Of a stretch of DNA of 64,000 bases, positions 1 through 64,000 are shown piece after piece (positions within the stretch are counted from its first letter, which is position 1; each line of letters opens with the position of its first letter). The notes below the pieces were generated by a model that did no database searches, had not been told where the DNA came from, and saw only the letters and a list, made by a program, of their open reading frames with translations. The DNA comes from Gemmatimonadaceae bacterium (GTDB taxonomy: Bacteria; Gemmatimonadota; Gemmatimonadetes; Gemmatimonadales; Gemmatimonadaceae): the NCBI GenBank assembly GCA_025358925.1, contig JANYHT010000033.1, forward strand, positions 124,001 to 188,000. The letters are read 5' to 3'. A program made the translations under genes and the position numbers.

Positions 1-527
1 CCGTAGTGTGTCAGGCGCCGCAAATCCTTGCCGTCGCGTCCGACGGTGTACAGGTCGAATGGATCGATGCCCCACACGTACCCTTTGGACGGATCGGGCT
101 TGATTGGGCACACGCTGTCCGCCGCGTGGGTCGATGCAAAAAAAAGTCGATTGCTTCCGGGCAAGAACCAACCACACGTGGTTTTACCGCCGACCGAGAC
201 TTTCGTGAGGCCGCTGCCGTCAAAGCGCATTACATATTGCTGATCACAGCTGCGCCCGTCACGCGTTGACTGAAACGTTATCCATTTGCCGTCGGCACTA
301 AAATACGCCTCTGCATTTTCGCCGCCGTTGGTGAGCTGGCGAATGTGGGTGAGGTGCGTTTCGCCTACTTCGGAGACAATAGGTGTACTCTCTGCGCTTG
401 TGGCACCGCGTGACGCACCCGTGGTGGCGGCGCTGCTGCACGCTTGCGCGGCGACGAAAAACAGCGGGCTTGCCGCAAACAGCGCTGCCAGAAAACGGCG
501 CGCCTCAGATCGGTTGGAAATAGACAT
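1..527 (-). CDS. PD40/TolB-like beta-propeller exported protein (partial)
   Basis: The gene is cut by the window edge: the reading frame stays open from an ATG at 527 to base 1, giving the first 175 residues. It begins with an Arg-containing n-region and a hydrophobic stretch (about residues 11-29) ending AAQAC, so it is exported and possibly a lipoprotein, although the lipobox is not canonical. A low-complexity Ser/Thr/Ala linker follows, then PD40-type repeats, seen as YFSADGKWITFQSTRDG near residues 72-88 and LYTVGRDGKDLRRLT near the cut end. Such proteins fold as TolB-like propellers in the periplasm. The substrate is unknown. The frame is inferred from the sequence because no stop codon lies inside the window. 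Confidence 0.8.
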   Translation of the reverse strand, partial: MSISNRSEARRFLAALFAASPLFFVAAQACSSAATTGASRGATSAESTPIVSEVGETHLTHIRQLTNGGENAEAYFSADGKWITFQSTRDGRSCDQQYVMRFDGSGLTKVSVGGKTTCGWFLPGSNRLFFASTHAADSVCPIKPDPSKGYVWGIDPFDLYTVGRDGKDLRRLTHY

Positions 528-550
528 GGCCTAACCGTAGGCGAGCCCGC

Positions 551-600
551 AAAAACGGGCAATCCGGACGATTACGCAGTCGTCCGGATTGCCCGTTCTC
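551..600 (-). terminator. Strong intrinsic terminator with 16-bp perfect stem
   Basis: Bases 556-571 and 580-595 are perfect inverted repeats (arm CGGGCAATCCGGACGA) around an 8-base loop. On the minus strand the stem is followed by TTTTTGC, as expected for a Rho-independent terminator ending the ctpA transcript. On the plus strand it is followed by a TTCTCTTTT tract, so it could also work in the other direction. It sits between ctpA and the downstream PD40 gene, both on the minus strand, so these two genes are probably separate transcripts. Confidence 0.85.
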
Positions 601-616
601 TTTTGACTGCGAAGCC

Positions 617-2230
617 CTACTTGGACCCAGTACTTTTCGCGACGCGAGGCTTGCCGACTGGAAGTAATGCCGCTGCCGCGTACACATCTTTTTGCGTGGC
701 GCTCTTGCGGAGCAATTCAACGGCTTTGATTAGCTGGTTGTCATCTTTGATGTTATGACGCTTTACTAAGCTATCGCCGAAGGCCGTTCGAGCGACGTAG
801 GTTTCGACGTTGCGGTCGACATAGCCGACACCGGCGTCGTACGTTGCGCGGTCCAGCTTCACACCCTTGGCGGCCAAACGATTGAAAATGTCGTTGCGCC
901 ATTCGTTAGTAACAACAAAGTCTGGCTTCACTTTGCCCTTCTGCGATTCGGCGAACTCGCTGAGCACGTCGGCGAATTGCTGTGATTTGGGTACGATCTC
1001 GCGACCAAGCTTGAGCTCTACGGTAGTCAGTGTGTCGGGCTGCACGTAAACGTCCGGCGTAATTGCACCACCGCCGTACAGCGTACGCCCGTTGACCAAT
1101 GACTTGTACGTGGGCTTGGCCTTTCGCATCGAGTCGGTTTCCATCGAGTCAGGAATGACTTCCAAAAACTGACCATCTGCGTTGAACTTGCGCTCCTTTT
1201 GAATGGAGCGACCCGACGGCGTGTACCACTTGCCTGTCGTGATTTTTAGGGCGTACCCACCGTCAAGGTTGTACACGCTTTGGACGAGCCCTTTGCCGTA
1301 CGACGTGGTCCCGAGCACCAACGCGCGATCGTAATCTTGCAACGCACCAGCGACAATTTCGGACGCAGACGCGGAGTAATTGTCTACGAGTACGACCAGC
1401 GGAATATCCGGAGCAAGCGGTTCGACGCTCGCGGTAAACTTCTGGAACTCCGCGCGTCCACGAACGCTCAGGAGCTCTTTCCCTTTTGGTAAAAACAAAT
1501 TCGACATAGAAAACGCTTCATCGAGGATGCCCCCCGGATTATTGCGCAGGTCGATGACGATGCCTTTTGCTCCTTTCGCTTTAAAATCTTTGATCGACTG
1601 TGCGACGTCGTGCGTGGTTTGTTCGCTAAAACGTTCTAGCAGGATGTAGCCGACACGATCATCAATCATGATTGAATAACGCACGGCCGGCACGTGAATT
1701 TCCGCGCGCTTGAAATCCAGCTTGATGGGCTGTGGCACACCAGCACGTGCAAACGTGACGGAGACGCCGGTGCCAACGGGACCAAGCAGTTTGTTCTGCG
1801 CTTGCAGATTAGTAAATCCTCGCGCGTTGAACGTGTCGATGGCGACAATTTTATCGCCGACCTGTACGCCACGAGATTCTGCCGGCGAACCAACGAAGAC
1901 TTTTTGGATCGTGACATATCCGCCAACGGGCAAAATTTCCATGCCGATGCCGGCGTACCGTCCGCTCGTGGAACGCGAAAACTCTTCTAGCTGCTTGGGT
2001 GAAAAGAGCTCCGTGTACGGATCCTGCAGCTCCTTCACAAGTCCGCGCGCGGCCTTTTCGTACAACACCTGCGCGTCGAGCGTGTCGACGTAGCGCAGCG
2101 CGACGAAGGTGAGCACTTGGTCGAGCAGCTGAGCGCCGCCTCTCGTGGTGCGCGTCTGCAGGGCGAAGCCGCCCGCGAGCACGGGGAGCGATACCAGACA
2201 GACAAGGGCGATCTTACGGGAGCGGGTCAT
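617..2230 (-). CDS. ctpA: C-terminal processing peptidase, S41 family (CtpA-like)
   Basis: This is a periplasmic serine protease of the S41/Ctp family, which trims the C-termini of envelope proteins. The ATG at 2230 is chosen because MTRSRKIALVCLVSLPVLAGG is a clean signal or anchor segment; the in-frame extension upstream to 2362 is Arg/Ser-rich and looks non-coding. The 537 residues show an N-terminal Ctp domain, a PDZ domain (around residues 85-165, with YVTIQKVFVGSPAESRGVQVG) and the S41 core. The catalytic Ser lies in NYSASASEIVAGAL and the catalytic Lys in TSYGKGLVQS, both intact. A strong terminator follows 20 bases after the stop. Confidence 0.93.
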   Translation of the reverse strand: MTRSRKIALVCLVSLPVLAGGFALQTRTTRGGAQLLDQVLTFVALRYVDTLDAQVLYEKAARGLVKELQDPYTELFSPKQLEEFSRSTSGRYAGIGMEILPVGGYVTIQKVFVGSPAESRGVQVGDKIVAIDTFNARGFTNLQAQNKLLGPVGTGVSVTFARAGVPQPIKLDFKRAEIHVPAVRYSIMIDDRVGYILLERFSEQTTHDVAQSIKDFKAKGAKGIVIDLRNNPGGILDEAFSMSNLFLPKGKELLSVRGRAEFQKFTASVEPLAPDIPLVVLVDNYSASASEIVAGALQDYDRALVLGTTSYGKGLVQSVYNLDGGYALKITTGKWYTPSGRSIQKERKFNADGQFLEVIPDSMETDSMRKAKPTYKSLVNGRTLYGGGAITPDVYVQPDTLTTVELKLGREIVPKSQQFADVLSEFAESQKGKVKPDFVVTNEWRNDIFNRLAAKGVKLDRATYDAGVGYVDRNVETYVARTAFGDSLVKRHNIKDDNQLIKAVELLRKSATQKDVYAAAALLPVGKPRVAKSTGSK

Positions 2231-2375
2231 GCGGCTTCTCGCGATGGAGGGAGCAGAAAAATGCGACACGAGCACACAGCGTCGAGCACCAGCGATTGAG
2301 CAACGCCTCTGACTTCCTACGCGGCGCTGGGGGATGGGTTCCGTGCTGACCCGCTCTTGCAACCATCACCGCGGC

Positions 2376-3233
2376 TCACACCTCGTCTCGGGGACGAGAT
2401 CCTAGTACGTAATCCACCTGCCAGACCCGATCATACTGACGAATGCCGATGTCGCGCACCAAACCGGCGCTCAGCAACATTTCGTGCGCTGGTTGAAGGA
2501 CGCGCTGAAGGTGTGATGGATAACGTTGCGTGAGGGGAAGTTGTTCGGCCAGTCGTTCCAAGGGTACGCGCCATGACAGTCGTCCATCGGCCCGGGCAAC
2601 CTCAAGCATGCGATACAATCGGCGCGCGACCGGTGAAGATAACGCGTGATAACGGGCGGCCGAGAGTGTAATGGTGTGACGCGCGGCAAGGTTGGTTCGC
2701 ATCGTGGGGGAGAGGATGACGCGTGCGTCACCGGGTTCACCTGCCGCCAAATTGCCAAACAAGTGCAGCTGTTCGCGATCAGCCACTCGTCGCCGTTGCA
2801 CCGCGACGGACGTGAGAATGGTAAAGCTCACATCGGCCAAGCCGGATGAGGCCGACCAGTACGCCCCGACCGATTCGAGGGTTGTGCGTTCAAGACGAGC
2901 GAGGGCACCGCGCAGCTGCTCGTAGGTGCGTCCATCGGCCCGACGACCCATCGACCGCAAAAACGCGTGCAAGGTGAAGCTGACGGTTCCATCCGCAGGC
3001 GAACCGGCTTCGCTGTACCGATGCAGCAGTTCGATATAGACGTCTTGATCAAACGTGCCGGGAAGGCGATCGCCAGCCGCGGGGATGACGCGCCAGCGCC
3101 CACCATTCTCGCAGGAAAACGAGACGGGCGCATCATCCGCAGAATCGCTCAGGCGAAACAGCGGGAGTTCCTCGAGTGCTCGATCGAGTACTACTCCGCG
3201 AACCGCCGGGCGCCGACGCGCAGCGAGTGTCAT
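2376..3233 (-). CDS. Replication initiator protein A (RPA) family protein
   Basis: The protein resembles the RPA family of plasmid replication initiators, which bind origin repeats through winged-helix domains. Visible family features are the segment PGTFDQDVYIELLHRYSEAG, the helix FTLHAFLRSMGRR followed by YEQLRGALARLERTTLES, and a second winged-helix-like half with SPVARRLYRMLEVAR and RVPLERLAEQLPL. The length from the ATG at 3233 is 285 residues, about what the family needs. The frame is open to 3590, but the extra N-terminus is Arg/His-rich and covers a degenerate repeat, so I exclude it; the true start could still be slightly upstream because no clear ribosome site precedes 3233. No parA/parB or iterons lie nearby. 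Confidence 0.72.
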   Translation of the reverse strand: MTLAARRRPAVRGVVLDRALEELPLFRLSDSADDAPVSFSCENGGRWRVIPAAGDRLPGTFDQDVYIELLHRYSEAGSPADGTVSFTLHAFLRSMGRRADGRTYEQLRGALARLERTTLESVGAYWSASSGLADVSFTILTSVAVQRRRVADREQLHLFGNLAAGEPGDARVILSPTMRTNLAARHTITLSAARYHALSSPVARRLYRMLEVARADGRLSWRVPLERLAEQLPLTQRYPSHLQRVLQPAHEMLLSAGLVRDIGIRQYDRVWQVDYVLGSRPRDEV

Positions 3234-3408
3234 CAAGCGTGGAAGGTGAGCACCATGCGGCGAGAGCGCCAGCGCCGTGATGCATTCGGTCTGCTGCCGC
3301 GCCGGAAAGCCCTGTTGCCGGTTGGCCGCTGCTGGGAGGCCTGCGTCGCGCCACGGGCTCGCTTCGTTCGATCGGAAAACAGCAAATACGCGTGTTATCA
3401 GTGTATTT

Positions 3409-3437
3409 CGTTGGTGTCCGTGTCCGTTGTGGTGGTT
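3409..3437 (-). repeat. Degenerate CGGACACGGA-type intergenic element, copy A
   Basis: Read on the minus strand, this stretch is a purine-rich run with the core CCACAACGGACACGGACAC followed by CAACG. A second, longer relative occurs at 52887-52920. Both lie between genes and share about 25 aligned bases with a 3-base indel. The stretch is upstream of the RPA-family gene. Its function is unknown. Confidence 0.4.
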
Positions 3438-3498
3438 GTTTTTCGGGACAATAAAATACGGCGACCAACACAGCAAACGCAGTATTCTCGTTGCTGCT

Positions 3499-4218
3499 TT
3501 ACGCCAGCGTAATGACCTGCCCCGTGATATTGCGCGCGGAGGCGCTGGCCAGGAACGCCACGACGTCGGCGACCGAGTCGCGTTCGACATACTCGGTATC
3601 AGCCTTCATGCTGCTCATGTTTGCTGCGGTGCGAATCTGTGTAGGAGCGACAGCGTTGGCACGAACGCCATTCACGTGTTCTTCTTCGGCGACTGCGCGC
3701 ATCAGCGTGAGCACGCCACTTTTTGCAGCTGCGTACGCGGCGATCCCCTTTGGTGAACCACTCGGCAACGCGGCCACGGAGCCGAAAAATACCAACGAGC
3801 CTCGACCCACACGCAGTGCTGGAAGAAACGCGCGCGTCGCGCCATACGCGGTGTCGAGATTGATCATGAACTGTTTGTGCCACGCCTCGGGATCACTGAT
3901 ATCCAGCGGGCCCGTCGCGCCAAACCCGCCGGCCACGTGCACGAGGGCGTGCACTGCTCCAGCGCAGTCGCTATGCGCCGCGAGCACCTCATCCGCAACG
4001 GTCTTTGCCGCAGTCGCGTTCGACAAATTTGCAGTGTGTGCCGAAACCACGTGACCAGCCGCACGCAACACATCAGCACGCGCATCGACCTCAGCCTGTT
4101 GCATGTCGAGCAGCGCCAGAATGGCACCGCGTTGCGCGAAACCGAGTGCGACCGCTTCACCCACTTGACCGGCACGACCCACACCGGTGATCACCACCAA
4201 CTTCCCGCTGAAGTCCAT
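3499..4218 (-). CDS. Short-chain dehydrogenase/reductase (SDR)
   Basis: This is a 239-residue classical SDR that uses NAD(P)H. It carries a Gly-rich cofactor loop near the N-terminus (VVITGVGRAGQVGEA, slightly different from TGxxxGxG), an NAG-equivalent HVAGG motif, a catalytic Ser in FFGSVAALPSG and the YAAAK pair typical of the active site. It starts 37 bases downstream of the aminotransferase stop and is the last gene of the serine operon. The substrate cannot be read from sequence; many such proteins are annotated as 3-oxoacyl-ACP reductases. Its place in the operon suggests, but does not prove, a role in hydroxy-acid or serine metabolism. Confidence 0.88.
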   Translation of the reverse strand: MDFSGKLVVITGVGRAGQVGEAVALGFAQRGAILALLDMQQAEVDARADVLRAAGHVVSAHTANLSNATAAKTVADEVLAAHSDCAGAVHALVHVAGGFGATGPLDISDPEAWHKQFMINLDTAYGATRAFLPALRVGRGSLVFFGSVAALPSGSPKGIAAYAAAKSGVLTLMRAVAEEEHVNGVRANAVAPTQIRTAANMSSMKADTEYVERDSVADVVAFLASASARNITGQVITLA

Positions 4219-4255
4219 TGCGTGAATCTCCGTGGTACGGCGTGTGTGAGACTGT

Positions 4256-5371
4256 CTACTCAGCTTTCAGGGACTGCAATGCGTCCGCGACTGCGTCGAG
4301 ACAGCGACGCACTCCATCGACGCTATGATCTCCCATGTGCCCAATGCGAAACGACGTTGCTTTCAACTTGCCATAGCCACCACCAATTACAAAGCCACGT
4401 TGCGCCACCGCGCGTACGAGCGCGTCGCCGCTGAGATGTGCAGGCAACGCAATGGCAGATACCGTTGGCGAGCGATGTCCCGAGCGCGCGTAAATGCACA
4501 GCTCGATACCAAGCGTCTCTCGCGTCTGCGACACCCACTGTTCGGTTGCGTGCTGCAAGGCCGCGTGTCGCAGCCATCGCTGTTCGACACCATCGCTTGC
4601 GATGGCTTCACACTGCAGCAATGTCGCATACAACAACGAGATAGCGGGTGTGTTTGGAGTTTGATTCTTCTTCGCGTATTGCTCGAACTCGCGCACGTCG
4701 AAATAGCGACCGCGCGCCGTCGCGAGGTGTGCGCGTTGCAGGAAGCGCTCGCTGACCGTTGCAAATGCTAACCCGGGTGGCAATGCGAGAGCTTTTTGCG
4801 ACCCCGTCAATACCACATCGAGATCCCACGCATCGGTTTCGACGGGAGCGCCCGCAATACCCGTCACGCTATCGACCAGGACGAGCACATCGTGCGCGCG
4901 TGCCAGTTGTGCGAGCGGCTCGAGCGGCGTGAGCGCACCAGTGCTCGTTTCCGAATGCACCACGGTCAGCGCCACGTACCGACGCGTCCGCAACGCTGTC
5001 TCGACGTGCTCGAGTGACACGATGTCGCCCCACGCGGCGGACACGACGTCCACATCGCGCGCACATGACCGCGCAATGTCCGCAAACCGTTCGGAAAACG
5101 CCCCGTTCACGAGTGACAACACAGGGCCCGGCGGCGCGCAGCGCACGGCCATCTCCATAAATCCGGTCGCCGACGACGTGCTCACATAAACTGGTCGCGT
5201 GGTGCGAAAAATTGCCTGCAACGACGTCACAATGCGCGCGAACATGTGCTCGAACGCTGCACCACGATGCGGCAACATTGGCGCCAGCATCGCCTCAAGC
5301 ACTTCAAGGCGAACTTCCGTCGGACCAGGAAGAAAAAAGGTTCCAAACCCTGGACGGTGCAGATCAGTCAT
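4256..5371 (-). CDS. Class V aminotransferase (AGAT/serine-pyruvate type), candidate phosphoserine aminotransferase
   Basis: This is a PLP-dependent fold-type I aminotransferase of the alanine-glyoxylate/serine-pyruvate group, 371 residues. It shows the typical N-terminal PGPTEVRLEVLEAM, the substrate and PLP segment VVHSETSTGALTPL (about 137-150), LVDSVTGIAGAPVE (about 165-178) and the Schiff-base Lys193 in LTGSQKALALPPG. Its ATG overlaps the serB stop as ATGA, so translation is coupled. No classical SerC occurs in the window. In some archaea and bacteria AGAT-type enzymes perform the SerC step, so I infer that this one converts 3-phosphohydroxypyruvate to phosphoserine. Serine-glyoxylate aminotransferase is the main alternative. 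Confidence 0.88.
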   Translation of the reverse strand: MTDLHRPGFGTFFLPGPTEVRLEVLEAMLAPMLPHRGAAFEHMFARIVTSLQAIFRTTRPVYVSTSSATGFMEMAVRCAPPGPVLSLVNGAFSERFADIARSCARDVDVVSAAWGDIVSLEHVETALRTRRYVALTVVHSETSTGALTPLEPLAQLARAHDVLVLVDSVTGIAGAPVETDAWDLDVVLTGSQKALALPPGLAFATVSERFLQRAHLATARGRYFDVREFEQYAKKNQTPNTPAISLLYATLLQCEAIASDGVEQRWLRHAALQHATEQWVSQTRETLGIELCIYARSGHRSPTVSAIALPAHLSGDALVRAVAQRGFVIGGGYGKLKATSFRIGHMGDHSVDGVRRCLDAVADALQSLKAE

Positions 5372-6045
5372 AGCTGAAACAACAAGGTGTGCAGGGTCGC
5401 GAAGTCGACCGCTTCTGCGTCGGCGACCGCTACGACATTTGGCCGACGTGCCACCCCGGTGTATGCAATGAACGCATCGGAAATACCGCGCACCGCCGCA
5501 TCCGTGGCGCCGTCACCGATCATCACCAGCGGTCGGGGCAATGCGAGGCGGTGCAATACTGCGGGTTTGCCGCGCTGCGTGGCCAGCGGTTGCTCACCCG
5601 CAAGCGACACGTAATGACCGTCGGTATCGAATAATACGGACACCGCGTGCACACGCGATGCCGGAATACCCATGTATCCGGCCAACGGAATGATGGCGTC
5701 GCGCAGTCCGCCGCTCAACAGCGTCACATCGCACCCGGCAACGGAGAGCACGGCGCACAACGCGCGCGCCCCGCGCTGCACGGTTTCGATGTACGCGTGA
5801 CCCAACGCCGTGACCTCATCGCGCGTCGGTTTGATAAGCTCCAGACGGTGCGCGTATACTGATTCGATGGTTATCTCGCCCGCCATTGCGCGATCGGTGA
5901 GCGCTGCGATCTCTCGTGCAACGTCGTCGCCGCGTAAACCGGCGAGCCAATCGATGCCTTCCAGTGAGGTGATCGTCGAATCGACGTCTAGGACCACCGA
6001 TGCAAATCGCGGACGCGCATCGGTCACAGACAGGGAGAGCGGCAT
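5368..6045 (-). CDS. serB: Phosphoserine phosphatase (HAD superfamily)
   Basis: The 225-residue HAD hydrolase has all four motifs: DVDSTI at residues 20-25 (both catalytic Asp), LLSGGL (motif II Ser), the Lys in QRGKPAVL, and MIGDGATDAAV (motif IV Asp pair). SerB hydrolyses phosphoserine to serine, the last step of the pathway started by the serA in this operon. I chose the ATG at 6045, which overlaps the upstream stop as TGATG; a GTG at 6048 is directly adjacent. Its own stop overlaps the aminotransferase start as ATGA. The order serA - FAD oxidase - serB - aminotransferase supports the name. A phosphatase for another small phosphate ester is less likely. Confidence 0.88.
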   Translation of the reverse strand: MPLSLSVTDARPRFASVVLDVDSTITSLEGIDWLAGLRGDDVAREIAALTDRAMAGEITIESVYAHRLELIKPTRDEVTALGHAYIETVQRGARALCAVLSVAGCDVTLLSGGLRDAIIPLAGYMGIPASRVHAVSVLFDTDGHYVSLAGEQPLATQRGKPAVLHRLALPRPLVMIGDGATDAAVRGISDAFIAYTGVARRPNVVAVADAEAVDFATLHTLLFQL

Positions 6046-7457
6046 CACAACACGTTGCCTGGTGCCAGTAATCCCAACGGATCAAACTCGTGCTTGATAG
6101 CGCGCATCACGCGCAGTTGCACGGGAGTTGCCTGCATTGGCAACCAGCGACGCTTGAGTTTCCCAATACCATGTTCCGCGGCCACCGTACCACCCATGGC
6201 GAGTACCTCGCGCAGCGTTGCTTCGACGACGGCCTCAATGCGAAATAACTCTCCAGCGTCACGCGCGATAAAATTTTGATGGGGATGTCCGTTACCTGCG
6301 TGTCCATAAGCCACAGCCTGCGCGACGCCATGTGCTGACGCGATGCCGCGCGCCATGCGCAGTGCCTCCGCGAGTCGCGGATAAGGCACCGCCCAATCGG
6401 TGGACACCTTACGACCACCAGCCGACCGGAAGGCCGCGCCGCGTTCGTTCATCGTCGTCGGGACGGCGTGTCGCAATCGTCGCGCGTCGCGCAACGACGA
6501 AGGCGCATCATACACGCGAATATCGCTGGTCAGTGCGCAATACGCCTCCGATAACGCGAGCCACGCATCGAGCGGCAACTCACCGTCATTACGCGATTCG
6601 TTCGCGCCCGTTTCTTCGAGGTACACCATGGCCTGCGCTTCGAGAGCCCACGTTGGCGAGCCGTCTGCGTCACGCGCAATCGTGAAGGCCAGCGCATCAA
6701 AATATTCGAGGCACCGCGGAAACACGTTCGACGATCGACGGGCAGCCACCACAAATGCGAGCGCATCGTCTTCGCTCACAAATGGAATGGCGAGCCCAAG
6801 CACCTGCGCTGGCAGCGCGTGCAACGCAAGTTCTGCTTCGACCACGATGCCAAGTGTCCCCTCGCTGCCGACAAACCAATCGACGGGATCGTGCGCGATA
6901 GGATAGCCCACCGTGTTCTTCTCCAACGCCGGTCGCCGCAATTCGAGCAGCGATCCATCGGCCAGCAGTACGGTCAGTGCGCGAACATGCGGACCGGTTG
7001 CGCCGTAACGCAGTGATCGCGCTCCCGATGCGTTACACGCAATCGCACCACCAATCGTGCACTCTTCCTCACTCGTAGGATCGGGGGTGAATAACAACCC
7101 CACTGCCTCTGCTGCACGTCGAACGTCGGCCACTAACGCACCAGCACCAACGCGAATAGTCCGTGCAACCGTGTTGACCTCGTGCATGTGTGCCATCCCA
7201 CGCAACGAGAGCAACAACCCATTGTCCGTGATTGAAGCCGCCGTCGTGCTCGATTGCGCACCTGCGGCCGTGATTGGCGTTCGCAGCGCCGTGGCTTCGC
7301 GTAACAATGCCGCTACTTCGCACACTGCTGACGGCCGCGCAACCGCTTCCGGAATCAGCTCCAATCCCGATGCATCGCGCGCGTATGACAACCGCACGTC
7401 GGGGTCGCGCGAAATTGACCCGTCGCTGTTGCTACTCGATGTCGCTGGGGCGAGCAC
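6045..7457 (-). CDS. FAD-linked oxidase, GlcD/D-2-hydroxyglutarate dehydrogenase-like
   Basis: The protein belongs to the VAO/GlcD flavoprotein family that oxidises D-2-hydroxy acids. An FAD-binding PP-loop region is seen in residues 40-230 (TPITAAGAQSSTT, ECTIGGAIACNASGARSLRYG, GSEGTLGIVVEAEL). The C-terminal cap carries AYGHAGNGHPHQN and TVAAEHGIGKLKRRWL, where GlcD proteins bind substrate and metal. It starts with GTG 5 bases after serA and its stop overlaps serB. In Pseudomonas, SerA makes D-2-hydroxyglutarate and a D2HG dehydrogenase removes it, which drives serine synthesis. I infer the same role here from the operon. D-lactate or glycolate dehydrogenase are alternatives. Confidence 0.88.
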   Translation of the reverse strand: MLAPATSSSNSDGSISRDPDVRLSYARDASGLELIPEAVARPSAVCEVAALLREATALRTPITAAGAQSSTTAASITDNGLLLSLRGMAHMHEVNTVARTIRVGAGALVADVRRAAEAVGLLFTPDPTSEEECTIGGAIACNASGARSLRYGATGPHVRALTVLLADGSLLELRRPALEKNTVGYPIAHDPVDWFVGSEGTLGIVVEAELALHALPAQVLGLAIPFVSEDDALAFVVAARRSSNVFPRCLEYFDALAFTIARDADGSPTWALEAQAMVYLEETGANESRNDGELPLDAWLALSEAYCALTSDIRVYDAPSSLRDARRLRHAVPTTMNERGAAFRSAGGRKVSTDWAVPYPRLAEALRMARGIASAHGVAQAVAYGHAGNGHPHQNFIARDAGELFRIEAVVEATLREVLAMGGTVAAEHGIGKLKRRWLPMQATPVQLRVMRAIKHEFDPLGLLAPGNVL

Positions 7458-7462
7458 GAGAC

Positions 7463-9070
7463 TCAGTCAGCGCGAAAGTGCACGATGCTCGCCGACACCA
7501 CATCCGGGAGCTCGAGCAATGCACGACGCGTTGCCTCTTCCACCGTTCCGTCAACCGAGATTGCCGCAAGCGCATCGCCACCCTGCGCGAGCCGCGCCTG
7601 ATGATACTCGGCAATATTCACCCCGCGTTCGCCGAGGACGGTGCCGACGCGACCGATCACACCCGGAACGTCCTTGTTGGTGAGAATGAGCAGCGTCTGC
7701 TTCGGATTGACATCCACGTGAAATGACCCGATGCGTGTGAGTCGCGCAACACTGCCTTCAGGAGCGGAACCGGCCACCGCGAGCTGTTGCATACCGCCGG
7801 AAAGCTCAACCTCAAGGGAACGGCGAGTGCCAAGCTCTGACGATTCGCCAACCGTGAGTTCGATGCCACGGGCTTCAGCGAGACTGCGCGCGTTAATGAG
7901 ATTGAGACGATCCGTTTCAATCACGCCTTCCAGCAAACCGGCGGCGGCAGCAGCGAGCAACGGACCAGAACCGTGCGCGAGTTCGGGACTAACGCGCAAG
8001 GCAAGTCGTCGCACGGTTCGCATGCCTTGATCGGCCAACACTGCACGCGCAACCGCTGCGGCACGTCGCGCGACGAGCATCGCCGGTTGCAGTTCCGCCC
8101 ACCCCTCACTTCCAGCGGCAACGTTGATGGATCGCGAGAGATCGTTGTGCAACAATGCATCGCGCACGGCGATACACACGTCACGCGCCACGTTCCGTTG
8201 CGCCTCCACGGTGCTGGCGCCAAGGTGCGGCGTGAGCAACAGATTGGGGGCGAGTCGCATCGGGTGATCTTCGGCGAGCGGCTCGACGGTAAAGACGTCG
8301 AGCACTGCACCTCGCAATTGATCGGATTCGAGGGCGAACAGTAGTGCCGTCTCATCAATGATACCGCCACGCGCCATGTTGACAGCGACAGAACGTGACG
8401 GCAATCGCGCGAGCTCACGCTTCCCGATCATGCCACGCGTTTCGTCGGTGAGCGGGACGTGCACGGTGAGCACATTTGTTTCGGCAATTAGCGCGTCAAG
8501 CGACGGCGCGCGTCGCACGCGTAATGCGGTAAATCGCGCATCAGCAATGTACGGATCATACGCCACTACCTGCATGCCGAACGCGTGTGCACGCGTGGCC
8601 ACTTCACCGCCGATGCGACCAAGTCCAACAATACCGAGCGTTTTTCCTTTGAGCTCTCGACCGAGATAGAGTGCGCGGTCCCACCGTCCAGCCGTCATTG
8701 TTTGCGCGGCTTGCGGCAACTGACGGAGCAGACCGATTACTGCGCCAAAAAATAGCTCAGCCACCGCGACCGTATTGCCAGCGGGCGCGTTGATGATGGC
8801 GACGCCCAACGAGGTGGCAACGTCGAGCGCAATGTTATCCACACCAACGCCGGCTCGACCGACCACGCGTAATTTGGTCGCGCGTTGCAATACGTCAGCC
8901 GAAATGCGCGTCGCGCTGCGACCGACAATCGCGTCGTAATCCACGATGCGTCGCAACAGTTCGTCCTTCGGCAGCGTCGGCACTTCGTCGACGATGAATT
9001 GGGGCTCAGCAACAAGTAGGGCGACGCCTTCAGGATCCACGTCGTCGGTCACGAGTACGCGATACGTCAT
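7463..9070 (-). CDS. serA: D-3-phosphoglycerate dehydrogenase
   Basis: The 535-residue protein is a long-form SerA, which oxidises 3-phosphoglycerate with NAD as the first step of serine synthesis. It has the GRAGVGVDNIAL segment, the dinucleotide-binding GIVGLGRIGGEVA (about 147-159) and the catalytic Arg (NMARGGIIDE), Glu (DVFTVEPLAEDHP) and His (TPHLGASTVEAQ). An intervening ASB domain follows, then a C-terminal ACT domain (about residues 460-535, LTNKDVPGVIGRVGTVL), the usual site of serine feedback. The start ATG at 9070 is preceded by a 43-base gap to a MerR-like gene on the same strand. It leads the five-gene operon running down to 3499. Confidence 0.96.
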   Translation of the reverse strand: MTYRVLVTDDVDPEGVALLVAEPQFIVDEVPTLPKDELLRRIVDYDAIVGRSATRISADVLQRATKLRVVGRAGVGVDNIALDVATSLGVAIINAPAGNTVAVAELFFGAVIGLLRQLPQAAQTMTAGRWDRALYLGRELKGKTLGIVGLGRIGGEVATRAHAFGMQVVAYDPYIADARFTALRVRRAPSLDALIAETNVLTVHVPLTDETRGMIGKRELARLPSRSVAVNMARGGIIDETALLFALESDQLRGAVLDVFTVEPLAEDHPMRLAPNLLLTPHLGASTVEAQRNVARDVCIAVRDALLHNDLSRSINVAAGSEGWAELQPAMLVARRAAAVARAVLADQGMRTVRRLALRVSPELAHGSGPLLAAAAAGLLEGVIETDRLNLINARSLAEARGIELTVGESSELGTRRSLEVELSGGMQQLAVAGSAPEGSVARLTRIGSFHVDVNPKQTLLILTNKDVPGVIGRVGTVLGERGVNIAEYHQARLAQGGDALAAISVDGTVEEATRRALLELPDVVSASIVHFRAD

Positions 9071-9113
9071 TCAGGATGCTGGAGAAAAGCGAAAAAAGAG
9101 CAAACGCGGCGCG

Positions 9114-9662
9114 TCAGCTTCCGAAGTCGTTCCGGCCAAGTGTACCGCGCAATGTTTCCCGCATGCTGACGATGAGGTCGTCCCGTGCCGCCGGCGAGTC
9201 GTCGCGCACGTGCAATTCGACGCCGTCCGCAATGGCAACACGTCGCCATGACGCCGTGCTGCCGGCATCACGGGACACGATAGGATCCAATTGCAACGTG
9301 AGTGCGGGAGCGAGCGATTGTGCAACGCGACGCTCTAGCGCATCGCCCGTCACTTCGCGCATTTCTGCTTTGATGGCGTCGAGCGTCTGCCCTTCGCGTT
9401 GACGAATTTTTATCGCGAGCAGCTGCAAAAGATGCCGATAGCCATATGTCGCTGCGGTCCCCGCGCCCTCCGGGCGATCGAGCAACCCATTCGCGACATA
9501 GAAGCGAATAGCACGCGCACTTGGTGTCGCACGGGCGGACGCGTTGGTCGGCTTCATTCCGGCGGCATCAACGAGCGTAGCCGCATGCGCGGCGAGGCCG
9601 CGTGCGTTAAACGGAGCATGACGCGCATGTGCGCGCAGCAGCGGAACAGGAGACTCGGCCAT
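9114..9662 (-). CDS. MerR-like helix-turn-helix regulator
   Basis: The 182-residue protein has a winged-helix DNA-binding segment of MerR type around residues 48-95: SARAIRFYVANGLLDRPEG then YGYRHLLQLLAIKIRQREG. The first helix is preceded by about 45 residues rich in Ala and His, unlike standard MerR proteins, which begin with the helix. The C-terminus is short and lacks the Cys or His set of metal sensors, so the effector is unknown. It lies 43 bases upstream of serA on the same strand and may control the serine operon. Confidence in the fold is good; the role is inferred from position only. Confidence 0.7.
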   Translation of the reverse strand: MAESPVPLLRAHARHAPFNARGLAAHAATLVDAAGMKPTNASARATPSARAIRFYVANGLLDRPEGAGTAATYGYRHLLQLLAIKIRQREGQTLDAIKAEMREVTGDALERRVAQSLAPALTLQLDPIVSRDAGSTASWRRVAIADGVELHVRDDSPAARDDLIVSMRETLRGTLGRNDFGS

Positions 9663-9735
9663 GGAAGGCGGAATATACGAGCAACTCGAACGCCGCGTCG
9701 ACCACGATTACCGAAAATTCGATCGCGCGCGATAA

Positions 9736-10146
9736 CTACGGCAGCATCACTGCGCCAAATGCGGTGCGTACGTCTGCACCGGCAGCGTGTTGCGCGATGG
9801 TCGCGAGATCGACCGGCTTCTCAAGAAAATGGACAGCGCCGAGTCGCATGGAGGCTTGCCGATTGGAATCGTCGGGGAACGCCGTGAGGACGAGCGTGAC
9901 CGCATCCGGCGAGAGCATGCCGGCCATCGCCATGACTTGGAGTCCGCCGTCACGCTTGCCGCCTAAGCGTAAGTCGGTGATGATGAGGTCAAAACGTTGC
10001 GACCGCAACTCATTGAGTGCTGCGGGCAGGAGCGCGGCAGATGAGACAGTGTTGCCATCGATTTCGAACAGTTCGATGAGGATGTCTCGGATGGACTGCT
10101 CGTCTTCAACAATGAGCACATGTTTGGTGGCTGCGATGTTTGTCAT
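9736..10146 (-). CDS. Single-domain response regulator receiver protein
   Basis: The 136-residue protein is a CheY-like receiver with no output domain. The acidic pocket is in LIVEDEQS, the phospho-acceptor is Asp58 in LIITDLRLGG, the Thr is in LVLTAFPDD and the Lys is in FLEKPVDL. I start it at the ATG at 10146 (MTNIAATKHVLIVEDE), preceded by an AGGAG ribosome site; an upstream in-frame extension is not needed. It is on the same strand as the NtrC/kinase pair and could accept phosphate from the kinase encoded at 11629-13137, or deliver it elsewhere. The partner is inferred from neighbourhood. Confidence 0.85.
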   Translation of the reverse strand: MTNIAATKHVLIVEDEQSIRDILIELFEIDGNTVSSAALLPAALNELRSQRFDLIITDLRLGGKRDGGLQVMAMAGMLSPDAVTLVLTAFPDDSNRQASMRLGAVHFLEKPVDLATIAQHAAGADVRTAFGAVMLP

Positions 10147-10185
10147 GGCTCCTGTGCAAGGCGAAATTTGGGCCACTCGCAATTG

Positions 10186-10198
10186 TTGCTCGGAGCAA
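10186..10198. promoter_or_regulatory. Small dyad upstream of the receiver gene
   Basis: TTGCTCGGAGCAA is a perfect 5-base-arm inverted repeat with a 3-base centre, 40 bases upstream of the ATG of the single-domain receiver gene and inside the 161-base gap after the NtrC-type gene. It could be an operator or a minor hairpin. No other copy was noticed. Confidence 0.25.
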
Positions 10199-10307
10199 TT
10201 CCGTAACTCATTATTTAGCAAGAGGTTGCGAGCACAGTAGCGACCAGTCACAACGGTTTAGGCGACCGAATATCAGTCAGTTCAATTTTTTTCCGTCCTA
10301 AAATCAG

Positions 10308-11618
10308 TCATTCGTCCGCGTTACCAATGTCGTGACGTTTCAGTTTTTCGAGGAGCGTCGAGCGTGCGATACCTAAGAGCCGCGCTGCTTTTGTGCGATT
10401 GTTTGCCGATGCCGCGAGCGCATCGCGAATAGCCGTTTGTTCAAGCTCGGCGAGGGATCGCGGCGACGCGCGCAACTCGAAATTCGGAGTAGGAAGTCCA
10501 AGGTGCTCGGGCGCAATCGGTTGACCATCGGCAAGAATGGCCGCGCGCCATATCGTGTTCTTTAGTTCGCGAATATTCCCTGGCCAGGCGTAATTCCGGA
10601 GTGCCTCGCGAGCGCGATCGCTCAAGGCTGCACCTCGTGGTACGGCGGCATCGGCCAGTGGGAGAATTTGCGCGCGTTGGTCGCGGAGTGGGGGGAGCGT
10701 GATCGTGAGGACCTGTAACCGGTAAAAGAGGTCCGCTCGGAAACGTCCTTCCGAGACGGCCGTTGCAAGGTGCTGATGCGTTGCGACGATGATGCGGGCG
10801 CGGGAGCGCAATGCCGTGGTGCCACCCATGCGGCGAAACGCGTGCTCTTCAATGACTTTCAGCAGTTTTGGCTGCACGTCGAGCGCCAAGTCGGCGATCT
10901 CATCAAGAAACAAGGTGCCTTCTCCCGCGACCTCCAACAGGCCGCGTTTTACCTGTCGTGCGTCCGTGAACGCTCCTCGTTCGTGACCGAACAATTCACT
11001 TTCAAAGAATGCCGCTGATAGGGAAGCGCAATTGATTTCAACGAACGGGGCACTTTGTCGGCTGGAGCGATCATGTATTTGCCGTGCGACAAAGCCTTTG
11101 CCAGTGCCGGTTTCGCCTTGAAGCAGCACTGGTGCGTCGGCGTTCTTGGCGGCGAGCGTAATGAGCTGATTAAACGTAGGCGCGAAGGCGGACGCATTGA
11201 CCGTCGCGGATTCCCGTTCGCGCTCGCGCAGTACCGCGACCTCTCGACGTAACCGTCCCCGCTCGGCACCCCGAAGCACCGCCGCCGCCAGCAGTTCAAG
11301 ATCGACTGGCTTCTCGAGTACATCGACCGCGCCGTGGTGCATGGCGGCGACCGCCACGCGTACGTCGGCGAAGCCAGTCAGGATGATGATGCCGACGTCG
11401 GGATCATCCTCGAGCAGCGCGTCGAGCGTCTGCACACCGTCCGCATCTGGCAGTCGTAAGTCGAGCAGTACCACATCCGCCGCATGTTCGGCAGCAAGGC
11501 GCCGCCCCGCAGCGGCCGTCGCGGCGCCACGTGCCGTGTGGCCGAGGGCTTCGAAATATTCGACGAGTGTCTCGCGAATTGCGTCGTCGTCGTCGATGAT
11601 CAACACCGACAGTGTCAC
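10308..11618 (-). CDS. NtrC-family sigma-54-dependent response regulator
   Basis: The 436-residue protein has three domains. The receiver (residues 1-115) carries Asp53 in VLLDLRLPDADG and Lys in EKPVDL. The AAA+ domain (about 140-370) has Walker A GETGTGKG, the sigma-54 contact loop GAFTDA, Walker B FLDEIADL and the R-finger region FRADLFYRL. A Fis-type helix-turn-helix sits at the C-terminus (KAARLLGIARSTLLEKLKRH). It activates sigma-54 promoters when phosphorylated. The start is a GTG at 11618 preceded by GAGGCGAG, 10 bases after the kinase stop, so the two form a two-component pair. The target genes are not evident in the window. Confidence 0.95.
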   Translation of the reverse strand: MTLSVLIIDDDDAIRETLVEYFEALGHTARGAATAAAGRRLAAEHAADVVLLDLRLPDADGVQTLDALLEDDPDVGIIILTGFADVRVAVAAMHHGAVDVLEKPVDLELLAAAVLRGAERGRLRREVAVLRERERESATVNASAFAPTFNQLITLAAKNADAPVLLQGETGTGKGFVARQIHDRSSRQSAPFVEINCASLSAAFFESELFGHERGAFTDARQVKRGLLEVAGEGTLFLDEIADLALDVQPKLLKVIEEHAFRRMGGTTALRSRARIIVATHQHLATAVSEGRFRADLFYRLQVLTITLPPLRDQRAQILPLADAAVPRGAALSDRAREALRNYAWPGNIRELKNTIWRAAILADGQPIAPEHLGLPTPNFELRASPRSLAELEQTAIRDALAASANNRTKAARLLGIARSTLLEKLKRHDIGNADE

Positions 11619-11628
11619 GTTACTCGCC

Positions 11629-13137
11629 TCATGGAGCGACGACGGGCGGCAGGGTGAGGGTGACGGTCGTGCCGTGCTCGTGCGAGCTATCGATATAAAT
11701 GGAGCCCGCGTGCTCGTCCATAATGCGCTGACACAGCGCTAAACCAATGCCGCTGCCGCCGCTCTTGGTGGAGTAGAAAAACTCGAAGACATGCGGCAGG
11801 ATGTCGACGGGGATAGCCGGTCCGCCGTTGGTGAGACGCCCACGCCATCCGCCGATGGTAGAGAGATGTGACACCAGTGTGAGCGCGCCGTCGTCGATGG
11901 CCGCGTCGCACGCATTGACCAACAGGTTTCGGCAAACTTGGCCAAACTGTTCGGCGTCAATTCGCGCTCGTAGCGGTGGATCGAGCCGAGTGCGGTGCAA
12001 CGTGAGACGCTTGCTACGTAGTCGGTCACGCTCGCTGTCGAGAATCTCATCCCACACCAAATCCGGGTCGCCCAATTGGAGGTGCGCCGCGTTTGGTCGA
12101 CCGAAATCGAGGAGCGACGTCACCATGCGATTGAGACGCTCGACTTCGCGTAGAATGCGTCCGACGTTCTTTTCGACGACGGGATCATCGCGTGATCGGA
12201 GCTGTAGCAGTTGCGCAGCGGACGAGATACCAAAGAGCGGATTTCGTAGTTCGTGCGCGACGCCCGCCGCTACTTCGCCGATGGCTTCGAGTCGGCGCTT
12301 CTGTTCGACGCGCTGCACGAGCCATGCGCGTTCGATCGCGACTGCAGTTTGTGCGGCGATGACGGCGAGCACGCGTTCGGCTTCTTCGAGTGCCTGTTCT
12401 GATTCGATATGTTCGGCGCACAACGTGATTGCGCCGAGCACCCCATCGGCACTCATGAGTGGGGCGGTGATTTCGAGTCCGGCGGAGGAATGTTCGCGAA
12501 CGACGTGGCCATTGGCGAGTGCATCGAGCCACGTGCGGCGGAGGCGTAGTTCCAGGCCATCGTTGCCCTGCTCGTCGTCGTACCCTTCGCGGTGTGTAAT
12601 GCGGAACTGCGCGGTATTGTCATCGGCAAGCGCGATGACAAAACCGGTGGAGGGCACGGCGCGGCGTGATTGTAACGCGACGGCTTCGAAGACGCGATCC
12701 AGCGCAATGGCTTCGGCGAGCGCGATGCCCGTGTTTAAAAGCGCTTCGCGCGAGCGATGACTGGATGTGATGTCGACGGTGGCGAAGACAAAGCCTGTTG
12801 CAACGCCGTCGTCAAAGAGCGCGGTGACGTGCATGAGGAAGACGCGCTCCTCCGTGGGCGAACTGCATGGGAATTCCCAGTGCACGACGGGGACGCGTTC
12901 ATTACGCAAGAGGGTCATTGCGCGCTCGATCTGTTCGCGTGACGCGTCATCCACGACGCTGTCGAACACGGAGCGACCAAGCATGGCTTCTTCGGCCGCG
13001 AGAATGGGGGCACCATTGTCCGTGGCGAAGCGCGACCACGTTCGGTTGGCGCCGGTAATTCTCCCGTCTAAATCTACCGTCCAGACGGTGAGTGGCAGCG
13101 CATCGAGTACGTGTCGCCAAAACAGGGGCGTGGTCAC
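11629..13137 (-). CDS. Sensor histidine kinase (PAS-GAF-HisKA-HATPase)
   Basis: The 502-residue kinase has no transmembrane segment and is presumably cytoplasmic. A PAS domain covers about residues 5-125 (VWTVDLDGRITGAN), a GAF domain about 140-275, then the HisKA box with the phospho-accepting His in AAGVAHELRNPLFG (near residue 296). The HATPase_c domain has the N box NLLVNACDAA and the G boxes GSGIGLALCQRIM. It starts at GTG 13137 and is followed by the NtrC-type regulator, its obvious partner. The signal is unknown: PAS and GAF can bind small molecules, heme or flavin, but no diagnostic residues are visible. Confidence 0.94.
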   Translation of the reverse strand: MTTPLFWRHVLDALPLTVWTVDLDGRITGANRTWSRFATDNGAPILAAEEAMLGRSVFDSVVDDASREQIERAMTLLRNERVPVVHWEFPCSSPTEERVFLMHVTALFDDGVATGFVFATVDITSSHRSREALLNTGIALAEAIALDRVFEAVALQSRRAVPSTGFVIALADDNTAQFRITHREGYDDEQGNDGLELRLRRTWLDALANGHVVREHSSAGLEITAPLMSADGVLGAITLCAEHIESEQALEEAERVLAVIAAQTAVAIERAWLVQRVEQKRRLEAIGEVAAGVAHELRNPLFGISSAAQLLQLRSRDDPVVEKNVGRILREVERLNRMVTSLLDFGRPNAAHLQLGDPDLVWDEILDSERDRLRSKRLTLHRTRLDPPLRARIDAEQFGQVCRNLLVNACDAAIDDGALTLVSHLSTIGGWRGRLTNGGPAIPVDILPHVFEFFYSTKSGGSGIGLALCQRIMDEHAGSIYIDSSHEHGTTVTLTLPPVVAP

Positions 13138-13173
13138 CTGCGCCCCCGTTTCACGACTCGAGTCTTCGTTCGA

Positions 13174-13980
13174 CTATCGACGTCGCGCGGCTGCCCCCTT
13201 CTTGGCCGCCTTCTTCACAGGCTTTTTCGTCGTTGGTCTGACTGGCGCCTTGGCCACTGCTTTTTTCACGGCCGCCTTTTTCGCGGGCGCGGTTTTTTTC
13301 GTGGGTGCGGTTTTTTTCGCGGGTGCTTTTTTTGCTACCGCTTTTTTCGCAGGCGCTGCTTTTTTTGCCGGCATCGCTGCTTTGCTTGGTGCGGCTTTCT
13401 TGGCGGGAGCGGCCGCAGGTTTGCTGGGCGCAGCCTTTGTGACGACGGCTTTCTTCGCTGGTGCGACGGGTTTAGTGAGCGTCGGGTTTGCTGGCATGGG
13501 AGCCGCCGCCTTCACGACCGGTGTCGTCTTTGGTGCGGGTGTCGTCTTTGGAATGGCGACGGGTTTTGGTGCAGCGACGGGTTTCGGTGCAGCAGGTGGA
13601 GCGTCGTCCTCGTCTTCATCGTCTGAATCGGCTTTTGGCGCAGGCGCTGATTTGGGCGGCTTCGGGGCCGGACGCGGCGCACCCGGATTCTTTGGCGGAC
13701 GACCGGGCCCGCGACGCACCATAGAGCCGCCGAAGACATCGTCTTCGTCCTCTTCGTCGTCTGACGGCTCTTCTTCGAAGGCGTCCTCGTCTTCTTCGTC
13801 GTCATCATCATCCGAATCTTCGGCACTATCCCAGAGGCTGTCGCCGTCTTCAGACGGTAGGCCGTAGCCATCGTCATCTTCGTCCTCGTCGTAGGACGAG
13901 CTTCGGAAGCTCCCCGTCTCCTGAGGGTCGTTGCCATCGATAAAACGGAGCTCTTCAGACATCTCGTCACCACGCGGCAT
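13174..13980 (-). CDS. Acidic / AT-hook / histone H1-like Lys-Ala-Pro-rich protein
   Basis: The 268-residue protein has three compositional zones. Residues about 30-88 are Asp/Glu-rich, with DSDDDDDEEDEDAFEEE. A short block, VRRGPGRPPKNPG, matches the AT-hook core (GRP flanked by basic residues). The second half is a run of PAKKAA, KKTAPTKK and KKAVAK repeats ending KKGAAARRR, like histone H1 and bacterial H1-like proteins. It is probably a nucleoid-associated protein that binds DNA with its tail, with the acidic part acting on a partner. CarD-like or HMGA-like architecture is a fair comparison, but no CarD domain is seen. A GGAGGAGG ribosome site precedes the ATG at 13980. Confidence 0.75.
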   Translation of the reverse strand: MPRGDEMSEELRFIDGNDPQETGSFRSSSYDEDEDDDGYGLPSEDGDSLWDSAEDSDDDDDEEDEDAFEEEPSDDEEDEDDVFGGSMVRRGPGRPPKNPGAPRPAPKPPKSAPAPKADSDDEDEDDAPPAAPKPVAAPKPVAIPKTTPAPKTTPVVKAAAPMPANPTLTKPVAPAKKAVVTKAAPSKPAAAPAKKAAPSKAAMPAKKAAPAKKAVAKKAPAKKTAPTKKTAPAKKAAVKKAVAKAPVRPTTKKPVKKAAKKGAAARRR

Positions 13981-14172
13981 GACCGCCTCCTCCAGCTGTT
14001 AGTCGAAAAATCGGACACGCGCGGCGTACTCGCGAGCGGTGATCGCTGCGTCGTCGCACCGGCGTGAATACGCCACTGTCTAGCTTCCGCACAACCCCGT
14101 GTCGCCAGCTGCAGGGACATGTGGTCAATCCAACCACACCCTAGTACAAAGAGTTGGCGCTGGAGTCAAGCG

Positions 14173-15027
14173 TTAGTCTGCGAATTCGACTTTGACGGGT
14201 GTAGTAATAATGCCCGCTTCGACGCCGCGCCGAAGAAAAAGTCGCACGGCATCGCGTCCGCGGTCCCCGTAATCCAGCGTCCACGCGTTCACATACATTC
14301 CCACAAATTCATCGGCTTTGGCGGGGTCGAGCCCGCGCGCAAACTGCATGGCGTGAGCTAACGCGGGTTCCCGGTGATCGAGTGCGTAGGCGATGCTCGC
14401 TCGCAAATGTTTGGAGACGACGGGTACGAGCTCGGGGCCAAGATCTTTGCGGATGACGTTGCCGCCGAGTGGGAGGGGCAGTCCGGTTTCTTCAAACCAC
14501 CAAGCGCCCATGTCGACCACGAGATGGAGCCCGTTGTCGCCGAAGGTTAGTTGGCCTTCGTGAATGAGCAGACCCAAATCCACCTCACCCGCGACGACGG
14601 CGTCTTCGATGGTGTCAAAGGCCATAAAGACCGCTTCGAAGTCTGGTTCGTACAGACGCATAGCCAGATACGCGCTGGTGAGGGGACCAGGAATGGCGAT
14701 GCGCTTGCCTTTGACTTCGGCGCGCGAATATGGACGTGTGCCAACGAGGCGCGGTCCGTACTTGTCGCCCATGGATGCGCCATGTGGGAGCAACGCGTAG
14801 CGATCGCTGAGATATGCGTACGCGTGAATAGAGACGGCAGTGACTTCGAGTTCGGCGCGAAGGGCGCGCTGGTTGAGCGACTCGATGTCTTGCAATTCGT
14901 GTACGTACGTGAGCCCCTCGGTATCGATCTTTCCTTCGGCGAGCGCATAAAACATAAATGCGTCGTCGGAGTCGGGGCTGTGCGCAACGTGAATGGTGCG
15001 CGGCAAAAATGTGGAGACGGGGAACAT
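14173..15027 (-). CDS. mqnD: MqnD-family 1,4-dihydroxy-6-naphthoate synthase (futalosine menaquinone pathway)
   Basis: The 284-residue protein belongs to the MqnA/MqnD periplasmic-binding-protein fold. MqnD converts cyclic dehypoxanthinyl futalosine to 1,4-dihydroxy-6-naphthoate in the futalosine route to menaquinone. Features seen are the N-terminal SPDSDDAFMFYALAEGKI, DIESLNQRALRAELEVTAVS, GPLTSAYLAMRLY, the conserved His in LGLLIHEGQLTF and the DMGAWWFEETGLPLPLG segment. The length is normal for MqnD. It starts 5 bases after the zinc-ribbon gene stop. Other mqn genes are not in the window, so the pathway is inferred from this gene only. Confidence 0.88.
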   Translation of the reverse strand: MFPVSTFLPRTIHVAHSPDSDDAFMFYALAEGKIDTEGLTYVHELQDIESLNQRALRAELEVTAVSIHAYAYLSDRYALLPHGASMGDKYGPRLVGTRPYSRAEVKGKRIAIPGPLTSAYLAMRLYEPDFEAVFMAFDTIEDAVVAGEVDLGLLIHEGQLTFGDNGLHLVVDMGAWWFEETGLPLPLGGNVIRKDLGPELVPVVSKHLRASIAYALDHREPALAHAMQFARGLDPAKADEFVGMYVNAWTLDYGDRGRDAVRLFLRRGVEAGIITTPVKVEFAD

Positions 15028-15032
15028 GGCAG

Positions 15033-15842
15033 TTATTTGAGTTTCCGCGCGTCGGCAACGGCGCGATCGATTTCGATGCGATGCTGATCGTAATCGGTGA
15101 GTTTGGTGGCGAGTTCGGGCTCAAGCGCTTTGAGCAGCCGTTGATCGAACGCGCGGGCCGTGGCGTTGTCGCCGGTGAGGCGGGCGACGCGCGCGGACAA
15201 GAGTAAGCCGAGGAGCGAGGTTGAACGTTCCTTGAGAATGCTTTCGGCTTGTGCCTTGGCCACTGTTGGATTGCCCGTCACCTCGGCGATACGTCCGTAG
15301 TGATAGCGTTCGTCGATGGTGGGCGCGGTGAGCATTTCGTGCGAGGCCATGGCCATTGGAGCGAAAAATTGCACGGAGTCTGTTTTGCCGGCTTCGGCGT
15401 ACGTCATGATGCGGACGTACAGGCGACTGGCCCGTTCGCCGGGCGACATGGTCGCGATATTTGGCGGCTGTCCCCCACTGCTGCCGCTCGCGGCCACGGG
15501 TGCTCCGCCGCCGCCGCTGCCGTCAATCGCGGATGTGGGAAGGGCGTTTGATGAACCATCGACGGAAGAACCTTTGGCGCTGCCAAAGTTTTTTCCGGCG
15601 AAGTTGGCGACAAGGACGAGCAGGGCGACAAACGCGACGCCCCACGGCAGAATGCTGGCGACGGAGCTGCCGGTCGAGGTGGACCCGGCTCGCGACTCTG
15701 GGCGCGCTTGGCCGAATGGTGTTCCGCAGCGATGGCAGAAGCGGGCGCCAGCGGCGAGGGCAGCGCCGCAGGAGGCGCAGAAGCCAGCGCCTTGGGCGCC
15801 AGTCGAAGGGGCGTTGGGCCCCGAATTGGACGGAGATGTCAT
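15033..15842 (-). CDS. Zinc-ribbon membrane-anchored protein of unknown function
   Basis: The 269-residue protein opens with a Ser/Pro/Gly-rich leader and a zinc ribbon, CASCGAALAAGARFCHRCG, with two Cys pairs spaced as in double zinc-ribbon proteins. One transmembrane segment follows near residues 65-82 (ILPWGVAFVALLVLVANFAG), then a Ser/Gly/Ala linker and a helical domain that looks TPR-like (RLYVRIMTYAEAGKTDSVQFF, IAEVTGNPTVAKAQAESIL). The ribbon would be cytoplasmic and the helical part periplasmic if N-in. It overlaps no neighbour but is 5 bases from mqnD, so both are probably co-transcribed. I cannot assign a function. Confidence 0.8.
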   Translation of the reverse strand: MTSPSNSGPNAPSTGAQGAGFCASCGAALAAGARFCHRCGTPFGQARPESRAGSTSTGSSVASILPWGVAFVALLVLVANFAGKNFGSAKGSSVDGSSNALPTSAIDGSGGGGAPVAASGSSGGQPPNIATMSPGERASRLYVRIMTYAEAGKTDSVQFFAPMAMASHEMLTAPTIDERYHYGRIAEVTGNPTVAKAQAESILKERSTSLLGLLLSARVARLTGDNATARAFDQRLLKALEPELATKLTDYDQHRIEIDRAVADARKLK

Positions 15843-15899
15843 GGCGCGCGTAAGGTATCGGTTCGCGCTGTGTCGCGTGTACGGGTGCGGCGATTCTTG

Positions 15900-16883
15900 T
15901 TACGGTGCGCTGGTAGCGACGACGAACTCGGGAGTTGGTGTGGCCACCAGAACCGCGGTTACTACGAGAATGACGAGCGCGGCCGCGAGTTCGAACTTTG
16001 CGGAACGTTGCAGCGTACGCGTTGCGCTTGGTTCGCCCAAACGCGGGAGGACGCGTCGCCAATTGATGGCACCCGCAACGGCAACGACGGCGACCAAACC
16101 GAGTTTGACGAGCAGGAGCTGCCCATACGTGCTTCCAACAAGTCCTTGCCATGATCCCACATTTCGCCAACCCGCGACGGCGCCAGTCACGCCCAAGGTG
16201 AAGGAGAACACCAATGCTGTCGGGCTGAACGCCGCAATTAATCGCGCGACTAACTGGTGCCGGTGGTCATTGGATGCGCGTAACACGGTTGGTACAGCGA
16301 TCAGCATCAGCATCGTCAAACTGCCAATCCACCCACCCGCTGCAATTACATGCAGCGCGTCGAGCGTCATCGCGAGCAGGGGATTCTGCGCTGCTGCCGC
16401 ATGACCGGACATGGCCAAACTCCACGAGAGTGCAAACGCCGGAACAGACAGCAAGAGCCAGCTGCCGCGTCGCTTGTGGTGTGCCAGTCGGTGCGCCAAA
16501 AATCCCAACAAAATGGCGGCCGCAGCAAGCAACCATGCGTGTCCCCATCCCGATAAGAGGAGTAGTGGTTGCATGGTGCTCATCGACCAGCTCGCGTCTT
16601 CAAAGTAGACGATGTGTTGCGCCGCAAGCCGTGCCAATGTTGCACCGGCGAGCACGACGAGTGCGATGCGCGTCCAGTGCAATGCCTGGGTAACGATGCT
16701 TTCAACCACGGTCGCATCGGCGCGCGCAACGCGTGCGAAGCGCGGAAGGACGATCTGCGCGAGCGCGAGAGAGCCGAACAAAATGGTGACGGCCGAGAAT
16801 TGCACGAATCGGATGGCCGCGTATGTCGGTGATTCGACGCCAAATACGGCGACGGAATCGGCGACCATCGCGATAGACATCAT
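15900..16883 (-). CDS. copD: CopD-family copper resistance/uptake membrane protein
   Basis: The 327-residue protein is an integral membrane protein with about eight hydrophobic segments and belongs to the CopD family, which works with periplasmic CopC in copper import or tolerance. The central block SWSLAMSGHAAAAQNPLLAMTL and ALHVIAAGGWIGSLTMLM carries the conserved His and Gly residues of the family. The start at ATG 16883 is chosen because GGAGAGG lies just upstream; an in-frame extension exists to 16952. It follows copC on the same strand after 181 bases. The gene is under likely BlaI control if the copC promoter reads through. Confidence 0.85.
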   Translation of the reverse strand: MMSIAMVADSVAVFGVESPTYAAIRFVQFSAVTILFGSLALAQIVLPRFARVARADATVVESIVTQALHWTRIALVVLAGATLARLAAQHIVYFEDASWSMSTMQPLLLLSGWGHAWLLAAAAILLGFLAHRLAHHKRRGSWLLLSVPAFALSWSLAMSGHAAAAQNPLLAMTLDALHVIAAGGWIGSLTMLMLIAVPTVLRASNDHRHQLVARLIAAFSPTALVFSFTLGVTGAVAGWRNVGSWQGLVGSTYGQLLLVKLGLVAVVAVAGAINWRRVLPRLGEPSATRTLQRSAKFELAAALVILVVTAVLVATPTPEFVVATSAP

Positions 16884-17064
16884 GTACCTCTCCAACGCAT
16901 ATGTTTGGCCAGCACAGCAACCGCATAAGACACGGATAAACTGAACGGACACCAGCGGAACCGCATGGATACGACACCGGCAACGCCTTCTGTTGTTCGG
17001 TGTATCCGCGAGTCGTCAGCGTGTTTCTGATCTTACTTTAAGTGTGCTTCAGCTATCGTTGGGT

Positions 17065-17475
17065 CTATGGACGTTTTGTTGGCGTCGCGGTTTTGCGTAT
17101 TGCAGTCGGTGCGTCGACAACGAACGAGAACTCGCCGCGCATCGGGTGACCGTCGCTTCCTGCCGCTTGCCATTTCACGGTATACCGGCCGGCCGTCAGT
17201 GGTGTGACAGTCTTTGCAACGAGCGTTTTTTCGTCGCTTGCATTTCTGCGCAGCGAGTCAAGTATCACGGGTTTCTGCGCGGCACCGAACAGCGTCAGTT
17301 TACTGAGCGCGAGTGTGATGTTCTCATTAAACATGACGGCAATCTCGACTGGTGCAGCGGCGAGATGACTGTTGGCGGTTGGCGTCGACTTCACCAAGCG
17401 CGGATGTGCCGACGCCTCTTGTAGTGGAAGGGCGAGCGCGACGGCCGTTACGAGCGCAGCAGTGTATCGAGACAT
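17065..17475 (-). CDS. copC: CopC-like periplasmic copper-binding protein
   Basis: The 136-residue protein has a signal peptide ending ASA followed by HPRLVKSTP, so a mature N-terminal His is likely, as in CopC where it binds Cu(II). The second His motif, DGHPMRGEFSFVV, is present near the C-terminus, together with FNENITLALSKLTL and GRYTVKWQAAGSDGHP of the cupredoxin-like fold. The ATG at 17475 is preferred because GAGG lies 9 bases upstream; ATG 17484 is also possible. It lies downstream of a BlaI/M56 pair and a TACA/TGTA dyad, and upstream of copD. It is probably a periplasmic copper carrier. Confidence 0.88.
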   Translation of the reverse strand: MSRYTAALVTAVALALPLQEASAHPRLVKSTPTANSHLAAAPVEIAVMFNENITLALSKLTLFGAAQKPVILDSLRRNASDEKTLVAKTVTPLTAGRYTVKWQAAGSDGHPMRGEFSFVVDAPTAIRKTATPTKRP

Positions 17476-17512
17476 CCGTAACATCCTCGTTGGAAGTGGT
17501 AATGCGCGCGAC

Positions 17513-17527
17513 TTTACAGTATGTAAA
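17513..17527. promoter_or_regulatory. Candidate BlaI/CopY-type operator in front of copC
   Basis: TTTACAGTATGTAAA is a 15-base perfect dyad (arms TTTACA and TGTAAA around GTA). BlaI, MecI and CopY repressors bind dyads built on TACA and TGTA, so it is a plausible site for the BlaI-like protein at 18605-19069. It lies in the 99-base gap between the M56 gene and copC, 38 bases upstream of the copC start, and overlaps the likely minus-strand -10 region. Spacing of 3 bases between half-sites differs from the 2-base CopY box. Confidence 0.55.
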
Positions 17528-17574
17528 ATACACGGACGCCGAACGAATGTGCCAGTGCGACGTGTTGTGACCGT

Positions 17575-18591
17575 TTACGCATCGCGGTGGGGGCATGGTG
17601 CGTTGAAGCGATGGTTGCCGAGACAGAAGAGGTGACTGAACACGGACTCGCCGACATGCGAGCAATGATGCATCTCGCCGATCATGGCTTGGCCCTCAGG
17701 AAGCGGGTGGAGCACGATAACGCCAGAGGTCCAGACGGCAACCAGCGCCAACGCTGCTGCGGCAATGGCACGCCGAGAGACGTGTGAGCCGACCGTCGCA
17801 TCTTCGCCGGCAAGGCGGCGGATTCGACGTTCGAGGAGATCGCTGCGTTGAAATCCCACCGCTGGTTCGAGCGGACCGAGATCGGCGCCGGCCATGCGCA
17901 AAATGGCGGAGGCAAGCGGAAGGGAGTAGCGCTGTGCCGCGTGATCGTCGGCGGCGATTTCCGCCTCGTCAGCGAGGTCATCGACGAGGCGCCGGATGGC
18001 GGGTAGCCAGAACAGCGTGGCGGCGAGCGTTCGCAGTGCGAAGAGTCGTAGCGGATCACGACGCTCTACGTGCGCGATTTCGTGCGCGAGCACGGCTTCG
18101 AGTTCGCTCACACTCAACACATCCGGTAAGGACTTGGCCACATACACGCGAGGTCGCCACCACCCTGCAGTGAATGCAGGATTCGGAAGACCGTCAACCA
18201 CGCGGACGCGGTGCACGGAGAACCCGAGCTGACGTATTGCTGCAACAAGTCGCACGTCTGAATGCGCAGGCTCGATGTGCAACGCGCGCATCGTGGCTGC
18301 GTAGCGCCACGCCGCTCGCGCTCGTTCAACGACGGCGAAGGCAATGCCGACGAGCAGCAATCCGTGAAACATTCCGTGCACGGGCGCCATCAGATGGTGC
18401 AAGGCGATCATGCAAAATGGACCTAAATGTTCGAGCGACGCCGGCAGCCAACGCACGGCACCAATGAGATGATGTCCAAAGACTGGACTGATGCTAAGAA
18501 CCAGCAGGGTCGCTAGTGCTAACAAAACGCGCTGACGGTGTTGCGCCTCTCGCCGCGCGAGCGCGGCAGGGACTACTGAGTCAACGCGCAT
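17575..18591 (-). CDS. M56-family (BlaR1/MecR1-type) membrane metallopeptidase
   Basis: The 338-residue protein has about four membrane segments (ALATLLVLSISPVFG, APVHGMFHGLLLVGIAFAV and others), a zinc-protease loop with the HExxH motif in AVLAHEIAHVERRDP, and the downstream Glu in LADEAEIAADDHAAQ. These are signatures of M56 proteases, which cleave BlaI-type repressors when they sense a signal. There is no C-terminal penicillin-binding sensor domain, so antibiotic sensing is not implied. It starts 13 bases after the BlaI-like gene, the typical pairing. The C-terminus contains several His and Met residues (MIGEMHHCSHVG), which could bind metal. Confidence 0.88.
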   Translation of the reverse strand: MRVDSVVPAALARREAQHRQRVLLALATLLVLSISPVFGHHLIGAVRWLPASLEHLGPFCMIALHHLMAPVHGMFHGLLLVGIAFAVVERARAAWRYAATMRALHIEPAHSDVRLVAAIRQLGFSVHRVRVVDGLPNPAFTAGWWRPRVYVAKSLPDVLSVSELEAVLAHEIAHVERRDPLRLFALRTLAATLFWLPAIRRLVDDLADEAEIAADDHAAQRYSLPLASAILRMAGADLGPLEPAVGFQRSDLLERRIRRLAGEDATVGSHVSRRAIAAAALALVAVWTSGVIVLHPLPEGQAMIGEMHHCSHVGESVFSHLFCLGNHRFNAPCPHRDA

Positions 18592-18604
18592 TTGTCGCAC
18601 GCGA

Positions 18605-19069
18605 TCAGCCGTCCTTGCGCTCGCGCAGTTTGCGGCGAATGAGGAGCGCGAGCTCTTCAAGTTTCGCTGGGTCACGTTCGGCGAGCACGTCTACAAATGA
18701 CGAAGCGACCGCATCAGGACCGAATGATAGAATGCCTTCAACGACGCGTCGCGATACGTGCGACATGAACGCCGATTCGTCGAGCAGCGCCGAAAAGTGA
18801 AATCGATCATCCTTGCGCACGCGCTTGAGCACCCGCTTGGCCACTAATCGGTTGAGCACGGTAATCGTGGTCAATGGAGAGACTTCGTGCTCAAGCACGA
18901 TGTGCTCGTGCACTTCCCGCGCTGTCGCGGGTTGTCCGAGCGCCCACACCGCGCGCAGGATACGGGCTTCGAGATCGCCGAGCACTTTCGACAGCCCTTC
19001 GGCCGAGAGCCGCACAGTGTCCTGCAACTTGGGGCGGGCTATGGTGTTGCGCTTCTGCTGATTGATCAC
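18605..19069 (-). CDS. BlaI/MecI/CopY-family winged-helix repressor
   Basis: The 154-residue protein matches the BlaI family: an N-terminal winged helix with LEARILRAVWALGQPATAREVHEHI and SPLTTITVLNRLVAKRVLKR, and a helical dimerisation tail. It has no metal-binding Cys set as in CopY, so its inducer probably acts through the adjacent M56 protease. The start is a GTG at 19069 as annotated; a slightly later start is possible. It is divergent from the tolC-like/multicopper-oxidase genes at 19205 onward and upstream of copC and copD, so it probably governs the copper module. Confidence 0.88.
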   Translation of the reverse strand: MINQQKRNTIARPKLQDTVRLSAEGLSKVLGDLEARILRAVWALGQPATAREVHEHIVLEHEVSPLTTITVLNRLVAKRVLKRVRKDDRFHFSALLDESAFMSHVSRRVVEGILSFGPDAVASSFVDVLAERDPAKLEELALLIRRKLRERKDG

Positions 19070-19161
19070 GGTGCGAAGGGCCAGAGAATGTTCGTTCTAC
19101 ACCGTAGGGTAGTAGGTGATTAATCCTGTGTAAAGCGAACGCGCGGCGGTGCGCTGTGCAG

Positions 19162-19190
19162 TTGACATGGGTTCGTCGTATCCCTTTTAT
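19162..19190 (+). promoter_or_regulatory. Candidate sigma-70 promoter for the tolC-like gene
   Basis: TTGACA (19162-19167) and TTTTAT (19185-19190) are separated by 17 bases. They lie just before the ATG candidates at 19196 and 19205, so the transcript would be nearly leaderless. The 126-base gap is shared with the divergent BlaI-like gene and also contains TAC/GTA motifs around 19097-19112 that may be operator sequence. Confidence 0.4.
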
Positions 19191-19204
19191 TCGTCATGTA
19201 TTTT

Positions 19205-20569
19205 ATGCACCGTCAAAAGCGCGCGACTGTTGTGCTCGCGGCCATACTCGCTTCGTCCGTGTTCTTCGGGGCCTGTGTGCCTTCCGCGTCACGACAGGGG
19301 CTCACGCCTGTTGCCACGCTGCTCACCGAACGTGGGGCAGCGGCATCATCGCTCCTGCTCGCCGATTCTGTGCTCGGACCTCACGCGATCCCTGCAGGTC
19401 CGCTGGTATTAGACACGGCAGTGCGGATTGCTTTGTTGCGCAGTCCGCACGTGCGCGTGGTGCTGGCGGACGTTGGTCTTGCGGCGGCCGATCTTTGGCA
19501 GGCCAGTCGAATTCCCAATCCTGTCGTCGATCTACTCCGTGGATTTCAAAGCGGTGGCGGCGTTGGCATCACCAATGTTGGAATTGGTTTTTCCATCGTC
19601 GCCGCATTGCAGACACCGATGCGACGTCGTATCGCGCAAACTGAACTTCATAGTGCCGAACAACGCGTGGCCAACGCGGTTTACGACGCCATGATTGATG
19701 TGCAGCGCGCGTATGTGGACGTGCAGTACGCACAACAAAATTTGGAACTACAGCAATCGGTGGCCGTCGGCACCGCAGCATCGACCACAGTAGCGCAAGC
19801 GCTTCGTGCCGCAGGCAATGTGTCGGAACTGGCGCTGGCAAGCGAAGAGGCGGTATCGACGCAGAGTGTGGCTGACGTGTCAGCGGCCGAGTCGGCACTG
19901 TTGATCGCGCGCGCAGAACTTGGTCGGCGTCTTGGCGCTGGCGTCGGCGATACGCTGTGGACAATTGGGGAGCGACTTGCTGATCCGACGCTAGATCGTT
20001 TGGTGATCGCGCGCATCGATTCGCTGACAATTGCGCGTCGTCTTGACGTGGCAGCAGCGCGCGACCGTGCGCAGTCGGCCGCAGCGGCGCTCGGACTGAG
20101 TGCTCGGTTTCGTTTTTTGCAAGACGGCACGCTGGGCGCGTTTTGGGAGCGTGATCCAGACGGACGTTTTGTCGGGCCATCGGCGTCGATTCCGTTGCCG
20201 TTGTTTAACGGCGGCGGAGCGGGCGTTGCCAAAGCCCGTGCATCGCTGCAACAACGGACGGCAGAATACGATGCGCTCGTGGTCGATGCGCACGCTGAGG
20301 TGCGCGCCGCGATTGCACGCGTCGACGGTGCGCGACGCCGCGCGGTGCAGATTCGTACGGCTGTGTTGCCAACACGGCGCCGTGTGCTGCAAGAGTCGCA
20401 GTTGCAAGTGAACGCGATGGCGTTGCCGGTCTTCGCGCTGTTGCAAGCGAAGCAAGCGGAGATCGAAGCTGGTCGCATGTATCTCGACGCGCTGCGCGAC
20501 TATTGGGTTGCGCGCGCAGAGCTCGAACGCGCATCGGGTGGTTCGCTGCCCGCAGGGAGAGCGCCGTGA
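19205..20569 (+). CDS. TolC-type outer membrane efflux lipoprotein
   Basis: The protein of about 454 residues has a signal peptide with a lipobox (SVFFGACVPS) and two OEP repeats of TolC/CusC proteins, with long helical stretches such as LHSAEQRVANAVYDAMIDVQ and RASLQQRTAEYDALVV. Such proteins form trimeric channels that carry ions or drugs across the outer membrane. An ATG at 19196 gives three more residues; I prefer 19205 because of the putative promoter. It is coupled to the multicopper oxidase by a GTGA overlap. No inner membrane pump follows here, so its partner may be the CusBA system or another pump elsewhere. It is a second TolC in this copper region. Confidence 0.88.
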   Translation: MHRQKRATVVLAAILASSVFFGACVPSASRQGLTPVATLLTERGAAASSLLLADSVLGPHAIPAGPLVLDTAVRIALLRSPHVRVVLADVGLAAADLWQASRIPNPVVDLLRGFQSGGGVGITNVGIGFSIVAALQTPMRRRIAQTELHSAEQRVANAVYDAMIDVQRAYVDVQYAQQNLELQQSVAVGTAASTTVAQALRAAGNVSELALASEEAVSTQSVADVSAAESALLIARAELGRRLGAGVGDTLWTIGERLADPTLDRLVIARIDSLTIARRLDVAAARDRAQSAAAALGLSARFRFLQDGTLGAFWERDPDGRFVGPSASIPLPLFNGGGAGVAKARASLQQRTAEYDALVVDAHAEVRAAIARVDGARRRAVQIRTAVLPTRRRVLQESQLQVNAMALPVFALLQAKQAEIEAGRMYLDALRDYWVARAELERASGGSLPAGRAP

Positions 20570-21987
20570 ACGACGAAGAAAGAACGATGTCGCGTCGCGA
20601 GATGATGCGGCAGAGTGCCGCGACGATTGCGGGTGGCGCCGTCGCGCTCGGCGCTGCTCCAGTGTTTGCACAAGATCATTCGCAAATGTCGGGCATGCAG
20701 ATGAAGGCGATGCCGAAGGTGCAGCCAACCAATCCGGCGCGCGGCAAAGTGCGGCTGGGGAAAGCCGCGAGTCCGGGTATGCCTGGACACGATTACACGC
20801 CGGTGATCGTGCCAAACGGTCGCACCCTGCCGTTTCGCGTGGTGAACGGTGTGAAGGTGTTTCATCTCGTCGCGGAAGTCGTCAAGCACGAATTTGCACC
20901 GGGCCTGGTGTCGGAGTGCTGGGGCTACAATGGCGACACGCCCGGTCCAGTGATTGAAGCCGTCCAAGGCGAGCGCGTGCGCATTTACGTGACGAATCAT
21001 TTGCCGGAGCCCACGACGGTGCACTGGCATGGCATCATCTTGCCTTCCGGCATGGACGGTGTGTCGGGACTGAGCCAAGCACCGATTCCGGTGAACGCCA
21101 CGTTCAAGTACGAATTTGTCTTGCCGGATCACGGCACGTTCATGTACCACACGCATCACGATGAGATGGTACAGCAGGGACTCGGATTGATGGGCATGTT
21201 CGTTGTGCATCCCCGCGATCCCGTAAGGCGTCCGCAGCGCGACTTCGTGCTGTTGTCTGCCGAATGGTTGGTGCGCATCGGATCATCGCGTCCCGATCCG
21301 AACGAGATGGTGGACTTCAACGTTTTTACATTCAACGGCAAGGCGTATCCTGCGACGGAGCCGCTACAAATGCAGTTGGGTGAGCGCGTGCGCATTCGTT
21401 TCGGCAATCTCAGCGCGATGAGTCATCATCCAATTCATGTTCACGGATTGCGGTGGCGCGTCGTGGCGACGGACGGCGGCGACATTGCGGAAGCTGGCCA
21501 ATGGCCGGAGTCGACTGTGCTCGTGCCTGTTGGCACAACGCGTACGGTTGAATTTATGGCGGACAATCCGGGCGACTGGGCCGTGCACTGTCACATGACG
21601 CATCACGTGATGAATCAGATGGGGCACAACGGAACGAACCTGATTGGCGTGGACGCGGAGAAAGTCGATGCGGCCGTCGGCACGTTGCTGCCGAGTTACA
21701 TGACGATGGGCAGTGCAGGCATGAGCGGGATGAGCAGCATGGGCATGCCGTCGCCGAAAGGGTCGATCTCGATGTTGGGTGGTGCAGGTCCGCACGGCGC
21801 GATTGATATGGGCGGCATGTTTACCGTGCTCAAGGTTCGAGAGCACTTGCCGAAGGGCGGCGATCCTGAGTGGTATGTCAATCCGCCGGGCACGGTGGCT
21901 GATGAAGCCACGGCTGATGAACTCAAGCGTGATGGCGTGGTGGTTGGCGCGGCGGTGACGACGCCGATGCACAAGCATTCGCCGTAG
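20566..21987 (+). CDS. Multicopper oxidase (CopA/CueO-type laccase-like), Tat-exported
   Basis: The 473-residue protein holds all four copper motifs of multicopper oxidases: TVHWHGI, MYHTHHDEM, HHPIHVHG and VHCHMTHHVMNQM. The N-terminus SRREMMRQSAATIAGGAVALG is a twin-arginine-type signal. Met-rich stretches flank the core (SQMSGMQMKAM at the N-terminus, AGMSGMSSMGM near the C-terminus), as in copper-tolerance oxidases. The start is a GTG at 20566 within the tolC stop (GTGA) after GGGAG; ATG 20587 is the alternative. It probably oxidises Cu(I) in the periplasm, consistent with CopC, CopD and CopB-like genes nearby. Confidence 0.93.
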   Translation: MNDEERTMSRREMMRQSAATIAGGAVALGAAPVFAQDHSQMSGMQMKAMPKVQPTNPARGKVRLGKAASPGMPGHDYTPVIVPNGRTLPFRVVNGVKVFHLVAEVVKHEFAPGLVSECWGYNGDTPGPVIEAVQGERVRIYVTNHLPEPTTVHWHGIILPSGMDGVSGLSQAPIPVNATFKYEFVLPDHGTFMYHTHHDEMVQQGLGLMGMFVVHPRDPVRRPQRDFVLLSAEWLVRIGSSRPDPNEMVDFNVFTFNGKAYPATEPLQMQLGERVRIRFGNLSAMSHHPIHVHGLRWRVVATDGGDIAEAGQWPESTVLVPVGTTRTVEFMADNPGDWAVHCHMTHHVMNQMGHNGTNLIGVDAEKVDAAVGTLLPSYMTMGSAGMSGMSSMGMPSPKGSISMLGGAGPHGAIDMGGMFTVLKVREHLPKGGDPEWYVNPPGTVADEATADELKRDGVVVGAAVTTPMHKHSP

Positions 21988-22029
21988 TCCCGGCAGTCAA
22001 ACGTTCTCCTCCGTTCATCCTATTTCGAC

Positions 22030-22512
22030 ATGCCTTCAGTAACGACAGCGAAACGATGTAGCACGGTATTCACGCGTGTGTTTGGCGCGGTTTGTTTTGC
22101 CGTCCCGATGGCGATGCACGCACAAAGTGCGCGCGGGGATTCGCTCGCGGTTGTCGACGTCGTTTCACAATTTCATATCGCGCTTGCTGCCGGTGATTCG
22201 ACGCGGGCCGTTGCGCTTTTGTCGAATGACGTGATTGTGCTCGAGTCGGGTGCGTCGCAGACGTATGCGGAGTACTTAGGCCATCACCTCGGCGCAGACA
22301 TGGCCGCAGCGAAGAACGCCCGCGTGGAACGAACGGTGACACGAGTAATGGTGATCGGCACGGCTGCCTATCTTGTGGCGCGCACAATGTCGAAAGGCAC
22401 GACCACGAATGCGCCGGGATCAGAATCGGCGGAGATGATGGTGCTGTCGAAAATGCCAAGCGGATGGCGCATCCGCGCCATTCATTGGTCATCGAAACGG
22501 CGTCGCGCATAG
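22030..22512 (+). CDS. NTF2-like/SnoaL-type exported protein
   Basis: The 160-residue protein has a signal peptide (FGAVCFAVPMAMHAQSA) and an NTF2-like domain: VVDVVSQFHIALAAGDSTRAVALLSNDVIVLESG is the typical helix-plus-strand opening, and EMMVLSKMPSGWRIRAIHWSS the closing strands. Many such proteins are annotated DUF4440. The function is unknown: the fold binds small ligands in a cone-shaped pocket and can be catalytic. It follows the multicopper oxidase by 42 bases on the same strand and may be part of its transcript. Confidence 0.8.
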   Translation: MPSVTTAKRCSTVFTRVFGAVCFAVPMAMHAQSARGDSLAVVDVVSQFHIALAAGDSTRAVALLSNDVIVLESGASQTYAEYLGHHLGADMAAAKNARVERTVTRVMVIGTAAYLVARTMSKGTTTNAPGSESAEMMVLSKMPSGWRIRAIHWSSKRRRA

Positions 22513-22571
22513 TTCGTGCAGTAACGTCGCGATGATCGTTGGTCGCGGTGCCCCCTTCTTCGCGAGCGAGA

Positions 22572-23762
22572 ATGTCCGAGACGCCGTGCATCCTCGCGCT
22601 CAATGCTGGTTCGTCGAGTCTGAAGTTTGCGGTGTTCGAAATGAATACCGCGCTTGGGCGCGTGTTGTCTGGGTCGGTTGATCGCATTGGGTCGACCGCG
22701 TCCACATTCGTCTCGCGCACTCGAACGGGGCAGCCGACGGAGCAAGCGGTCGCATCGGCACCGAATCACGAGGCCGCGCTGCAGTTTGTGCTCGAGCAAC
22801 TTGGTGCAACATCGGCCGTTATTGGAGCAATTGGTCACCGCGTTGTTCACGGCGGACCGACGTATACGATCTCGCAAAAAGTGGATAGTGCAATGATTTT
22901 GGAGCTGCGGCGTATCGGTGCCTTCGATCCTGCCCATCTCTCGTCCGAACTTGCCTTGATGGACGTCGTCTCCAAGAAATTTCCGTTGATACCGCAGTTT
23001 GCGTGCTTCGATACTGCGTTCCACAGCACGCTGCCGCGTGTCGCGCGCATCTTAGCGATTCCACGTCGTTATGAAGCGAAAGGTGCGCGGCGTTACGGTT
23101 TTCATGGCATCTCGTACCAGTACATGATGCACGAGCTTGCACGTATCGATGCTCAGCGTGTAAACGGTCGTGTGATCCTCGCACACTTGGGGAATGGTGC
23201 AAGTATGGCCGCCGTGCACCATACGCAGAGCGTGGATACGACCATGGCATTAACGCCCGCCGCGGGGCTCGTGATGAGCACGCGCTCGGGCGATGTCGAT
23301 CCGGGACTGAGTGGATTTCTGGCGCGTAGCGAGGGAATGACTCCTGAAGCGTTCGATCACATGGTTAACAGCGAGTCGGGACTGCTTGGCATTTCGGAAA
23401 CCAGCGCGGATATGCGTGACTTGCTGGCGTTGGAGGATGAGGATATTCGCGCGGCGGAGGCGGTAGCACTGTTTTGCTATCAGGCAAAGAAGTGTGTCGG
23501 CGCATATGCGGTCGCGCTCGGCGGACTTGAGACGATTGTCTTTGCCGGGGGCATCGGAGAAAATGCGCCGCCAGTGCGTGCACGTATTTGCGAAGGCTTG
23601 CAGTTTTTGGGTGTTGAGATTGATGCGTTGCGAAACGCAGCGAACGCCACCGTGATCTCGTCGAACGAAAGCCGAGTGATGGTCCGCATTATGCACACCG
23701 ATGAGGAGATGATGATTGCCAGATCTGTACAACGCGAGTGTGCTACTGGGCGCGACGCATGA
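22572..23762 (+). CDS. ackA: Acetate kinase
   Basis: The 396-residue protein has the acetokinase signatures [16 protein letters not shown] near the N-terminus and [11 protein letters not shown] in the middle, plus [11 protein letters not shown] and [14 protein letters not shown]. It interconverts acetyl phosphate and ADP with acetate and ATP. The ATG at 22572 is chosen because [16 protein letters not shown] aligns to the family start; the ORF extends 11 codons upstream. Its stop overlaps the phosphoketolase ATG (ATGA), so both are made together. This pair forms the ATP-yielding end of the phosphoketolase pathway. Confidence 0.95.
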
Positions 23763-26122
23763 CGACGTTGTCGCCGATGCTGGCGCGCAACATGGACGCT
23801 TATTGGCGCGCCGCAAACTATCTCTCTGTTGGGCAGATATATCTGCTCGACAACCCGTTGCTGACGACACCGCTTACGCTGGCGCACATCAAACCGCGGT
23901 TGCTGGGTCATTGGGGGACAACGCCCGGACTCAACTTTATTTATGTGCATTTGAATCGCGTGATCAAAGAACGCGAGTTGCACATGATGTATATCGCGGG
24001 ACCTGGTCACGGCGGACCGGGCATGGTGGCGAACGCGTACCTTGAGCGCACGTACTCGGAGGTGTATCCGCACATCTCACAGGATGCGATTGGCATGGCG
24101 CGCCTGTTCAAACAATTTTCATTTCCCGGTGGAATTCCCAGTCACGTTGCACCACAAACGCCCGGCTCGATTCACGAGGGTGGCGAATTGGGCTATTCGT
24201 TGTCGCACGCGTACGGCGCAGCGTTCGACAATCCCAATTTGATTGTCGCGTGTGTGGTGGGTGACGGCGAAGCCGAAACTGGGCCGCTCGCGACCAGTTG
24301 GCACTCCAACAAATTTTTAAATCCCGTCCATGACGGTGCGGTGCTGCCAATTTTGCATTTGAACGGATACAAGATTGCCGGGCCGACTGTATTAGCGCGC
24401 ATTCCGCGCGAGGAATTGGCGGCGCTGTTTCGAGGGTACGGTTACGTGCCCTATTTCGTCGAAGGTGCTGACCCGATGCAAGTGCACGAGTCCATGGCCG
24501 CGGCGCTTGATACCGTGGTCATCGAGATCGGTCGTATTCAACACGATGCACGCGCCAACGGATTTTCGAAGCGAGCGCTTTGGCCGATGATCATTCTGCG
24601 TACGCCGAAGGGTTGGACGGGACCAAAACATGTGGACGGATTGCAAACTGAGGGCTCGTTTCGCTCGCATCAGGTTCCGGTCACCGAGATGACGCAACCG
24701 GGTCACCTCGACATATTGGACTCGTGGCTGCGGAGCTACCGGCCACAGGAGCTGTTTGACGCAACGGGTCGGCTTATGCCCGAACTCGCAGCGCTGTCGC
24801 CGGTGGGCACAAATCGTATGAGCGCGAATCCGCATGCGAACGGCGGATTGTTGCTACGCGATCTGCAGATGCCCAACTTTCAAGATTATGCAGTGCGTGT
24901 GCTGCAACCCGGTGCCGTAGATGCCGAAGCGACGCGCGTACAAGGAGAGTTTATACGCGATGTCATCGCTCGGAACCCGGACAACTTTCGCGTATTCAGT
25001 CCTGACGAAACGAACTCGAATCGGTGGAATGCGGTGTTCGAGGTCACTGATCGATGCTCCACTGCGGAGATCAGGCCCACGGATGATCACGTGGCGCCTG
25101 ATGGCCGGGTGATGGAGATGTTGAGCGAACATCAATGCGAGGGCTGGCTAGAAGGCTATTTGCTTACCGGTCGACACGGTTTCTTTTCCTGCTACGAAGC
25201 GTTCATTCATATTGTTGATTCGATGTTTAACCAGCACGCGAAATGGTTGAAGGTGGCGAACGAGATTCCGTGGCGTCGTCCGATAGCGTCGCTCAACTAT
25301 TTACTCACGTCGCACGTGTGGCGTCAGGATCACAATGGATTCAGCCATCAGGATCCGGGTTTTATCGATCATGTTGTGAACAAAAAGGCGGAGGTGATTC
25401 GTGTGTATTTGCCTCCAGATGCGAACACACTGTTGTCGGTAACAGATCACTGTCTCCGCAGTCGCAACTATGTGAACGTGATTGTGGCAGGCAAACAACC
25501 GTCGTCGCAGTGGCTCTGCATGGAAGACGCGGTAACGCACTGTGCGGATGGTCTCGGTGTGTGGACTTGGGCCAGCAACGACAACGACGGTGAGCCTGAT
25601 GTCGTCATGGCGTGCTGCGGGGATGTGCCGACGCTTGAGACGCTCGCCGCCGTGGAATTCCTACTTGCACATATTCCCGACTTGAAAATTCGTGTAGTGA
25701 ATGTCGTGGATTTGATGAAGCTTCAACCGAGCAGCGAGCATCCGCATGGCTTAAGCGATTTGCAATTCGACGCGCTCTTCACCGTGGACAAGCCAATCAT
25801 CTTTGCGTATCACGGATACCCGTTGCTCATCCACAGACTGACGTATCGGCGGACGAATCACCCGAACCTGCATGTGCGCGGATTTAAAGAGGAAGGTACG
25901 ACAACCACTCCGTTCGACATGGTGGTGTTAAATGACATGGACCGATTCCATCTGGCCGAGGCCGTGATTGAACGTCTGCCTGACCTTGCGACGCGTGCCG
26001 GTCCAGCTCTCGCCGCCATTCATGCTGCACTCGCCAGACATAAACAATTCATTGCTGAGCACGGCGAAGATATGCCGGAAATTCGGAACTGGCGGTGGGC
26101 GCGGAATCCAGCAACGCATTGA
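23759..26122 (+). CDS. xfp: Phosphoketolase (xylulose-5-phosphate/fructose-6-phosphate)
   Basis: The 787-residue protein is the right length for XFP, a thiamine diphosphate enzyme that splits xylulose 5-phosphate (or fructose 6-phosphate) to acetyl phosphate and an aldose phosphate. Markers are [42 protein letters not shown], the TPP motif [11 protein letters not shown] and [11 protein letters not shown]. The C-terminal half carries [14 protein letters not shown] and the QW motif EIRNWRW near the end. The start ATG at 23759 sits in an ATGA overlap with ackA. The enzyme supplies AckA with acetyl phosphate. Confidence 0.96.
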
Positions 26123-26129
26123 ACTTTAC

Positions 26130-26147
26130 GCGACATAAAATGTGCGC
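26130..26147. promoter_or_regulatory. ACAT/ATGT dyad upstream of the FixJ-like gene
   Basis: The core ACATAAAATGT is a perfect 11-base dyad flanked by GCG and GCGC, followed by an AT-rich stretch (ctatatttattgtatgc) that could hold a -10 element. It lies just after the xfp stop and 96 bases before the FixJ-like start. An operator or promoter element is possible. It lacks a U-tract, so it is not a standard terminator. Confidence 0.3.
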
Positions 26148-26242
26148 TATATTTATTGTATGCTACATTCGCAAGTAACTCAACAGTGATGCAGACTCTG
26201 CCGTTCCGTCGCCTCTGGCGCCCACGGCCGAGCATACGCGTA

Positions 26243-26875
26243 ATGGCCACTGCTCCGACGGTGTTTGTCGTCGAGAGCGATTCGTGCGAACGGGAAGCGT
26301 TTCAACGTTTTCTGGAAGGGGACGGCTTGATCGTGGAGAGCTATGCCTGCGCACAAGATTTTTTGAACGCGTTTCGGCCAAATCGTGAAGCGTGTTTGTT
26401 GACGGATGCCGATTTGCCCGGCATGCAGGGCGTTGAGCTCATGCAGCATCTGCGTCGTACTGGACACGCCGTACCCACGATCATTGTGACTGGATTTAAC
26501 AATGTGCCATTGGCTGTGGTCGCAATGAAGGCTGGCGCCTCCGACGTTATCGTAAAGCCGATCGGCAGAAACGAACTTCTCGCAACTATCACGCGTGCAC
26601 TGGCGGAGTCGCATGACGTCAGTACTCGCGTTGCGGGGCAGAAGGTGGCGAGCGAGCACATTGCCTGCCTAACTCCACGACAGCACGAGATCATGGTGCT
26701 TGTCCTCGCCGGTCAGCCAAGTAAGTGCATCGCGGCAAGTCTGCATATTAGCCAACGCACGGTTGAGAATCATCGAGCATCGATCATGAAGAAAACCGGC
26801 GCGCTGTCACTGCCAGCGCTCGCGAGGATGGCGTTTGCAGCAGACAGCAGCGCGAGACTTTCCGCAATTCGTTGA
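26243..26875 (+). CDS. FixJ/NarL-type LuxR response regulator
   Basis: The 210-residue protein has a receiver domain (residues 1-120) with Asp55 in LLTDADLPGM, Thr in IIVTGFNN and Lys in VIVKPIGR. A LuxR-type HTH follows, with LTPRQHEIMVLVLAGQPSKCIA and ISQRTVENHRASIMKKTG. This arrangement is that of FixJ, TodT and StyR-type regulators. The start at ATG 26243 (MATAPTVFVVE) removes a 29-residue Arg-rich extension. No matching kinase is adjacent. It follows xfp after about 120 bases and ends 10 bases before the convergent copper ATPase stop; a role in either system is unproven. Confidence 0.88.
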   Translation: MATAPTVFVVESDSCEREAFQRFLEGDGLIVESYACAQDFLNAFRPNREACLLTDADLPGMQGVELMQHLRRTGHAVPTIIVTGFNNVPLAVVAMKAGASDVIVKPIGRNELLATITRALAESHDVSTRVAGQKVASEHIACLTPRQHEIMVLVLAGQPSKCIAASLHISQRTVENHRASIMKKTGALSLPALARMAFAADSSARLSAIR

Positions 26876-26885
26876 GAAGCATTTT

Positions 26886-28946
26886 TTATGTGGGCGTCAG
26901 TTTCGTACGCTTGAGCAACAGCGCATTGATTGCCACGACAAGCGTGCTTCCGGACATAGAGAGCGCGGCGACTTCGGGGCTGAGTACGAAGGGATATAGA
27001 ACGCCGGCTGCGAGTGGAAATGCAATGGTGTTGTAGCCCACCGCCCACCACAGGTTCTGCCGCATTTTGCGGAGCGTCGCACGCGAGAGTTCAATGGCGG
27101 CAACGATGTCGTACGGATCACTTTTCATCAGCACGACATCGGCACTTTCCATTGCGACATCAGTGCCAGCACCAATAGCAAATCCAACATCAGCCTGTGT
27201 GAGTGCCGGTGCATCGTTCACACCGTCGCCCACCATCCCGACTTTTTTGCCGTTGCTCTGCAACGCTTTCACCTTCTCCGCTTTCTGTGCGGGCAATACA
27301 TCAGCCAGCACGATGTCGATGCCGAGATCCGCGGCGATGCGTTTCGCGGTGGCTGCGTTATCACCAGTCAACATCACGACTTCGATTTTCTGTTCGCGCA
27401 GTCGTGCGACGGTCGCTGTCGCTGTGGGTCGAATCGCATCAGCGATGGCGATGAGGCCGATCACTCGGCCCGCTTGTGCAACGTGCACGACGGTGCGACC
27501 ATCTCCTTGCAATCGTGTCGCATCGGCCTCGAGCGCACCGAGCGAGAATTTCTGCGTGTCCATCAACAATCGATTGCCGAGAAATACCGTGCCGCCAATT
27601 GTCTCGGCGCGTGCGCCCATGCCATCGAGGCTTTGAAATCCCGTTGGTGCCGTCACGGAAAGTTTTGCTGCGCGGCGTACAATCGCTTGCGCCAGTGGGT
27701 GATCAGATCCTTGCTCGACCGCGGCAGCAGCGATGAGCAGCGCATCCTCCGAAACGTTATCCGCCAGCACGAGGTCAACGACTTCGGGCTGCCCGACGGT
27801 GAGTGTACCGGTCTTGTCGAAGACAATCACGTTGAGTTTCGTCGCGTCTTCCAACGCCGCAGCATTCTTGAATAGAATGCCGTGCGTTGCGCCGAGCCCC
27901 GTTCCGACCATCACGGCCATTGGTGTGGCTAGTCCCAACGCGTCCGGACACGCAATCACAAAGACGGTGATGGTCATTGTCACGGCAAAGAGTAGTGGTT
28001 GTCCGATCCACCAGAACCAGACGGCAAAGGTGGCGAGGCCAATCACGATTGCCGCAATAACGAGCCACTGCGCCGCTTTGTCGGCAAGGAGTTGGGCTGG
28101 CGCTTTTGAGCTTTGCGCTTGTTGTACAAGCTTGACGATTTGCGCGAGCGCTGAGTCAGCGCCGACTTTGGTTGCTTTATAGCGAAAGCTGCCGCTCTTG
28201 TTGATGGTGGCGCCAATGACAGTGGATCCCGGATTCTTTTGGACTGGCATGGACTCGCCAGTCAGCATGGATTCGTCAACGAGTGAGTCGCCAGACTCAA
28301 TCGTTCCGTCAACGGGAATCTTGTTGCCGGGCCTGATGACGACAATTTCGCCTGCCACAACTTCCGCTGTTGGGACCTGAACTTCGACGCCGTTGCGCAG
28401 CACCGCCGCCATGGTGGGCGTGAGATTCATCAACGCCTTAATCGCGGACGATGCGCCGGCGCGTGCGCGCATTTCGAGCCAGTGGCCAAGCAGGATGAAG
28501 ACTAATAACACAGAGACTGCTTCGAAAAATTGACCTCCCGCTTCGAAGAAGAACGTGCTTCCGACGCTAAAGAGATATCCGGTGCCAACGCTGAGAACGA
28601 TCAGCGCGGACATTCCCAATACGCCCTTTCGAAGCTGGCGCCACGCCGAAACGAAAAACGGCCAGCTGGGATAGAGCACCGCGGCGCTTGCGAGAAAAAA
28701 GAGCCAGAGACCGAGTCTGACTCCGAACGGTGGAGTCGGTGGTGTGAAGACGCCGCCCATAGGGGCGTAGATGAAAATTGGTATCGTAAAGAACAAGCAG
28801 ATCCAGAAGCGATTGCGCATGTCGCGAACCATGGCGGACATGTCCTCACCACTGTGGCCCATGTCATGCGCCATGTCGGCGGCCATCGCGGGGGGCGCGT
28901 TTGGTGGCGCGTCATGCCCTTCGTGGACTTCGTGACCGGTGTTCAT
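26886..28946 (-). CDS. CopB-like P1B-type copper/silver ATPase with CPD motif
   Basis: The 686-residue P-type ATPase lacks an N-terminal HMA domain and instead has a His/Met-rich leader ([26 protein letters not shown]) as in CopB. It has eight membrane segments, the phosphorylation motif [20 protein letters not shown] and HP in GSDHPLAQ. The transmembrane metal motif is [12 protein letters not shown], where CopA has CPC and CopB has CPH, so the third residue is Asp. It probably exports copper or silver to the periplasm. The ATG at 28946 is preceded by GAGGTC. It lies 22 bases after ppk2 on the same strand. The metal specificity is uncertain because of the CPD triad. Confidence 0.9.
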
Positions 28947-28968
28947 GTTCGGACCTCGAGTGACGGTT

Positions 28969-29802
28969 TCAACGCGCTAATCGCCCCGTTTCGAGGTCTT
29001 CTGGTTTGAACTCGAAGACGACGCTGTGATCGGGCCGGACGAGCTTCTTCTTTTTCCCAGCGTAATGCAGCCGCGAGAGTATGTCGCGCATCAGGTTTAG
29101 GCGGGCTGCTCGCTTGTTATCGGCGCGCACGACATGCCAAGGAGCAATCGCGGTGTGTGTTTGTAAAAGCATCGCATCTCGTGCCTCAGAATACGCGTTC
29201 CACTGTTCGATGGCTACGTCGTCAACCGGACTCGTCTTCCACTGCTTGAGCGGGTCATGTTTTCGGTCGGCCAGCCTTCGTCGCTGTTCGTCTTTGCAAA
29301 TATCGAGATAGTACTTGAAGAGCGTGGTTCCGGAGTTCACGAGCATTTCTTCAAACTTTGGAACCGATTGCATAAACTCTTTGTGTTCTTCGTTCGAACA
29401 GAATCCCAGCACGTGCTCAACACCGGCGCGATTGTACCAACTGCGGTTAAAGAGGACGAACTCGCCCAAGGACGGCAGGTGAGCGACGTAGCGCTGAAAG
29501 TACCACGCACCGCGTTCGCGATCTGATGGTCTGCCGAGCGCGACGACGCGGGTTTCTCGCGGACTTAAGTATTCAACAATGCGCTTCACGCTGCCGTCTT
29601 TTCCGGCGGCATCGCGACCTTCGAGGAGGATGAGAATTTTGTCGCCGCGATCAATGGCGGACCGTTGCAGCTTGACGAGCTCGACTTGCAACGCGCGCAA
29701 CTGCGATTTGTAGCGCTTCTTCTCGGAGCCGTCAACGACGACTTTTTCGTCTGCGAGTGCTGCGGCTTCAGGGTCATCAGCAACGTCCGTCTGGTGCGCC
29801 AT
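28969..29802 (-). CDS. ppk2: Polyphosphate kinase 2 (PPK2 class I)
   Basis: The 277-residue protein is a PPK2-family kinase that phosphorylates nucleoside diphosphates with polyphosphate, or the reverse. It has Walker A in [12 protein letters not shown] (residues 58-69), Walker B in [12 protein letters not shown], the lid region around [14 protein letters not shown], and the usual one-domain length. The ATG at 29802 ([10 protein letters not shown]) is taken; the open frame upstream encodes no family sequence. It sits 22 bases before the copper ATPase, so polyphosphate metabolism may be linked to metal export. PPK2 subclass and preferred nucleotide cannot be read from sequence. Confidence 0.93.
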
Positions 29803-30014
29803 AGTATGTCGATGTGAATGCGTGGTTGTGGGCGGCCTTTGATGACGCACGTATGACAGCAACGTCTGCAAGAAGCATGACGCGCATACGAGGTGAGACT
29901 GAAGTTGCTCTAGGTAATTCCCGAGGCTGACGATTGTGCTTGGCCGAGATAGTGTCACATATGACCTTCCCGGAGCACACGCCGTTTTTCGCACGCAGAT
30001 CACGGAGACTTCAT

Positions 30015-30158
30015 ATGTCATGGTTGATCACGAACTGGTTCTGGCTGCTGATCTTTTTCGCATTCATCGCGATGCATCTCTTCGGCCATGGAGACCATGC
30101 GGGTCACGGCACGCACGACCAATCGTCGAAGCAACAGGGTAAGGACGCCGATGCTTAA
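30015..30158 (+). CDS. DUF2933-like small membrane protein
   Basis: The 47-residue protein has one membrane helix (residues 3-22) followed by a His-rich tail with HLFGHGDHAGHGTHDQ. This is typical of DUF2933 proteins, which travel with copper and heavy-metal resistance genes. The His clusters could bind metal at the membrane surface. A CACGGAGA ribosome site precedes the ATG. Its last 8 bases overlap the start of the next gene, also a small membrane protein. Role unknown; context suggests metal handling. Confidence 0.75.
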   Translation: MSWLITNWFWLLIFFAFIAMHLFGHGDHAGHGTHDQSSKQQGKDADA

Positions 30159-30420
30159 TCTCAAAGTGGTGAGTTGGTCTCTCGGGCTCTTGTCCGCGAT
30201 CAGCTTTGTTCTCTGTGTGATTTACGGACTTGTTGTACCGGAAAGCATGCATGCATCGCAATTTTTAGAGATAATACTGCCGGCGTTTAAATGGCTCTCC
30301 TTTTGGGGGTTTTGCTTAGGATTGCTGGAAAGCTTTCTGTATGGTGTGTACATCGGATTCGTCTTCGTGCCGATCTATAACGCGCTCAGTCGCCGCTGGG
30401 GTACGTCAACGAAACGGTAG
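30151..30420 (+). CDS. DUF5676-like small membrane protein
   Basis: The 89-residue protein has two hydrophobic segments, LNLKVVSWSLGLLSAISFVL and LSFWGFCLGLLESFLYGVYIGF, in the DUF5676 pattern found near metal resistance genes. The start ATG at 30151 overlaps the previous gene by 8 bases, indicating coupling. It is followed after 3 bases by the MFS transporter gene. The ORF upstream of 30151 is an extension with no family match. Function unknown. Confidence 0.7.
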   Translation: MLNLKVVSWSLGLLSAISFVLCVIYGLVVPESMHASQFLEIILPAFKWLSFWGFCLGLLESFLYGVYIGFVFVPIYNALSRRWGTSTKR

Positions 30421-30423
30421 CAA

Positions 30424-31644
30424 ATGCGCCAACACTTGCTGGTGCTCCTCGCCTGTGTCTTTGTCGCGATGACTGGCGTGGGCATCACGATCCCCGTGCT
30501 TCCTTTCTACGTCGAACGTCTCGCGCTGCGAGCTGGCACGTCGAAGCAATCCGTCATCATGCACGTGACATTGCTCACCGCTGTCTATGCATTCATGCAA
30601 CTGTTTTTCGCGCCAGTGTGGGGACGATTGTCGGATCGGTTCGGCAGACGACCGCTCATTCTCATGGGGATTGCGGGCTATGTCATCGCTCAGATCTTGT
30701 TCGGCCTAGCAACCTCGCTGTGGCTTCTCTATACCGCACGCATATTGGGTGGTGTACTCTCATCGGCAACGTTACCGGTGTCCGCGGCATACGTCGCGGA
30801 CCTCACCGACGATACCGAGCGTGCGCGCGGCATGGCGTGGCTCGGCACTGCCGTCAGCTTGGGATTTGTGGTGGGTCCGGCACTGGGTGGCGTGGTATCA
30901 CGAGCTCCGTGGCACATGACCGCGCGCTACGGGCACCTGATGATGGATAGCTTTTCCATTCCATTTTTTGCAGCTGCAGCTCTGGGCGTGCTGACCCTTG
31001 GTGCCGCGATGCGTTGGCTGCCAGAGTCGCTTGCGGTCAAGACACGGGTTGTCGGCGTCGTCCATCCACCTGCGGACGTTGGAATGTTCGCGAACGGCCT
31101 CCTTTCGTTGCTTTGCTTAGCGGCCATTGCGCCGCTCGGCTTGGCGCTTTTCGAAGCAACGTTTGCTCTCTATGCACGCGAAACACTAAACTATGGTCTT
31201 GGCGCTATCAGCGCCGTCTTCGTAGTCTGTGGCATAGTCATGACCATTTTTCAGATTGGCGCAGTGAGCATGTTGTCAGGCCGCGTTCGCGAGATGTATC
31301 AGATCAGCCTTGGCTTCGCATTCATGGGTACAGGCTTCGGCTTTTTACTCTTGGCTCGTGGTACGGTGACCGTGTTGATAATGGTTGGCCTGCTAGCGTT
31401 GGGCACATCACTGATCGCGCCGAATCTCGCGTCAGCGATCTCGAAGCGTAGCGGCACGCACCGCGTTGGCGCCGTGCTCGGTGTGCAGAACGCGGCGAGT
31501 AGTCTCGGCCAAGCCAGCGGACCACTGCTCGGCGGCGCGCTGTTTGTGTGGAACATCAACGCGCCGTATGTGGTAGCTGGCGCGTTGTTGCTTATTGTCG
31601 CGATCGTGCTTGCGTGGACTTCGATCACGGCACGAGACACGTAA
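30424..31644 (+). CDS. MFS transporter, TetA-like (12 transmembrane)
   Basis: The 406-residue protein has the major-facilitator pattern of 12 membrane segments. Motif A is in APVWGRLSDRFGRRPLI (loop 2-3) and the motif C-like region is in GFVVGPALGG (TM5). The length and pattern fit drug or metal efflux of the TetA/MdtG type. The start ATG at 30424 is 3 bases after the DUF5676 stop, so it is co-transcribed with the two small membrane genes. The substrate is unknown; context suggests a metal or a metal complex. It converges with the cytochrome c gene on the other strand. Confidence 0.88.
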   Translation: MRQHLLVLLACVFVAMTGVGITIPVLPFYVERLALRAGTSKQSVIMHVTLLTAVYAFMQLFFAPVWGRLSDRFGRRPLILMGIAGYVIAQILFGLATSLWLLYTARILGGVLSSATLPVSAAYVADLTDDTERARGMAWLGTAVSLGFVVGPALGGVVSRAPWHMTARYGHLMMDSFSIPFFAAAALGVLTLGAAMRWLPESLAVKTRVVGVVHPPADVGMFANGLLSLLCLAAIAPLGLALFEATFALYARETLNYGLGAISAVFVVCGIVMTIFQIGAVSMLSGRVREMYQISLGFAFMGTGFGFLLLARGTVTVLIMVGLLALGTSLIAPNLASAISKRSGTHRVGAVLGVQNAASSLGQASGPLLGGALFVWNINAPYVVAGALLLIVAIVLAWTSITARDT

Positions 31645-31675
31645 CACAAAATCGTTGTGATGACGCGTTTCGATC

Positions 31676-32044
31676 TTAGCTCTTCTTTGCGAGCGTGTGA
31701 ATGTATTTCACCGTTGCTTCGATCTCGGCGGCTGTCAGCTTGTCCTTGAACGGCAACATATCGCCTTTGCCATTGGTGATAGCCGAGATAAACTCTTTGT
31801 GCTGGTGCGTTGCAAAGAATGTAGAATCGACAAACGTTGCAATGTTTTTGTACTGCTGGCGTGCCGCTTTGGTCGGAGCGCCCAAAACGCCGTGACACTG
31901 CTTGCAGTTTTTCGCATACAACGCTTTGCCGTCGACCTCTTGCGGCACCAGTATGGCTTGTTTCAAGCGGCTGCCGTGCAAAGGTGCGCGTAAACTGAAC
32001 ACGGCCGCTGCTGCGACAACCATTGAAAGCGAGAATACGTTCAT
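31676..32044 (-). CDS. Small exported cytochrome c
   Basis: The 122-residue protein has a signal sequence of about 20 residues and one heme site, CKQCH, in LYAKNCKQCHGVLGAP, with a later Met ligand candidate in GKGDMLPFKDKLT. It is a class I cytochrome c of about 100 residues in mature form. It is the last gene of the minus-strand run Rieske, cytochrome b/c, cytochrome-porin, cytochrome c, lying 60 bases after the cytochrome-porin gene. It could be the soluble periplasmic electron carrier between the outer membrane cytochrome-porin and the bc-type complex. Confidence 0.9.
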   Translation of the reverse strand: MNVFSLSMVVAAAAVFSLRAPLHGSRLKQAILVPQEVDGKALYAKNCKQCHGVLGAPTKAARQQYKNIATFVDSTFFATHQHKEFISAITNGKGDMLPFKDKLTAAEIEATVKYIHTLAKKS

Positions 32045-32104
32045 GGGGATGTACCTGAGTTGAAATGGATAGGGATCACGTCGTTGTATCGCGGCGACGG
32101 TATG

Positions 32105-33298
32105 CTAGAACGCTACGAAGAGTTGGAATGAAATACCGTTTCTTCGCGGAGCGCGCGTAAGCTGCGGTAAGTCGCGAAAATACTCTACGCCGAGACGTAG
32201 ATATTCAGGTAAGGTTGCCGGTATCACGCTGCCCACGACGACGCGACGCAATCCGTCGTCGGATTCGTTACGGTTGGGGTCGAGAAATTCGTAGCGCCCA
32301 AATACGGTCCAGTGAGTCTTCGGCATGGAATATCCGCCGTATACCCAGTACCCAGAGCCAGTCGCGGTGACGCTTGTAATTGCTGTCGTCAGCGGTAGGC
32401 GTGAATCATTGCTGTAGACATATCCACCCAGCACTTCAAAAGGGCCGAGAAATTTGTTCGCCGTCGCGGCAAGCCTGTAATAGCGCGAAGACAAATCAGC
32501 AGCGGTTGCATCGAGCCCTGCGATGCGCCCGAAGTATCCGATTGCAGTAACGCCAGAACCAGCGTCATCCCACATAAACTGATTTGAAATCAGCACATCG
32601 TTTTTTGTGCTTGCTCCACCTTCTGAGCCATCAGACGTCGGAGCGCTCAAGCCATTGAGTATCTGAACGGACGTTCGGTTTTTTCCACCAATGACATAAA
32701 AGGCTTCAACTCCTGCTTGATCGCCAGCAAAACGAAACGGAATACCAGCAGTCGTTGGCTCGGCGAGCGGTAACGGCACAAGAATACCGGTCGGACGGTC
32801 GAAGCCCGCGAGCGCACCACCAACAAGCAAGTGTCCCGTTCCAGCACGAACGCCGCCGTACCCGCCTTCTTTACCCCACACGCCGCTCACAATCGCTACG
32901 AGATCCACGTTGCCTGCTTCTTGACGTTCAAGTTCGAAGTATGCCCCGTAGTTTTTGCCGAGACCGCCCGCTGCGAAGACGCTTACGGCGGGTGATGAAA
33001 GTCCATTTACATCCGCGGGTTCGCGTTGCGTTTTGGAAAGGCTGTACTGAAGAATGCCGCGCGTGGAGAAATACTCTTCCATCTTTTTGACTTCCATATT
33101 TTCACCGATCTCGTTCGGCATTCGGTAGCCAGCCCATTTAAACGAAAATCCGGTTGCGTTCAGTCGCGGGACCGCTGGGTAATGGCAACTAGCACACTTC
33201 ATGTTGTATTTTCTCGCCCACGCCGGAAGCGCTGCGCTTGTTTCGGGTGCAAGCGCGATCAGAGTTAGAGCAGTGAGCACGAGGGTGCTTTGGCGCAT
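32105..33298 (-). CDS. Cyc2-like fused monoheme cytochrome c / outer membrane porin
   Basis: The 397-residue protein has a signal peptide (about residues 1-22), one heme site CASCH at residues 35-39 and, after it, the family-like run LNATGFSFKWAGYRM. The rest (about 60-397) is made of alternating hydrophobic and polar strands with loops, ending in QLFVAF, a terminal aromatic typical of beta-barrels. This layout, one N-terminal heme plus a porin barrel, is that of Cyc2, the outer membrane Fe(II) oxidase. The ATG at 33298 (MRQSTLVLTALTLIALAP) is taken; the long upstream extension is not coding. It lies between a bc-type complex and a small cytochrome c. Iron oxidation is an inference. Confidence 0.72.
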   Translation of the reverse strand: MRQSTLVLTALTLIALAPETSAALPAWARKYNMKCASCHYPAVPRLNATGFSFKWAGYRMPNEIGENMEVKKMEEYFSTRGILQYSLSKTQREPADVNGLSSPAVSVFAAGGLGKNYGAYFELERQEAGNVDLVAIVSGVWGKEGGYGGVRAGTGHLLVGGALAGFDRPTGILVPLPLAEPTTAGIPFRFAGDQAGVEAFYVIGGKNRTSVQILNGLSAPTSDGSEGGASTKNDVLISNQFMWDDAGSGVTAIGYFGRIAGLDATAADLSSRYYRLAATANKFLGPFEVLGGYVYSNDSRLPLTTAITSVTATGSGYWVYGGYSMPKTHWTVFGRYEFLDPNRNESDDGLRRVVVGSVIPATLPEYLRLGVEYFRDLPQLTRAPRRNGISFQLFVAF

Positions 33299-33359
33299 GC
33301 GACGATCTCCACGGTGAATCGAGACACAAACAACAAACAGAGCAGGCGCGTTGCCTGCG

Positions 33360-34934
33360 CTACTGAGTGGGTTGCTTACGTGCATTTGTTGACGCACTTT
33401 TTTCGTTCTTCGTTGCACCCGCAGCACCGTCGGATTTTTGCAGATCTGGAAAGGTGTCGTGTATTTGCGGTGTAATTTCTGCGCCTGGTGATCCTCTGAG
33501 CGTCGCGAGATAACGAGAGACCTCTTCAATTTCTTGGTGACTAAGTACGGGTGACCCGAACGCGGCCATTCGAGAATTCGGATGGAAGCGACGGGGTTCT
33601 TCGATGAAGCTGTGTAGCCACGCCGTGGTGTGGTGCGCCCCGATTTGCATGAGTGCTGGACCTTCATCGCCTCCCTTGTTCATTACGACGTGGCATCCCA
33701 AACATTGGCGTTGAAACAGTGCACGTCCCGCGCGTTCGGCTGAGCTCAGCTGCCGCCCTGTTTCTGGCGCAATCGTGGGTTGTACGTCTCGTACGGCCGC
33801 TCCAACAAGAAGCGCGGAGCCGCCGAGCAAAACGGAGAGCGCAGCGAGACTGCCGGGCCGATGGAGAAGATTTCGACGGCTGCCGCGATCAAAAAACGGC
33901 AGACCGAGTAGCGCGATTACGAGTAGTAGCGGGACACCGACTGCAATAGTGCTTTCCATCGAGCCCGGAAACAGCTTTAGCAACTGATAAAAGGGGAGAA
34001 AGTACCATTCAGGATGCGGGATGTACGAAGAGTCACTCGGATCGGCTGGAGGCTCGAGCGGCGCGCCAACGGTCACCGCCAAGATCAGTACAGCGAGCGC
34101 CACGACGAGCGACGTGATGACGTCCTTGGCAATGATGTCGGGCCAAAATCGTACGCCCGTATGTTTTGACGCTGCGTACGCGGTGCCGTAGTACGCTGGA
34201 TATACCGGGTCGCTTGTCCGCTTCGGCGCCTTGTCCTCGAGCACGTCAGTACGAGGCGCAATGCCTTGCCGTACTACAAGCATGAGGTGGAGCAGTAAGA
34301 GCGCGGCGAACAACACCGGCAGCCACAGCACATGGAACGCGTAAAACCGCGTAAGCGTCGCTGCGCCGAGTTGTGAGCCACCTTTCAGCATTTTGGCCAT
34401 CGCGCCGCCTATCCATGGCGTTGTGCCCGCGATGCTCGTACCGACCTGTGTCGCCCAATACGCCTTCTGATCCCACGGCAAAAGTGAGCCGGTAAATCCG
34501 AAACCAAGTACGAGAAAGAACAGTCCTACGCCAAAGAGCCAGTTGGCTTCGCGCGGATATTTGTACGCACCCATGCTGAAGACGCGGATCATATGCGCCA
34601 GCACAAACACGACCATCAAACTCGCGCCCCAGCGATGCATTGCACGCAGCAATACGCCGGCGTTTACCTCGCGCTGCACATACTGAATGCTTTCGTATGC
34701 ATGGTCTGGCGTAGGTGCGTAGAACGTGGCAAGCACGAGGCCCGTGACCACTTGAATAAGAAAAGCAGTCATGGCGGCACTTCCCAGCGTGTGCCACCAC
34801 GTCAACCGATCTGGAACTTCGCGGTCTAAGAGCGTGCGCCGAATGCCGACCACGTCAATGCGTTGGTCAAGCCAGCCGCGTTTCACCGATGACGTCGCGG
34901 AGTCGTTCGATAAAGGTGGAACTACATCGCTCAT
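33360..34934 (-). CDS. Cytochrome b/c fusion subunit of a bc-type quinol oxidoreductase
   Basis: The 524-residue protein has a cytochrome b domain (about residues 30-350) with heme-ligand His100, His114, His201 and His216, and the quinol-site PEWY at 308-311. A membrane segment then leads to a cytochrome c domain with CLGCH at 411-415 and Met456 as axial-ligand candidate. A Pro/Lys/Ala-rich tail follows. It is the core of a bc1 or b6f-like complex, electrons going from quinol to the Rieske protein and cytochrome c. Its ATG overlaps the Rieske stop as ATGA. The following gene is the fused cytochrome-porin. Confidence 0.93.
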   Translation of the reverse strand: MSDVVPPLSNDSATSSVKRGWLDQRIDVVGIRRTLLDREVPDRLTWWHTLGSAAMTAFLIQVVTGLVLATFYAPTPDHAYESIQYVQREVNAGVLLRAMHRWGASLMVVFVLAHMIRVFSMGAYKYPREANWLFGVGLFFLVLGFGFTGSLLPWDQKAYWATQVGTSIAGTTPWIGGAMAKMLKGGSQLGAATLTRFYAFHVLWLPVLFAALLLLHLMLVVRQGIAPRTDVLEDKAPKRTSDPVYPAYYGTAYAASKHTGVRFWPDIIAKDVITSLVVALAVLILAVTVGAPLEPPADPSDSSYIPHPEWYFLPFYQLLKLFPGSMESTIAVGVPLLLVIALLGLPFFDRGSRRNLLHRPGSLAALSVLLGGSALLVGAAVRDVQPTIAPETGRQLSSAERAGRALFQRQCLGCHVVMNKGGDEGPALMQIGAHHTTAWLHSFIEEPRRFHPNSRMAAFGSPVLSHQEIEEVSRYLATLRGSPGAEITPQIHDTFPDLQKSDGAAGATKNEKSASTNARKQPTQ

Positions 34935-35464
34935 GTCTCGACCTTTTCAGGAACGCCACTGCGAAACGTCTGGTAAATGACGTGCAGTTCTCCGTTCTCT
35001 ACTTTGACCGGGAGCGTGTCGAGTGCGCGGGGTGGTGGGCCGCCGATCACGGCTCCTGTTTTCATGTCGAACAGTCCGTGGTGACACGGACAGTGATAGC
35101 GCGATTTGTCGGCGTCGAAGTTGTAGCCGCATCCGAGATGCGTGCAAATGCCGCTATAGGCGGTGAATTTTGCGCCGTCTTCGGTATACAACCACACTGA
35201 TCGTAAAGCGCGACTTTCCACCCACGCATCATTCGCAACTTCAACAAAGTCGACTTTGATGGGAACGCCTACGTCGAGCGTGCTGATATCATCAGCGACC
35301 TTCACCCAACTTTTCGGTGACACCTTGCGTAACGCTGGGGCTAAAAATGCCGCGAGCGCTGGAGTTCCAATCACCGTGGCAGCGATTGCGGCACCGATCC
35401 CACTCGCCCACGTAAGAAACCGGCGTCTGCGCATCACATCGTGGTCGGGTAGTGCATCAGACAT
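34931..35464 (-). CDS. Rieske iron-sulfur subunit of the bc-type complex
   Basis: The 177-residue protein has a twin-arginine-like start (RRRRFLTWASG), a membrane helix (about residues 18-42) and the Rieske [2Fe-2S] motifs CTHLGC and CPCHHG. It pairs with the cytochrome b/c fusion to form a quinol oxidising complex. The ATG at 35464 (MSDALPDHDV) is preferred over the upstream open frame. Its stop overlaps the cytochrome b start. It lies 52 bases after cusA on the same strand, so transcription may read through from the Cus genes. Confidence 0.93.
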   Translation of the reverse strand: MSDALPDHDVMRRRRFLTWASGIGAAIAATVIGTPALAAFLAPALRKVSPKSWVKVADDISTLDVGVPIKVDFVEVANDAWVESRALRSVWLYTEDGAKFTAYSGICTHLGCGYNFDADKSRYHCPCHHGLFDMKTGAVIGGPPPRALDTLPVKVENGELHVIYQTFRSGVPEKVET

Positions 35465-35516
35465 TGCGCATAGTCTCGAGAAAGGTGAGTACAACAAGGG
35501 AGCGCGACCGGTTGCA

Positions 35517-38500
35517 TCATGGCGTTGATGCTGCGACCACTTTGAGTGATGGGGCCGATGCAAGCACACCAACGGCCGAGCGTTTTCGCACATCGTTCGC
35601 AAGCGCCCACTGCTTCCAGAGTGAGTAAATCGCGGGGATGACTAAGAGCGTGAGTGCGGAGCTTGAGATCATTCCACCAACCATTGGTGCAGCGATGCGC
35701 TTCATGACACTGGCACCCGCTCCGTTCCCCCAAAGAATCGGAAGCAGCCCAGCCATAATCGCCGTAACGGTCATCATTTTCGGTCGTACGCGTTCAACGG
35801 CGCCTTCCATTACCGCGGCGTACAGATCGTTAACGTCAGCGTTTTCTCGGGCTGCCTGTTTGGCCTTCCACGCTTGGTCGAGATAAATCAGCATCACGAC
35901 GCCCGTCTCGGCCGCCACACCATTAAGTGCGATGAAGCCAATCGCCACCGCGACAGACCAGTTGTAACCAAGCAACCAGACGAACCAAATGCCGCCAACT
36001 AACGCGAATGGGAGCGAGAGCATGACGATGAGCGTCTCGCCAATACTCTTGAAGTTGAAATAGAGCAGTAGAAAAATGATGGCCAACGTTGCCGGGATCA
36101 CGAGCATCATCTTCGCCTGCGCGCGCTGCATGTACTCGTACTGACCACTCCATACCATGCTGTATCCCGCGGGCATCGTGACCGCGCGCGCAACTTCGCG
36201 CTGGGCCTCCGCGACATAGCCGCCGATGTCGCGTCCGACGACATCGACATACACCCACGCCGTTGGCACTGCGCCTTCCGTGCGAACCACCATCGGACCA
36301 GAAACTTGTTTGATGGTGGCAACTTGCCCGAGCGGCACTTGAGCAACATTGCCCGCCATGGCAGAACCACCCATCGCACCGCTCGCTGGCCGCGCGGGCA
36401 TCGCGCCACGTCCGACATCGGCACCTCCAGCACCATGGCTGACGGGCACGAGTACCGCAGCGAGTCGCTCTGGCGTGTCACGCAACTCCAAGGGATAGCG
36501 GACACGCACGCCATAGCGTTCGCGTCCTTCCACTGTTTGCGTAATCGTCATTCCACCAATCGCGGTAGCGATCACGGCCTGTACATCACCGACGTTCAAT
36601 CCATGTCGCGCTGCGGCGACGCGATCAATATCGATGTCGAGGTAATATCCGCTGGCCGCTCGTTCGGCGAACGCACTTCGCGTTCCCGGCACCGTTTGTA
36701 CCGATTTTTCGACCTCTTTCCCGATGCGTTCCAACTCAGTGAGATCCGGACCGAAGATCTTGATGCCAACGGGTGTTCGAATGCCAGTGGCCAGCATGTC
36801 GATGCGACCTTTGATTGGCATGGTCCAGGCATTCGTGACACCGGGCATTCGTGTTGCCGAGTCCATTGCGCCCAGCAAGCGATCGTAGGTCATGCCACGC
36901 CGCCATGTGTCGACCGGACGGAGCGTGATGGTGGTCTCGAACATGTCGAGACCTGCGGGATCGGTCGCGGTGTTTGCGCGACCCGCTTTGCCCCAGACGT
37001 GATCCACCTCGGGGAACGACTTTAAAATGGAGTCTTGTATCCGAAGGATTTCGCGGTCGCGCGCAACACTCGCACCAGGCAGTGTCGTTGGCATAAACAG
37101 AATGGTGCCTTCTTCGAGCGGCGGCATGAATTCGCTTCCGACCGAGGCCCACGGAATCCACGTGAGCACCAATACCACACCCGCTATTCCGATTACGGGC
37201 CAGCGGTGTCGCAGCACGAACGTGATCAACGGTCGATAAGCGCGAATCAACCAGCGGTTGACTGGGTTGGCCTGCTCACGCCAAATGCGGCCGCGAATAA
37301 AGACACCCATCGTCACCGGCACTAACGTCACGCTGAGCAGACTCGCCGCCGCCATGGCGAATGTTTTCGTGTATGCGAGCGGCTTGAATAGTCGCCCTTC
37401 CTGGCCTTCCAACGCGAAGACGGGAAGGAAGCTCACCGTGATAATGAGCAACGAGAAAAAAAGTGCGGGGCCGACTTCCTGCGCGCTTTCCACGACCACA
37501 CGCCAGCGCTCGATCGTTGTGAGCACACTCGCATCGAGCGTGCGCGCGTTCGATGTAAGCCCGCTTGCGCGCTCCTTCGCCGTGATTGCGCGCTCGAGGT
37601 GCTTGTGCATGTTCTCAATCATGACGATTGCCGCGTCGATCATCGCACCGATCGCGATCGCGATGCCACCTAACGACATGATGTCGGCGCCAACTCCTAC
37701 CCACCGCATGGCGATGAACGCGATGAGGATACCGATCGGCAGCGTGAGAATTGCCACGAGTGCAGAACGTGCATGCAGTAAAAAAATCACACACACAAAC
37801 GCGACGATGAGGCTTTCTTCGAGCAACTTGCCGCGCAGCGTTTCAATGGCGCGTTCGATCAGATCGGAGCGATCATATACGGGGCGCACAACGACGCCGG
37901 GTGGTAGCCCCTGTTGCACCAGTGCGAGTTTGGCCTTCACGTTCTTGATGGTTTCAAGCGCGTTTTGTCCAAAGCGCATGACGACGATTGCGCCAACCGC
38001 ATCTCCGCGCCCATCGAGCTCCGCAACGCCCCGCCGAACGCCCGGACCGATCGTCACTCGGCCCAGTTCTGCGATGCGGACTGGCGTGCCGTTCGGTGTT
38101 GCACCGACAACGACGTTTTCAATGTCGCTCAAGTTTTTCAGATAGCCCAGACCACGCACCATGTACTCACGTTCGGACAATTCCATGACCATAGCGCCGA
38201 TGTCGCTATTCGCACTTTGCAGCGCACTCATCACGCGCGTTACAGGAATGCGAAACGCCAACAACTTTGCTGGATCGAGATCGATCTGATACTGCTTCTC
38301 AAATCCGCCGATGGTTGCAACTTCAGAAACACCCGGCACCGCAGTCAACGCGTAGCGGAGATACCAATCCTGCAAGCTCCGCAATTGCGCCAAATTGAGA
38401 CGGCCTGTCGTGTCTTCGAGTGCGTACTGATACACCCATCCCAGTCCAGTCGCGTCAGGACCCAGCGTGGGCGTCACCACCGTTGGAAGTTTTCCTTTCA

Positions 38501-38849
38501 GGCCGTTCAAATACTCCAGCACGCGCGAGCGCGCCCAATACAAGTCTGTGCCGTCTTCAAAGATCACGTAGACGAACGACACACCGAAGAACGAATAGCC
38601 GCGGACGGTGCGAGCGCCGGGCACTTTCAGCATCTCTGCCGCCACGGGATACGTGACTTGATCCTCAACGATGCGTGGCGCTTGCTCGCTGTATTCGGTT
38701 TGCACAATGACTTGCACGTCGGACAGATCTGGCAGCGCTTCAAGTGGTGTGCGTCGTATCGCCCACGTGCCGCCGACAATTGCTGCGAACGTGAAGAGAA
38801 ACACCAGCAACTTGTTGTCGACGGACCACGCGATGATGCGCTTCAGCAT
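35517..38849 (-). CDS. cusA: CusA/HME-type RND heavy-metal efflux pump
   Basis: The 1110-residue protein is an inner membrane RND pump of the heavy-metal-efflux group. It has the N-terminal MLKRIIAWSVDNKLLV, the TM4 signature GAMIDAAIVMIENMHKHLE, typical of CusA-like Cu/Ag pumps, and large periplasmic loops rich in Met such as GGMTITQTVEG. An insert near residues 820-850 (GAGGADVGRGAMPARPASG) is unusual Gly/Ala-rich sequence. It forms a tripartite system with CusB and CusC, encoded just upstream in the order C-B-A. Copper or silver is the likely substrate from the TM4 motif; other divalent metals cannot be excluded. Confidence 0.94.
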   Translation of the reverse strand: MLKRIIAWSVDNKLLVFLFTFAAIVGGTWAIRRTPLEALPDLSDVQVIVQTEYSEQAPRIVEDQVTYPVAAEMLKVPGARTVRGYSFFGVSFVYVIFEDGTDLYWARSRVLEYLNGLKGKLPTVVTPTLGPDATGLGWVYQYALEDTTGRLNLAQLRSLQDWYLRYALTAVPGVSEVATIGGFEKQYQIDLDPAKLLAFRIPVTRVMSALQSANSDIGAMVMELSEREYMVRGLGYLKNLSDIENVVVGATPNGTPVRIAELGRVTIGPGVRRGVAELDGRGDAVGAIVVMRFGQNALETIKNVKAKLALVQQGLPPGVVVRPVYDRSDLIERAIETLRGKLLEESLIVAFVCVIFLLHARSALVAILTLPIGILIAFIAMRWVGVGADIMSLGGIAIAIGAMIDAAIVMIENMHKHLERAITAKERASGLTSNARTLDASVLTTIERWRVVVESAQEVGPALFFSLLIITVSFLPVFALEGQEGRLFKPLAYTKTFAMAAASLLSVTLVPVTMGVFIRGRIWREQANPVNRWLIRAYRPLITFVLRHRWPVIGIAGVVLVLTWIPWASVGSEFMPPLEEGTILFMPTTLPGASVARDREILRIQDSILKSFPEVDHVWGKAGRANTATDPAGLDMFETTITLRPVDTWRRGMTYDRLLGAMDSATRMPGVTNAWTMPIKGRIDMLATGIRTPVGIKIFGPDLTELERIGKEVEKSVQTVPGTRSAFAERAASGYYLDIDIDRVAAARHGLNVGDVQAVIATAIGGMTITQTVEGRERYGVRVRYPLELRDTPERLAAVLVPVSHGAGGADVGRGAMPARPASGAMGGSAMAGNVAQVPLGQVATIKQVSGPMVVRTEGAVPTAWVYVDVVGRDIGGYVAEAQREVARAVTMPAGYSMVWSGQYEYMQRAQAKMMLVIPATLAIIFLLLYFNFKSIGETLIVMLSLPFALVGGIWFVWLLGYNWSVAVAIGFIALNGVAAETGVVMLIYLDQAWKAKQAARENADVNDLYAAVMEGAVERVRPKMMTVTAIMAGLLPILWGNGAGASVMKRIAAPMVGGMISSSALTLLVIPAIYSLWKQWALANDVRKRSAVGVLASAPSLKVVAASTP

Positions 38850-38860
38850 GTCGTTCGCTC

Positions 38861-40135
38861 CTACCGCGCAGGCGGAGCGGGCGTGTTGCCCTTCGGCGTG
38901 TTGCCCTTCGGCGCGACCAACTTCGGCGGAGCGGGGGCGGCGATCTGCATGCCCGGCATGTTGCCCATGCCGCCAATTGCCGAACCGAGATTCGATTCTG
39001 CATCGACGAGGAATGTCGCCGAGGCGACCACGGATTCTCCCGCACGTAGCCCGCGAAGAATTTGGATCCGCGTTTCGTTCGCTGTGCCAACAACAACTTC
39101 TCGCGGCGTCAGCGCTCCCTCTGCGCCATGCACGAAAACCAAATCGCGCGTGCCCGTTGATAGCAGCGCGGCACGCGGGAGATTAAGCACGTTCGCACCG
39201 TTCGCGCTTTCGACACGAATAGTGGCGTACATTCCCGGTTTGAGCGCAAAGTCCCGATTGGCCATTGCCACTCGAATGCGCGCTGTTCGCGTATCAGCGT
39301 TAATGGTCGGATAGATGTAGGTGATGCGGCCGGTCCGCGTTGCACCAGGAATTGCTTGAAACTCAGCGTGTACTACTTGGCCGGCATGAACCGTGGCGAG
39401 ATCACGTTCAAACACTTCGCCTTCAATCCAGACAACACTGAGATCTGCCACTTTATAGAGCGCGTCTCCGGCCATGACTTTTTGCCCAGACAGCACATTT
39501 TTTTCGACGACCACTCCACTCACCGGCGCACGCAGCACTACGGACTTTTGAATTTGTCCCGTCTGCTCAATCCGCTCTATATCAGTCGCCGAGATATCCC
39601 AGTATTGCAGACGTTTGCGGGCGGCGTCACGAAGCGCGGTCGCGTTGCGTTGCGCCTCGGTTGTTGCACCGGCAACATCCTTCTGCAGCTGAGCCGCCAG
39701 CAGCAACTCCTGTTGCGCGGCGACGAGCATCGGCGAGTAAATAGACAGCAGCGGATCGCCCGCGCGAACCGATTGACCCGTGTAGTTCACGAAGAGTTCG
39801 TCGATCCATCCGTCGAGTTTTGGTGCAATCACGCGGACACGCGTTTCGTCGTAATTGACCTGCGCGACTGTGCGTACCTCGGTCACGAGCGCGCTCATGA
39901 CGGCCGTGGTGTATGTCACGCCGATGCGCTGGGCCTGGTCGCGCGTAAGCATCACCGGTTGCGCTCCCTTGGTTGGCGCTGCTGCGTCGCCGTCCAGAGT
40001 GGCAGCGGTAACGATGGGACGCCTTGTCGCGAACCAGGCAAAAAGCGCGGCGGCGGCCAACGCGAGTACGATTACGATGGCGATTGTCGCGCGTGAAACA
40101 CGCGATGACTGTGCGCTGCCAAATGGATCAGTCAT
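38861..40135 (-). CDS. cusB: CusB-like membrane fusion protein (HlyD family)
   Basis: The 424-residue periplasmic adaptor has an N-terminal membrane segment (ATIAIVIVLALAAAALFAWFA), a lipoyl-like part (IYSPMLVAAQQELLLAAQLQ, LRAPVSGVVVEKNVLSGQ) and the barrel parts IEGEVFERDLATVHAGQVV and LKPGMYATIRVES. It links CusA to the outer channel. A Pro/Gly/Thr-rich tail with repeated APKGNTPKGNTP closes the protein; the DNA there repeats the unit gttgcccttcggc (38885-38921). The start ATG overlaps the CusC-like stop by one base (TAATG), and the stop lies 11 bases before cusA. Confidence 0.92.
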   Translation of the reverse strand: MTDPFGSAQSSRVSRATIAIVIVLALAAAALFAWFATRRPIVTAATLDGDAAAPTKGAQPVMLTRDQAQRIGVTYTTAVMSALVTEVRTVAQVNYDETRVRVIAPKLDGWIDELFVNYTGQSVRAGDPLLSIYSPMLVAAQQELLLAAQLQKDVAGATTEAQRNATALRDAARKRLQYWDISATDIERIEQTGQIQKSVVLRAPVSGVVVEKNVLSGQKVMAGDALYKVADLSVVWIEGEVFERDLATVHAGQVVHAEFQAIPGATRTGRITYIYPTINADTRTARIRVAMANRDFALKPGMYATIRVESANGANVLNLPRAALLSTGTRDLVFVHGAEGALTPREVVVGTANETRIQILRGLRAGESVVASATFLVDAESNLGSAIGGMGNMPGMQIAAPAPPKLVAPKGNTPKGNTPAPPAR

Positions 40136-41538
40136 TACTCGCGACCCGGTAGCAGAATGGGCGCTGCGTGCGCGTCGAATAATTGGCGTCCAATAAGCAT
40201 TTCTAGGTCCGCAAATGTTTTCCCTTGCTCGGCGTCGAGAACGAAGAGCTCTTGCTGATACCGATTCACCGTCATTTGGTTGTCCAGCAGTGTCATTAAA
40301 TTCACCTGCCCCACGCGGTACGCGGCGAGTGATGAGCCAACCGCCGCCTGTGCTTGCGGAATGATCGTACTGCGATAGAGTCGGCCAAGGTTTCGTGCAC
40401 GCACAACGGTTGCATACCGTTCGGCCACGAGAGCGCGTGTCTGCGCGCGCATCGACTGCAGTTCCGCGCGCACCATGGCGTTCATTGCTTGGGACTCTTC
40501 GCGCATTTTGAGCTGCCGACTTCTCGCGAAGACGGGTAGCGTTGCACCAAGCATCAGACTTCCCATACGCTCGCGCTGCATCACGCCGGCGCGTTCGCCG
40601 TATTGAATACCGACCTGCAGATCGGGCCAGATCTCTTTCGCCGCCAGTTTCGTCGCGGCATCAGCGGCGCGGACGTCTGCAAGACCAGCACGAATCATCG
40701 GACGATTCTGATCAGCGAGCGCCATCAGAGAATCGAGTGTCGGCAGCGTCGCGGGAAAATTTGGCAACTGGGGAGACGCGAGCGTGGAGTCGGGCACGCG
40801 ATCCAACAGTCCGGCAATCATGGCGGTGGCGGCGACACGCATCGTACGCATGCGCACGATGTCCTCTGACATTTTTGCAGATTCCACATGCGCCTTGAGT
40901 ACATCAGATTGGCGCCCATCGCCGACTGCATACATGGTCTGTGCGGTCGAGGCGATGTTTTCAAGCAACCGCTGCGTTGTAATGGCGACCACCAGCGAGC
41001 GGTCCGCTTGAAAGAGGTCATAAAATGCCATGGCGACACGGCTGCGGACCTCCCACCGCACGTCAGCTACGCGCTCACCTGCGGCATCCGCCTGCGCGGA
41101 CGACACGCGTCCGGCCAGCGTTAGTTTGCCCGCGACCGGCACCATTTGCATGAATTGCAATTGCGTCATGCCCAGCGGATCCATCGGCGCCAGTGACGGA
41201 AGCGAACGATTCATCAAGCCGAGCTGTAGCTGTGGGTCTGGTGGCCGCTTCGTGCCCGGCACACGAGCCGCCGCTGCTCGCGCAATCGCTCGGGCCGCCG
41301 TGATCTGCGGATTTCGTTGCTCGACAATATCGTATAGCGTTCCAAGTCGGAGCGCCGTTGTGTCATCCTGTGCGGAGGGCACACGAATAAAGGTTGTGTC
41401 GATCTGCGCAGGTGCGGCTTGCGCAACAGAAACCGTGCAAAATGTCGTACAGATTGCCACAAAAATGATTCGACTTCCACGTGACTCCCATTCACGGAGA
41501 CAAGTGACGGAGGAACAGTTGCTCGCGCGTCGAATCAT
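40135..41538 (-). CDS. cusC: CusC/TolC-type outer membrane channel protein
   Basis: The 467-residue protein has a signal sequence (IIFVAICTTFCTVSVAQA) and two OEP domains with long helices (ARAIARAAAARVPG; MREESQAMNAMVRAELQSMR). It has no clear lipobox. It is the first gene of the CusC-B-A operon and forms the outer membrane channel of the pump. The start ATG at 41538 is the natural one. It is different from the TolC-type lipoprotein at 19205. The upstream 289-base gap to the divergent PaaK-like gene holds the promoter; TTGTGTGCGTACAA at about 41560 is a weak dyad in it. Confidence 0.9.
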   Translation of the reverse strand: MIRRASNCSSVTCLREWESRGSRIIFVAICTTFCTVSVAQAAPAQIDTTFIRVPSAQDDTTALRLGTLYDIVEQRNPQITAARAIARAAAARVPGTKRPPDPQLQLGLMNRSLPSLAPMDPLGMTQLQFMQMVPVAGKLTLAGRVSSAQADAAGERVADVRWEVRSRVAMAFYDLFQADRSLVVAITTQRLLENIASTAQTMYAVGDGRQSDVLKAHVESAKMSEDIVRMRTMRVAATAMIAGLLDRVPDSTLASPQLPNFPATLPTLDSLMALADQNRPMIRAGLADVRAADAATKLAAKEIWPDLQVGIQYGERAGVMQRERMGSLMLGATLPVFARSRQLKMREESQAMNAMVRAELQSMRAQTRALVAERYATVVRARNLGRLYRSTIIPQAQAAVGSSLAAYRVGQVNLMTLLDNQMTVNRYQQELFVLDAEQGKTFADLEMLIGRQLFDAHAAPILLPGRE

Positions 41539-41827
41539 ATAATCTGCTTAGCCCGCGTTGTGTGCGTACAATGGCGAGCGTCACCATCCCATCGAATGCG
41601 GAAGATTGCGGACGCTGACCGGGCACAGGCAGACTCGGAAAGTACCTAGTCTAGGCTGTGCTGGAAAACGGTGCTCTCCCAGTGAATGTGCGTGTCGCTT
41701 CGCTCTGGTGGAGTCGGTGAAAGGCTGAACTGCTGTGCGGGATTTCCTGACGTGACGCGCGTTTGGTACGCACGAGCGAGCACGCAGAGCGCCTTCCTGT
41801 CCGCTAGGTATCGGTATCTCGAACACA

Positions 41828-43243
41828 ATGGGGAAACGCATCGCGCCATTCACAGCGACAGGAAAATCCGTCGCATTCTCCCTCGTGCATTTAGTGCGTC
41901 TGCTCTGGATTCGTCGCCAATTATCCAAGCGTGACCGCTGGACGCGGGATGCCTTGCGTACTCATCAAGGAGATGCGCTGCGCGAGATGCGTGCGCACGC
42001 GTACGCGCACTCACCGTTCTATCAGCGGTTTCATGCGGGATTGACGGATGTACCGTTGCACAAATTGCCGGTACTCACCAAAAAGAAGTTGATGGAGCAT
42101 TGGAATGATGTGGTGACAGATCGATCTCTGACGCTCGAAGAACTTCGGACGTTTATCGAGGGTCTCGATGTCCCTCGACTCTTTCGCAATGAATACGTGG
42201 CGGCCACGACGTCAGGGAGCACCGGTCTGAAAGGCGTCTTCGCATTCAATCGCGAGGAGTGGTTGTGGGGTGTTGCGTCGCATGCACGCGCGACCACGTG
42301 GGCTGGCGCACGAGTTGGACCGCTGCATCGGTTACGGATGGCGATCGTGAGCTCCACGAAAGCGTGGTGCAAATCGTTGCTCGTCGGCGCATCGGTGGAC
42401 ACGTCCATTCTACCGACCTTGCGATTGGATTCAACGGAATCGCTTCACGTCATCGTGGAGCGGCTGAATGTGTTTCAACCGGATATTCTCGTCGCGTACG
42501 CCGAAACAGCGAATGCGCTGGCGCTCAAGCAACTCAGCCACGACTTACATATTTCGCCGCGTATGGTGTTCGCGTCGTCCGAAGTCTTCACCGCGAGCGC
42601 ACGGAAACGTATTACCGCCGCGTGGGGCAGTCAGCCGTTCAACGCCTATGCCGCGACCGAAACGGCGCTTATTGCTGCGGATTGTGCGCACCACCGGATG
42701 CATCTCGCCGAAGATCTGATCATCGCAGAGATCGTCGACGGCGAGAATAATCCGGTGCCGATCGGCACCTATGGAGAAAAGGTGCTCGTGACTGTGTTAT
42801 TCAGTCGAACAGTGCCGCTGATCCGATATGAGCTCAGTGATCGTGTGGCATTGGCAGACCTACCGACCCCATGTGAATGCGGCAAACCGTTCGCCGTGTT
42901 GGCGGGCATTCAGGGAAGAGTGGAGGACACAATGTTCTTACAAGGTGATGGCGGCGATCCGGTGGCAATCACCCCCGACATCTTTCATGATGTGCTTGAA
43001 CCCGCACCGGTGGACGGATGGCAAGTGGTGCAGGAAAACGCGACCAGCATCGTCGCCTTGATCGTGGGACCACAGCGCGGGTATGACGAACGTACGTTGA
43101 AGGAACAGGTCAGACTGCGCTTACGCGAACAAGGCGCGCACGATCCGGGCGTGCAGGTTCGCATCCTAGAAAAGCTGCGACAATCACTGACTGGCAAGAC
43201 GCCGTTGGTTCAAGCGTTGCCACATCACACGGAGCAACATTGA
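41828..43243 (+). CDS. PaaK/CapK-like AMP-forming ligase
   Basis: The 471-residue protein belongs to the PaaK/CapK branch of adenylate-forming enzymes. The ATP loop ATTSGSTGLKGVF, the AATETALIAADC segment and the Arg in VPLIRYELSDRV are visible. PaaK makes phenylacetyl-CoA; CapK-like relatives act on other acids in envelope and polymer synthesis. The lack of other phenylacetate genes and the coupling to a membrane protein and a glycan hydrolase favour the CapK-type reading. The stop overlaps the next start as TTGA. The substrate is unknown. Confidence 0.85.
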   Translation: MGKRIAPFTATGKSVAFSLVHLVRLLWIRRQLSKRDRWTRDALRTHQGDALREMRAHAYAHSPFYQRFHAGLTDVPLHKLPVLTKKKLMEHWNDVVTDRSLTLEELRTFIEGLDVPRLFRNEYVAATTSGSTGLKGVFAFNREEWLWGVASHARATTWAGARVGPLHRLRMAIVSSTKAWCKSLLVGASVDTSILPTLRLDSTESLHVIVERLNVFQPDILVAYAETANALALKQLSHDLHISPRMVFASSEVFTASARKRITAAWGSQPFNAYAATETALIAADCAHHRMHLAEDLIIAEIVDGENNPVPIGTYGEKVLVTVLFSRTVPLIRYELSDRVALADLPTPCECGKPFAVLAGIQGRVEDTMFLQGDGGDPVAITPDIFHDVLEPAPVDGWQVVQENATSIVALIVGPQRGYDERTLKEQVRLRLREQGAHDPGVQVRILEKLRQSLTGKTPLVQALPHHTEQH

Positions 43244-43716
43244 ACGATTTTTTTCGTCCGACGATGAGGGCGACTCAAAGTGCACGCGTCGCTTCGTGGT
43301 TAATGAGCGCCTGCGGGATTTGGTTGATTGCACTGGGCGTCTACTTCATGTTTGTGCGGCCGCCGCTCTTGCCGGAAGACGCGCGCTTCATGGGCGGCAC
43401 GGACGCGCAAATTCACGCAGTTGTGCCCGGTTTAACGAAGTGGCTCACGCGCGTGTTCACCGTCATGGGCGGCTTTATAACCAGCGCAGGCGTGCTCACC
43501 GTGTTCGTGGCGAGAGTGGCAATGCCGTTGCGATTGCGATACACGTCATGGACCATTGCACTCGCTGGCGTAGTCAGTGTCGCACTGATGGCGGCCACAA
43601 ACTTTGCGATCCATTCTGATTTCAGATGGATCCTGTTGATTCCATTCCTGATCTGGCTCGTGGGTTTCGGGATATACGTAGGTTTTGCGCAACCTCATGC
43701 GACGGCGGAACGATAA
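43240..43716 (+). CDS. Small four-helix membrane protein, unknown
   Basis: The protein of 150-158 residues has four hydrophobic segments (WLMSACGIWLIALGVYFMF, VFTVMGGFITSAGVLTVFV, SWTIALAGVVSVALMAA, ILLIPFLIWLVGFGIYVGF). The first codon is TTG in a TTGA overlap with the ligase gene; ATG 43264 (MRATQSARVASW) is an equally good start. The stop forms TAATG with the glycosidase gene. The three-gene coupling suggests a shared task in the envelope. I do not recognise the family. Confidence 0.72.
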   Translation: MNDFFRPTMRATQSARVASWLMSACGIWLIALGVYFMFVRPPLLPEDARFMGGTDAQIHAVVPGLTKWLTRVFTVMGGFITSAGVLTVFVARVAMPLRLRYTSWTIALAGVVSVALMAATNFAIHSDFRWILLIPFLIWLVGFGIYVGFAQPHATAER

Positions 43717-45011
43717 TGCACCGAGCACCGGCGACTCCTGCCGACATGGAAAAGTTGCAACACGACTCATTCATGTATTTCGTGCATGAGGCGAATCCTA
43801 TCAATGGGCTGGTGATCGATAAAACCGCTCCGAATTGGCCTGCCAGCATTGCCGCGACTGGTCTCGCGCTTGCGGCGTACCCGGTTGGCGTCGAGCGCGG
43901 CTACATATCGCGTACGGCGGCAACGCTGCGCACCCTGCGGACATTGCGGTTTTTCTGGAATAGCGCGCAAGGTCCAGAAGCAGATGCCACCGGGTACAAG
44001 GGGTTTTATTATCACTTTCTCGATATGCAGACAGGCAAACGCGCATGGCAGTGCGAGCTGTCGACGGTCGACAGCACGTTTCTCTTGGCTGGTGCGCTGA
44101 CGGCAGGGCTGTACTTCGATGCCGAGACCGCTGATGAGCGCGAGATTCGCGCCTTGGCCGACGCGCTGTATCGTCGTGCTGATTGGCAATGGGCGCAAAA
44201 TGACGGATTGACTGTTACGCACGGCTGGAGGCCGGAAGACGGATTTCTTCCATACCGATGGGAAGGGTACGATGAGGCGCTACTGCTCTACACGTTGGGA
44301 CTTGGCTCTCCCACATTTCCGTTACCGGAGACGAGCTACACCGCGTGGACGTCGACCTACGATTGGCGGCGCTTATATGATCAGGAATTTCTGTATGCCG
44401 GGCCATTGTTCATCCACCAACTTTCGCATATTTGGATCGATTTTCGCGGCATTCAGGATGCATACATGCGCGCAAAAGGCATCGACTATTTCGAGAACAG
44501 CCGTCGAGCGACGTATGTGCAACAACAGTATGCCATTGAAAATCCCCGGCAATTCGAGGGCTACGGAGCAACTTGCTGGGGAATTAGTGCCAGTGAAGGT
44601 CCGGGACCGACCATCGCGTCACTCGCCGGTCGGGAGCAAGAGTTTTTCGACTACGTCGGACGTGGCGTACCGTTTGGACCGGATGATGGGACGATTGCAC
44701 CGTGGGCGGTTGTCGCCTCGCTACCCTTCGCGCCAGAAATCGTGTTGCCGATGCTGGGCTATTGCATACACGAAGCGAAGTTGACTGAGTCAAATCCCTA
44801 CGGGTTTAAAGCGTCGTTTAATGCCAGCTTTCCTTTGCCAGCGGGCGATGATCACGTCTGGGTCTCGCCGTGGCATTTCGGTCTCAACCAAGGACCAATC
44901 ATTCTCATGATTGAGAACTATCGCAGCGGCCTGCCGTGGCGCTTGATGCGACGATCTCCCTACATCATGTGCGGACTGCGTCGGGCAGGGTTTGCGGGCG
45001 GATGGTTGTAA
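43716..45011 (+). CDS. Glucoamylase-family glycosidase (GH144-like, PF10091)
   Basis: The 431-residue protein matches the Glycoamylase PF10091/GH144 group, an (alpha/alpha)-barrel whose characterised members cut beta-1,2-glucans. Seen motifs are GYKGFYYHFLDMQTGKRAWQCELSTVDSTFLLAG, in pieces, and the later AGPLFIHQLSHIWIDF, DYFENSRRATYVQQQYAI and GYGATCWGISASEGPGP. There is no signal peptide, so it may act inside the cell unless exported another way. The start ATG overlaps the membrane gene stop. With the ligase and membrane protein it may remodel a glucan or envelope polymer; substrate is an inference. Confidence 0.87.
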   Translation: MHRAPATPADMEKLQHDSFMYFVHEANPINGLVIDKTAPNWPASIAATGLALAAYPVGVERGYISRTAATLRTLRTLRFFWNSAQGPEADATGYKGFYYHFLDMQTGKRAWQCELSTVDSTFLLAGALTAGLYFDAETADEREIRALADALYRRADWQWAQNDGLTVTHGWRPEDGFLPYRWEGYDEALLLYTLGLGSPTFPLPETSYTAWTSTYDWRRLYDQEFLYAGPLFIHQLSHIWIDFRGIQDAYMRAKGIDYFENSRRATYVQQQYAIENPRQFEGYGATCWGISASEGPGPTIASLAGREQEFFDYVGRGVPFGPDDGTIAPWAVVASLPFAPEIVLPMLGYCIHEAKLTESNPYGFKASFNASFPLPAGDDHVWVSPWHFGLNQGPIILMIENYRSGLPWRLMRRSPYIMCGLRRAGFAGGWL

Positions 45012-45204
45012 TCGTACCTCACACCGGGCCGTCGTTGGTGCGAATGTGAACGCGCAGACTTCATCGGTAACTTTCACGCGTCGCGCGTGCATATTTTGGA
45101 CGGTGACATGGAAGGAGATCTATCACGCGATCTTCGGTCCAAAAGTTGCACTCGCGATCCTAAAACCTCGACGGGGTAATCGTGAACATTCTCAAGATGG
45201 CGGC

Positions 45205-45957
45205 GTGACATACCACTACGTCTGGCTCGCGTGGTCGGGCGCGTTTCTCGTGTTGTGGGTCGTGCTGTACGTCGCATATCCGTTGCTGCGGACGGCGATG
45301 CGCCAGACCAGTGCGATCACCGCGCTCTTTGGGCTCACCGAGCCGATTTTCATTCCCAACTATTGGAATCCACCGAGTCTGTTTGACCTCGCGCAGCGGA
45401 CGGGATTTGATCTCGAAAGCATCGTGTTCTCATTTGCGATTGGTGGTATTGGTATCGTGCTTTATCACGCGGAGAGCGCGACACACATTGAGCGCGTTCC
45501 GGCAAATCGTCGCGTTGGCGCATTACATCGATTCCACACCATTGGGCTGCTCGGCGCGCCGATCGCCTTTGTGCCGCTCGCGCTGTTACCGTGGAACGTT
45601 ATCTACGCCGTGATCACGTCGCTGCTGCTTGGCAGCATGCTGTCGGTGATCTGTCGACCAGCACTCGCTCGAGCGACGATCATTGGCGGCGGACTGTTCT
45701 TTGTGTTGTATGCGGCGTTCATGCTGGGGCTCACTTGGTTTACTCCATCGTTTATCCCGCAGGTCTGGAACCTGCGGGCGTTGAGCGGCGTGCTCGTTGT
45801 TGGAATTCCACTAGAAGAATTGCTCTTCGGTGCCGTATTCGGCATGTATTGGAGCAGCGTCTATGAGCACTTCACGTGGAGCGAGAGCGTATCCCATGCG
45901 CACCGCCATGCGCGGGGAAGCCGCCGAGATCACGATAGTGCAGGTGCAGATAAATAA
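45205..45957 (+). CDS. Lycopene cyclase domain-like membrane protein
   Basis: The 250-residue protein has about seven membrane segments, and near its C-terminus the motif VVGIPLEELLFGAVFG, matching the PLEE(L/Y)LF motif of CrtYc/CrtYd lycopene cyclase domains. The GTG start at 45205 (VTYHYVWLAWSGAF) fits the usual N-terminal pattern; the open frame goes back to 44992. The ribosome site is weak, so the start is uncertain. No other carotenoid gene is in the window, so cyclase activity is inferred only from the motif. The end overlaps the convergent DUF6629-like gene by 86 bases. Confidence 0.6.
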   Translation: MTYHYVWLAWSGAFLVLWVVLYVAYPLLRTAMRQTSAITALFGLTEPIFIPNYWNPPSLFDLAQRTGFDLESIVFSFAIGGIGIVLYHAESATHIERVPANRRVGALHRFHTIGLLGAPIAFVPLALLPWNVIYAVITSLLLGSMLSVICRPALARATIIGGGLFFVLYAAFMLGLTWFTPSFIPQVWNLRALSGVLVVGIPLEELLFGAVFGMYWSSVYEHFTWSESVSHAHRHARGSRRDHDSAGADK

Positions 45958-46567
45958 TCAGGCTCAATACGGCCGCAAAGAAACACCACACGGAGACAAG
46001 CGCTCGCACGTAGAACAGGTACGTGCCGACGAACGACAGAAAGGCCAGTACGCCGAACAGTCGCACGAATGGATGACTTGAGAAGAAACAGCTCACGCAT
46101 GTCGCCGCCACGTACAACACCATGACGGGAATGATGTAAAAGTGCGGTGAATCATAGACTAAGTGTCGCACGATGTGCATGCCGTCGATCTCCGCGACGA
46201 CAGGCCGCGTGACGATGAAAAACAATAGATACATACCGACAATGATGCCGATGGTTTGAAAAATGAGCAGCGTGTGTTTGCGCCACGGCACGAACTCGAG
46301 TGACCGCATGGCAAACGGGATATACATCGGCCACAGCACGTGCGAGAACACTGAATAACTGTATGTAGAGACCTGCTTCAGCGTGGGCGCGTCGTGCTGG
46401 AAGGTGAGCCAGACCACGCCCTCGATCAGTTGTTGAACACCAAAGAGCAGCGGAATCATCGCCAGCGGAAGTTCGGAACGATCACGGGAATTTCTGACCG
46501 TTGCCACGCCAATGCCCGAAAGCGCGGTACCGGCGACGAAGCTCGCGGTAGCGGAAAAGCACATCAT
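45872..46567 (-). CDS. DUF6629-like membrane protein
   Basis: The 231-residue protein has about seven hydrophobic segments and a start, MCFSATASFVAGTALSGIG, followed by ELPLAMIPLLFGVQQLIEG, which is the pattern of DUF6629 proteins. The ATG at 46567 follows a GTG at 46570. Its 3' end overlaps the convergent lycopene-cyclase-like gene by 86 bases, so one of the two C-termini may be miscalled or both are real. The function is unknown. Confidence 0.75.
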   Translation of the reverse strand: MMCFSATASFVAGTALSGIGVATVRNSRDRSELPLAMIPLLFGVQQLIEGVVWLTFQHDAPTLKQVSTYSYSVFSHVLWPMYIPFAMRSLEFVPWRKHTLLIFQTIGIIVGMYLLFFIVTRPVVAEIDGMHIVRHLVYDSPHFYIIPVMVLYVAATCVSCFFSSHPFVRLFGVLAFLSFVGTYLFYVRALVSVWCFFAAVLSLIIYLHLHYRDLGGFPAHGGAHGIRSRST

Positions 46568-46609
46568 CACATCCGGAGAGAGGAGCGAGCGTCGTCGATA
46601 CCGAACCTC

Positions 46610-47488
46610 TTAGTGCTTCGCGCCTACCTGGATCACGTACGACGTGCGCGAAACATCCCACTCGTTCGCCGCGCCGCCGTTTTTATGACTCGCGTACGCG
46701 GATCGCAACATCCACGGCCCTGCTTTTGTGAGCGGTAAATGTACGATGCCTTTTGCGTCCGCATTGACCGTTACAATCAACTTCGCTGCGGTTGCATCTG
46801 CTCCCGCTGTGGTATCCGCCGCCGGCAAAGCGTCGATACCAATGTTTGGCACTGGCTTGCCACCGCCCAGTACGGCGATGTGTAGCGTATCACCGACATG
46901 GAGATGTGCTGGGTCATTCACAGGCACGAACTCCAATGGAAACCCGGCCGTTTTTGAGAAAGCGCGCGGGCCGTCGGCGCCGACTTGGACGACGGTCGCA
47001 GCGTATGATGTGGCGGTATAGATGACGGTATCGAGCCCGGCGAGCGGTTTCTCACGCTCTAGACGTGCCGCTTCCGACACGCCGCTCTCGGTACGCAGAA
47101 AGCGAATCACGCCCTCTGGCGGAGTGCGCAACGTACGCGGCGTAAGGCGTATAGCGACTAGGTACTGACCCGCTGTCGTGGGTTTGTGATGCATCCGCAG
47201 CGATGTCCCTTCGACGGACATATCAGTGATCTTCATGTCAGACGACGCGCCGATGATCCGGGCGTCGATAATGCGTGCTGCCTCGATGGCGCGTCCTTCC
47301 GGGAATCGCGTTCCCTGTCGGCCGCCGACGTGTATGGATGTATTTGCGGGGAACGCGAACATATCGGGCAGCAGCCAGTAATCGTGTCCCGCCGCCTTCG
47401 AGGCCAAGAATACACTGGCGCCGATCGCGAATGCGCGCGCGGCAGTCCGTGCGCGAGCGGAGAAGGAGGAGGAGGCGTAGAGCGACAT
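46610..47488 (-). CDS. DUF4198-like exported protein
   Basis: The 292-residue protein has a signal sequence (AFAIGASVFLASKAAGHDYW) and a DUF4198-type beta-rich body, HDYWLLPDMFAFPANTS being the typical mature start. His, Asp and Met residues are frequent. DUF4198 proteins are found near metal (nickel, cobalt, copper) transport genes. The ATG at 47488 (MSLYASSSFS) was chosen because the long upstream open frame is the reverse of the neighbouring gene. It is divergent from the CDCC propeller/TlpA unit. Confidence 0.8.
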   Translation of the reverse strand: MSLYASSSFSARARTAARAFAIGASVFLASKAAGHDYWLLPDMFAFPANTSIHVGGRQGTRFPEGRAIEAARIIDARIIGASSDMKITDMSVEGTSLRMHHKPTTAGQYLVAIRLTPRTLRTPPEGVIRFLRTESGVSEAARLEREKPLAGLDTVIYTATSYAATVVQVGADGPRAFSKTAGFPLEFVPVNDPAHLHVGDTLHIAVLGGGKPVPNIGIDALPAADTTAGADATAAKLIVTVNADAKGIVHLPLTKAGPWMLRSAYASHKNGGAANEWDVSRTSYVIQVGAKH

Positions 47489-47603
47489 GAGATTTGCGGG
47501 TGCAAAGAGGTGAGACAGCGGGTTCAGTCTTGCGATGATATTTACGCACGGTAAAATACGATACGTCCTCCCACGCCGCTCGACCACCGTTTCAGCAAAC
47601 TTT

Positions 47604-48836
47604 ATGATCAAGCCTGCACTCGTGCTTTTGGCCGTGGTCTCCAGCTTCGTAGCCGTTACAACACGGAACAGCGCACAAGCTCCCTCGCTTGCACCATTTA
47701 CAATCGACAGTATCGCGAGTCCGACCGGCCCAGGCAGCGCGGAACCGAATCTGACAGTCGCGGCCGATGGTCGCGTGTACATGAGTTGGCTGCAATCGTC
47801 CGATTCGGGCTCTGCACTTCGATTCGCCGTGCACGATGGCGCGCGGTGGTCCGCCGCCCGCACGATTGCCGCGAGTCGCGACTTCTTTGTTAACTGGGCC
47901 GATTTTCCGTCGATCGAAGTGCTCGACAGCACGCATCTCGCAGCGCATTGGTTGCAACGCAATGGTCGCAGCACGTACGCGTACGGCGTTCGTATCGCGC
48001 AATCGAACGACGGTGGTGTGACGTGGCGTGCCCCGCTCACGCCGCATCGTGATTCAACGCAAACAGAACATGGGTTTGTGGCGATGTGGCACGAAGGCAC
48101 AACGCTGAGCGCGGCGTGGCTTGATGGTCGCAAGTTCAGCAAAGAGGGGCACGATCCGTCGAACGAAATGTCATTGGTCACTGCAACCGTGTCACCCAAC
48201 GGCACGCGCGGACCGGAGGTGCGTTTGGACGAGCGCACCTGCGATTGTTGCCAGAACGCGGCGGCCGTGACAAGCACCGGTCCAATTGTTGCCTATCGTA
48301 ATCGATCGACTGACGAGATACGCGACGTTTACTTGACGCGTCGCGTTGCCGGCACATGGATCGCCGGCGTTCCGGTGAACAATGATCGCTGGAAGATTGC
48401 CGCGTGTCCCGTGAATGGTCCGGCCATTGCAGCACGCGGACATCGGGTTGCACTCGCGTGGTTTACTGCACCGAACGACAGCGCCCGTGTCAACGTCGCA
48501 TTCTCTGACAACGATGGCGCAACGTTTGGCAAACCAACGCGCGTGGACGGCGGCGATCCCGCCGGACGAGTGGATGTGTCATTACTCGCGGACGGGGGTG
48601 CGTTGGTGACGTGGGTTGAGCGTACCGGGGGCGATGTTGCACAGGTTCGTGCGCGTCGCGTGAATCGTGATGGTAAGGGGGGCGCGGTGGTCACCATTGC
48701 CTCTTCTTCCGCAGCGCGCGCCAGTGGATTTCCGAAATCCGTTGTGACCGGAACGAACGTGGTGTTCGCGTGGACGTTGGCCGGGAAACCATCGGTCGTG
48801 CGCGTGGCCCGTGCGTCGCTCTCGGAGTTCAAGTGA
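47604..48836 (+). CDS. Exported sialidase-like beta-propeller with CDCC motif
   Basis: The 410-residue protein has a signal peptide (ALVLLAVVSSFVAVTTRNSA) and a sialidase-type propeller with Asp-box-like turns (SNDGGVTWRAP, SDNDGATFGKP). A compact Cys motif, RTCDCCQNAAAV, sits in the middle and a further Cys occurs in KIAACPVNGPA, four Cys in all. Catalytic Arg triads of real sialidases are not obvious, so enzymatic activity is doubtful. The stop forms TGATG with the tlpA-like gene. The Cys set and the thioredoxin neighbour suggest a disulfide or metal function. Confidence 0.82.
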   Translation: MIKPALVLLAVVSSFVAVTTRNSAQAPSLAPFTIDSIASPTGPGSAEPNLTVAADGRVYMSWLQSSDSGSALRFAVHDGARWSAARTIAASRDFFVNWADFPSIEVLDSTHLAAHWLQRNGRSTYAYGVRIAQSNDGGVTWRAPLTPHRDSTQTEHGFVAMWHEGTTLSAAWLDGRKFSKEGHDPSNEMSLVTATVSPNGTRGPEVRLDERTCDCCQNAAAVTSTGPIVAYRNRSTDEIRDVYLTRRVAGTWIAGVPVNNDRWKIAACPVNGPAIAARGHRVALAWFTAPNDSARVNVAFSDNDGATFGKPTRVDGGDPAGRVDVSLLADGGALVTWVERTGGDVAQVRARRVNRDGKGGAVVTIASSSAARASGFPKSVVTGTNVVFAWTLAGKPSVVRVARASLSEFK

Positions 48837-49372
48837 TGTCGGCTTTGCGCTGGAGTGCGGTTGCGATGCTCGTCGTGAGCGTGACGACGATCGGCTGCAC
48901 GAAAGCAGACGGTATTGCTCGGCGAGCGAACACGCGTGTTGAGATCGGCGAGCCCGCACCCGCCTACGCGACACTCTCACTCGCGGGTGATTCGGTCTCG
49001 CTCGCGGGACAACGCGGTAAAGTCGTGCTGATGAACATTTGGGCAACGTGGTGCCATCCGTGTCGTGCAGAAATTCCTGAACTGCGCACCTTGCACGCGC
49101 GCTATCGCGACAAAGGTTTCGAGCTCATCGGCGTCAGTGTGGATACTGATGGCACCGACGAAACCATTCGAGGCTTCATGAAAGAGTTTCAGATGACGTT
49201 TCCGATCTGGCGCGATCCGGATGAACGCACGTCGGCGCTGTTTCACACCGTTGGGGTTCCTGCAACTTTCTTGATTGATCGACAGGGTATTCTTCGCTGG
49301 CGCAAAATCGGACCGATTGCGCCGAATGACACGTCGCTGTCGAATGCGATCGAACGAGCGTTGGGTTCCTGA
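48836..49372 (+). CDS. TlpA/ResA-like thioredoxin lipoprotein
   Basis: The 178-residue protein has a lipoprotein signal (MLVVSVTTIGCTKAD) and a thioredoxin fold with the active site WATWCHPCRAEIPELR and the cis-Pro in VGVPATFLID. Such proteins reduce periplasmic disulfides, for example in cytochrome c or copper-site assembly. It is translationally coupled to the CDCC propeller, so that protein may be its substrate. Other assembly genes are not seen here. Confidence 0.92.
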   Translation: MSALRWSAVAMLVVSVTTIGCTKADGIARRANTRVEIGEPAPAYATLSLAGDSVSLAGQRGKVVLMNIWATWCHPCRAEIPELRTLHARYRDKGFELIGVSVDTDGTDETIRGFMKEFQMTFPIWRDPDERTSALFHTVGVPATFLIDRQGILRWRKIGPIAPNDTSLSNAIERALGS

Positions 49373-49392
49373 CGGATGCTGAACATGTCAGC

Positions 49393-50295
49393 GTGAGTGG
49401 CCGGTTGTCGCGTCGAGTATTGCTCCGACGTACTGGCCTAGCGCTTGGCATCGTTGCAGTTGGAGCAACCGGTGTCGCGTTCGGCGAGGGTGATCGTGGT
49501 GCAGACGCGGATCGCCCGTTATACAGCACGATGCTTGGCGCGACGGGCCCGGCGGTGGTGTTTCTTCCGGGCATTGGAGCGACAACTCGTTACTGGAACA
49601 GTCGAGTCAGTGCGCTCACGGATCGCGCACGACTGATCCTGATTGATCTCTTGGGGTTTGGTCGTTCACCGAAACCGTGGACGACCTATACGGTGGACCG
49701 ACACGTGACCGCCTTGCATGATGTTATTGGCCCACTAGCAAAGACGTACGGCCCGCTTGTACTCGTGGGCCATTCCCTCGGCGCGCGCTTAGCGGCGGTG
49801 TACGCGGCGCGATTTCCGTCTGAAATTCGACAGTTGGTGCTGGTAAGCTTGCCGTATTACGGGAGCACTGAGCGTGCGAAAGGTTTCTTCCGTCGTAAAG
49901 GCGCGCAAGGATGGGTGACGACGCACACGATTCCGCTGGCCATCGCGTGTTTGATCACTCGACGTGTATTTGGTCCGTGGTTGCCAAAGATGATCACGAG
50001 CGTTCCGCCGGACGTTGCCGAAGACTTGTTGCAAATGACGTGGCGTTCGTCAACGTCGACAACCAACGAGGTCATTTATAATTACGATGTGCGTGGCGAC
50101 TTACAGAATCTTGCGGGACGCATTCCCTTGCTGTGCTTACACGGCGACCTCGACGAAACCGCCCCGGTCGCTACGGTGCGCGCGCTTGCAGCTACACACA
50201 GCGGCTGCACGTTGCGCGTGTTTACGGGCGGTGATCATCATTTGGTGTTACGACATCCCGAATGGGTACGCGAACAAATTGCCTCTGTGCTGTAG
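49393..50295 (+). CDS. Tat-exported alpha/beta hydrolase
   Basis: The 300-residue protein starts with GTG and a twin-arginine signal (SRRVLLRRTGLALGIVAVG). The hydrolase fold shows the oxyanion part FLPGIGATTRYW, the nucleophile elbow VLVGHSLGARLAA, the Asp in LCLHGDLDETAP and the His in GGDHHLVL. The cap is short. It follows the tlpA-like gene by 20 bases on the same strand. The substrate is unknown; esterases, lipases and epoxide hydrolase-like proteins share this fold. Confidence 0.87.
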   Translation: MSGRLSRRVLLRRTGLALGIVAVGATGVAFGEGDRGADADRPLYSTMLGATGPAVVFLPGIGATTRYWNSRVSALTDRARLILIDLLGFGRSPKPWTTYTVDRHVTALHDVIGPLAKTYGPLVLVGHSLGARLAAVYAARFPSEIRQLVLVSLPYYGSTERAKGFFRRKGAQGWVTTHTIPLAIACLITRRVFGPWLPKMITSVPPDVAEDLLQMTWRSSTSTTNEVIYNYDVRGDLQNLAGRIPLLCLHGDLDETAPVATVRALAATHSGCTLRVFTGGDHHLVLRHPEWVREQIASVL

Positions 50296-50346
50296 TTCAA
50301 CGGAAAGCCGCGAATTGAGACGAGGTGGAGGGGAGTGTCGTCGCGC

Positions 50347-50589
50347 CTAGGCCGTCTTTGGCTTTGTTTCGCAACACGACGTTTGAATTCCCGCAGCCCG
50401 CGCTGCTTGAATCGGCGGACACGGCACGCTTCCGAATGAGCAGAACACGCAGCAATCGCCCGCATTCGGGCGCAACAACACCCGACACGCCGCGCATTCG
50501 TGAAAGAATTGGCAGGCATTGGTGGGCATTACCAATGGTTCAGCATGTCCGCAGAAGGGGCACTGCAGCATGGAGGTAAGCTCGGTCAT
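50347..50589 (-). CDS. GDCCVxC domain small protein
   Basis: The 80-residue protein has a Cys-rich pattern: CPFCGHAEPLVMPTNACQFF, then HECAACRVLL, the name-giving GDCCVFCSFGSVPCPP, and a final SCCETK. Proteins with this GDCCVxC motif (some are selenoproteins) are found near metal and mercury resistance genes. Here the last position is Cys, not Sec. The ATG at 50589 is chosen because the frame upstream is Arg-rich and unlikely. It converges with the hydrolase gene. Function unknown, probably metal or redox linked. Confidence 0.8.
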   Translation of the reverse strand: MTELTSMLQCPFCGHAEPLVMPTNACQFFHECAACRVLLRPNAGDCCVFCSFGSVPCPPIQAARAAGIQTSCCETKPKTA

Positions 50590-50702
50590 CAGCGGCTCCG
50601 GTGCACGAGATATTTTATGGCGGCTAAAACGAGGCACGTATTATGCACTTCAGGCGTTTTGCTCACGTACCACCGGAAGCAAACTTCCCGCTGGAGATCA
50701 GA

Positions 50703-51440
50703 ATGTTACAGGATACAAAGGGCGCCTGCCGACGTCCACGTGCCTACGCCCTCGTCTTCCCAATGCAGATGCTGTTGTTTGGCGCTCTCCTCACATCCTG
50801 TTCGTCAAAAGAAAAGGCGGTCATGACAGACTCGAGCAATGGCATGATGGGCAAGACCGGCATGTCGGGAATGGATAGCTCGAACATGTCTGGCATGTCC
50901 GGCATGGACAAAGGAAAAATGACCGGCATGTCCGGCATGGATAGCTCGAAGATGTCGGGCATGTCCGGTATGTCAGATATGGAGGACGCAAAGATGTCTG
51001 GCATGTCCGGGAATCCTGATCAGAATTTTCTGCGCATGATGAGCGATCACCACACGGGGATGATTGCCATGGCGCACCCGACGAAGAACGGGAAAGGATC
51101 GACCGACGCCGTGCGCGATGACGCGAAGAAGATTGACGCCGCCCAGGATGCCGAAATTGAAACGATGCTGGGGATACTGAAAAAAGACTTCAAGGATCCG
51201 TACAAGCCGATGATCCGACGGCACAGTCAGATGATGACGGATTCGCTCTTACAGCAAACGGGGAGCAACTATGACCACATGTTCTACATGAACACCATCA
51301 TGCATCACCGCGAAGCGCTCGCCATGATCGATCAGTTTCTGCCAAAGTTGACCCGTCCCGACCTCAAGGCTATGGCGCAGAAGATGAAAGTTGATCAGAC
51401 GCGAGAAATCGCAGAGTTTGAACGCAAGCTGGGCAAGTAG
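50703..51440 (+). CDS. DUF305 Met-rich copper-associated lipoprotein
   Basis: The 245-residue protein has a lipobox (FGALLTSCSSKEK), then a Met/Gly/Ser-rich zone of repeated MSGM (about residues 53-102), then a DUF305 domain with MMSDHHTGMIAMAH and MNTIMHHREALAMI. Paired His and Met motifs like these bind copper in related proteins. The ATG at 50703 is used, with GGAG upstream. Its neighbours, the GDCCVxC protein and the CopC/CopD, CopB and Cus systems in the window, fit a copper role. No partner protein is fused. Confidence 0.88.
   Translation: MLQDTKGACRRPRAYALVFPMQMLLFGALLTSCSSKEKAVMTDSSNGMMGKTGMSGMDSSNMSGMSGMDKGKMTGMSGMDSSKMSGMSGMSDMEDAKMSGMSGNPDQNFLRMMSDHHTGMIAMAHPTKNGKGSTDAVRDDAKKIDAAQDAEIETMLGILKKDFKDPYKPMIRRHSQMMTDSLLQQTGSNYDHMFYMNTIMHHREALAMIDQFLPKLTRPDLKAMAQKMKVDQTREIAEFERKLGK
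50862..51012 (+). repeat. In-frame Met-Ser-Gly-Met repeat region of DUF305 gene
   Basis: The DNA repeats the unit atgtccggcatg with variants about seven times, coding MSGM, TGMSGM and MDSSKM-like blocks. It is a coding repeat inside the DUF305 gene, not an intergenic one. Repeats of this kind can expand or contract by slippage. Confidence 0.7.
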
Positions 51441-51501
51441 TTCGCAGTGTTGGATCGATAACTGGACTCGACTCTCAGCGATGCAGTGTGCATCGTTCAG
51501 T

Positions 51502-52869
51502 ATGCCGAGCCCAAGCCGTTCTATCGTGCCCGCCGATTTAAGCGGCGCCACCGCCACCGACATTCTTGAGTTGGCGGAGGCGCAGCAGGTGCGTTTTCTC
51601 CGCTTGCAGTTCACGGATATTCTGGGTGTCATCAAAAATGTTGAAATTCCGTCGTCGCAATTCAGGAAAGCATTGCACGGTGACATCATGTTTGACGGAT
51701 CGAGCATTGAAGGGTTTGTGCGGGTTGAGGAGTCGGATATGCTGCTGGTGCCCGACCTGTCAACATTTCAGATCTTTCCGTGGGGCGATCCATCGGCACG
51801 CGTTGGTCGTGTGATTTGCGACGTGTCGATGCCTGACGGCACGCCGTTCGCAGGCGATCCGCGTGGTGTGCTCAAGCGTCAATTAGCGCGCGCAACGGAA
51901 CTGGGATTCGTTATGAACGCGGGTATGGAAGCGGAATTCTTTTTGTTCAAGCCCGCGGCGGATGGTCGCGCGGCAACAGACACGCACGATGTGGGCGGCT
52001 ACTTTGATTTGGCGCCGATGGACTTAGGCGAAGATGCGCGTCGTGCCATTGTCGACGTGTTAGAGCAGATGGGATTCGAAGTGGAAGCGGCACATCATGA
52101 GGTCGCGCACGGCCAGCACGAAATTGATTTCCGCTACGCGGACGCATTACACACGGCGGACAACATCGCGACGTTTCGGTTTGTGGTGAAGCAGGTGGCG
52201 CGGCAATTCGGATTGATTGCGTCATTCATGCCAAAACCGGTGTTTGGCCAGAACGGCAGTGGCATGCACACGCATCAGTCGCTGTTTAAGCAGGGTCAAA
52301 ATGCATTTTGGGATCCACAACGCGAGTGGGAGCTGTCGAAGACGGCACTACACTACATCGGTGGTTTGCTCAAGCATGCGCGCGCGCTGTGCGCGGTCAC
52401 GAACCCATTGGTGAATTCGTACAAGCGTTTGGTGCCCGGTTTCGAAGCGCCGGTGAACGTCGCGTGGAGCATGCGCAACCGCTCGCCGATGATTCGCGTA
52501 CCAGAACGACGTGGTGCGGGTACTCGCCTAGAGCTGCGCACCCCCGATCCGAGCGCAAACCCATATCTCGCGCTGACGGTCATGTTGGCCGCGGGGTTGG
52601 ATGGCGTGACGACGGAGGCCGATTGGCGTGAGCCTGTGAACACGAACATCTGGGAGATGTCGTTTCGTGAGCGACGTCGATTGCGGGTGGATGATTTGCC
52701 GCATGATCTCAACGAAGCGTGTGACGAGCTCGAGAAAAGCGACGTCTTAACTGGTGCGCTTGGTGAAGACGTGACCCAACAATTTCTTGCAGCCAAACGT
52801 TCCGAATGGCGCGAGTACAATAGTCAGGTGAGCGCGTGGGAATTGGATCGGTATCTCGCGCGGTACTAG
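51502..52869 (+). CDS. glnA: Glutamine synthetase type I
   Basis: The 455-residue protein makes glutamine from glutamate, ammonia and ATP. It has the N-terminal beta-grasp part with FTDILGVIKNVEIP, MFDGSSIEGF, the ATP/Mg segments MNAGMEAEFFLF and HHEVAHGQHEIDF, and PKPVFGQNGSGMHTHQSL with the ammonia-site residues. The MIRVPERRGAG and LRTPDPSANPYLALTVM segments are also present. The adenylylation loop Tyr found in the GSI-beta type is not apparent, and the length is that of the shorter GSI-alpha type, so control may differ. The ATG at 51502 gives a normal N-terminus. Confidence 0.95.
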   Translation: MPSPSRSIVPADLSGATATDILELAEAQQVRFLRLQFTDILGVIKNVEIPSSQFRKALHGDIMFDGSSIEGFVRVEESDMLLVPDLSTFQIFPWGDPSARVGRVICDVSMPDGTPFAGDPRGVLKRQLARATELGFVMNAGMEAEFFLFKPAADGRAATDTHDVGGYFDLAPMDLGEDARRAIVDVLEQMGFEVEAAHHEVAHGQHEIDFRYADALHTADNIATFRFVVKQVARQFGLIASFMPKPVFGQNGSGMHTHQSLFKQGQNAFWDPQREWELSKTALHYIGGLLKHARALCAVTNPLVNSYKRLVPGFEAPVNVAWSMRNRSPMIRVPERRGAGTRLELRTPDPSANPYLALTVMLAAGLDGVTTEADWREPVNTNIWEMSFRERRRLRVDDLPHDLNEACDELEKSDVLTGALGEDVTQQFLAAKRSEWREYNSQVSAWELDRYLARY

Positions 52870-52886
52870 TTGGCGTTTCTTTTCAC

Positions 52887-52920
52887 AATCAGCCACAACA
52901 GCGGACACGGATACGAACGG
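52887..52920 (+). repeat. Degenerate CGGACACGGA-type intergenic element, copy B
   Basis: The core CCACAACAGCGGACACGGAT followed by ACGAACGG aligns with the minus-strand copy at 3409-3437. Downstream, the motif CGGAnACG recurs (cggagacg, cggatacgg), up to about 52948. It lies between glnA and the superoxide dismutase gene, a 224-base gap with no ORF of note. Confidence 0.4.
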
Positions 52921-53093
52921 AGAGAACGGAGACGTCGCGGATACGGCGAACCACCAAAACCCAGTTGCTACTGTGGTATTCGTGCGTTTCTGCATCCTTC
53001 GTAGTTATTCAGATCTTTGCTGCGCTTCAAGTCCGTTAACGTGCTCAACCCAGGTTCCGCAGGTTCATCGCAGCTTGTCCCGGAGTGTTTGTT

Positions 53094-53837
53094 ATGCACC
53101 GTCGCACGTTTTTGCGCACCACCGTCGGCGCTGCCGCAAGTTTGGCGGTCGCGTCCTCGCTTACCGAACGCGCGCGTGCAGCAACTGCGCCGTTCGCACG
53201 TCCTCGGGTCTCCGAAGACGTCTTATCGCAACACTATCCGTTCGTGCTTCCGCCACTCGGCTACGCCAATGACGCAGTTGAACCCGCCGTCGATGCGCAA
53301 ACCATGAGCATTCATCACGACAAGCACCACGCGACATACGTGACGAACTTGAACAAAGCGCTTGAAACGCAGACGGCGTTGCAAGGCAAAACACTCCGTG
53401 AGTTGTTGACCGGACTGGCGACGCTGCCCGACGGCGTGCGAACAACAGTGCGCAACAACGGTGGTGGTCACGCGAACCACGCGATGTTCTGGATGTTGTT
53501 AGCACCAGGCGGTGCGAAGACGCCGAGTGGTGCGCTTGCGTCAGCGATAGTGCGGGACTTTGGTTCGGTGACCGCATGTCTGGCGGCGATGAAGACGGCC
53601 GGGTTGGGCCAGTTTGGTTCAGGATGGTCGTGGCTGATGCGTGACGGCGGCGGAAAGCTCACTGTGCGAGGCCTACCCAATCAAGATTCGCCGCTCACCG
53701 ACGGAATGCGTCCGGTGGTCGGCATCGACGTGTGGGAGCATGCGTACTATCTCAAATATCAAAATCGTCGCACTGAGTATCTCGACGCCGTCCTCGCGAC
53801 GGTGAATTGGGATGCGGCTGCGATTGCGTACGCGTGA
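53094..53837 (+). CDS. sodB: Fe/Mn superoxide dismutase, Tat-exported
   Basis: The 247-residue protein begins with a twin-arginine signal (MHRRTFLRTTVGAAAS) and continues with the SOD domain. The four metal ligands are His in SIHHDKHHATYV, His in GGHANHAMFWML, and Asp and His in VVGIDVWEHAYYLKYQ. Fe versus Mn cannot be told safely. It removes superoxide, here in the periplasm. A GGAG site precedes the ATG at 53094. Its stop overlaps the next gene start (GTGA), the GNAT. Confidence 0.93.
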   Translation: MHRRTFLRTTVGAAASLAVASSLTERARAATAPFARPRVSEDVLSQHYPFVLPPLGYANDAVEPAVDAQTMSIHHDKHHATYVTNLNKALETQTALQGKTLRELLTGLATLPDGVRTTVRNNGGGHANHAMFWMLLAPGGAKTPSGALASAIVRDFGSVTACLAAMKTAGLGQFGSGWSWLMRDGGGKLTVRGLPNQDSPLTDGMRPVVGIDVWEHAYYLKYQNRRTEYLDAVLATVNWDAAAIAYA

Positions 53838-54466
53838 CAGAAAACGTGGAACCACGTCGGCCGTTCACACCGGTACCAGTGACGATCACCGGACAGCACG
53901 TGCGCCTCGAACCATTAGGCGTGGAGCATCACGCCGGACTCCTGGCGGCCGGAAATTTTGCAGAACTCTGGCTGACGACGGTACAACCAGCGCTCGATTC
54001 CGCTCGCGCGGTCGCCGCGTACCTCGACGCAGCGGCGCGCTCGACCGCCGACGGCTCCGAAGTGCCGTTTGCCATTATCGAAACGCGTTCGAATACATTG
54101 GTGGGGTGTACGCGCTGGATGGACATCGCCCGCGCGCACGGTCGCTTAGAAATTGGCGGCACGTGGATTACCCCATCGCATCAACGCACTGTGGTAAACA
54201 CCGAAGCCAAGTACTTACAACTCTCGCATCTCTTCGACACACTGGGCGCGCTTCGGGTGCAGCTGAAGACCGATGCACGCAACACACAGTCGCAGCGCGC
54301 GATGGAGCGCATCGGTGCGGTGCGTGAGGGCGTATTGCGCCGACACATGATCGTGCGAGACGGCTACGTGCGAGATTCGGTATACTACGGCATTACCGAC
54401 GAGGATTGGCCGTACGTGCGACGAGTGTTGGAAATGAAAATGTTGAACGTTGTCCTGTCCCGGTAG
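53834..54466 (+). CDS. GNAT-family N-acetyltransferase (RimJ/RimL type)
   Basis: The 210-residue protein fits the RimJ/RimL acetyltransferase group, with ITGQHVRLEPLGVEHHAGLL at the start, VGCTRWMDIARAHGRLEIGGTWI in the core and QLKTDARNTQSQRAMERIGAVREGVLRRH, the acetyl-CoA-binding end. It begins at a GTG overlapping the sodB stop. These proteins acetylate ribosomal protein N-termini or small molecules. The target is unknown. Confidence 0.9.
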   Translation: MTENVEPRRPFTPVPVTITGQHVRLEPLGVEHHAGLLAAGNFAELWLTTVQPALDSARAVAAYLDAAARSTADGSEVPFAIIETRSNTLVGCTRWMDIARAHGRLEIGGTWITPSHQRTVVNTEAKYLQLSHLFDTLGALRVQLKTDARNTQSQRAMERIGAVREGVLRRHMIVRDGYVRDSVYYGITDEDWPYVRRVLEMKMLNVVLSR

Positions 54467-54607
54467 ATTGTCCAATTTCAGTTTGGACGCCAAGCGGTGT
54501 GGCACGACATGTGCACCGAATTCAGACCAGCTTGTCTTTGAGCCGATGCCCATTGTCATTTGGGTATCCACCGTTGATTCACAACCTGTTCTTACCATAG
54601 AGGCGTT

Positions 54608-54826
54608 ATGCGCGGCATGTTGATCGCAGGAATCGTGATTCTGTTGGCCGGGGCCTTTGTGCTGTTTCGTGGGTTCTCGTTTACAAAGGACAAGACGGTG
54701 CTCGACATGGGTCCGCTCAAGGCGTCGGTCACTGAAGAGCGCGCGGTACCGACGTGGGTTGGCGGTGCTGGTGTCGCCATTGGCTTGGTCCTCATCGGTG
54801 TGGGCGCGACCAAATCTCGCGGCTAA
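54608..54826 (+). CDS. DUF3185-like small membrane protein
   Basis: The 72-residue protein has two hydrophobic segments (LIAGIVILLAGAFVLFRG and VGGAGVAIGLVLIGVGA) in the DUF3185 pattern, with the variable stretch TKDKTVLDMGPLKASVTEE in between. It is a small inner membrane protein of unknown function. The ATG at 54608 is preceded by tagaggcgtt. It stands alone between the GNAT and the histidine phosphatase, with 141 and 28 bases on either side. Confidence 0.72.
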   Translation: MRGMLIAGIVILLAGAFVLFRGFSFTKDKTVLDMGPLKASVTEERAVPTWVGGAGVAIGLVLIGVGATKSRG

Positions 54827-54854
54827 TCTCGGTCCACGGGTAGCGGATGCGTAA

Positions 54855-55490
54855 ATGAAACGATTACCAGAGAAGACGAACTTGAGTCTGAGATCGCTCG
54901 TGTGGCGGTCAAGGATTTTATTTTTCACTGCGGCGCCATTCTTACTACTTGGCGTATCACGCGCGGTGTCTGCACAGGGTGGACCATCGTTGGTCGTGTT
55001 GGTGCGGCACGCGGAGAAGGCGGCGCAACCAGCGGCAGATCCACCGCTGACCGACGCCGGTACTGCGCGCGCGCTCGCGCTGGCGGATGCGGTCGCGCAC
55101 TCCGCGCCAACGGCGATTATTGTCACCGCAACGAAACGCACTGCAGACACGGCAATCCCGAGCGCGACAAAATTTGGTGTGACGCCACTTGTAATTTCAC
55201 TCGCGGGCGGTGGTGCCACGCACATCACGGCTGTCGCGGAGGCCGTCCGCCAACAGCGCGGCGTTGTACTGGTGATCGGACACAGCAACACGATACCAGC
55301 CGTGATAAAGGCGTTGGGAGGACCAACGTTGCCGGACATTTGCGACAATACTTACAATCTGCTTTTTATCTTGCAGCCAGCGAGAGATGGACATCCTGCG
55401 GCGTTGATCGTAAGTCAGTATGGGGCGGAGCACACTGTACCAAGTAGCAATACACCCATGAACGCTTGCACGTCGGCTATCGCCAAGTGA
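54855..55490 (+). CDS. Exported histidine phosphatase (SixA/phosphoglycerate mutase-like)
   Basis: The 211-residue protein has a signal anchor (ILFFTAAPFLLLGVSRAVSA) followed by a histidine phosphatase domain with the catalytic RHG-like motif VLVRHAEKAAQP (here RHAE) and VVLVIGHSNTIPAVIK with the second His. The RHAE variant is typical of SixA-like enzymes. It is probably periplasmic. Its stop overlaps the P-type ATPase start as GTGA, so the two are coupled. Substrate unknown. Confidence 0.87.
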   Translation: MKRLPEKTNLSLRSLVWRSRILFFTAAPFLLLGVSRAVSAQGGPSLVVLVRHAEKAAQPAADPPLTDAGTARALALADAVAHSAPTAIIVTATKRTADTAIPSATKFGVTPLVISLAGGGATHITAVAEAVRQQRGVVLVIGHSNTIPAVIKALGGPTLPDICDNTYNLLFILQPARDGHPAALIVSQYGAEHTVPSSNTPMNACTSAIAK

Positions 55491-57373
55491 CGACAACTCG
55501 GCCGTCGACGGAGACTACGCCATTGATGACGGCCGAGCGTTGGGTGGAGGTCGCTCGGATCGTTGGTGTTGGTGTTGTTGTGGGACTGTATCGCTTTGAC
55601 GTAGTACCGTTGCCTGTGCTGCTCGCGGGTGTGGCCGTCGGTCTGTATCCGCTTGCCAAAATTGGCCTGCTGGATCTCATTCGCGAGCGCAAAATCGGCA
55701 CGGAAGTTTTTGTGACCATCGCGACGTTGATTGCTATGCTTGGACGTGAGTACATCGCCGGCGCGGTGTTGATGGTCATCATTCTCATTGCGGAGTTTAT
55801 CGCCGCGCTGAACACGGATCGTGCGCGCGCGTCTATCAAGGCACTCATCGGCAGCGTGCCACAAACCGCGCTTGTTCGTCGCGACGGTGCCGACGTGATG
55901 TTGCCACTCGCTGACGTTCGTGTTGCCGACATCGTCATCGTTCGCGCCGGCGAAAAGATTCCCGTTGACGGCATCGTGCGGGCGGGGGAAGCGTCAGTCA
56001 ACCAAGCGCCGATCACCGGCGAGAGCATTCCGCAAGAAAAAGGCGCGGGCGCGACGGTCTTTGCGGGAACGGTCGTCGAGTTAGGCGCGCTGGACATTGA
56101 AACGCAGAAGGTAGGCGGCGACACGATGTTCGCGCGCATCGTTGCGCTTGTCGAGACGGCGGAAGATTCCCAAGCGCCAGTGCAAAAACTTGCCGATCGT
56201 GTCGCTGCGTGGCTCATTCCTGTCGTCTTGGTATTCTTGTTGGGCGTTTGGTATTTCACGCGTGATCTTCGTATGGTGATCACGCTTTTGATTTTTACGT
56301 CGCCGGCCGAACTTGGACTCGCAACACCGTTGGTGATGATTGCGGCGATTGCGCGCGCTGCTCGCGCGGGTATTCTGGTGAAAGGCGGCATTTATCTCGA
56401 GCAACTGGCGAAAGTCCGCATACTCGCCTTCGACAAGACCGGCACGCTCACGATGGGCAGACCGGCCGTTGTGCGCATTGAACGTTTCGGCGATACCAGC
56501 GAGAATGAGCTGCTGCGTTTTGCGGCGGCGGCGGAGCGACGGTCGAGTCATCCGCTGGCAAAAGCGGTGGTGGAGCGAGCGACAGCGGCCAATGTTGACG
56601 TGCCTGAGCCATCCACGTTTGAAGTCATTCGTGGTCGCGGCATACGTGCCGTCGTGGACGGTCACGTTATTCTGGCTGGTAACGCCGCGTATCTCACGGA
56701 GAGTGGAATTGCGCTTGCGTCGCGAGACGGCACAGATGATTTGACGGTGGTGTATATCGCCGCCGATCAGCGCGCGATTGGTGTGCTGCACTTGGCCGAC
56801 CCCGTGCGCCCTGATGCGAAAGCGGCACTCGCGCGACTCAAGGCGAGTGGCATTCATCGCATCGTCATGCTGACGGGCGACAATGCAGCGACGGCGCGAC
56901 GCGTTGGTGCAGAGTTAGGTGTCGACGAGATTATGGCGGACCTCCTTCCTGATGCGAAGGTCGACGCCATCAAGCGATTGCAAGCAGGAGGACACCTAGT
57001 GGCGATGATTGGCGACGGCATCAACGATGCGCCGGCGTTGGCGCAGGCGGACGTTGGTATCGCGATGGGAGTGGCCGGTACACAGGCAGCGATCGAAGCT
57101 GCGGATGTTGCGCTGATGACGGATGATATCAGCAAAATTGCGGATGCTCGCGAAATTGCGCGACGCGCCTATCGCACCATTCAACAAAATCTGTACGTGG
57201 GTGTTGGCGTTGTGCACGTGCTTGGGATTGTTGCTGCGTTGCTCCGATTTATCGGCCCAGTACAGGCAGCGATGATTCATCTCGGGCCCGACGTCTTGGT
57301 TTTTCTAAACTCGGTACGACTCATTCGGATGCGCTTGAAGAGCGAAGGCGCGAGCGGGGTGAGTATGCCGTGA
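55487..57373 (+). CDS. P-type ATPase of the heavy-metal group with unusual SPA transmembrane motif
   Basis: The 628-residue ATPase has no N-terminal metal-binding domain, eight predicted membrane segments, TGES, the phosphorylation site [11 protein letters not shown] in SSHPLAKAV and MIGDGINDAPAL. Its transmembrane motif is TSPAELGLATP, where related pumps have CPC, CPH, SPC or TPC. The Cys that binds metal is therefore missing. It starts with GTG at 55487 inside the histidine phosphatase stop, and its stop overlaps the methyltransferase start in the same way. The transported ion is unknown. Confidence 0.9.
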   Translation: MTTTRPSTETTPLMTAERWVEVARIVGVGVVVGLYRFDVVPLPVLLAGVAVGLYPLAKIGLLDLIRERKIGTEVFVTIATLIAMLGREYIAGAVLMVIILIAEFIAALNTDRARASIKALIGSVPQTALVRRDGADVMLPLADVRVADIVIVRAGEKIPVDGIVRAGEASVNQAPITGESIPQEKGAGATVFAGTVVELGALDIETQKVGGDTMFARIVALVETAEDSQAPVQKLADRVAAWLIPVVLVFLLGVWYFTRDLRMVITLLIFTSPAELGLATPLVMIAAIARAARAGILVKGGIYLEQLAKVRILAFDKTGTLTMGRPAVVRIERFGDTSENELLRFAAAAERRSSHPLAKAVVERATAANVDVPEPSTFEVIRGRGIRAVVDGHVILAGNAAYLTESGIALASRDGTDDLTVVYIAADQRAIGVLHLADPVRPDAKAALARLKASGIHRIVMLTGDNAATARRVGAELGVDEIMADLLPDAKVDAIKRLQAGGHLVAMIGDGINDAPALAQADVGIAMGVAGTQAAIEAADVALMTDDISKIADAREIARRAYRTIQQNLYVGVGVVHVLGIVAALLRFIGPVQAAMIHLGPDVLVFLNSVRLIRMRLKSEGASGVSMP

Positions 57374-58134
57374 GCGAACCAAAGTTTTCTGATCACTTTT
57401 CTGCAGTAGCGACGGGATACTCGACATTTCGACCGTCGTATCCGTCGGCCTTATTTGCTGCGCTGGCGGACGCCGCGCCGTCGCGCGCACTCGCGTGGGA
57501 TTGCGGCTGTGGCACCGGCCAAGCCAGTGTTGCGCTGGGTTCATATTTCGAGCAGGTCGTCGCAACCGACGCAAGCGCTGCGCAGATTGCGCACGCGACA
57601 CCGGATGCCCGTGTGACCTACGGTGTTGCGCCGGCCGAGCAGAGTGATCTCGCGAATGCGAGCGTGGCGCTTATTACGGTGGCGCAAGCGCTGCACTGGT
57701 TTGACGTGGATGCATTTCACGTGGAAGCGTCGCGTGTGCTTATGCCGAATGGTGTTATCGCCGAATGGAGTTATGCGTTACTCGAATTTCCGTTGGTGCC
57801 GGTGCTGACGCAGTTGATGAACGACTTCGATCGCACGATGGGCGAGTGGTGGCCCAAAGAGCGCGCGTTTGTTGATCGGCACTATCGTGATCTTGCCTTT
57901 CCGTTTGCGGTAATTGATATCGGCACGTTCGCGATGAACGCAGCGTGGTCGGTCGAACAACTGCTTGGGTATGTTGAGACGTGGTCGGCCGTGTCGCGCT
58001 GTCGTGCATCGACGGGGCACGATCCGTTGGTCGCATTGACGGCGGCGCTGCGCGAGACGTGGGGAGAGCAAACAACGCAGCAGCTGGTGTGGCCGCTGAC
58101 ATTGCGTGTGGGGCGCCTGATAACGACTGTGTAA
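57370..58134 (+). CDS. Class I SAM-dependent methyltransferase
   Basis: The 254-residue protein has the motif I region ALAWDCGCGTGQASVALG, the acidic TDASAAQIAHA and the post-motif ITVAQALHWFD, as in the UbiE/trans-aconitate-methyltransferase-like group. It starts at a GTG overlapping the P-type ATPase stop, so it is coupled. The substrate is not known; the ATPase context could point to a metalloid, but no Cys triplet typical of ArsM is present. Confidence 0.88.
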   Translation: MSEPKFSDHFSAVATGYSTFRPSYPSALFAALADAAPSRALAWDCGCGTGQASVALGSYFEQVVATDASAAQIAHATPDARVTYGVAPAEQSDLANASVALITVAQALHWFDVDAFHVEASRVLMPNGVIAEWSYALLEFPLVPVLTQLMNDFDRTMGEWWPKERAFVDRHYRDLAFPFAVIDIGTFAMNAAWSVEQLLGYVETWSAVSRCRASTGHDPLVALTAALRETWGEQTTQQLVWPLTLRVGRLITTV

Positions 58135-58241
58135 CGCCTTGGTATACGCGGTTCATAGAGCGATGGAGATACGCTGATGCCGAGTTGCAACCCACAGCGG
58201 AGCGCGTGAAAGCGTCACTGGCGAATCCGGGCACATCCTGA
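58134..58241 (+). pseudogene. Relic of a TPR/kinase-type C-terminus
   Basis: Just after the methyltransferase stop, another frame reads TPWYTRFIERWRYADAELQ, then PTAERVKASLANPGTS and a TGA at 58239-58241. The pattern YxRFxxxWxxADxELQPxxxxxxxxL is common at the C-terminus of TPR-containing serine/threonine kinases and similar proteins. Nothing upstream in this frame continues the homology, because the region is occupied by the methyltransferase. It is best read as a gene remnant left by a deletion or replacement. Confidence 0.45.
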
Positions 58242-58361
58242 CGCGTGGTGTCTCACGTTTCAAATCCTTGCGCGTTGCCAAGGATGGTCGTATGATTTCA
58301 AATCACCCGAACAAAAGCCAAAGCTGTTGCTGCACTAACTTTCCCCACCCTCGAGACCTCG

Positions 58362-58844
58362 ATGTCCACCACAGAAGCGCCCACACTTGTCATTTCGCCG
58401 TCGCAGTTCCTCGCGCACTGGCAGGCCCACCGTCGGTTAACGCGTCGCGCGATCGTCGCCTTTCCTGACGATCAGCTCTTCACCTTTTCGGTGAGTGGGA
58501 TGCGCACGTTTGGCGCACTCGCGAATGAAATGTTAGGCATGGCCGTGTCCACCGTGAACGGTGTGATCACCAACAAATGGGATAGCTATGTGCCGTCGGC
58601 TGCTACAACCAAGGACGAGGTCCTCACGCAATGGGATGAAAGTACGCGACAACTCGACATACTCTTTCCGCAAATTCCCGCCGCTCGTTTTCAGGAAACG
58701 ATGACCGCGTTTGGTCAGTGGACGATGCCGGGCTACGACCTACTGCTCTATATCGTGGATAACGAAATCCATCATCGTGGGCAGGGATATGTGTATTTGC
58801 GTGCGCTCGGCATCGAGCCGCCGCCGTTCTACGACCGGAGCTGA
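58362..58844 (+). CDS. DinB-family protein
   Basis: The 160-residue protein fits the DinB four-helix-bundle superfamily: FSVSGMRTFGALANEMLGM supplies the first helix, and VDNEIHHRGQGYVYLRALG carries the HHRGQ His motif that binds a metal. Members act in thiol transfer (bacillithiol or mycothiol type) or have unknown roles. The first conserved His is replaced by Ala in RTFGALANE, so the metal site may be altered. The gene stands alone with 227 bases upstream and 112 downstream. Confidence 0.85.
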   Translation: MSTTEAPTLVISPSQFLAHWQAHRRLTRRAIVAFPDDQLFTFSVSGMRTFGALANEMLGMAVSTVNGVITNKWDSYVPSAATTKDEVLTQWDESTRQLDILFPQIPAARFQETMTAFGQWTMPGYDLLLYIVDNEIHHRGQGYVYLRALGIEPPPFYDRS

Positions 58845-58956
58845 CACGGTCGCTAGAACGGGTAGTTCGCCTTCGAATTGACAGAGGCGTCTAACGCAGC
58901 ATTCGCGTGTTCTCAAATCCAGTAACGGCAGCTGGCGTCATGCGCTTGGAAACACA

Positions 58957-61900
58957 CTACCGCATCCCCGCCCCCGCCACCGGCACCGCGTACGACCACG
59001 GCTGTTTCGGTAACGCACGTTTTCGCGGATACACTTCATCCAACGTATTCGCGTCGTACAAACGGCCGTTCACCATCACCATGCTCACCGTGTTGGTGTT
59101 GCGAATGTTGTCGAGCGGGTTTTTGTCGAGCACAATGATGTCCGCAAACTTACCCGCTTCGAGCGACCCAACTTCGGTGCCAAGTCCGATGGCTTCGGCG
59201 CCAACGATGGTGGCGGAACGCAACACGTCGTGCTGTGAGAGCCCGCCGGATTGCAGCAACCACATCTCCCAGTGCATGCCGAGTCCTTGCAACTGGCCGT
59301 GACTGCCGACGCCGATTTTCCCGCCGGCTTCGACAGTGTTTTTTACGTCGATCGCGTGTTGCCACATCGCATACTCTTCCTTCACGGCGAAACCGGCCGG
59401 GCCAGGTGCGTTGCCAGCGCCGCGCCGCCGAATTTTGGTGTCGAAGTCAACGGGGTGTGTGAAGTGACGCAGTTTTGCATCGTCCATGAGATTTTCTGAT
59501 TGGTAGAACCAGCCTTCACCAAAAGGTCCACCATACTCCACGATGAGCGTGGGTGAATTTGTCACCCCTGTTTCTTTGTACCACTGAAACACATCGTTGT
59601 ACTTCGGTGTGATCGGCAACGTGTGCTCGATGCCCGGATATCCATCGATGCCGTGCGTGAGATTGAGTTTCATATCCAAGCCACCTTCCGTGGTTGGCAT
59701 GATGCTCAGCTCCTTCGCCGCCATAATGATCCATTGCCGCTGCTGACGATTACCACTCATGTACATCTTGAGTGTTTTCGTATCGTAATACGTCGCGTAG
59801 CGGGCCAAGATTTCACGCGCATGCGCTAAGTCGCGCACGGGCTCCGATGAAAAAACACCAGGGCCAGTGGTGTAAATGCGAGGGCCAATCATGTCACCCA
59901 TCTCGACATGATCGGTATACGAGAGAAAATCGGTGGTCGACGTTTGCGGGTCACGCGTGGTTGTCGTGCCATACGCGAGCGTCGCGAGATACTGCCACGT
60001 TTGCGTGTTGTGGATTTGTGGGGTGAGCCACTGCGGGTGATAGTGCGTGTCGACAAAGCCCGGCATAATGGTCTTTCCGGTAATGTCAAAAATTTGTGCG
60101 CCGTCGGGAATGGTCACGGTACCGCGTGCACCAACCGCCACGATGCGACTATCACGCACCACGACGTCGGCGTTCTCAATAATTTCTTTGCCCTTCATCG
60201 TGAGGGCACGTCCGCCGCGAAACACGGCCACGCCTTTCGGCAAATCGCGGTTTGCATTCAACGCGATACGCACTTCGGCCGGCTTGTATCCCACCGTCTT
60301 CGTGGTGGTGTCTGCTTTCGCAATTGAATCCGAGCGCGTGATGCTGTCCTTCACGGACTTCGTGGTGTCAGCGCGCAACAACGCTTTGGCTTTGCCATCA
60401 ACCTTGAGCGAGTCGTCGACGATCTTTGCTTTGTCGAGATCGTACGTCCACATCGCGTTGCCCAACGCCCACATGATTTTGCGAGCGTCATTCGTCCACG
60501 TCGGAAATTCTCCACCAATCGTGTTGAGCTTCTTCACGGGAACAGACGCTGCTGCAGGGGCGGCAACATTCACCGTTGGCGCCGTGCTACCAATTTGCGC
60601 GACAGTAATGGTGTACAAATCCATGCCCACCATGGCGAGCGCTTGATCGCCCTTCGGTGCCATCAACACGAGTCCTGCTGGTGGAGCTTGCGGCGGCGTG
60701 GGCTCAAGATCGTGGCCCAAGTGCGTGCCAAATCCGAGTCCTGCAAAACTGTTTCCGCCACCTATTTCGGCGCCAATCGGACGCGCGCCGCGGCCGCCGA
60801 TGTATTGCAGCGCACCACGCGCGATGAGTGCCGCGTCGAGTCCAATTGGCGCGTCGCTGTCACCGTCCGAACCATTCGCGCCCGGAGGCAGCGGACCGGT
60901 GACGCGCAAATGTGTTTTCAAGTCGGTGCCATCCCAACGAAACGACTGCAGTCCTGCTCCGCCGTACGCGAAGATGCGCGTCGTGTCCTGCGTGAAGTGT
61001 GGTGAGCCCATGCCACCAGTTGGCATAATCGCGGTGACGTTACCGCCGTTCGCATTCACCCACACAAACTCCGCAGCAGCAGGACCAAAGAATGCCGCGC
61101 CCGCCTCCTGCATCTCACGGGCGGCCGCACGCAACGCGACAATACGATTCGTAGCCGACCACGCGAGATCGGTATACAGTCCACCGCTCGCAAGCGTACG
61201 CGTGCTCCAATTGCCTTTTGCGTCTTGCGTTGCGCGCGTGATACTGCCGCCGCGCGCGTCATGCCACGTCACGTAGGCGAGCGATTTACCATCCGGCGAC
61301 CACACCGGATTGAACTCGCCGATGTCCGTCGTCGACACGCGCTTGGGCGTGCCGTTCGGCAAGGTCATCACGTGAATGCGACCGAGCGACGAGAACGCAA
61401 CGAGTTTACCATCGGGCGAAGGTGCAATGTCGCGGATCTGTCGTGCCTTGAACGTGGACGCGGTATCAATCTTGTATGCGAACTTCACTTCGGGACCCAT
61501 CTCCAACTTCACTTCTGCTTCGAATGGAATTTTTACAGGCGCCGTTTTGTCGACAGGCACGCGCCAAAATTCGCCACCATACGTCACCACAATGGCTTTC
61601 GAATCGGGCGTGAACGAATAGCCCGGATACGCGTCCATTGACGCTCGCGATTCCATGTCATCGCGCTGCACGGGGAACGCAAGCCAGTCTTCTTGCTGTG
61701 TCTCGAGATCACGAATACGCAAACCAGTCTTCGTCTCGAAGCGCGTGCCATACACAAGATATTTTCCGTCAGGCGACAACGCTGGACGAAAACCGGATCC
61801 GAAGCGTGTGGACATCTGCGACGCGCGACCCGATTCCTTGTCCCACACATAAAGTTGGTACTGCGCGCCGATGCTGTTGTATTGCCAATCGCCATTGCGC

Positions 61901-62511
61901 GCGGCAAACCACAAAAAGCGTGGATCTTTACCGTACGCCGCACCAACCATTTTGAGTGACGCGGGCACTGCCGGCGTGGTGGTGAGCGGCAATCCGTTAC
62001 CGCCGTCAACATGGTATTGCCACAACTTCGCCGTTCCACCTAACCCGCCCGAGCGTGAGGCCACCACATACTGTCCGTCCGGCGTCCACTCGGGCGACAC
62101 ATACATGTTGTTATTGCCCTTCGTGAGCTGTGTGGTGTCCTTCTTATCAAGCGACATGATCCACACGTTTTCGCCGCCCGAGCGATCCGAAATGAACGTG
62201 ATCTTCCGACCATCCGGCGAAAACCTCGGCTGCGCGTCGTACGCCATGCCGCTGGTTAACCGCGCGGCCTTTCCGCCAGTGATGGGCATCGTGTAGAGGT
62301 CACCCAAGAGGTCAAACACGATGGTTTGGCCATCGGGCGAGACGTCGAGCGACATCCACGTGCCCTTTGTGGTGGTAAAGGTCGCGGTCCGCGCGGTTTT
62401 GAGCGGTAAGGTGACTGCCGGCGTCGCGGCCGGTTGTGCGGTCGCGACGACCGGCGCGAAGAATCCGACGAGGACGGCGGCCATCAGGACGATGGACAGG
62501 GAAGATTTCAT
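58957..62511 (-). CDS. Exported PD40 beta-propeller / amidohydrolase fusion protein
   Basis: The 1184-residue protein has a signal peptide (SIVLMAAVLVGFFAPVVATAQP), a TolB-like propeller with many SPDGQ or SPDGK turns (about residues 40-750) and a C-terminal amidohydrolase domain (about 800-1170) that begins with MPGFVDTHYHPQW, giving the HxH metal pair. GVGSHGQLQGLGMHWEM later provides further His. Such fusions are common in Gemmatimonadota and Acidobacteriota. They probably cleave cyclic or peptide-like substrates in the periplasm; which one is not known. The gene is alone on the minus strand between DinB and mogA. Confidence 0.92.
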   Translation of the reverse strand: MKSSLSIVLMAAVLVGFFAPVVATAQPAATPAVTLPLKTARTATFTTTKGTWMSLDVSPDGQTIVFDLLGDLYTMPITGGKAARLTSGMAYDAQPRFSPDGRKITFISDRSGGENVWIMSLDKKDTTQLTKGNNNMYVSPEWTPDGQYVVASRSGGLGGTAKLWQYHVDGGNGLPLTTTPAVPASLKMVGAAYGKDPRFLWFAARNGDWQYNSIGAQYQLYVWDKESGRASQMSTRFGSGFRPALSPDGKYLVYGTRFETKTGLRIRDLETQQEDWLAFPVQRDDMESRASMDAYPGYSFTPDSKAIVVTYGGEFWRVPVDKTAPVKIPFEAEVKLEMGPEVKFAYKIDTASTFKARQIRDIAPSPDGKLVAFSSLGRIHVMTLPNGTPKRVSTTDIGEFNPVWSPDGKSLAYVTWHDARGGSITRATQDAKGNWSTRTLASGGLYTDLAWSATNRIVALRAAAREMQEAGAAFFGPAAAEFVWVNANGGNVTAIMPTGGMGSPHFTQDTTRIFAYGGAGLQSFRWDGTDLKTHLRVTGPLPPGANGSDGDSDAPIGLDAALIARGALQYIGGRGARPIGAEIGGGNSFAGLGFGTHLGHDLEPTPPQAPPAGLVLMAPKGDQALAMVGMDLYTITVAQIGSTAPTVNVAAPAAASVPVKKLNTIGGEFPTWTNDARKIMWALGNAMWTYDLDKAKIVDDSLKVDGKAKALLRADTTKSVKDSITRSDSIAKADTTTKTVGYKPAEVRIALNANRDLPKGVAVFRGGRALTMKGKEIIENADVVVRDSRIVAVGARGTVTIPDGAQIFDITGKTIMPGFVDTHYHPQWLTPQIHNTQTWQYLATLAYGTTTTRDPQTSTTDFLSYTDHVEMGDMIGPRIYTTGPGVFSSEPVRDLAHAREILARYATYYDTKTLKMYMSGNRQQRQWIIMAAKELSIMPTTEGGLDMKLNLTHGIDGYPGIEHTLPITPKYNDVFQWYKETGVTNSPTLIVEYGGPFGEGWFYQSENLMDDAKLRHFTHPVDFDTKIRRRGAGNAPGPAGFAVKEEYAMWQHAIDVKNTVEAGGKIGVGSHGQLQGLGMHWEMWLLQSGGLSQHDVLRSATIVGAEAIGLGTEVGSLEAGKFADIIVLDKNPLDNIRNTNTVSMVMVNGRLYDANTLDEVYPRKRALPKQPWSYAVPVAGAGMR

Positions 62512-62640
62512 TGTAGAGCCAGCTGGATGTGAGCGGTGAGGCGCGCGAGAATAATGGCGTTTGGGCGCGCGAACACAATGCAGAGGTCATGGGCGCACGA
62601 AATATCGTCAAGCGTCCACTCGGTGGATACATTCGTTGGC

Positions 62641-63207
62641 ATGACTGCGAGCGAAATTCTCACGGCAATTCCCATCGGTATCGTCACGATTTCGGACCGC
62701 GCGAGCGCTGGCATTTATGAGGATCGTTCCGGTCGCGCCATTGAAGAGGTATTGGGCCGCTGGATCGCCTCGACATGGCGTTCCGAATATCGCTTGGTGC
62801 CGGACGAGCAGCCGCACATTGAAGCGGCGCTGCGTGCGTTGGCGGACGATTTGCGGTGTCCGCTCATTGTGACGACCGGCGGCACGGGACCGGCGCCGCG
62901 CGACGTGACGCCCGAGGCAACGCGCGCCGTGATTGAACGCGAGCTCCCGGGATTTGGCGAGCAAATGCGCGCCGTATCTGTACGCGCCGTGCCGACGGCG
63001 ATTTTGTCGCGTCAGCTAGCCGGCACGCGCGGCACATCGCTGATTATCAACTTGCCAGGCAAACCGACGGCGATCGAAGAGTGCCTCGCCGCAGTGTTCG
63101 CCGCGATTCCATATTGCGTAGAGTTGATCGGCGGACCGCGCATTGTCACAACGGCCGAGGCGCCGAAAGGTAGTTCGCCTGTCCCCGTTCGCTCCCCCGG
63201 AGTCTGA
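62641..63207 (+). CDS. mogA: Molybdopterin adenylyltransferase (MogA)
   Basis: The 188-residue protein has the MoaB/Mog fold: IGIVTISDRASAGIYEDRSG at the start, the phosphate-binding TTGGTGPAPRDVTPEAT in the middle and NLPGKPTAIEECL near the end. It adenylylates molybdopterin before molybdenum insertion. The ATG at 62641 (MTASEILTA) is chosen; the open frame upstream is not family-like. It lies 3 bases before the Trm112-like gene. The C-terminus is extended by about 20 residues relative to E. coli MogA core. Confidence 0.92.
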   Translation: MTASEILTAIPIGIVTISDRASAGIYEDRSGRAIEEVLGRWIASTWRSEYRLVPDEQPHIEAALRALADDLRCPLIVTTGGTGPAPRDVTPEATRAVIERELPGFGEQMRAVSVRAVPTAILSRQLAGTRGTSLIINLPGKPTAIEECLAAVFAAIPYCVELIGGPRIVTTAEAPKGSSPVPVRSPGV

Positions 63208-63210
63208 TCG

Positions 63211-63405
63211 ATGCCCTTGTCGCCCGACCTACTGAAGATCCTTGTGTGTCCCAAATGTCGGGGGCCGCTCGAGTATCGCGTTGAACCGTTAGAGGTGTTG
63301 CTCTGCCGAGCGTGTGCGTTGGTGTATGCGGTGCAGGATGGTATTCCGGTGATGCTCATCGACCAGGCGCGCGTGCTCGACGACGCGGAATTTCCGCGCG
63401 CGTGA
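63211..63405 (+). CDS. Trm112-like zinc-ribbon protein
   Basis: The 64-residue protein is of Trm112/YcaR type: LLKILVCPKCRGPLEY, then LLCRACALVYAVQDGIPVML, with two Cys pairs that would bind zinc. It may act as a small activator of methyltransferases, as in eukaryotes, or as an unknown partner. It overlaps the following hydrolase start as GTGA and follows mogA after 3 bases, so all three are probably one operon. Confidence 0.9.
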   Translation: MPLSPDLLKILVCPKCRGPLEYRVEPLEVLLCRACALVYAVQDGIPVMLIDQARVLDDAEFPRA

Positions 63406-64000
63406 CTGCACGTGGATGGACCAGCGACGTCGCGCTTGACGACTTCGAAATGACGACGCTTCCGTTGGAGCCCGACGACGACGGCACACTGGTGGCGACA
63501 CTCGTGCGACGTATTCGCACGCGATCCACGCGTCGAGCGGTGTTATATGTGCACGGATTTGTCGACTACTTTTTTCAATCGCACGTGGCAGCGGCGTTTG
63601 CCACGCGCGGATGGGATTTCTATGCGCTCGATTTGCGGCGCTATGGTCGCTCGTTGCGCGCGGACAATCGACCAAACTATTGCACCAAGCTTACGCAGTA
63701 CGACACCGAACTTACACAAGCGCTCGATATCATTCGACGCGAAGACGGACATGATACGGTTGCGTTATTAGGGCATTCGACGGGCGGCTTAATTGCCTCG
63801 TGGTACGTGCATCGCCACGGTAAAAAAAGCGGTGTGCAAGCATTGCTGTTGAATAGCCCGTTTCTTGATTTCGCTGTGCCCATACCGCGTCGCTATATCC
63901 TACCAGTCGTGACAGCGCTCGGCGCAGTGTTCCCGACGATCGCGGACCCGAAGGCCATTTCCGCGCGCTACGGCGAGACGTTGCTCGCACAGTATCACGG
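63402..64000 (+). CDS. Alpha/beta hydrolase (partial)
   Basis: The frame is open from the GTG at 63402 to the window end, giving the first 199 residues. It has the oxyanion region VLYVHGFVDYFF, the nucleophile elbow LLGHSTGGLIAS and a serine-aminopeptidase/lysophospholipase-like order (ALDLRRYGRSL before it). The Asp and His of the triad fall beyond the window. There is no signal peptide, so it is likely cytoplasmic. The start overlaps the Trm112-like stop. The substrate is unknown. Confidence 0.85.
   Translation, partial: MTARGWTSDVALDDFEMTTLPLEPDDDGTLVATLVRRIRTRSTRRAVLYVHGFVDYFFQSHVAAAFATRGWDFYALDLRRYGRSLRADNRPNYCTKLTQYDTELTQALDIIRREDGHDTVALLGHSTGGLIASWYVHRHGKKSGVQALLLNSPFLDFAVPIPRRYILPVVTALGAVFPTIADPKAISARYGETLLAQYH

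Follow-up and report, generated by a model that had tools for sequence, protein, structure and literature searches.

A probable domesticated plasmid-type replication initiator core encoded next to ctpA on Gemmatimonadaceae chromosomes

Plasmid initiators are normally lost along with their plasmid. The gene analyzed here lies in a 64,000-nucleotide stretch of DNA from the Gemmatimonadaceae, a family of soil- and water-dwelling bacteria (the window; bases 124001-188000 within a contig of 205,570 bases), and a first-pass annotation had outlined its product as an RPA-type plasmid initiator in a chromosomal setting, flanked by ctpA and serine genes and with neither visible iterons nor partition genes. 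This raises the question of whether the gene is the relic of an integrated plasmid or an initiator that has been reused for another job, such as that of a regulator.

A profile search with the Pfam RPA family (PF10134) matched the product with an E-value of 2.8e-20 and a score of 73.3 bits, well over the cut-off of 27, so that the HMM check proposed in the first-pass annotation corroborated its assignment to the RPA group of plasmid initiators. The reading frame stays open up to position 3590, but the start was set to the ATG at 3233 because this agrees with the start of its relatives (Table 1). The gene runs on the minus strand, a detail that the first-pass annotation had not given. Complete products were found in 78 of 80 loci, all of them with 280-300 amino acids, and the remaining two are interrupted by contig ends. 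Beyond PF10134, no NCBIfam profile matched the protein above cut-off, the Pfam search returned no Rep3_N match and a sequence search of solved structures yielded no real match, while PHROGs and phage records provided a single weak match each, to an unnamed family (E 0.0089) and to a RepA-like protein, respectively.

Table 1. Location of the features discussed in the text. Coordinates refer to the window unless stated otherwise.
Feature	Coordinates	Strand	Remarks
ctpA, S41 C-terminal processing protease (Peptidase_S41)	617..2230	minus	Start at ATG 2230 by comparison with relatives; TTG 2362 also open
Promoter-like motif GGAAC-N16-CGT, presumably ECF-sigma-type	2319..2342	minus	In the gap ahead of ctpA
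RPA-family (PF10134) gene	2376..3233	minus	285 aa; two predicted winged helices, ~residues 60-146 and 169-276
Conserved stretch upstream of RPA gene	3234..3275	minus	CTGGCGC, ~18 nt, A.CTT.C directly before the ATG; promoter-like; identified by eye
SDR oxidoreductase	3499..4218	minus	Adjoins the RPA gene in 44/83 loci
mnmG-parS-parAB cluster	~57-61 kb of the window's 205,570-base contig; 36.7-41.3 kb in G020		Candidate origin region

Iteron-type plasmid initiators (RepE/TrfA/RctB-like) are defined by a pair of winged helices, and an AlphaFold2 model of the RPA protein, built on 61 sequences (pLDDT 88, pTM 0.85), likewise predicts two of them. Foldseek searches with this model returned domains 2-3 of RctB (5tbf) as the first match (E 4.7e-9), followed by RepE-DNA complexes (E ~1e-6) and by Pi. 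VIA Z scores reached 17.8 (8ac8), 17.4 (1rep), 15.6 (5tbf) and 15.2 (2nra), with the WH1 domain of pPS10 RepA at 9.2. Conservation is particularly high in the two helices that probably recognize DNA (0.90 and 0.93 vs 0.75 overall), which rank with the most conserved parts of the protein. The predicted fold is shared with the plasmid F initiator RepE and the R6K initiator Pi (1rep, 8ac8, 2nra), but the RPA protein differs from both in the missing Rep3_N match, and its gene in the absence of an adjoining origin or iterons. RctB, the chromosome 2 initiator of Vibrio cholerae (5tbf, 5ubf), resembles RPA in its two-winged-helix core, with a VIA alignment spanning 240 residues, and is also a plasmid-type initiator serving a chromosome, as described in PMC6090056. 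In contrast to RPA, which has 285 residues and is encoded without iterons on the chromosome that carries dnaA, RctB is a four-domain protein of 658 residues encoded on a chromid with iterons, and the two proteins share only 10-14% identity.

The plasmid proteins carrying PF10134 delimit which part of an initiator the chromosomal gene encodes. Rubrobacter plasmids encode TrfA/RPA initiators (e.g. the 485-residue protein of NZ_CP007515) with ~30% identity to the chromosomal protein, within a range of 24-32% for the plasmid matches listed. In a profile alignment, both winged helices of the RPA protein pair with residues 12-277 of the 485-residue Rubrobacter TrfA, where the alignment ends; the plasmid-borne protein continues into an additional C-terminal arm of ~200 residues, whereas the chromosomal one stops before it. 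Residues 411-462 of TrfA, within this arm, match DnaA_N, and DnaA_N-like matches were obtained in the arm of all four Rubrobacter proteins tested, two of them above the Pfam cut-off. The initiators of Deinococcus and Thermus plasmids also share PF10134 with the chromosomal RPA, but they are longer (449-476 aa) and plasmid-borne, with a partition gene nearby in D. grandis and D. aquaticus, and they present no DnaA_N-like match; proteobacterial and Manganitrophus plasmid RPA proteins comprise 316-363 residues and show no DnaA_N match either. The arm is therefore not universal among plasmid RPA proteins and, given that some of these are also short, its absence is compatible with an initiator that melts an origin and loads a helicase.

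A Pfam search over 395 genomes of the phylum detected PF10134 in 129, all of which belong to the Gemmatimonadaceae (129 of the 140 genomes in this family), and in no other family. A protein search produced a concordant distribution, with matches in 29/30 genomes of the genus, 6/7 from the rest of the family and 0/24 from other families of the order. Most of the 11 absences look like assembly gaps, because matches to other conserved genes are mostly missing too: DnaA_C was not matched in six of the nine RPA-negative genomes tested, versus two of 51 RPA-positive ones, and a search for this ctpA likewise came up empty at E <= 1e-100 in ten of the 11. One of the 11 (G076) contains a 28-residue RPA fragment. 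A pattern scan of a named genome collection returned 155 relatives, and the 80 that were kept are nearly all titled Gemmatimonadaceae, Gemmatimonadales, Gemmatimonadetes, Gemmatimonadota or Gemmatimonas, with one MAG labelled Kuenenia. The gene is single-copy as a rule. G270, G074, G137, G140, G217, G319 and G363 have further RPA-like matches elsewhere in the genome, within open frames of ~530-730 residues, which may be genuine plasmid initiators.

A tree was computed from 19 chromosomal RPA proteins and 12 from plasmids, and although the inference tool warns of long branches, the chromosomal proteins form one clade in it (support 98/96) on a long stem. This topology, together with the lack of PF10134 in the other families of the phylum, rules out a recent transfer. 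The dN/dS ratio ranges from 0.03 to 0.09 across nine pairs, several of them with saturated dS, and the gene is under strong purifying selection. The first-pass proposal of an integrated-plasmid relic, taken here as a gene without function, would account for a plasmid-type protein encoded without adjoining iterons or partition genes. Faced with a near-universal, usually single-copy gene that is always next to ctpA, has complete products in almost every locus and evolves under such selection, this proposal is hardly conceivable, and in practice purifying selection refutes it. Neither a recent insertion of a plasmid nor a relic in decay fits this conservation and selection.

The chromosomal setting outlined in the first-pass annotation was borne out as well. 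The contig containing the window also carries dnaA (29.6-31.0 kb), parAB, parS and mnmG, and since four one-contig assemblies (G020, of 4,636,964 bases, G028, G029 and G160) each carry one copy of the RPA gene, the gene is chromosomal. Iteron-type initiators reside on an autonomous replicon, and chromid initiators of the RctB type on a replicon of their own with an ori2-like origin; RPA shares its contig or chromosome with dnaA. Both genes were found on one contig in 34 genomes, and in 32 of these they have opposite orientations and are 53-297 kb apart. The exceptions are G112, with 681 kb between RPA and dnaA, and G270, in which both genes point in the same direction.

The flanking genes agree with their initial description, with ctpA downstream of RPA and with genes encoding the SDR oxidoreductase, a class-V aminotransferase, a SerB-like HAD phosphatase, a FAD oxidase and SerA upstream. 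Among 92 loci examined, 79 had enough downstream sequence to be testable, and in all 79 ctpA is the next downstream gene on the same strand, which bears on the first-pass question of whether relatives hold the gene at the same place. The intervening gap ranges from 38 to 1563 bases (median 152). Other neighbors are less constant: the SDR gene is not an invariant one, serA lies within 9 kb in 11 of 58 loci, and in 52 of 72 ctpA is followed by the gene that occupies window 3-527 and on, which is TolB-like by eye. Instances of GGAAC-N15..18-CGT, which we take to be an ECF-sigma-type motif, precede ctpA throughout the family, at 53 of the 79 loci compared to 1.0 expected in shuffled sequences. Judging from this motif, ctpA is probably transcribed from a promoter of its own, so that its linkage to RPA is not simply that of one operon; it may be historical. 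The pair remains intact in G112 and G270, where position or direction relative to dnaA differs.

The lack of visible iterons and partition genes was likewise upheld. Direct repeats were absent from positions 2231-2375 and limited to one 11-nt pair in 3234-3498, as the repeat scan recommended in the first-pass annotation revealed; no iterons were found over positions 1-6000 of the window, no common repeat array was present from -3 to +5 kb of the RPA gene across the 92 loci and no partition gene adjoins it. RPA thus departs from iteron-type plasmid initiators in having no iterons near the gene. The only conserved stretch noticed by eye 5' of the gene (Table 1) is also devoid of them. Elsewhere in the window, an imperfect 18-bp tandem repeat occupies positions 13257-13365. 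Six loci (L253, L260, L266, L276, L089 and L090) present repeats resembling lysine/alanine codons (AAGAAG type) 0.8-1.8 kb 5' of the RPA gene, perhaps reflecting a histone-H1-like gene.

Taken with the family match, the predicted fold and the distribution, these data provide good support for the RPA gene being a domesticated plasmid-type initiator core, and they suggest that an ancient plasmid initiator was taken over for a chromosomal job in the Gemmatimonadaceae. One such job would be to guard the chromosome against related plasmids, with the free-standing core occupying the iterons of incoming RPA plasmids in a form of incompatibility or anti-plasmid activity. The lack of the C-terminal arm seen in the nearest plasmid relatives would suit this role, as would the longer RPA-like frames in some Gemmatimonadaceae genomes, but the identity to the plasmid matches listed makes shared iterons doubtful, a fixed linkage to ctpA is unexpected for a defence gene and none of the PADLOC anti-phage defence families matched the protein. 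We regard this role as improbable.

The reading that we tentatively prefer, at a little short of an even chance, is that an anciently captured RPA/TrfA-like initiator core has been retained as a sequence-specific DNA-binding regulator acting in trans. The common ancestor of the Gemmatimonadaceae would have captured, in a single event, the part of an RPA/TrfA-like plasmid initiator that binds DNA, and the family would have retained it among its chromosomal core genes, without the arm of its nearest plasmid relatives. Both winged helices of the protein would still recognize a specific DNA site, whereas helicase loading at an origin adjoining the gene would have been given up. Its regulatory activity, most likely on transcription, could target its own promoter, ctpA or other sites, by analogy with RepE-type proteins that repress their own promoters; RepE dimers are also repressors of transcription. 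Against this reading, the analysis turned up neither a binding site nor a target gene, and no palindromic operator was seen by eye upstream of the gene. The promoter-like motif ahead of ctpA also makes a shared operon unnecessary, and the short plasmid RPA proteins lack DnaA_N as well. Of the two possibilities initially put forward, reuse of an initiator is hence favored over a relic, while the job of regulator itself is one that we infer. Searches of an open-access library revealed no description of a domesticated chromosomal RPA gene; PMC10272867 reports that PF10134 was tried as a replicon marker and dropped for its low hit rate. The locus would represent a plasmid-type initiator that has belonged to the chromosomal core genes for as long as the bacterial family has existed, and it offers a natural test of the change from initiator to regulator or, alternatively, of a chromosome gaining a second replication protein.

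A purely transcriptional role does not explain an anomaly in strand composition between dnaA and RPA. Gene calls, pairs and change points in our analysis derive from a simple codon-usage gene finder, as opposed to curated annotation. In five genomes (G020, G028, G029, G160 and the window's contig), GC skew has negative values on the left side of dnaA, stays near zero in the interval from dnaA to RPA and turns positive past RPA. The corresponding gene-strand corrected GC3 skew values are -0.02 to -0.12, -0.02 to +0.045 and +0.06 to +0.10. The near-zero GC3 interval spans 77-297 kb with conserved gene order, and collinear same-strand orthologs display these three skew levels too. Inversions are ruled out as the source of this plateau, given that near-zero skew is also seen in collinear same-strand genes, and recent inserts alone are an unlikely cause for the same reason.

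The position of the second boundary is less well defined. In an ortholog composite based on G020 (N = 202), two change points fitted better than one (BIC 150.3 vs 177.6), at 7 kb and ~200 kb (195-201 kb for the second), with dnaA at 0 and RPA at 203-204 kb. The second change point coincides with the position where gene direction switches, its range broadens to 193-235 kb when using orthologs present in four or more genomes, and four ortholog groups at 230-233 kb remain near zero skew. The second break falls at 143-173 kb in G160, and G020 alone does not locate it. The parAB-parS-mnmG genes and sites fall within the interval. Across the 92 loci, no lasting or sharp step was detected at RPA; there is only a dip between 4 and 8 kb downstream, and the skew has returned by 8-11 kb. 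On these grounds, a skew step exactly at RPA is not established, and the plateau constitutes an anomaly, not evidence of an origin at RPA.

This anomaly bears on the main competitor of the regulator reading, in which RPA would bind the origin-proximal region and modulate initiation or early fork movement on the main chromosome, in an RctB-like manner but with no requirement for an origin of its own. Besides the near-zero GC3 skew from dnaA to about RPA in collinear, uninverted genes, this possibility draws on RctB being the top Foldseek match, on the distance and opposite orientation of RPA and dnaA in 32 of 34 genomes, and on the presence of a single DnaA box near dnaA with no box cluster. 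The nearness of the two genes may nonetheless be hitch-hiking within one conserved collinear block. G112 and G270 depart from the usual arrangement in distance and relative orientation, respectively, and the 92-locus test did not reveal a lasting step. Furthermore, mnmG and parAB cluster with parS sites and a gap that reaches 63-65% AT over 100 bp; this cluster, 28-39 kb from dnaA, is a more usual place for an origin. We consider replication control unlikely, albeit a possibility of some weight. An origin at parAB/mnmG is plausible, although by itself it would not yield near-zero skew on both of its flanks. If replication of the main chromosome started in two zones, within the dnaA-parAB region and near RPA, the interval between them would be copied either way and would have lost its strand skew; we deem such an arrangement very improbable. 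Unusual strand bias around ter in Gemmatimonadota and an unusual chromosome architecture in Gemmatimonas are described in PMC11237797, the main text of which contains neither "dnaA" nor "replication init...".

DnaA keeps its usual box-reading motif, and ten of the 12 dnaA loci inspected (L061-L072) have one DnaA box near dnaA, the other two having none. No 500-bp window with three DnaA boxes occurs in the scanned stretches (the dnaA loci and 205 kb of the window's contig), and with single or no boxes near dnaA and no box cluster oriC is therefore not evident. Frames of 587-761 residues with tandem DnaA-type AAA+ domains (Bac_DnaA) are also encoded in the genome containing the window (G000:C26:43140-44699) and in nine of 11 other genomes searched.

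Follow-up and report, generated by a model that had tools for sequence, protein, structure and literature searches.

A putative Cyc2-type cytochrome-porin is encoded in one run with its own bc-type complex and a small cytochrome c, directly after a set of copper efflux genes, in the genome of a Gemmatimonadaceae bacterium. The run probably provides an electron conduit in which the porin-cytochrome is coupled to the bc complex. Its products would form an electron-transfer chain spanning both membranes: the porin-cytochrome would be a 16-strand outer-membrane barrel with an N-terminal monoheme cytochrome plug on the periplasmic side, the small cytochrome c would shuttle electrons across the periplasm, and the Rieske/cytochrome b-c complex would link the chain to the quinone pool. 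The arrangement lies in a window of 64,000 nucleotides, which is the whole stretch of DNA that was analysed; the features below are on its minus strand unless stated otherwise.

Genes and redox motifs of the cassette

The four genes were found at the positions given in the first-pass annotation, all of them on the minus strand. The Rieske [2Fe-2S] subunit (177 aa, 34,931-35,464, PF00355 with E 3e-10) has its cluster ligands in CTHLGC and CPCH and is kept in the cassette. Its gene overlaps by 4 bases that of a cytochrome b/cytochrome c fusion of 524 aa (33,360-34,934; PF00033 with E 2e-51, PF00032 and PF13442), in which a b6-type b domain with the PEWY motif is followed by a C-terminal monoheme c domain (Cytochrome_B, Cytochrom_B_C and cytochrome c in Pfam) with the heme c site CLGCH at residues 411-415 (33,690-33,704). 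The His pairs for both b hemes are intact (HX13H at 100/114 and HX14H at 201/216), and together with the Rieske ligands, PEWY and a cytochrome c partner they make up the features by which a cytochrome bc/b6f complex is recognised. After 61 bases comes the fused monoheme cytochrome-porin (397 aa, 32,105-33,298) and after another 60 the small class I cytochrome c (122 aa, CKQCH, 31,676-32,044, PF13442 with E 1e-12). The run in one direction with gaps of 61 and 60 bases, as it was first described, is therefore correct, with the two gaps flanking the porin gene. The start codon of the porin (ATG at 33,298) has GGAG 8 bases on its 5′ side and, judged by eye, a signal-peptide-like stretch on its 3′ side; the open reading frame could extend upstream. 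A hairpin with a T-rich tail is located at 33,342-33,358, inside the gap between the b/c fusion and the porin, where such matches are no commoner than chance, and a search of the run for promoters and terminators gave predictions that were not above chance.

Kinship of the porin with Cyc2

Cyc2 proteins are defined by the motif AXPXFAR[Q/K][T/Y], a single CXXCH with PXL, a length of at least 365 residues and a 16-stranded OprP/OprO-like porin (Keffer et al. 2021, PMC8406198). The product of the cassette gene is predicted to be secreted and contains one CXXCH, CASCH at residues 35-39 (33,182-33,196), whose C35, C38 and H39 are invariant in 13 orthologs. Ahead of it, ALPAWARKY (residues 23-31, 33,206-33,232) fits the Cyc2 motif at every specified position except F, which is replaced by W27; the ortholog at locus L061, with AIPAFARKY, fits exactly. 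The PXL element, PRL at residues 44-46 (33,161-33,169), follows the heme site after four residues (CASCH-YPAV-PRL), and the precursor of 397 residues is above the minimum length.

Structure prediction with AlphaFold, using 11 orthologs, gave a barrel of 16 strands by DSSP at residues 77-396 (32,111-33,070), followed by the terminal Phe397, with pTM 0.71 and pLDDT 67, and with values below 50 in much of the heme domain and in loop L3. A Foldseek search with this model matched 16-strand porins, including OmpT, PorB, OprP (2o4v) and OprO (4rjw), the last two of which have been given as templates for Cyc2, so the OprP/OprO-like barrel is present as a prediction and not as a solved structure. In general porins, the constriction loop occupies the position of L3 and lines the channel. 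Here L3, which joins strands 5 and 6 (residues 155-193, 32,720-32,836), is longer than any other outer loop and, when conservation is mapped onto the model, also better conserved, with H156, D167 and R168 invariant. The alternating hydropathy of the strands was not significant and did not exceed that of shuffled sequences, and the porin sequence had no match in Pfam, NCBIfam or the PDB. The layout proposed in the first-pass annotation, with one N-terminal heme site, a barrel-like body rather than a non-barrel fold, an aromatic last residue and an overall resemblance to Cyc2, has thus withstood motif, profile and structure comparison.

The profile comparison aligned the porin family with a Cyc2-like profile over 140 columns (hhalign, probability 97.9%, E 4e-13), the target being built from four Burkholderiales/Methylocystis and two Gemmatimonadota homologs, with no validated Cyc2 among them. 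In a tree of homologs, likewise without a validated Cyc2 reference, the porin formed its own clade (support 100/100) apart from the RQTG-type Cyc2 homologs. On sequence and model, the porin is thus placed among the fused cytochrome-porins of the Cyc2 superfamily, as a clade separate from the homologs compared. The clade is present in 17 of 395 Gemmatimonadota genomes, with identities of 44-74% in 16 other genomes, among which one near-identical twin stands at 100%. Orthologs score above 300 bits and anything else below 55, fragments of the same genes aside. A search of the genome contigs with the orthologs gave matches in Gemmatimonadota only, and a search of plasmids returned no porin ortholog and five other Cyc2-like records. 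Because the porin is conserved across genomes with such a clear gap in score, and because the cassette recurs, it is not a chance reading frame.

The first-pass annotation had regarded a protein of this kind as undescribed for the lineage. This was too strong, as Cyc2 homologs have previously been reported in Gemmatimonadota MAGs (PMC9769843, PMC10367259, PMC13055281); what stands is that a literature search found no description of this clade, the cassette, the exchange of conduits or the link with copper. In its N-terminal single CXXCH, A-x-P-x-[F/W]-A-R-[K/Q]-[Y/T], PxL, predicted OprP/OprO-type barrel and length above 365, the porin resembles Cyc2 of Acidithiobacillus and Mariprofundus and Cyt572 of Leptospirillum. 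It differs in the W of its motif, in its position apart from the RQTG-type homologs compared and in being encoded together with Rieske, b/c and cytochrome c genes beside copper efflux genes, in a run without rusticyanin, Cyc1 or oxidase genes. Acidithiobacillus ferrooxidans has an iron-specific bc1 complex dedicated to the Cyc2 pathway (PMC5566968, PMC10654088), but it is encoded in an operon apart from cyc2, whereas in the cassette the genes share one run and b and c are fused.

Recurrence of the cassette and exchange of the probable conduit

All four genes of the cassette occur together in 14 of 19 loci, across many genera, and orthologs of the b/c fusion occur in 32 of the 395 genomes of the phylum. 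A further 14 genomes pair the small cytochrome c and bc genes of this family (58-63% identity) with a decaheme cytochrome of MtrA type (both of the proteins tested exceed the TIGR03508 cut-off) and, in most cases, with an MtrB/PioB-type barrel as well; in one genome, the bc module stands beside another Cyc2-like gene. The bc tree requires at least three switches between cytochrome-porin and MtrA/MtrB-type conduits, some of them within sister pairs. In MtrAB, MtoAB and PioAB, ten hemes and a large barrel are divided between two proteins; in these sister genomes, such conduits take the place of a porin that is one protein with one heme. The repeated exchange therefore supports a quinone-coupled electron conduit in the outer membrane, and it makes likely the earlier suggestion of an electron route between the cell exterior and the quinone pool, in whichever direction electrons would flow.

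The same observations bear on the possibility that an ordinary porin with a structural heme happens to lie beside an unrelated housekeeping bc complex. Porin and cytochrome c are found without nearby bc genes at L061, L065 and L072, as this would predict. However, the cassette and its MtrA/MtrB-type exchange are both repeated, and a second bc locus exists on another contig of the source genome, so the bc complex of the cassette is not the sole complex III and its assignment as the housekeeping complex was rejected. A coincidental pairing is thus very improbable.

Direction of electron flow and the copper neighbourhood

For the conduit proposed here, the most likely use would be that a small dissolved reduced metal ion enters the barrel and is oxidised, as in Cyc2. 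Electrons would then reach terminal oxidases encoded elsewhere (the source genome has two heme-copper oxidases), and the bc complex may be driven backwards to deliver them to quinone. The computation establishes the cassette, its motifs, the predicted fold, the relation of the porin to Cyc2-like proteins and the exchange with MtrA/MtrB-type genes; conduction, direction and substrate are inferred. Inward flow from a metal donor is slightly less probable than not, and Fe(II) may be that donor. The source genome has no RuBisCO, and only 2 of the 17 genomes that carry the porin have it; reverse flow through the bc complex for CO2 fixation is thus not supported, and autotrophic iron oxidation by RuBisCO was rejected for the source genome. 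What role Cyc2 homologs play in organisms other than known iron oxidisers has been raised as a question (PMC8406198).

The genes would accommodate outward flow almost as readily. Quinol would give electrons to the bc complex, from which the small cytochrome c would carry them to the porin-cytochrome for transfer to an oxidised metal, such as Fe(III) or Mn(IV), at the cell surface. The forward reaction of the bc complex conserves energy, most porin carriers are without RuBisCO, the MtrA/MtrB-type replacement belongs to a family that serves metal reduction as well as oxidation, and the b subunit shows similarity to ExtP, encoded in an operon for selenite/tellurite reduction (E 6e-65, below cut-off). 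Against this, characterised Cyc2 proteins are oxidisers, a narrow barrel with only one heme would be better suited to a small donor in solution than to a mineral as acceptor, an argument made for Cyc2 (PMC8406198), and the cassette includes no cell-surface multiheme cytochrome. The run has no MtrAB-type conduit, and a search of the source genome for MtrA-type decaheme cytochromes gave no match above the TIGR03508 cut-off. Overall, outward flow appears unlikely.

The genes around the locus suggest copper no less than iron. The cassette directly follows cusCBA in the same direction, with cusA 52 bases upstream of the Rieske gene. The three products are a CusC-type outer membrane efflux protein (40,135-41,538, PF02321 with E 2e-28), a CusB-type periplasmic adaptor (38,861-40,135, PF16576 with E 2e-77) and a CusA-type Cu(I)/Ag(I) efflux RND pump (35,517-38,849, TIGR00914 at 1147.6 bits). 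Aligned with the PDB structures of CusA (3t51/3k07), the pump keeps Met at three positions, which we take to be those that bind copper. The window also codes for a P1B-type metal ATPase of the copper family with a His-rich N-terminus (26,886-28,946, TIGR01511 at 596 bits, above cut-off) and, on the plus strand, a multicopper oxidase (20,503-21,987; PF07732, PF07731; TIGR01480 with E 1e-44, below its cut-off).

These genes would be expected if the porin-cytochrome, co-transcribed with CusCBA, oxidised Cu(I) to the less toxic Cu(II) in the outer membrane or at its surface and passed the electrons through cytochrome c, either into its own bc complex or into oxidases, as a respiratory counterpart of CueO/CopA. 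Those Cu(I) oxidases share the neighbourhood of CusCBA; they are multicopper oxidases that use O2, whereas here a heme-porin would feed the respiratory chain. Across genomes, copA or cusA lies within about 10 kb of 10 of 18 porin loci and of none of 18 bc loci of the same family without porin (Fisher 3e-4, for loci that are not independent), where about 4% per locus would be expected from some eight such copper genes per genome. A Met-rich lipoprotein family is found near eight porin loci and near no MtrA/MtrB-type locus. On the other hand, metal genes cluster in islands for reasons besides shared chemistry, some porin loci have no copper genes, and a literature search found no Cu(I) oxidation by any Cyc2 relative. 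Copper oxidation by this route thus appears distinctly doubtful, somewhat less probable than outward flow.

Returning to the conduit as a whole, a distinct Cyc2-type clade comes in one run with a quinone-side complex of its own, and its natural exchange with MtrA/MtrB-type genes provides independent genetic support for a conduit function. Since the porin and bc genes lie amid copper-defence genes, their products may oxidise dissolved metals. The copper neighbours make the question of the substrate concrete, in that Fe(II) and Cu(I) can be compared on one small protein and, if true, a copper-linked oxidase would join copper detoxification to energy conservation.

Gene run and kinship of the porin-cytochrome

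The four genes that the first-pass annotation had placed in one run were recovered with the same coordinates, strand and spacing. All lie on the minus strand, the Rieske gene (34931-35464) overlapping the cytochrome b/c fusion (33360-34934) by 4 bases, followed after gaps of 61 and 60 bases by the porin-cytochrome (32105-33298) and the small cytochrome c (31676-32044). Domain searches and motifs identified the Rieske and b/c genes and confirmed that the bc-type complex is intact. The cusA, cusB and cusC genes lie upstream of the Rieske gene in the same direction at a 52-base gap, so that all seven genes may share a single transcript; promoter-like and terminator-like sites across the region showed no excess over chance. 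In A. ferrooxidans, the bc1 complex dedicated to the Cyc2 path is encoded in a separate operon (PMC10654088, PMC5566968), whereas the window's bc genes share one run with the porin-cytochrome.

The porin-cytochrome gave zero matches against Pfam, NCBIfam and PDB sequences. The proposal of a Cyc2-like layout, an N-terminal heme site joined to a barrel, was borne out by motif, predicted fold and profile comparison. Its N-terminus, ALPAWARKY-NMK-CASCH-YPAV-PRL, deviates from the Cyc2 consensus of Keffer et al. (AXPXFAR[Q/K][T/Y], CXXCH and PXL four residues later; PMC8406198) only by W for F, and F is present in one ortholog. AlphaFold (11 orthologs) predicted helices for the N-terminal domain and, at residues 77-396, exactly 16 strands (pLDDT 67, pTM 0.71), and Foldseek matched this fold to 16-strand porins, including OprP and OprO, the structures named for Cyc2 by Keffer et al. 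(PMC8406198). The ortholog profile matched a Cyc2-like protein profile with 97.9% probability, and in a tree of 51 Cyc2-like proteins the orthologs formed one clade (support 100/100), separate from the RQTG type of Cyc2 homologs, which takes in plasmid-borne Burkholderiales members; neither comparison included a validated Cyc2. A second, RQTG-type homolog adjoins the porin-cytochrome in two genomes (L070 4486-5952; L061 7653-9002), and in one of them, G035, two multiheme cytochromes with 18 and 16 CXXCH adjoin both (L061 2139-7137).

Orthologs were found in 17 of 395 Gemmatimonadota genomes, set apart from everything else by a wide score gap. A scan of named genomes with two peptide patterns, which could miss distant orthologs elsewhere, returned 13 loci, Gemmatimonadota MAGs throughout and several of groundwater origin. 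Proteins of L094 and L068, on contigs from different genera (G001 and G160), have identical starts, which would mean either that the sequence was transferred recently or that one of the two MAGs contains a stray contig. The claim that iron oxidation or electron uptake is undescribed for this lineage was too strong, since Cyc2 homologs have been reported in heterotrophic Gemmatimonadota MAGs without carbon fixation (PMC9769843) and in single cases (PMC10367259, PMC13055281). MtrCAB is reported in one Gemmatimonadetes member (PMC8805035). A full-text literature search, with subscription journals and preprints outside its scope, found no description of the ortholog clade, the cassette, the conduit exchange or the copper link in the text available to it.

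Copper genes near the porin loci

A copA or cusA gene lies within about 10 kb at 10 of 18 porin loci and at 0 of 18 porin-less loci of the same bc family (mean stretches of 15.7 and 14.4 kb, respectively; Fisher 3e-4, a P value that is too small since related loci are not independent). Genomes carry about 3.6 CusA-family and about 4.2 copper-ATPase genes, which gives a chance expectation of about 4% per locus. The association is consistent across porin lineages, with differing copper genes at differing distances. An unnamed family of lipoproteins, possibly copper-binding and marked by a GCMM lipobox and a C-terminal helix rich in Met, occurs near eight porin loci, among them L062 (898-1515), L064 (4344-5411), L065 (10953-11651), L066 (11196-11918), L067 (7532-8473) and L068 (10995-11594), and at no MtrA/MtrB-type locus. 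It is also found at L094, where G001 carries an additional bc copy that is partial, and is absent from the window. Further window content comprises a multicopper oxidase, two P1B ATPases and, in the same metal-rich stretch, proteins with DUF5676 (30088-30420), DUF4198 (46610-48277) and DUF305 (50643-51440). The P1B ATPase at 26886-28946 has a His-rich N-terminus and CPD where CPC is usual.

Conduit exchange and proposed electron flow

The heme domain would sit as a plug at the periplasmic end of the barrel. In general porins, loop L3 narrows the channel. Here L3, which joins strands 5 and 6, exceeds the other outer loops in both length (39 residues) and conservation. Its residues H156, D167 and R168 are invariant, and a dissolved ion could get to the heme at this loop. 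If the flow is inward, as in Cyc2-like oxidation, electrons would pass on to oxidases encoded elsewhere in the genome. RuBisCO is missing from the window's genome and from 15 of the 17 carriers, so bc-driven reverse flow for CO2 fixation is without support. Three carriers have photosynthetic reaction centres, but the window's genome does not.

The Rieske, b/c fusion, porin and small cytochrome c genes occur together in 14 of 19 loci, L064 and L070 differing in gene arrangement. Members of the bc family are present in 32 of 395 genomes, 13 of which also carry the porin. In porin-less genomes, these bc genes and the cytochrome c gene accompany an MtrA-type decaheme cytochrome (14 loci), and an MtrB/PioB-type barrel adjoins the decaheme gene in most of these; L077 and L088 have their decaheme gene some kilobases away. 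Both decaheme proteins tested scored above the TIGR03508 cut-off, and matches to TIGR03509 were strong (E 1e-45, 1e-57), yet below its curated cut-off. At L080, it is another Cyc2-like gene that lies beside the bc/cytochrome c genes.

The bc-type complex and small cytochrome c form one run with the MtrA-type and MtrB/PioB-type genes in L083, L086, L089-L092 and other loci among L077-L093, and in these Gemmatimonadota runs the complex would provide a link to quinone distinct from CymA, CbcL and ImcH. QrcA/QrcB-like genes, encoding a multiheme cytochrome and a molybdopterin-like subunit, immediately follow the same bc module in G264 (L077 5009-8188).

The b/c fusion tree requires at least three changes between the porin type and the MtrA/MtrB type; near relatives such as L070 and L085 have unlike conduits, and L064 is nested in an MtrA/MtrB-type clade. 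Two outer-membrane conduits of unlike structure have been exchanged next to a single quinone-side module, and this exchange is the best evidence for electron movement over the outer membrane through the porin-cytochrome.
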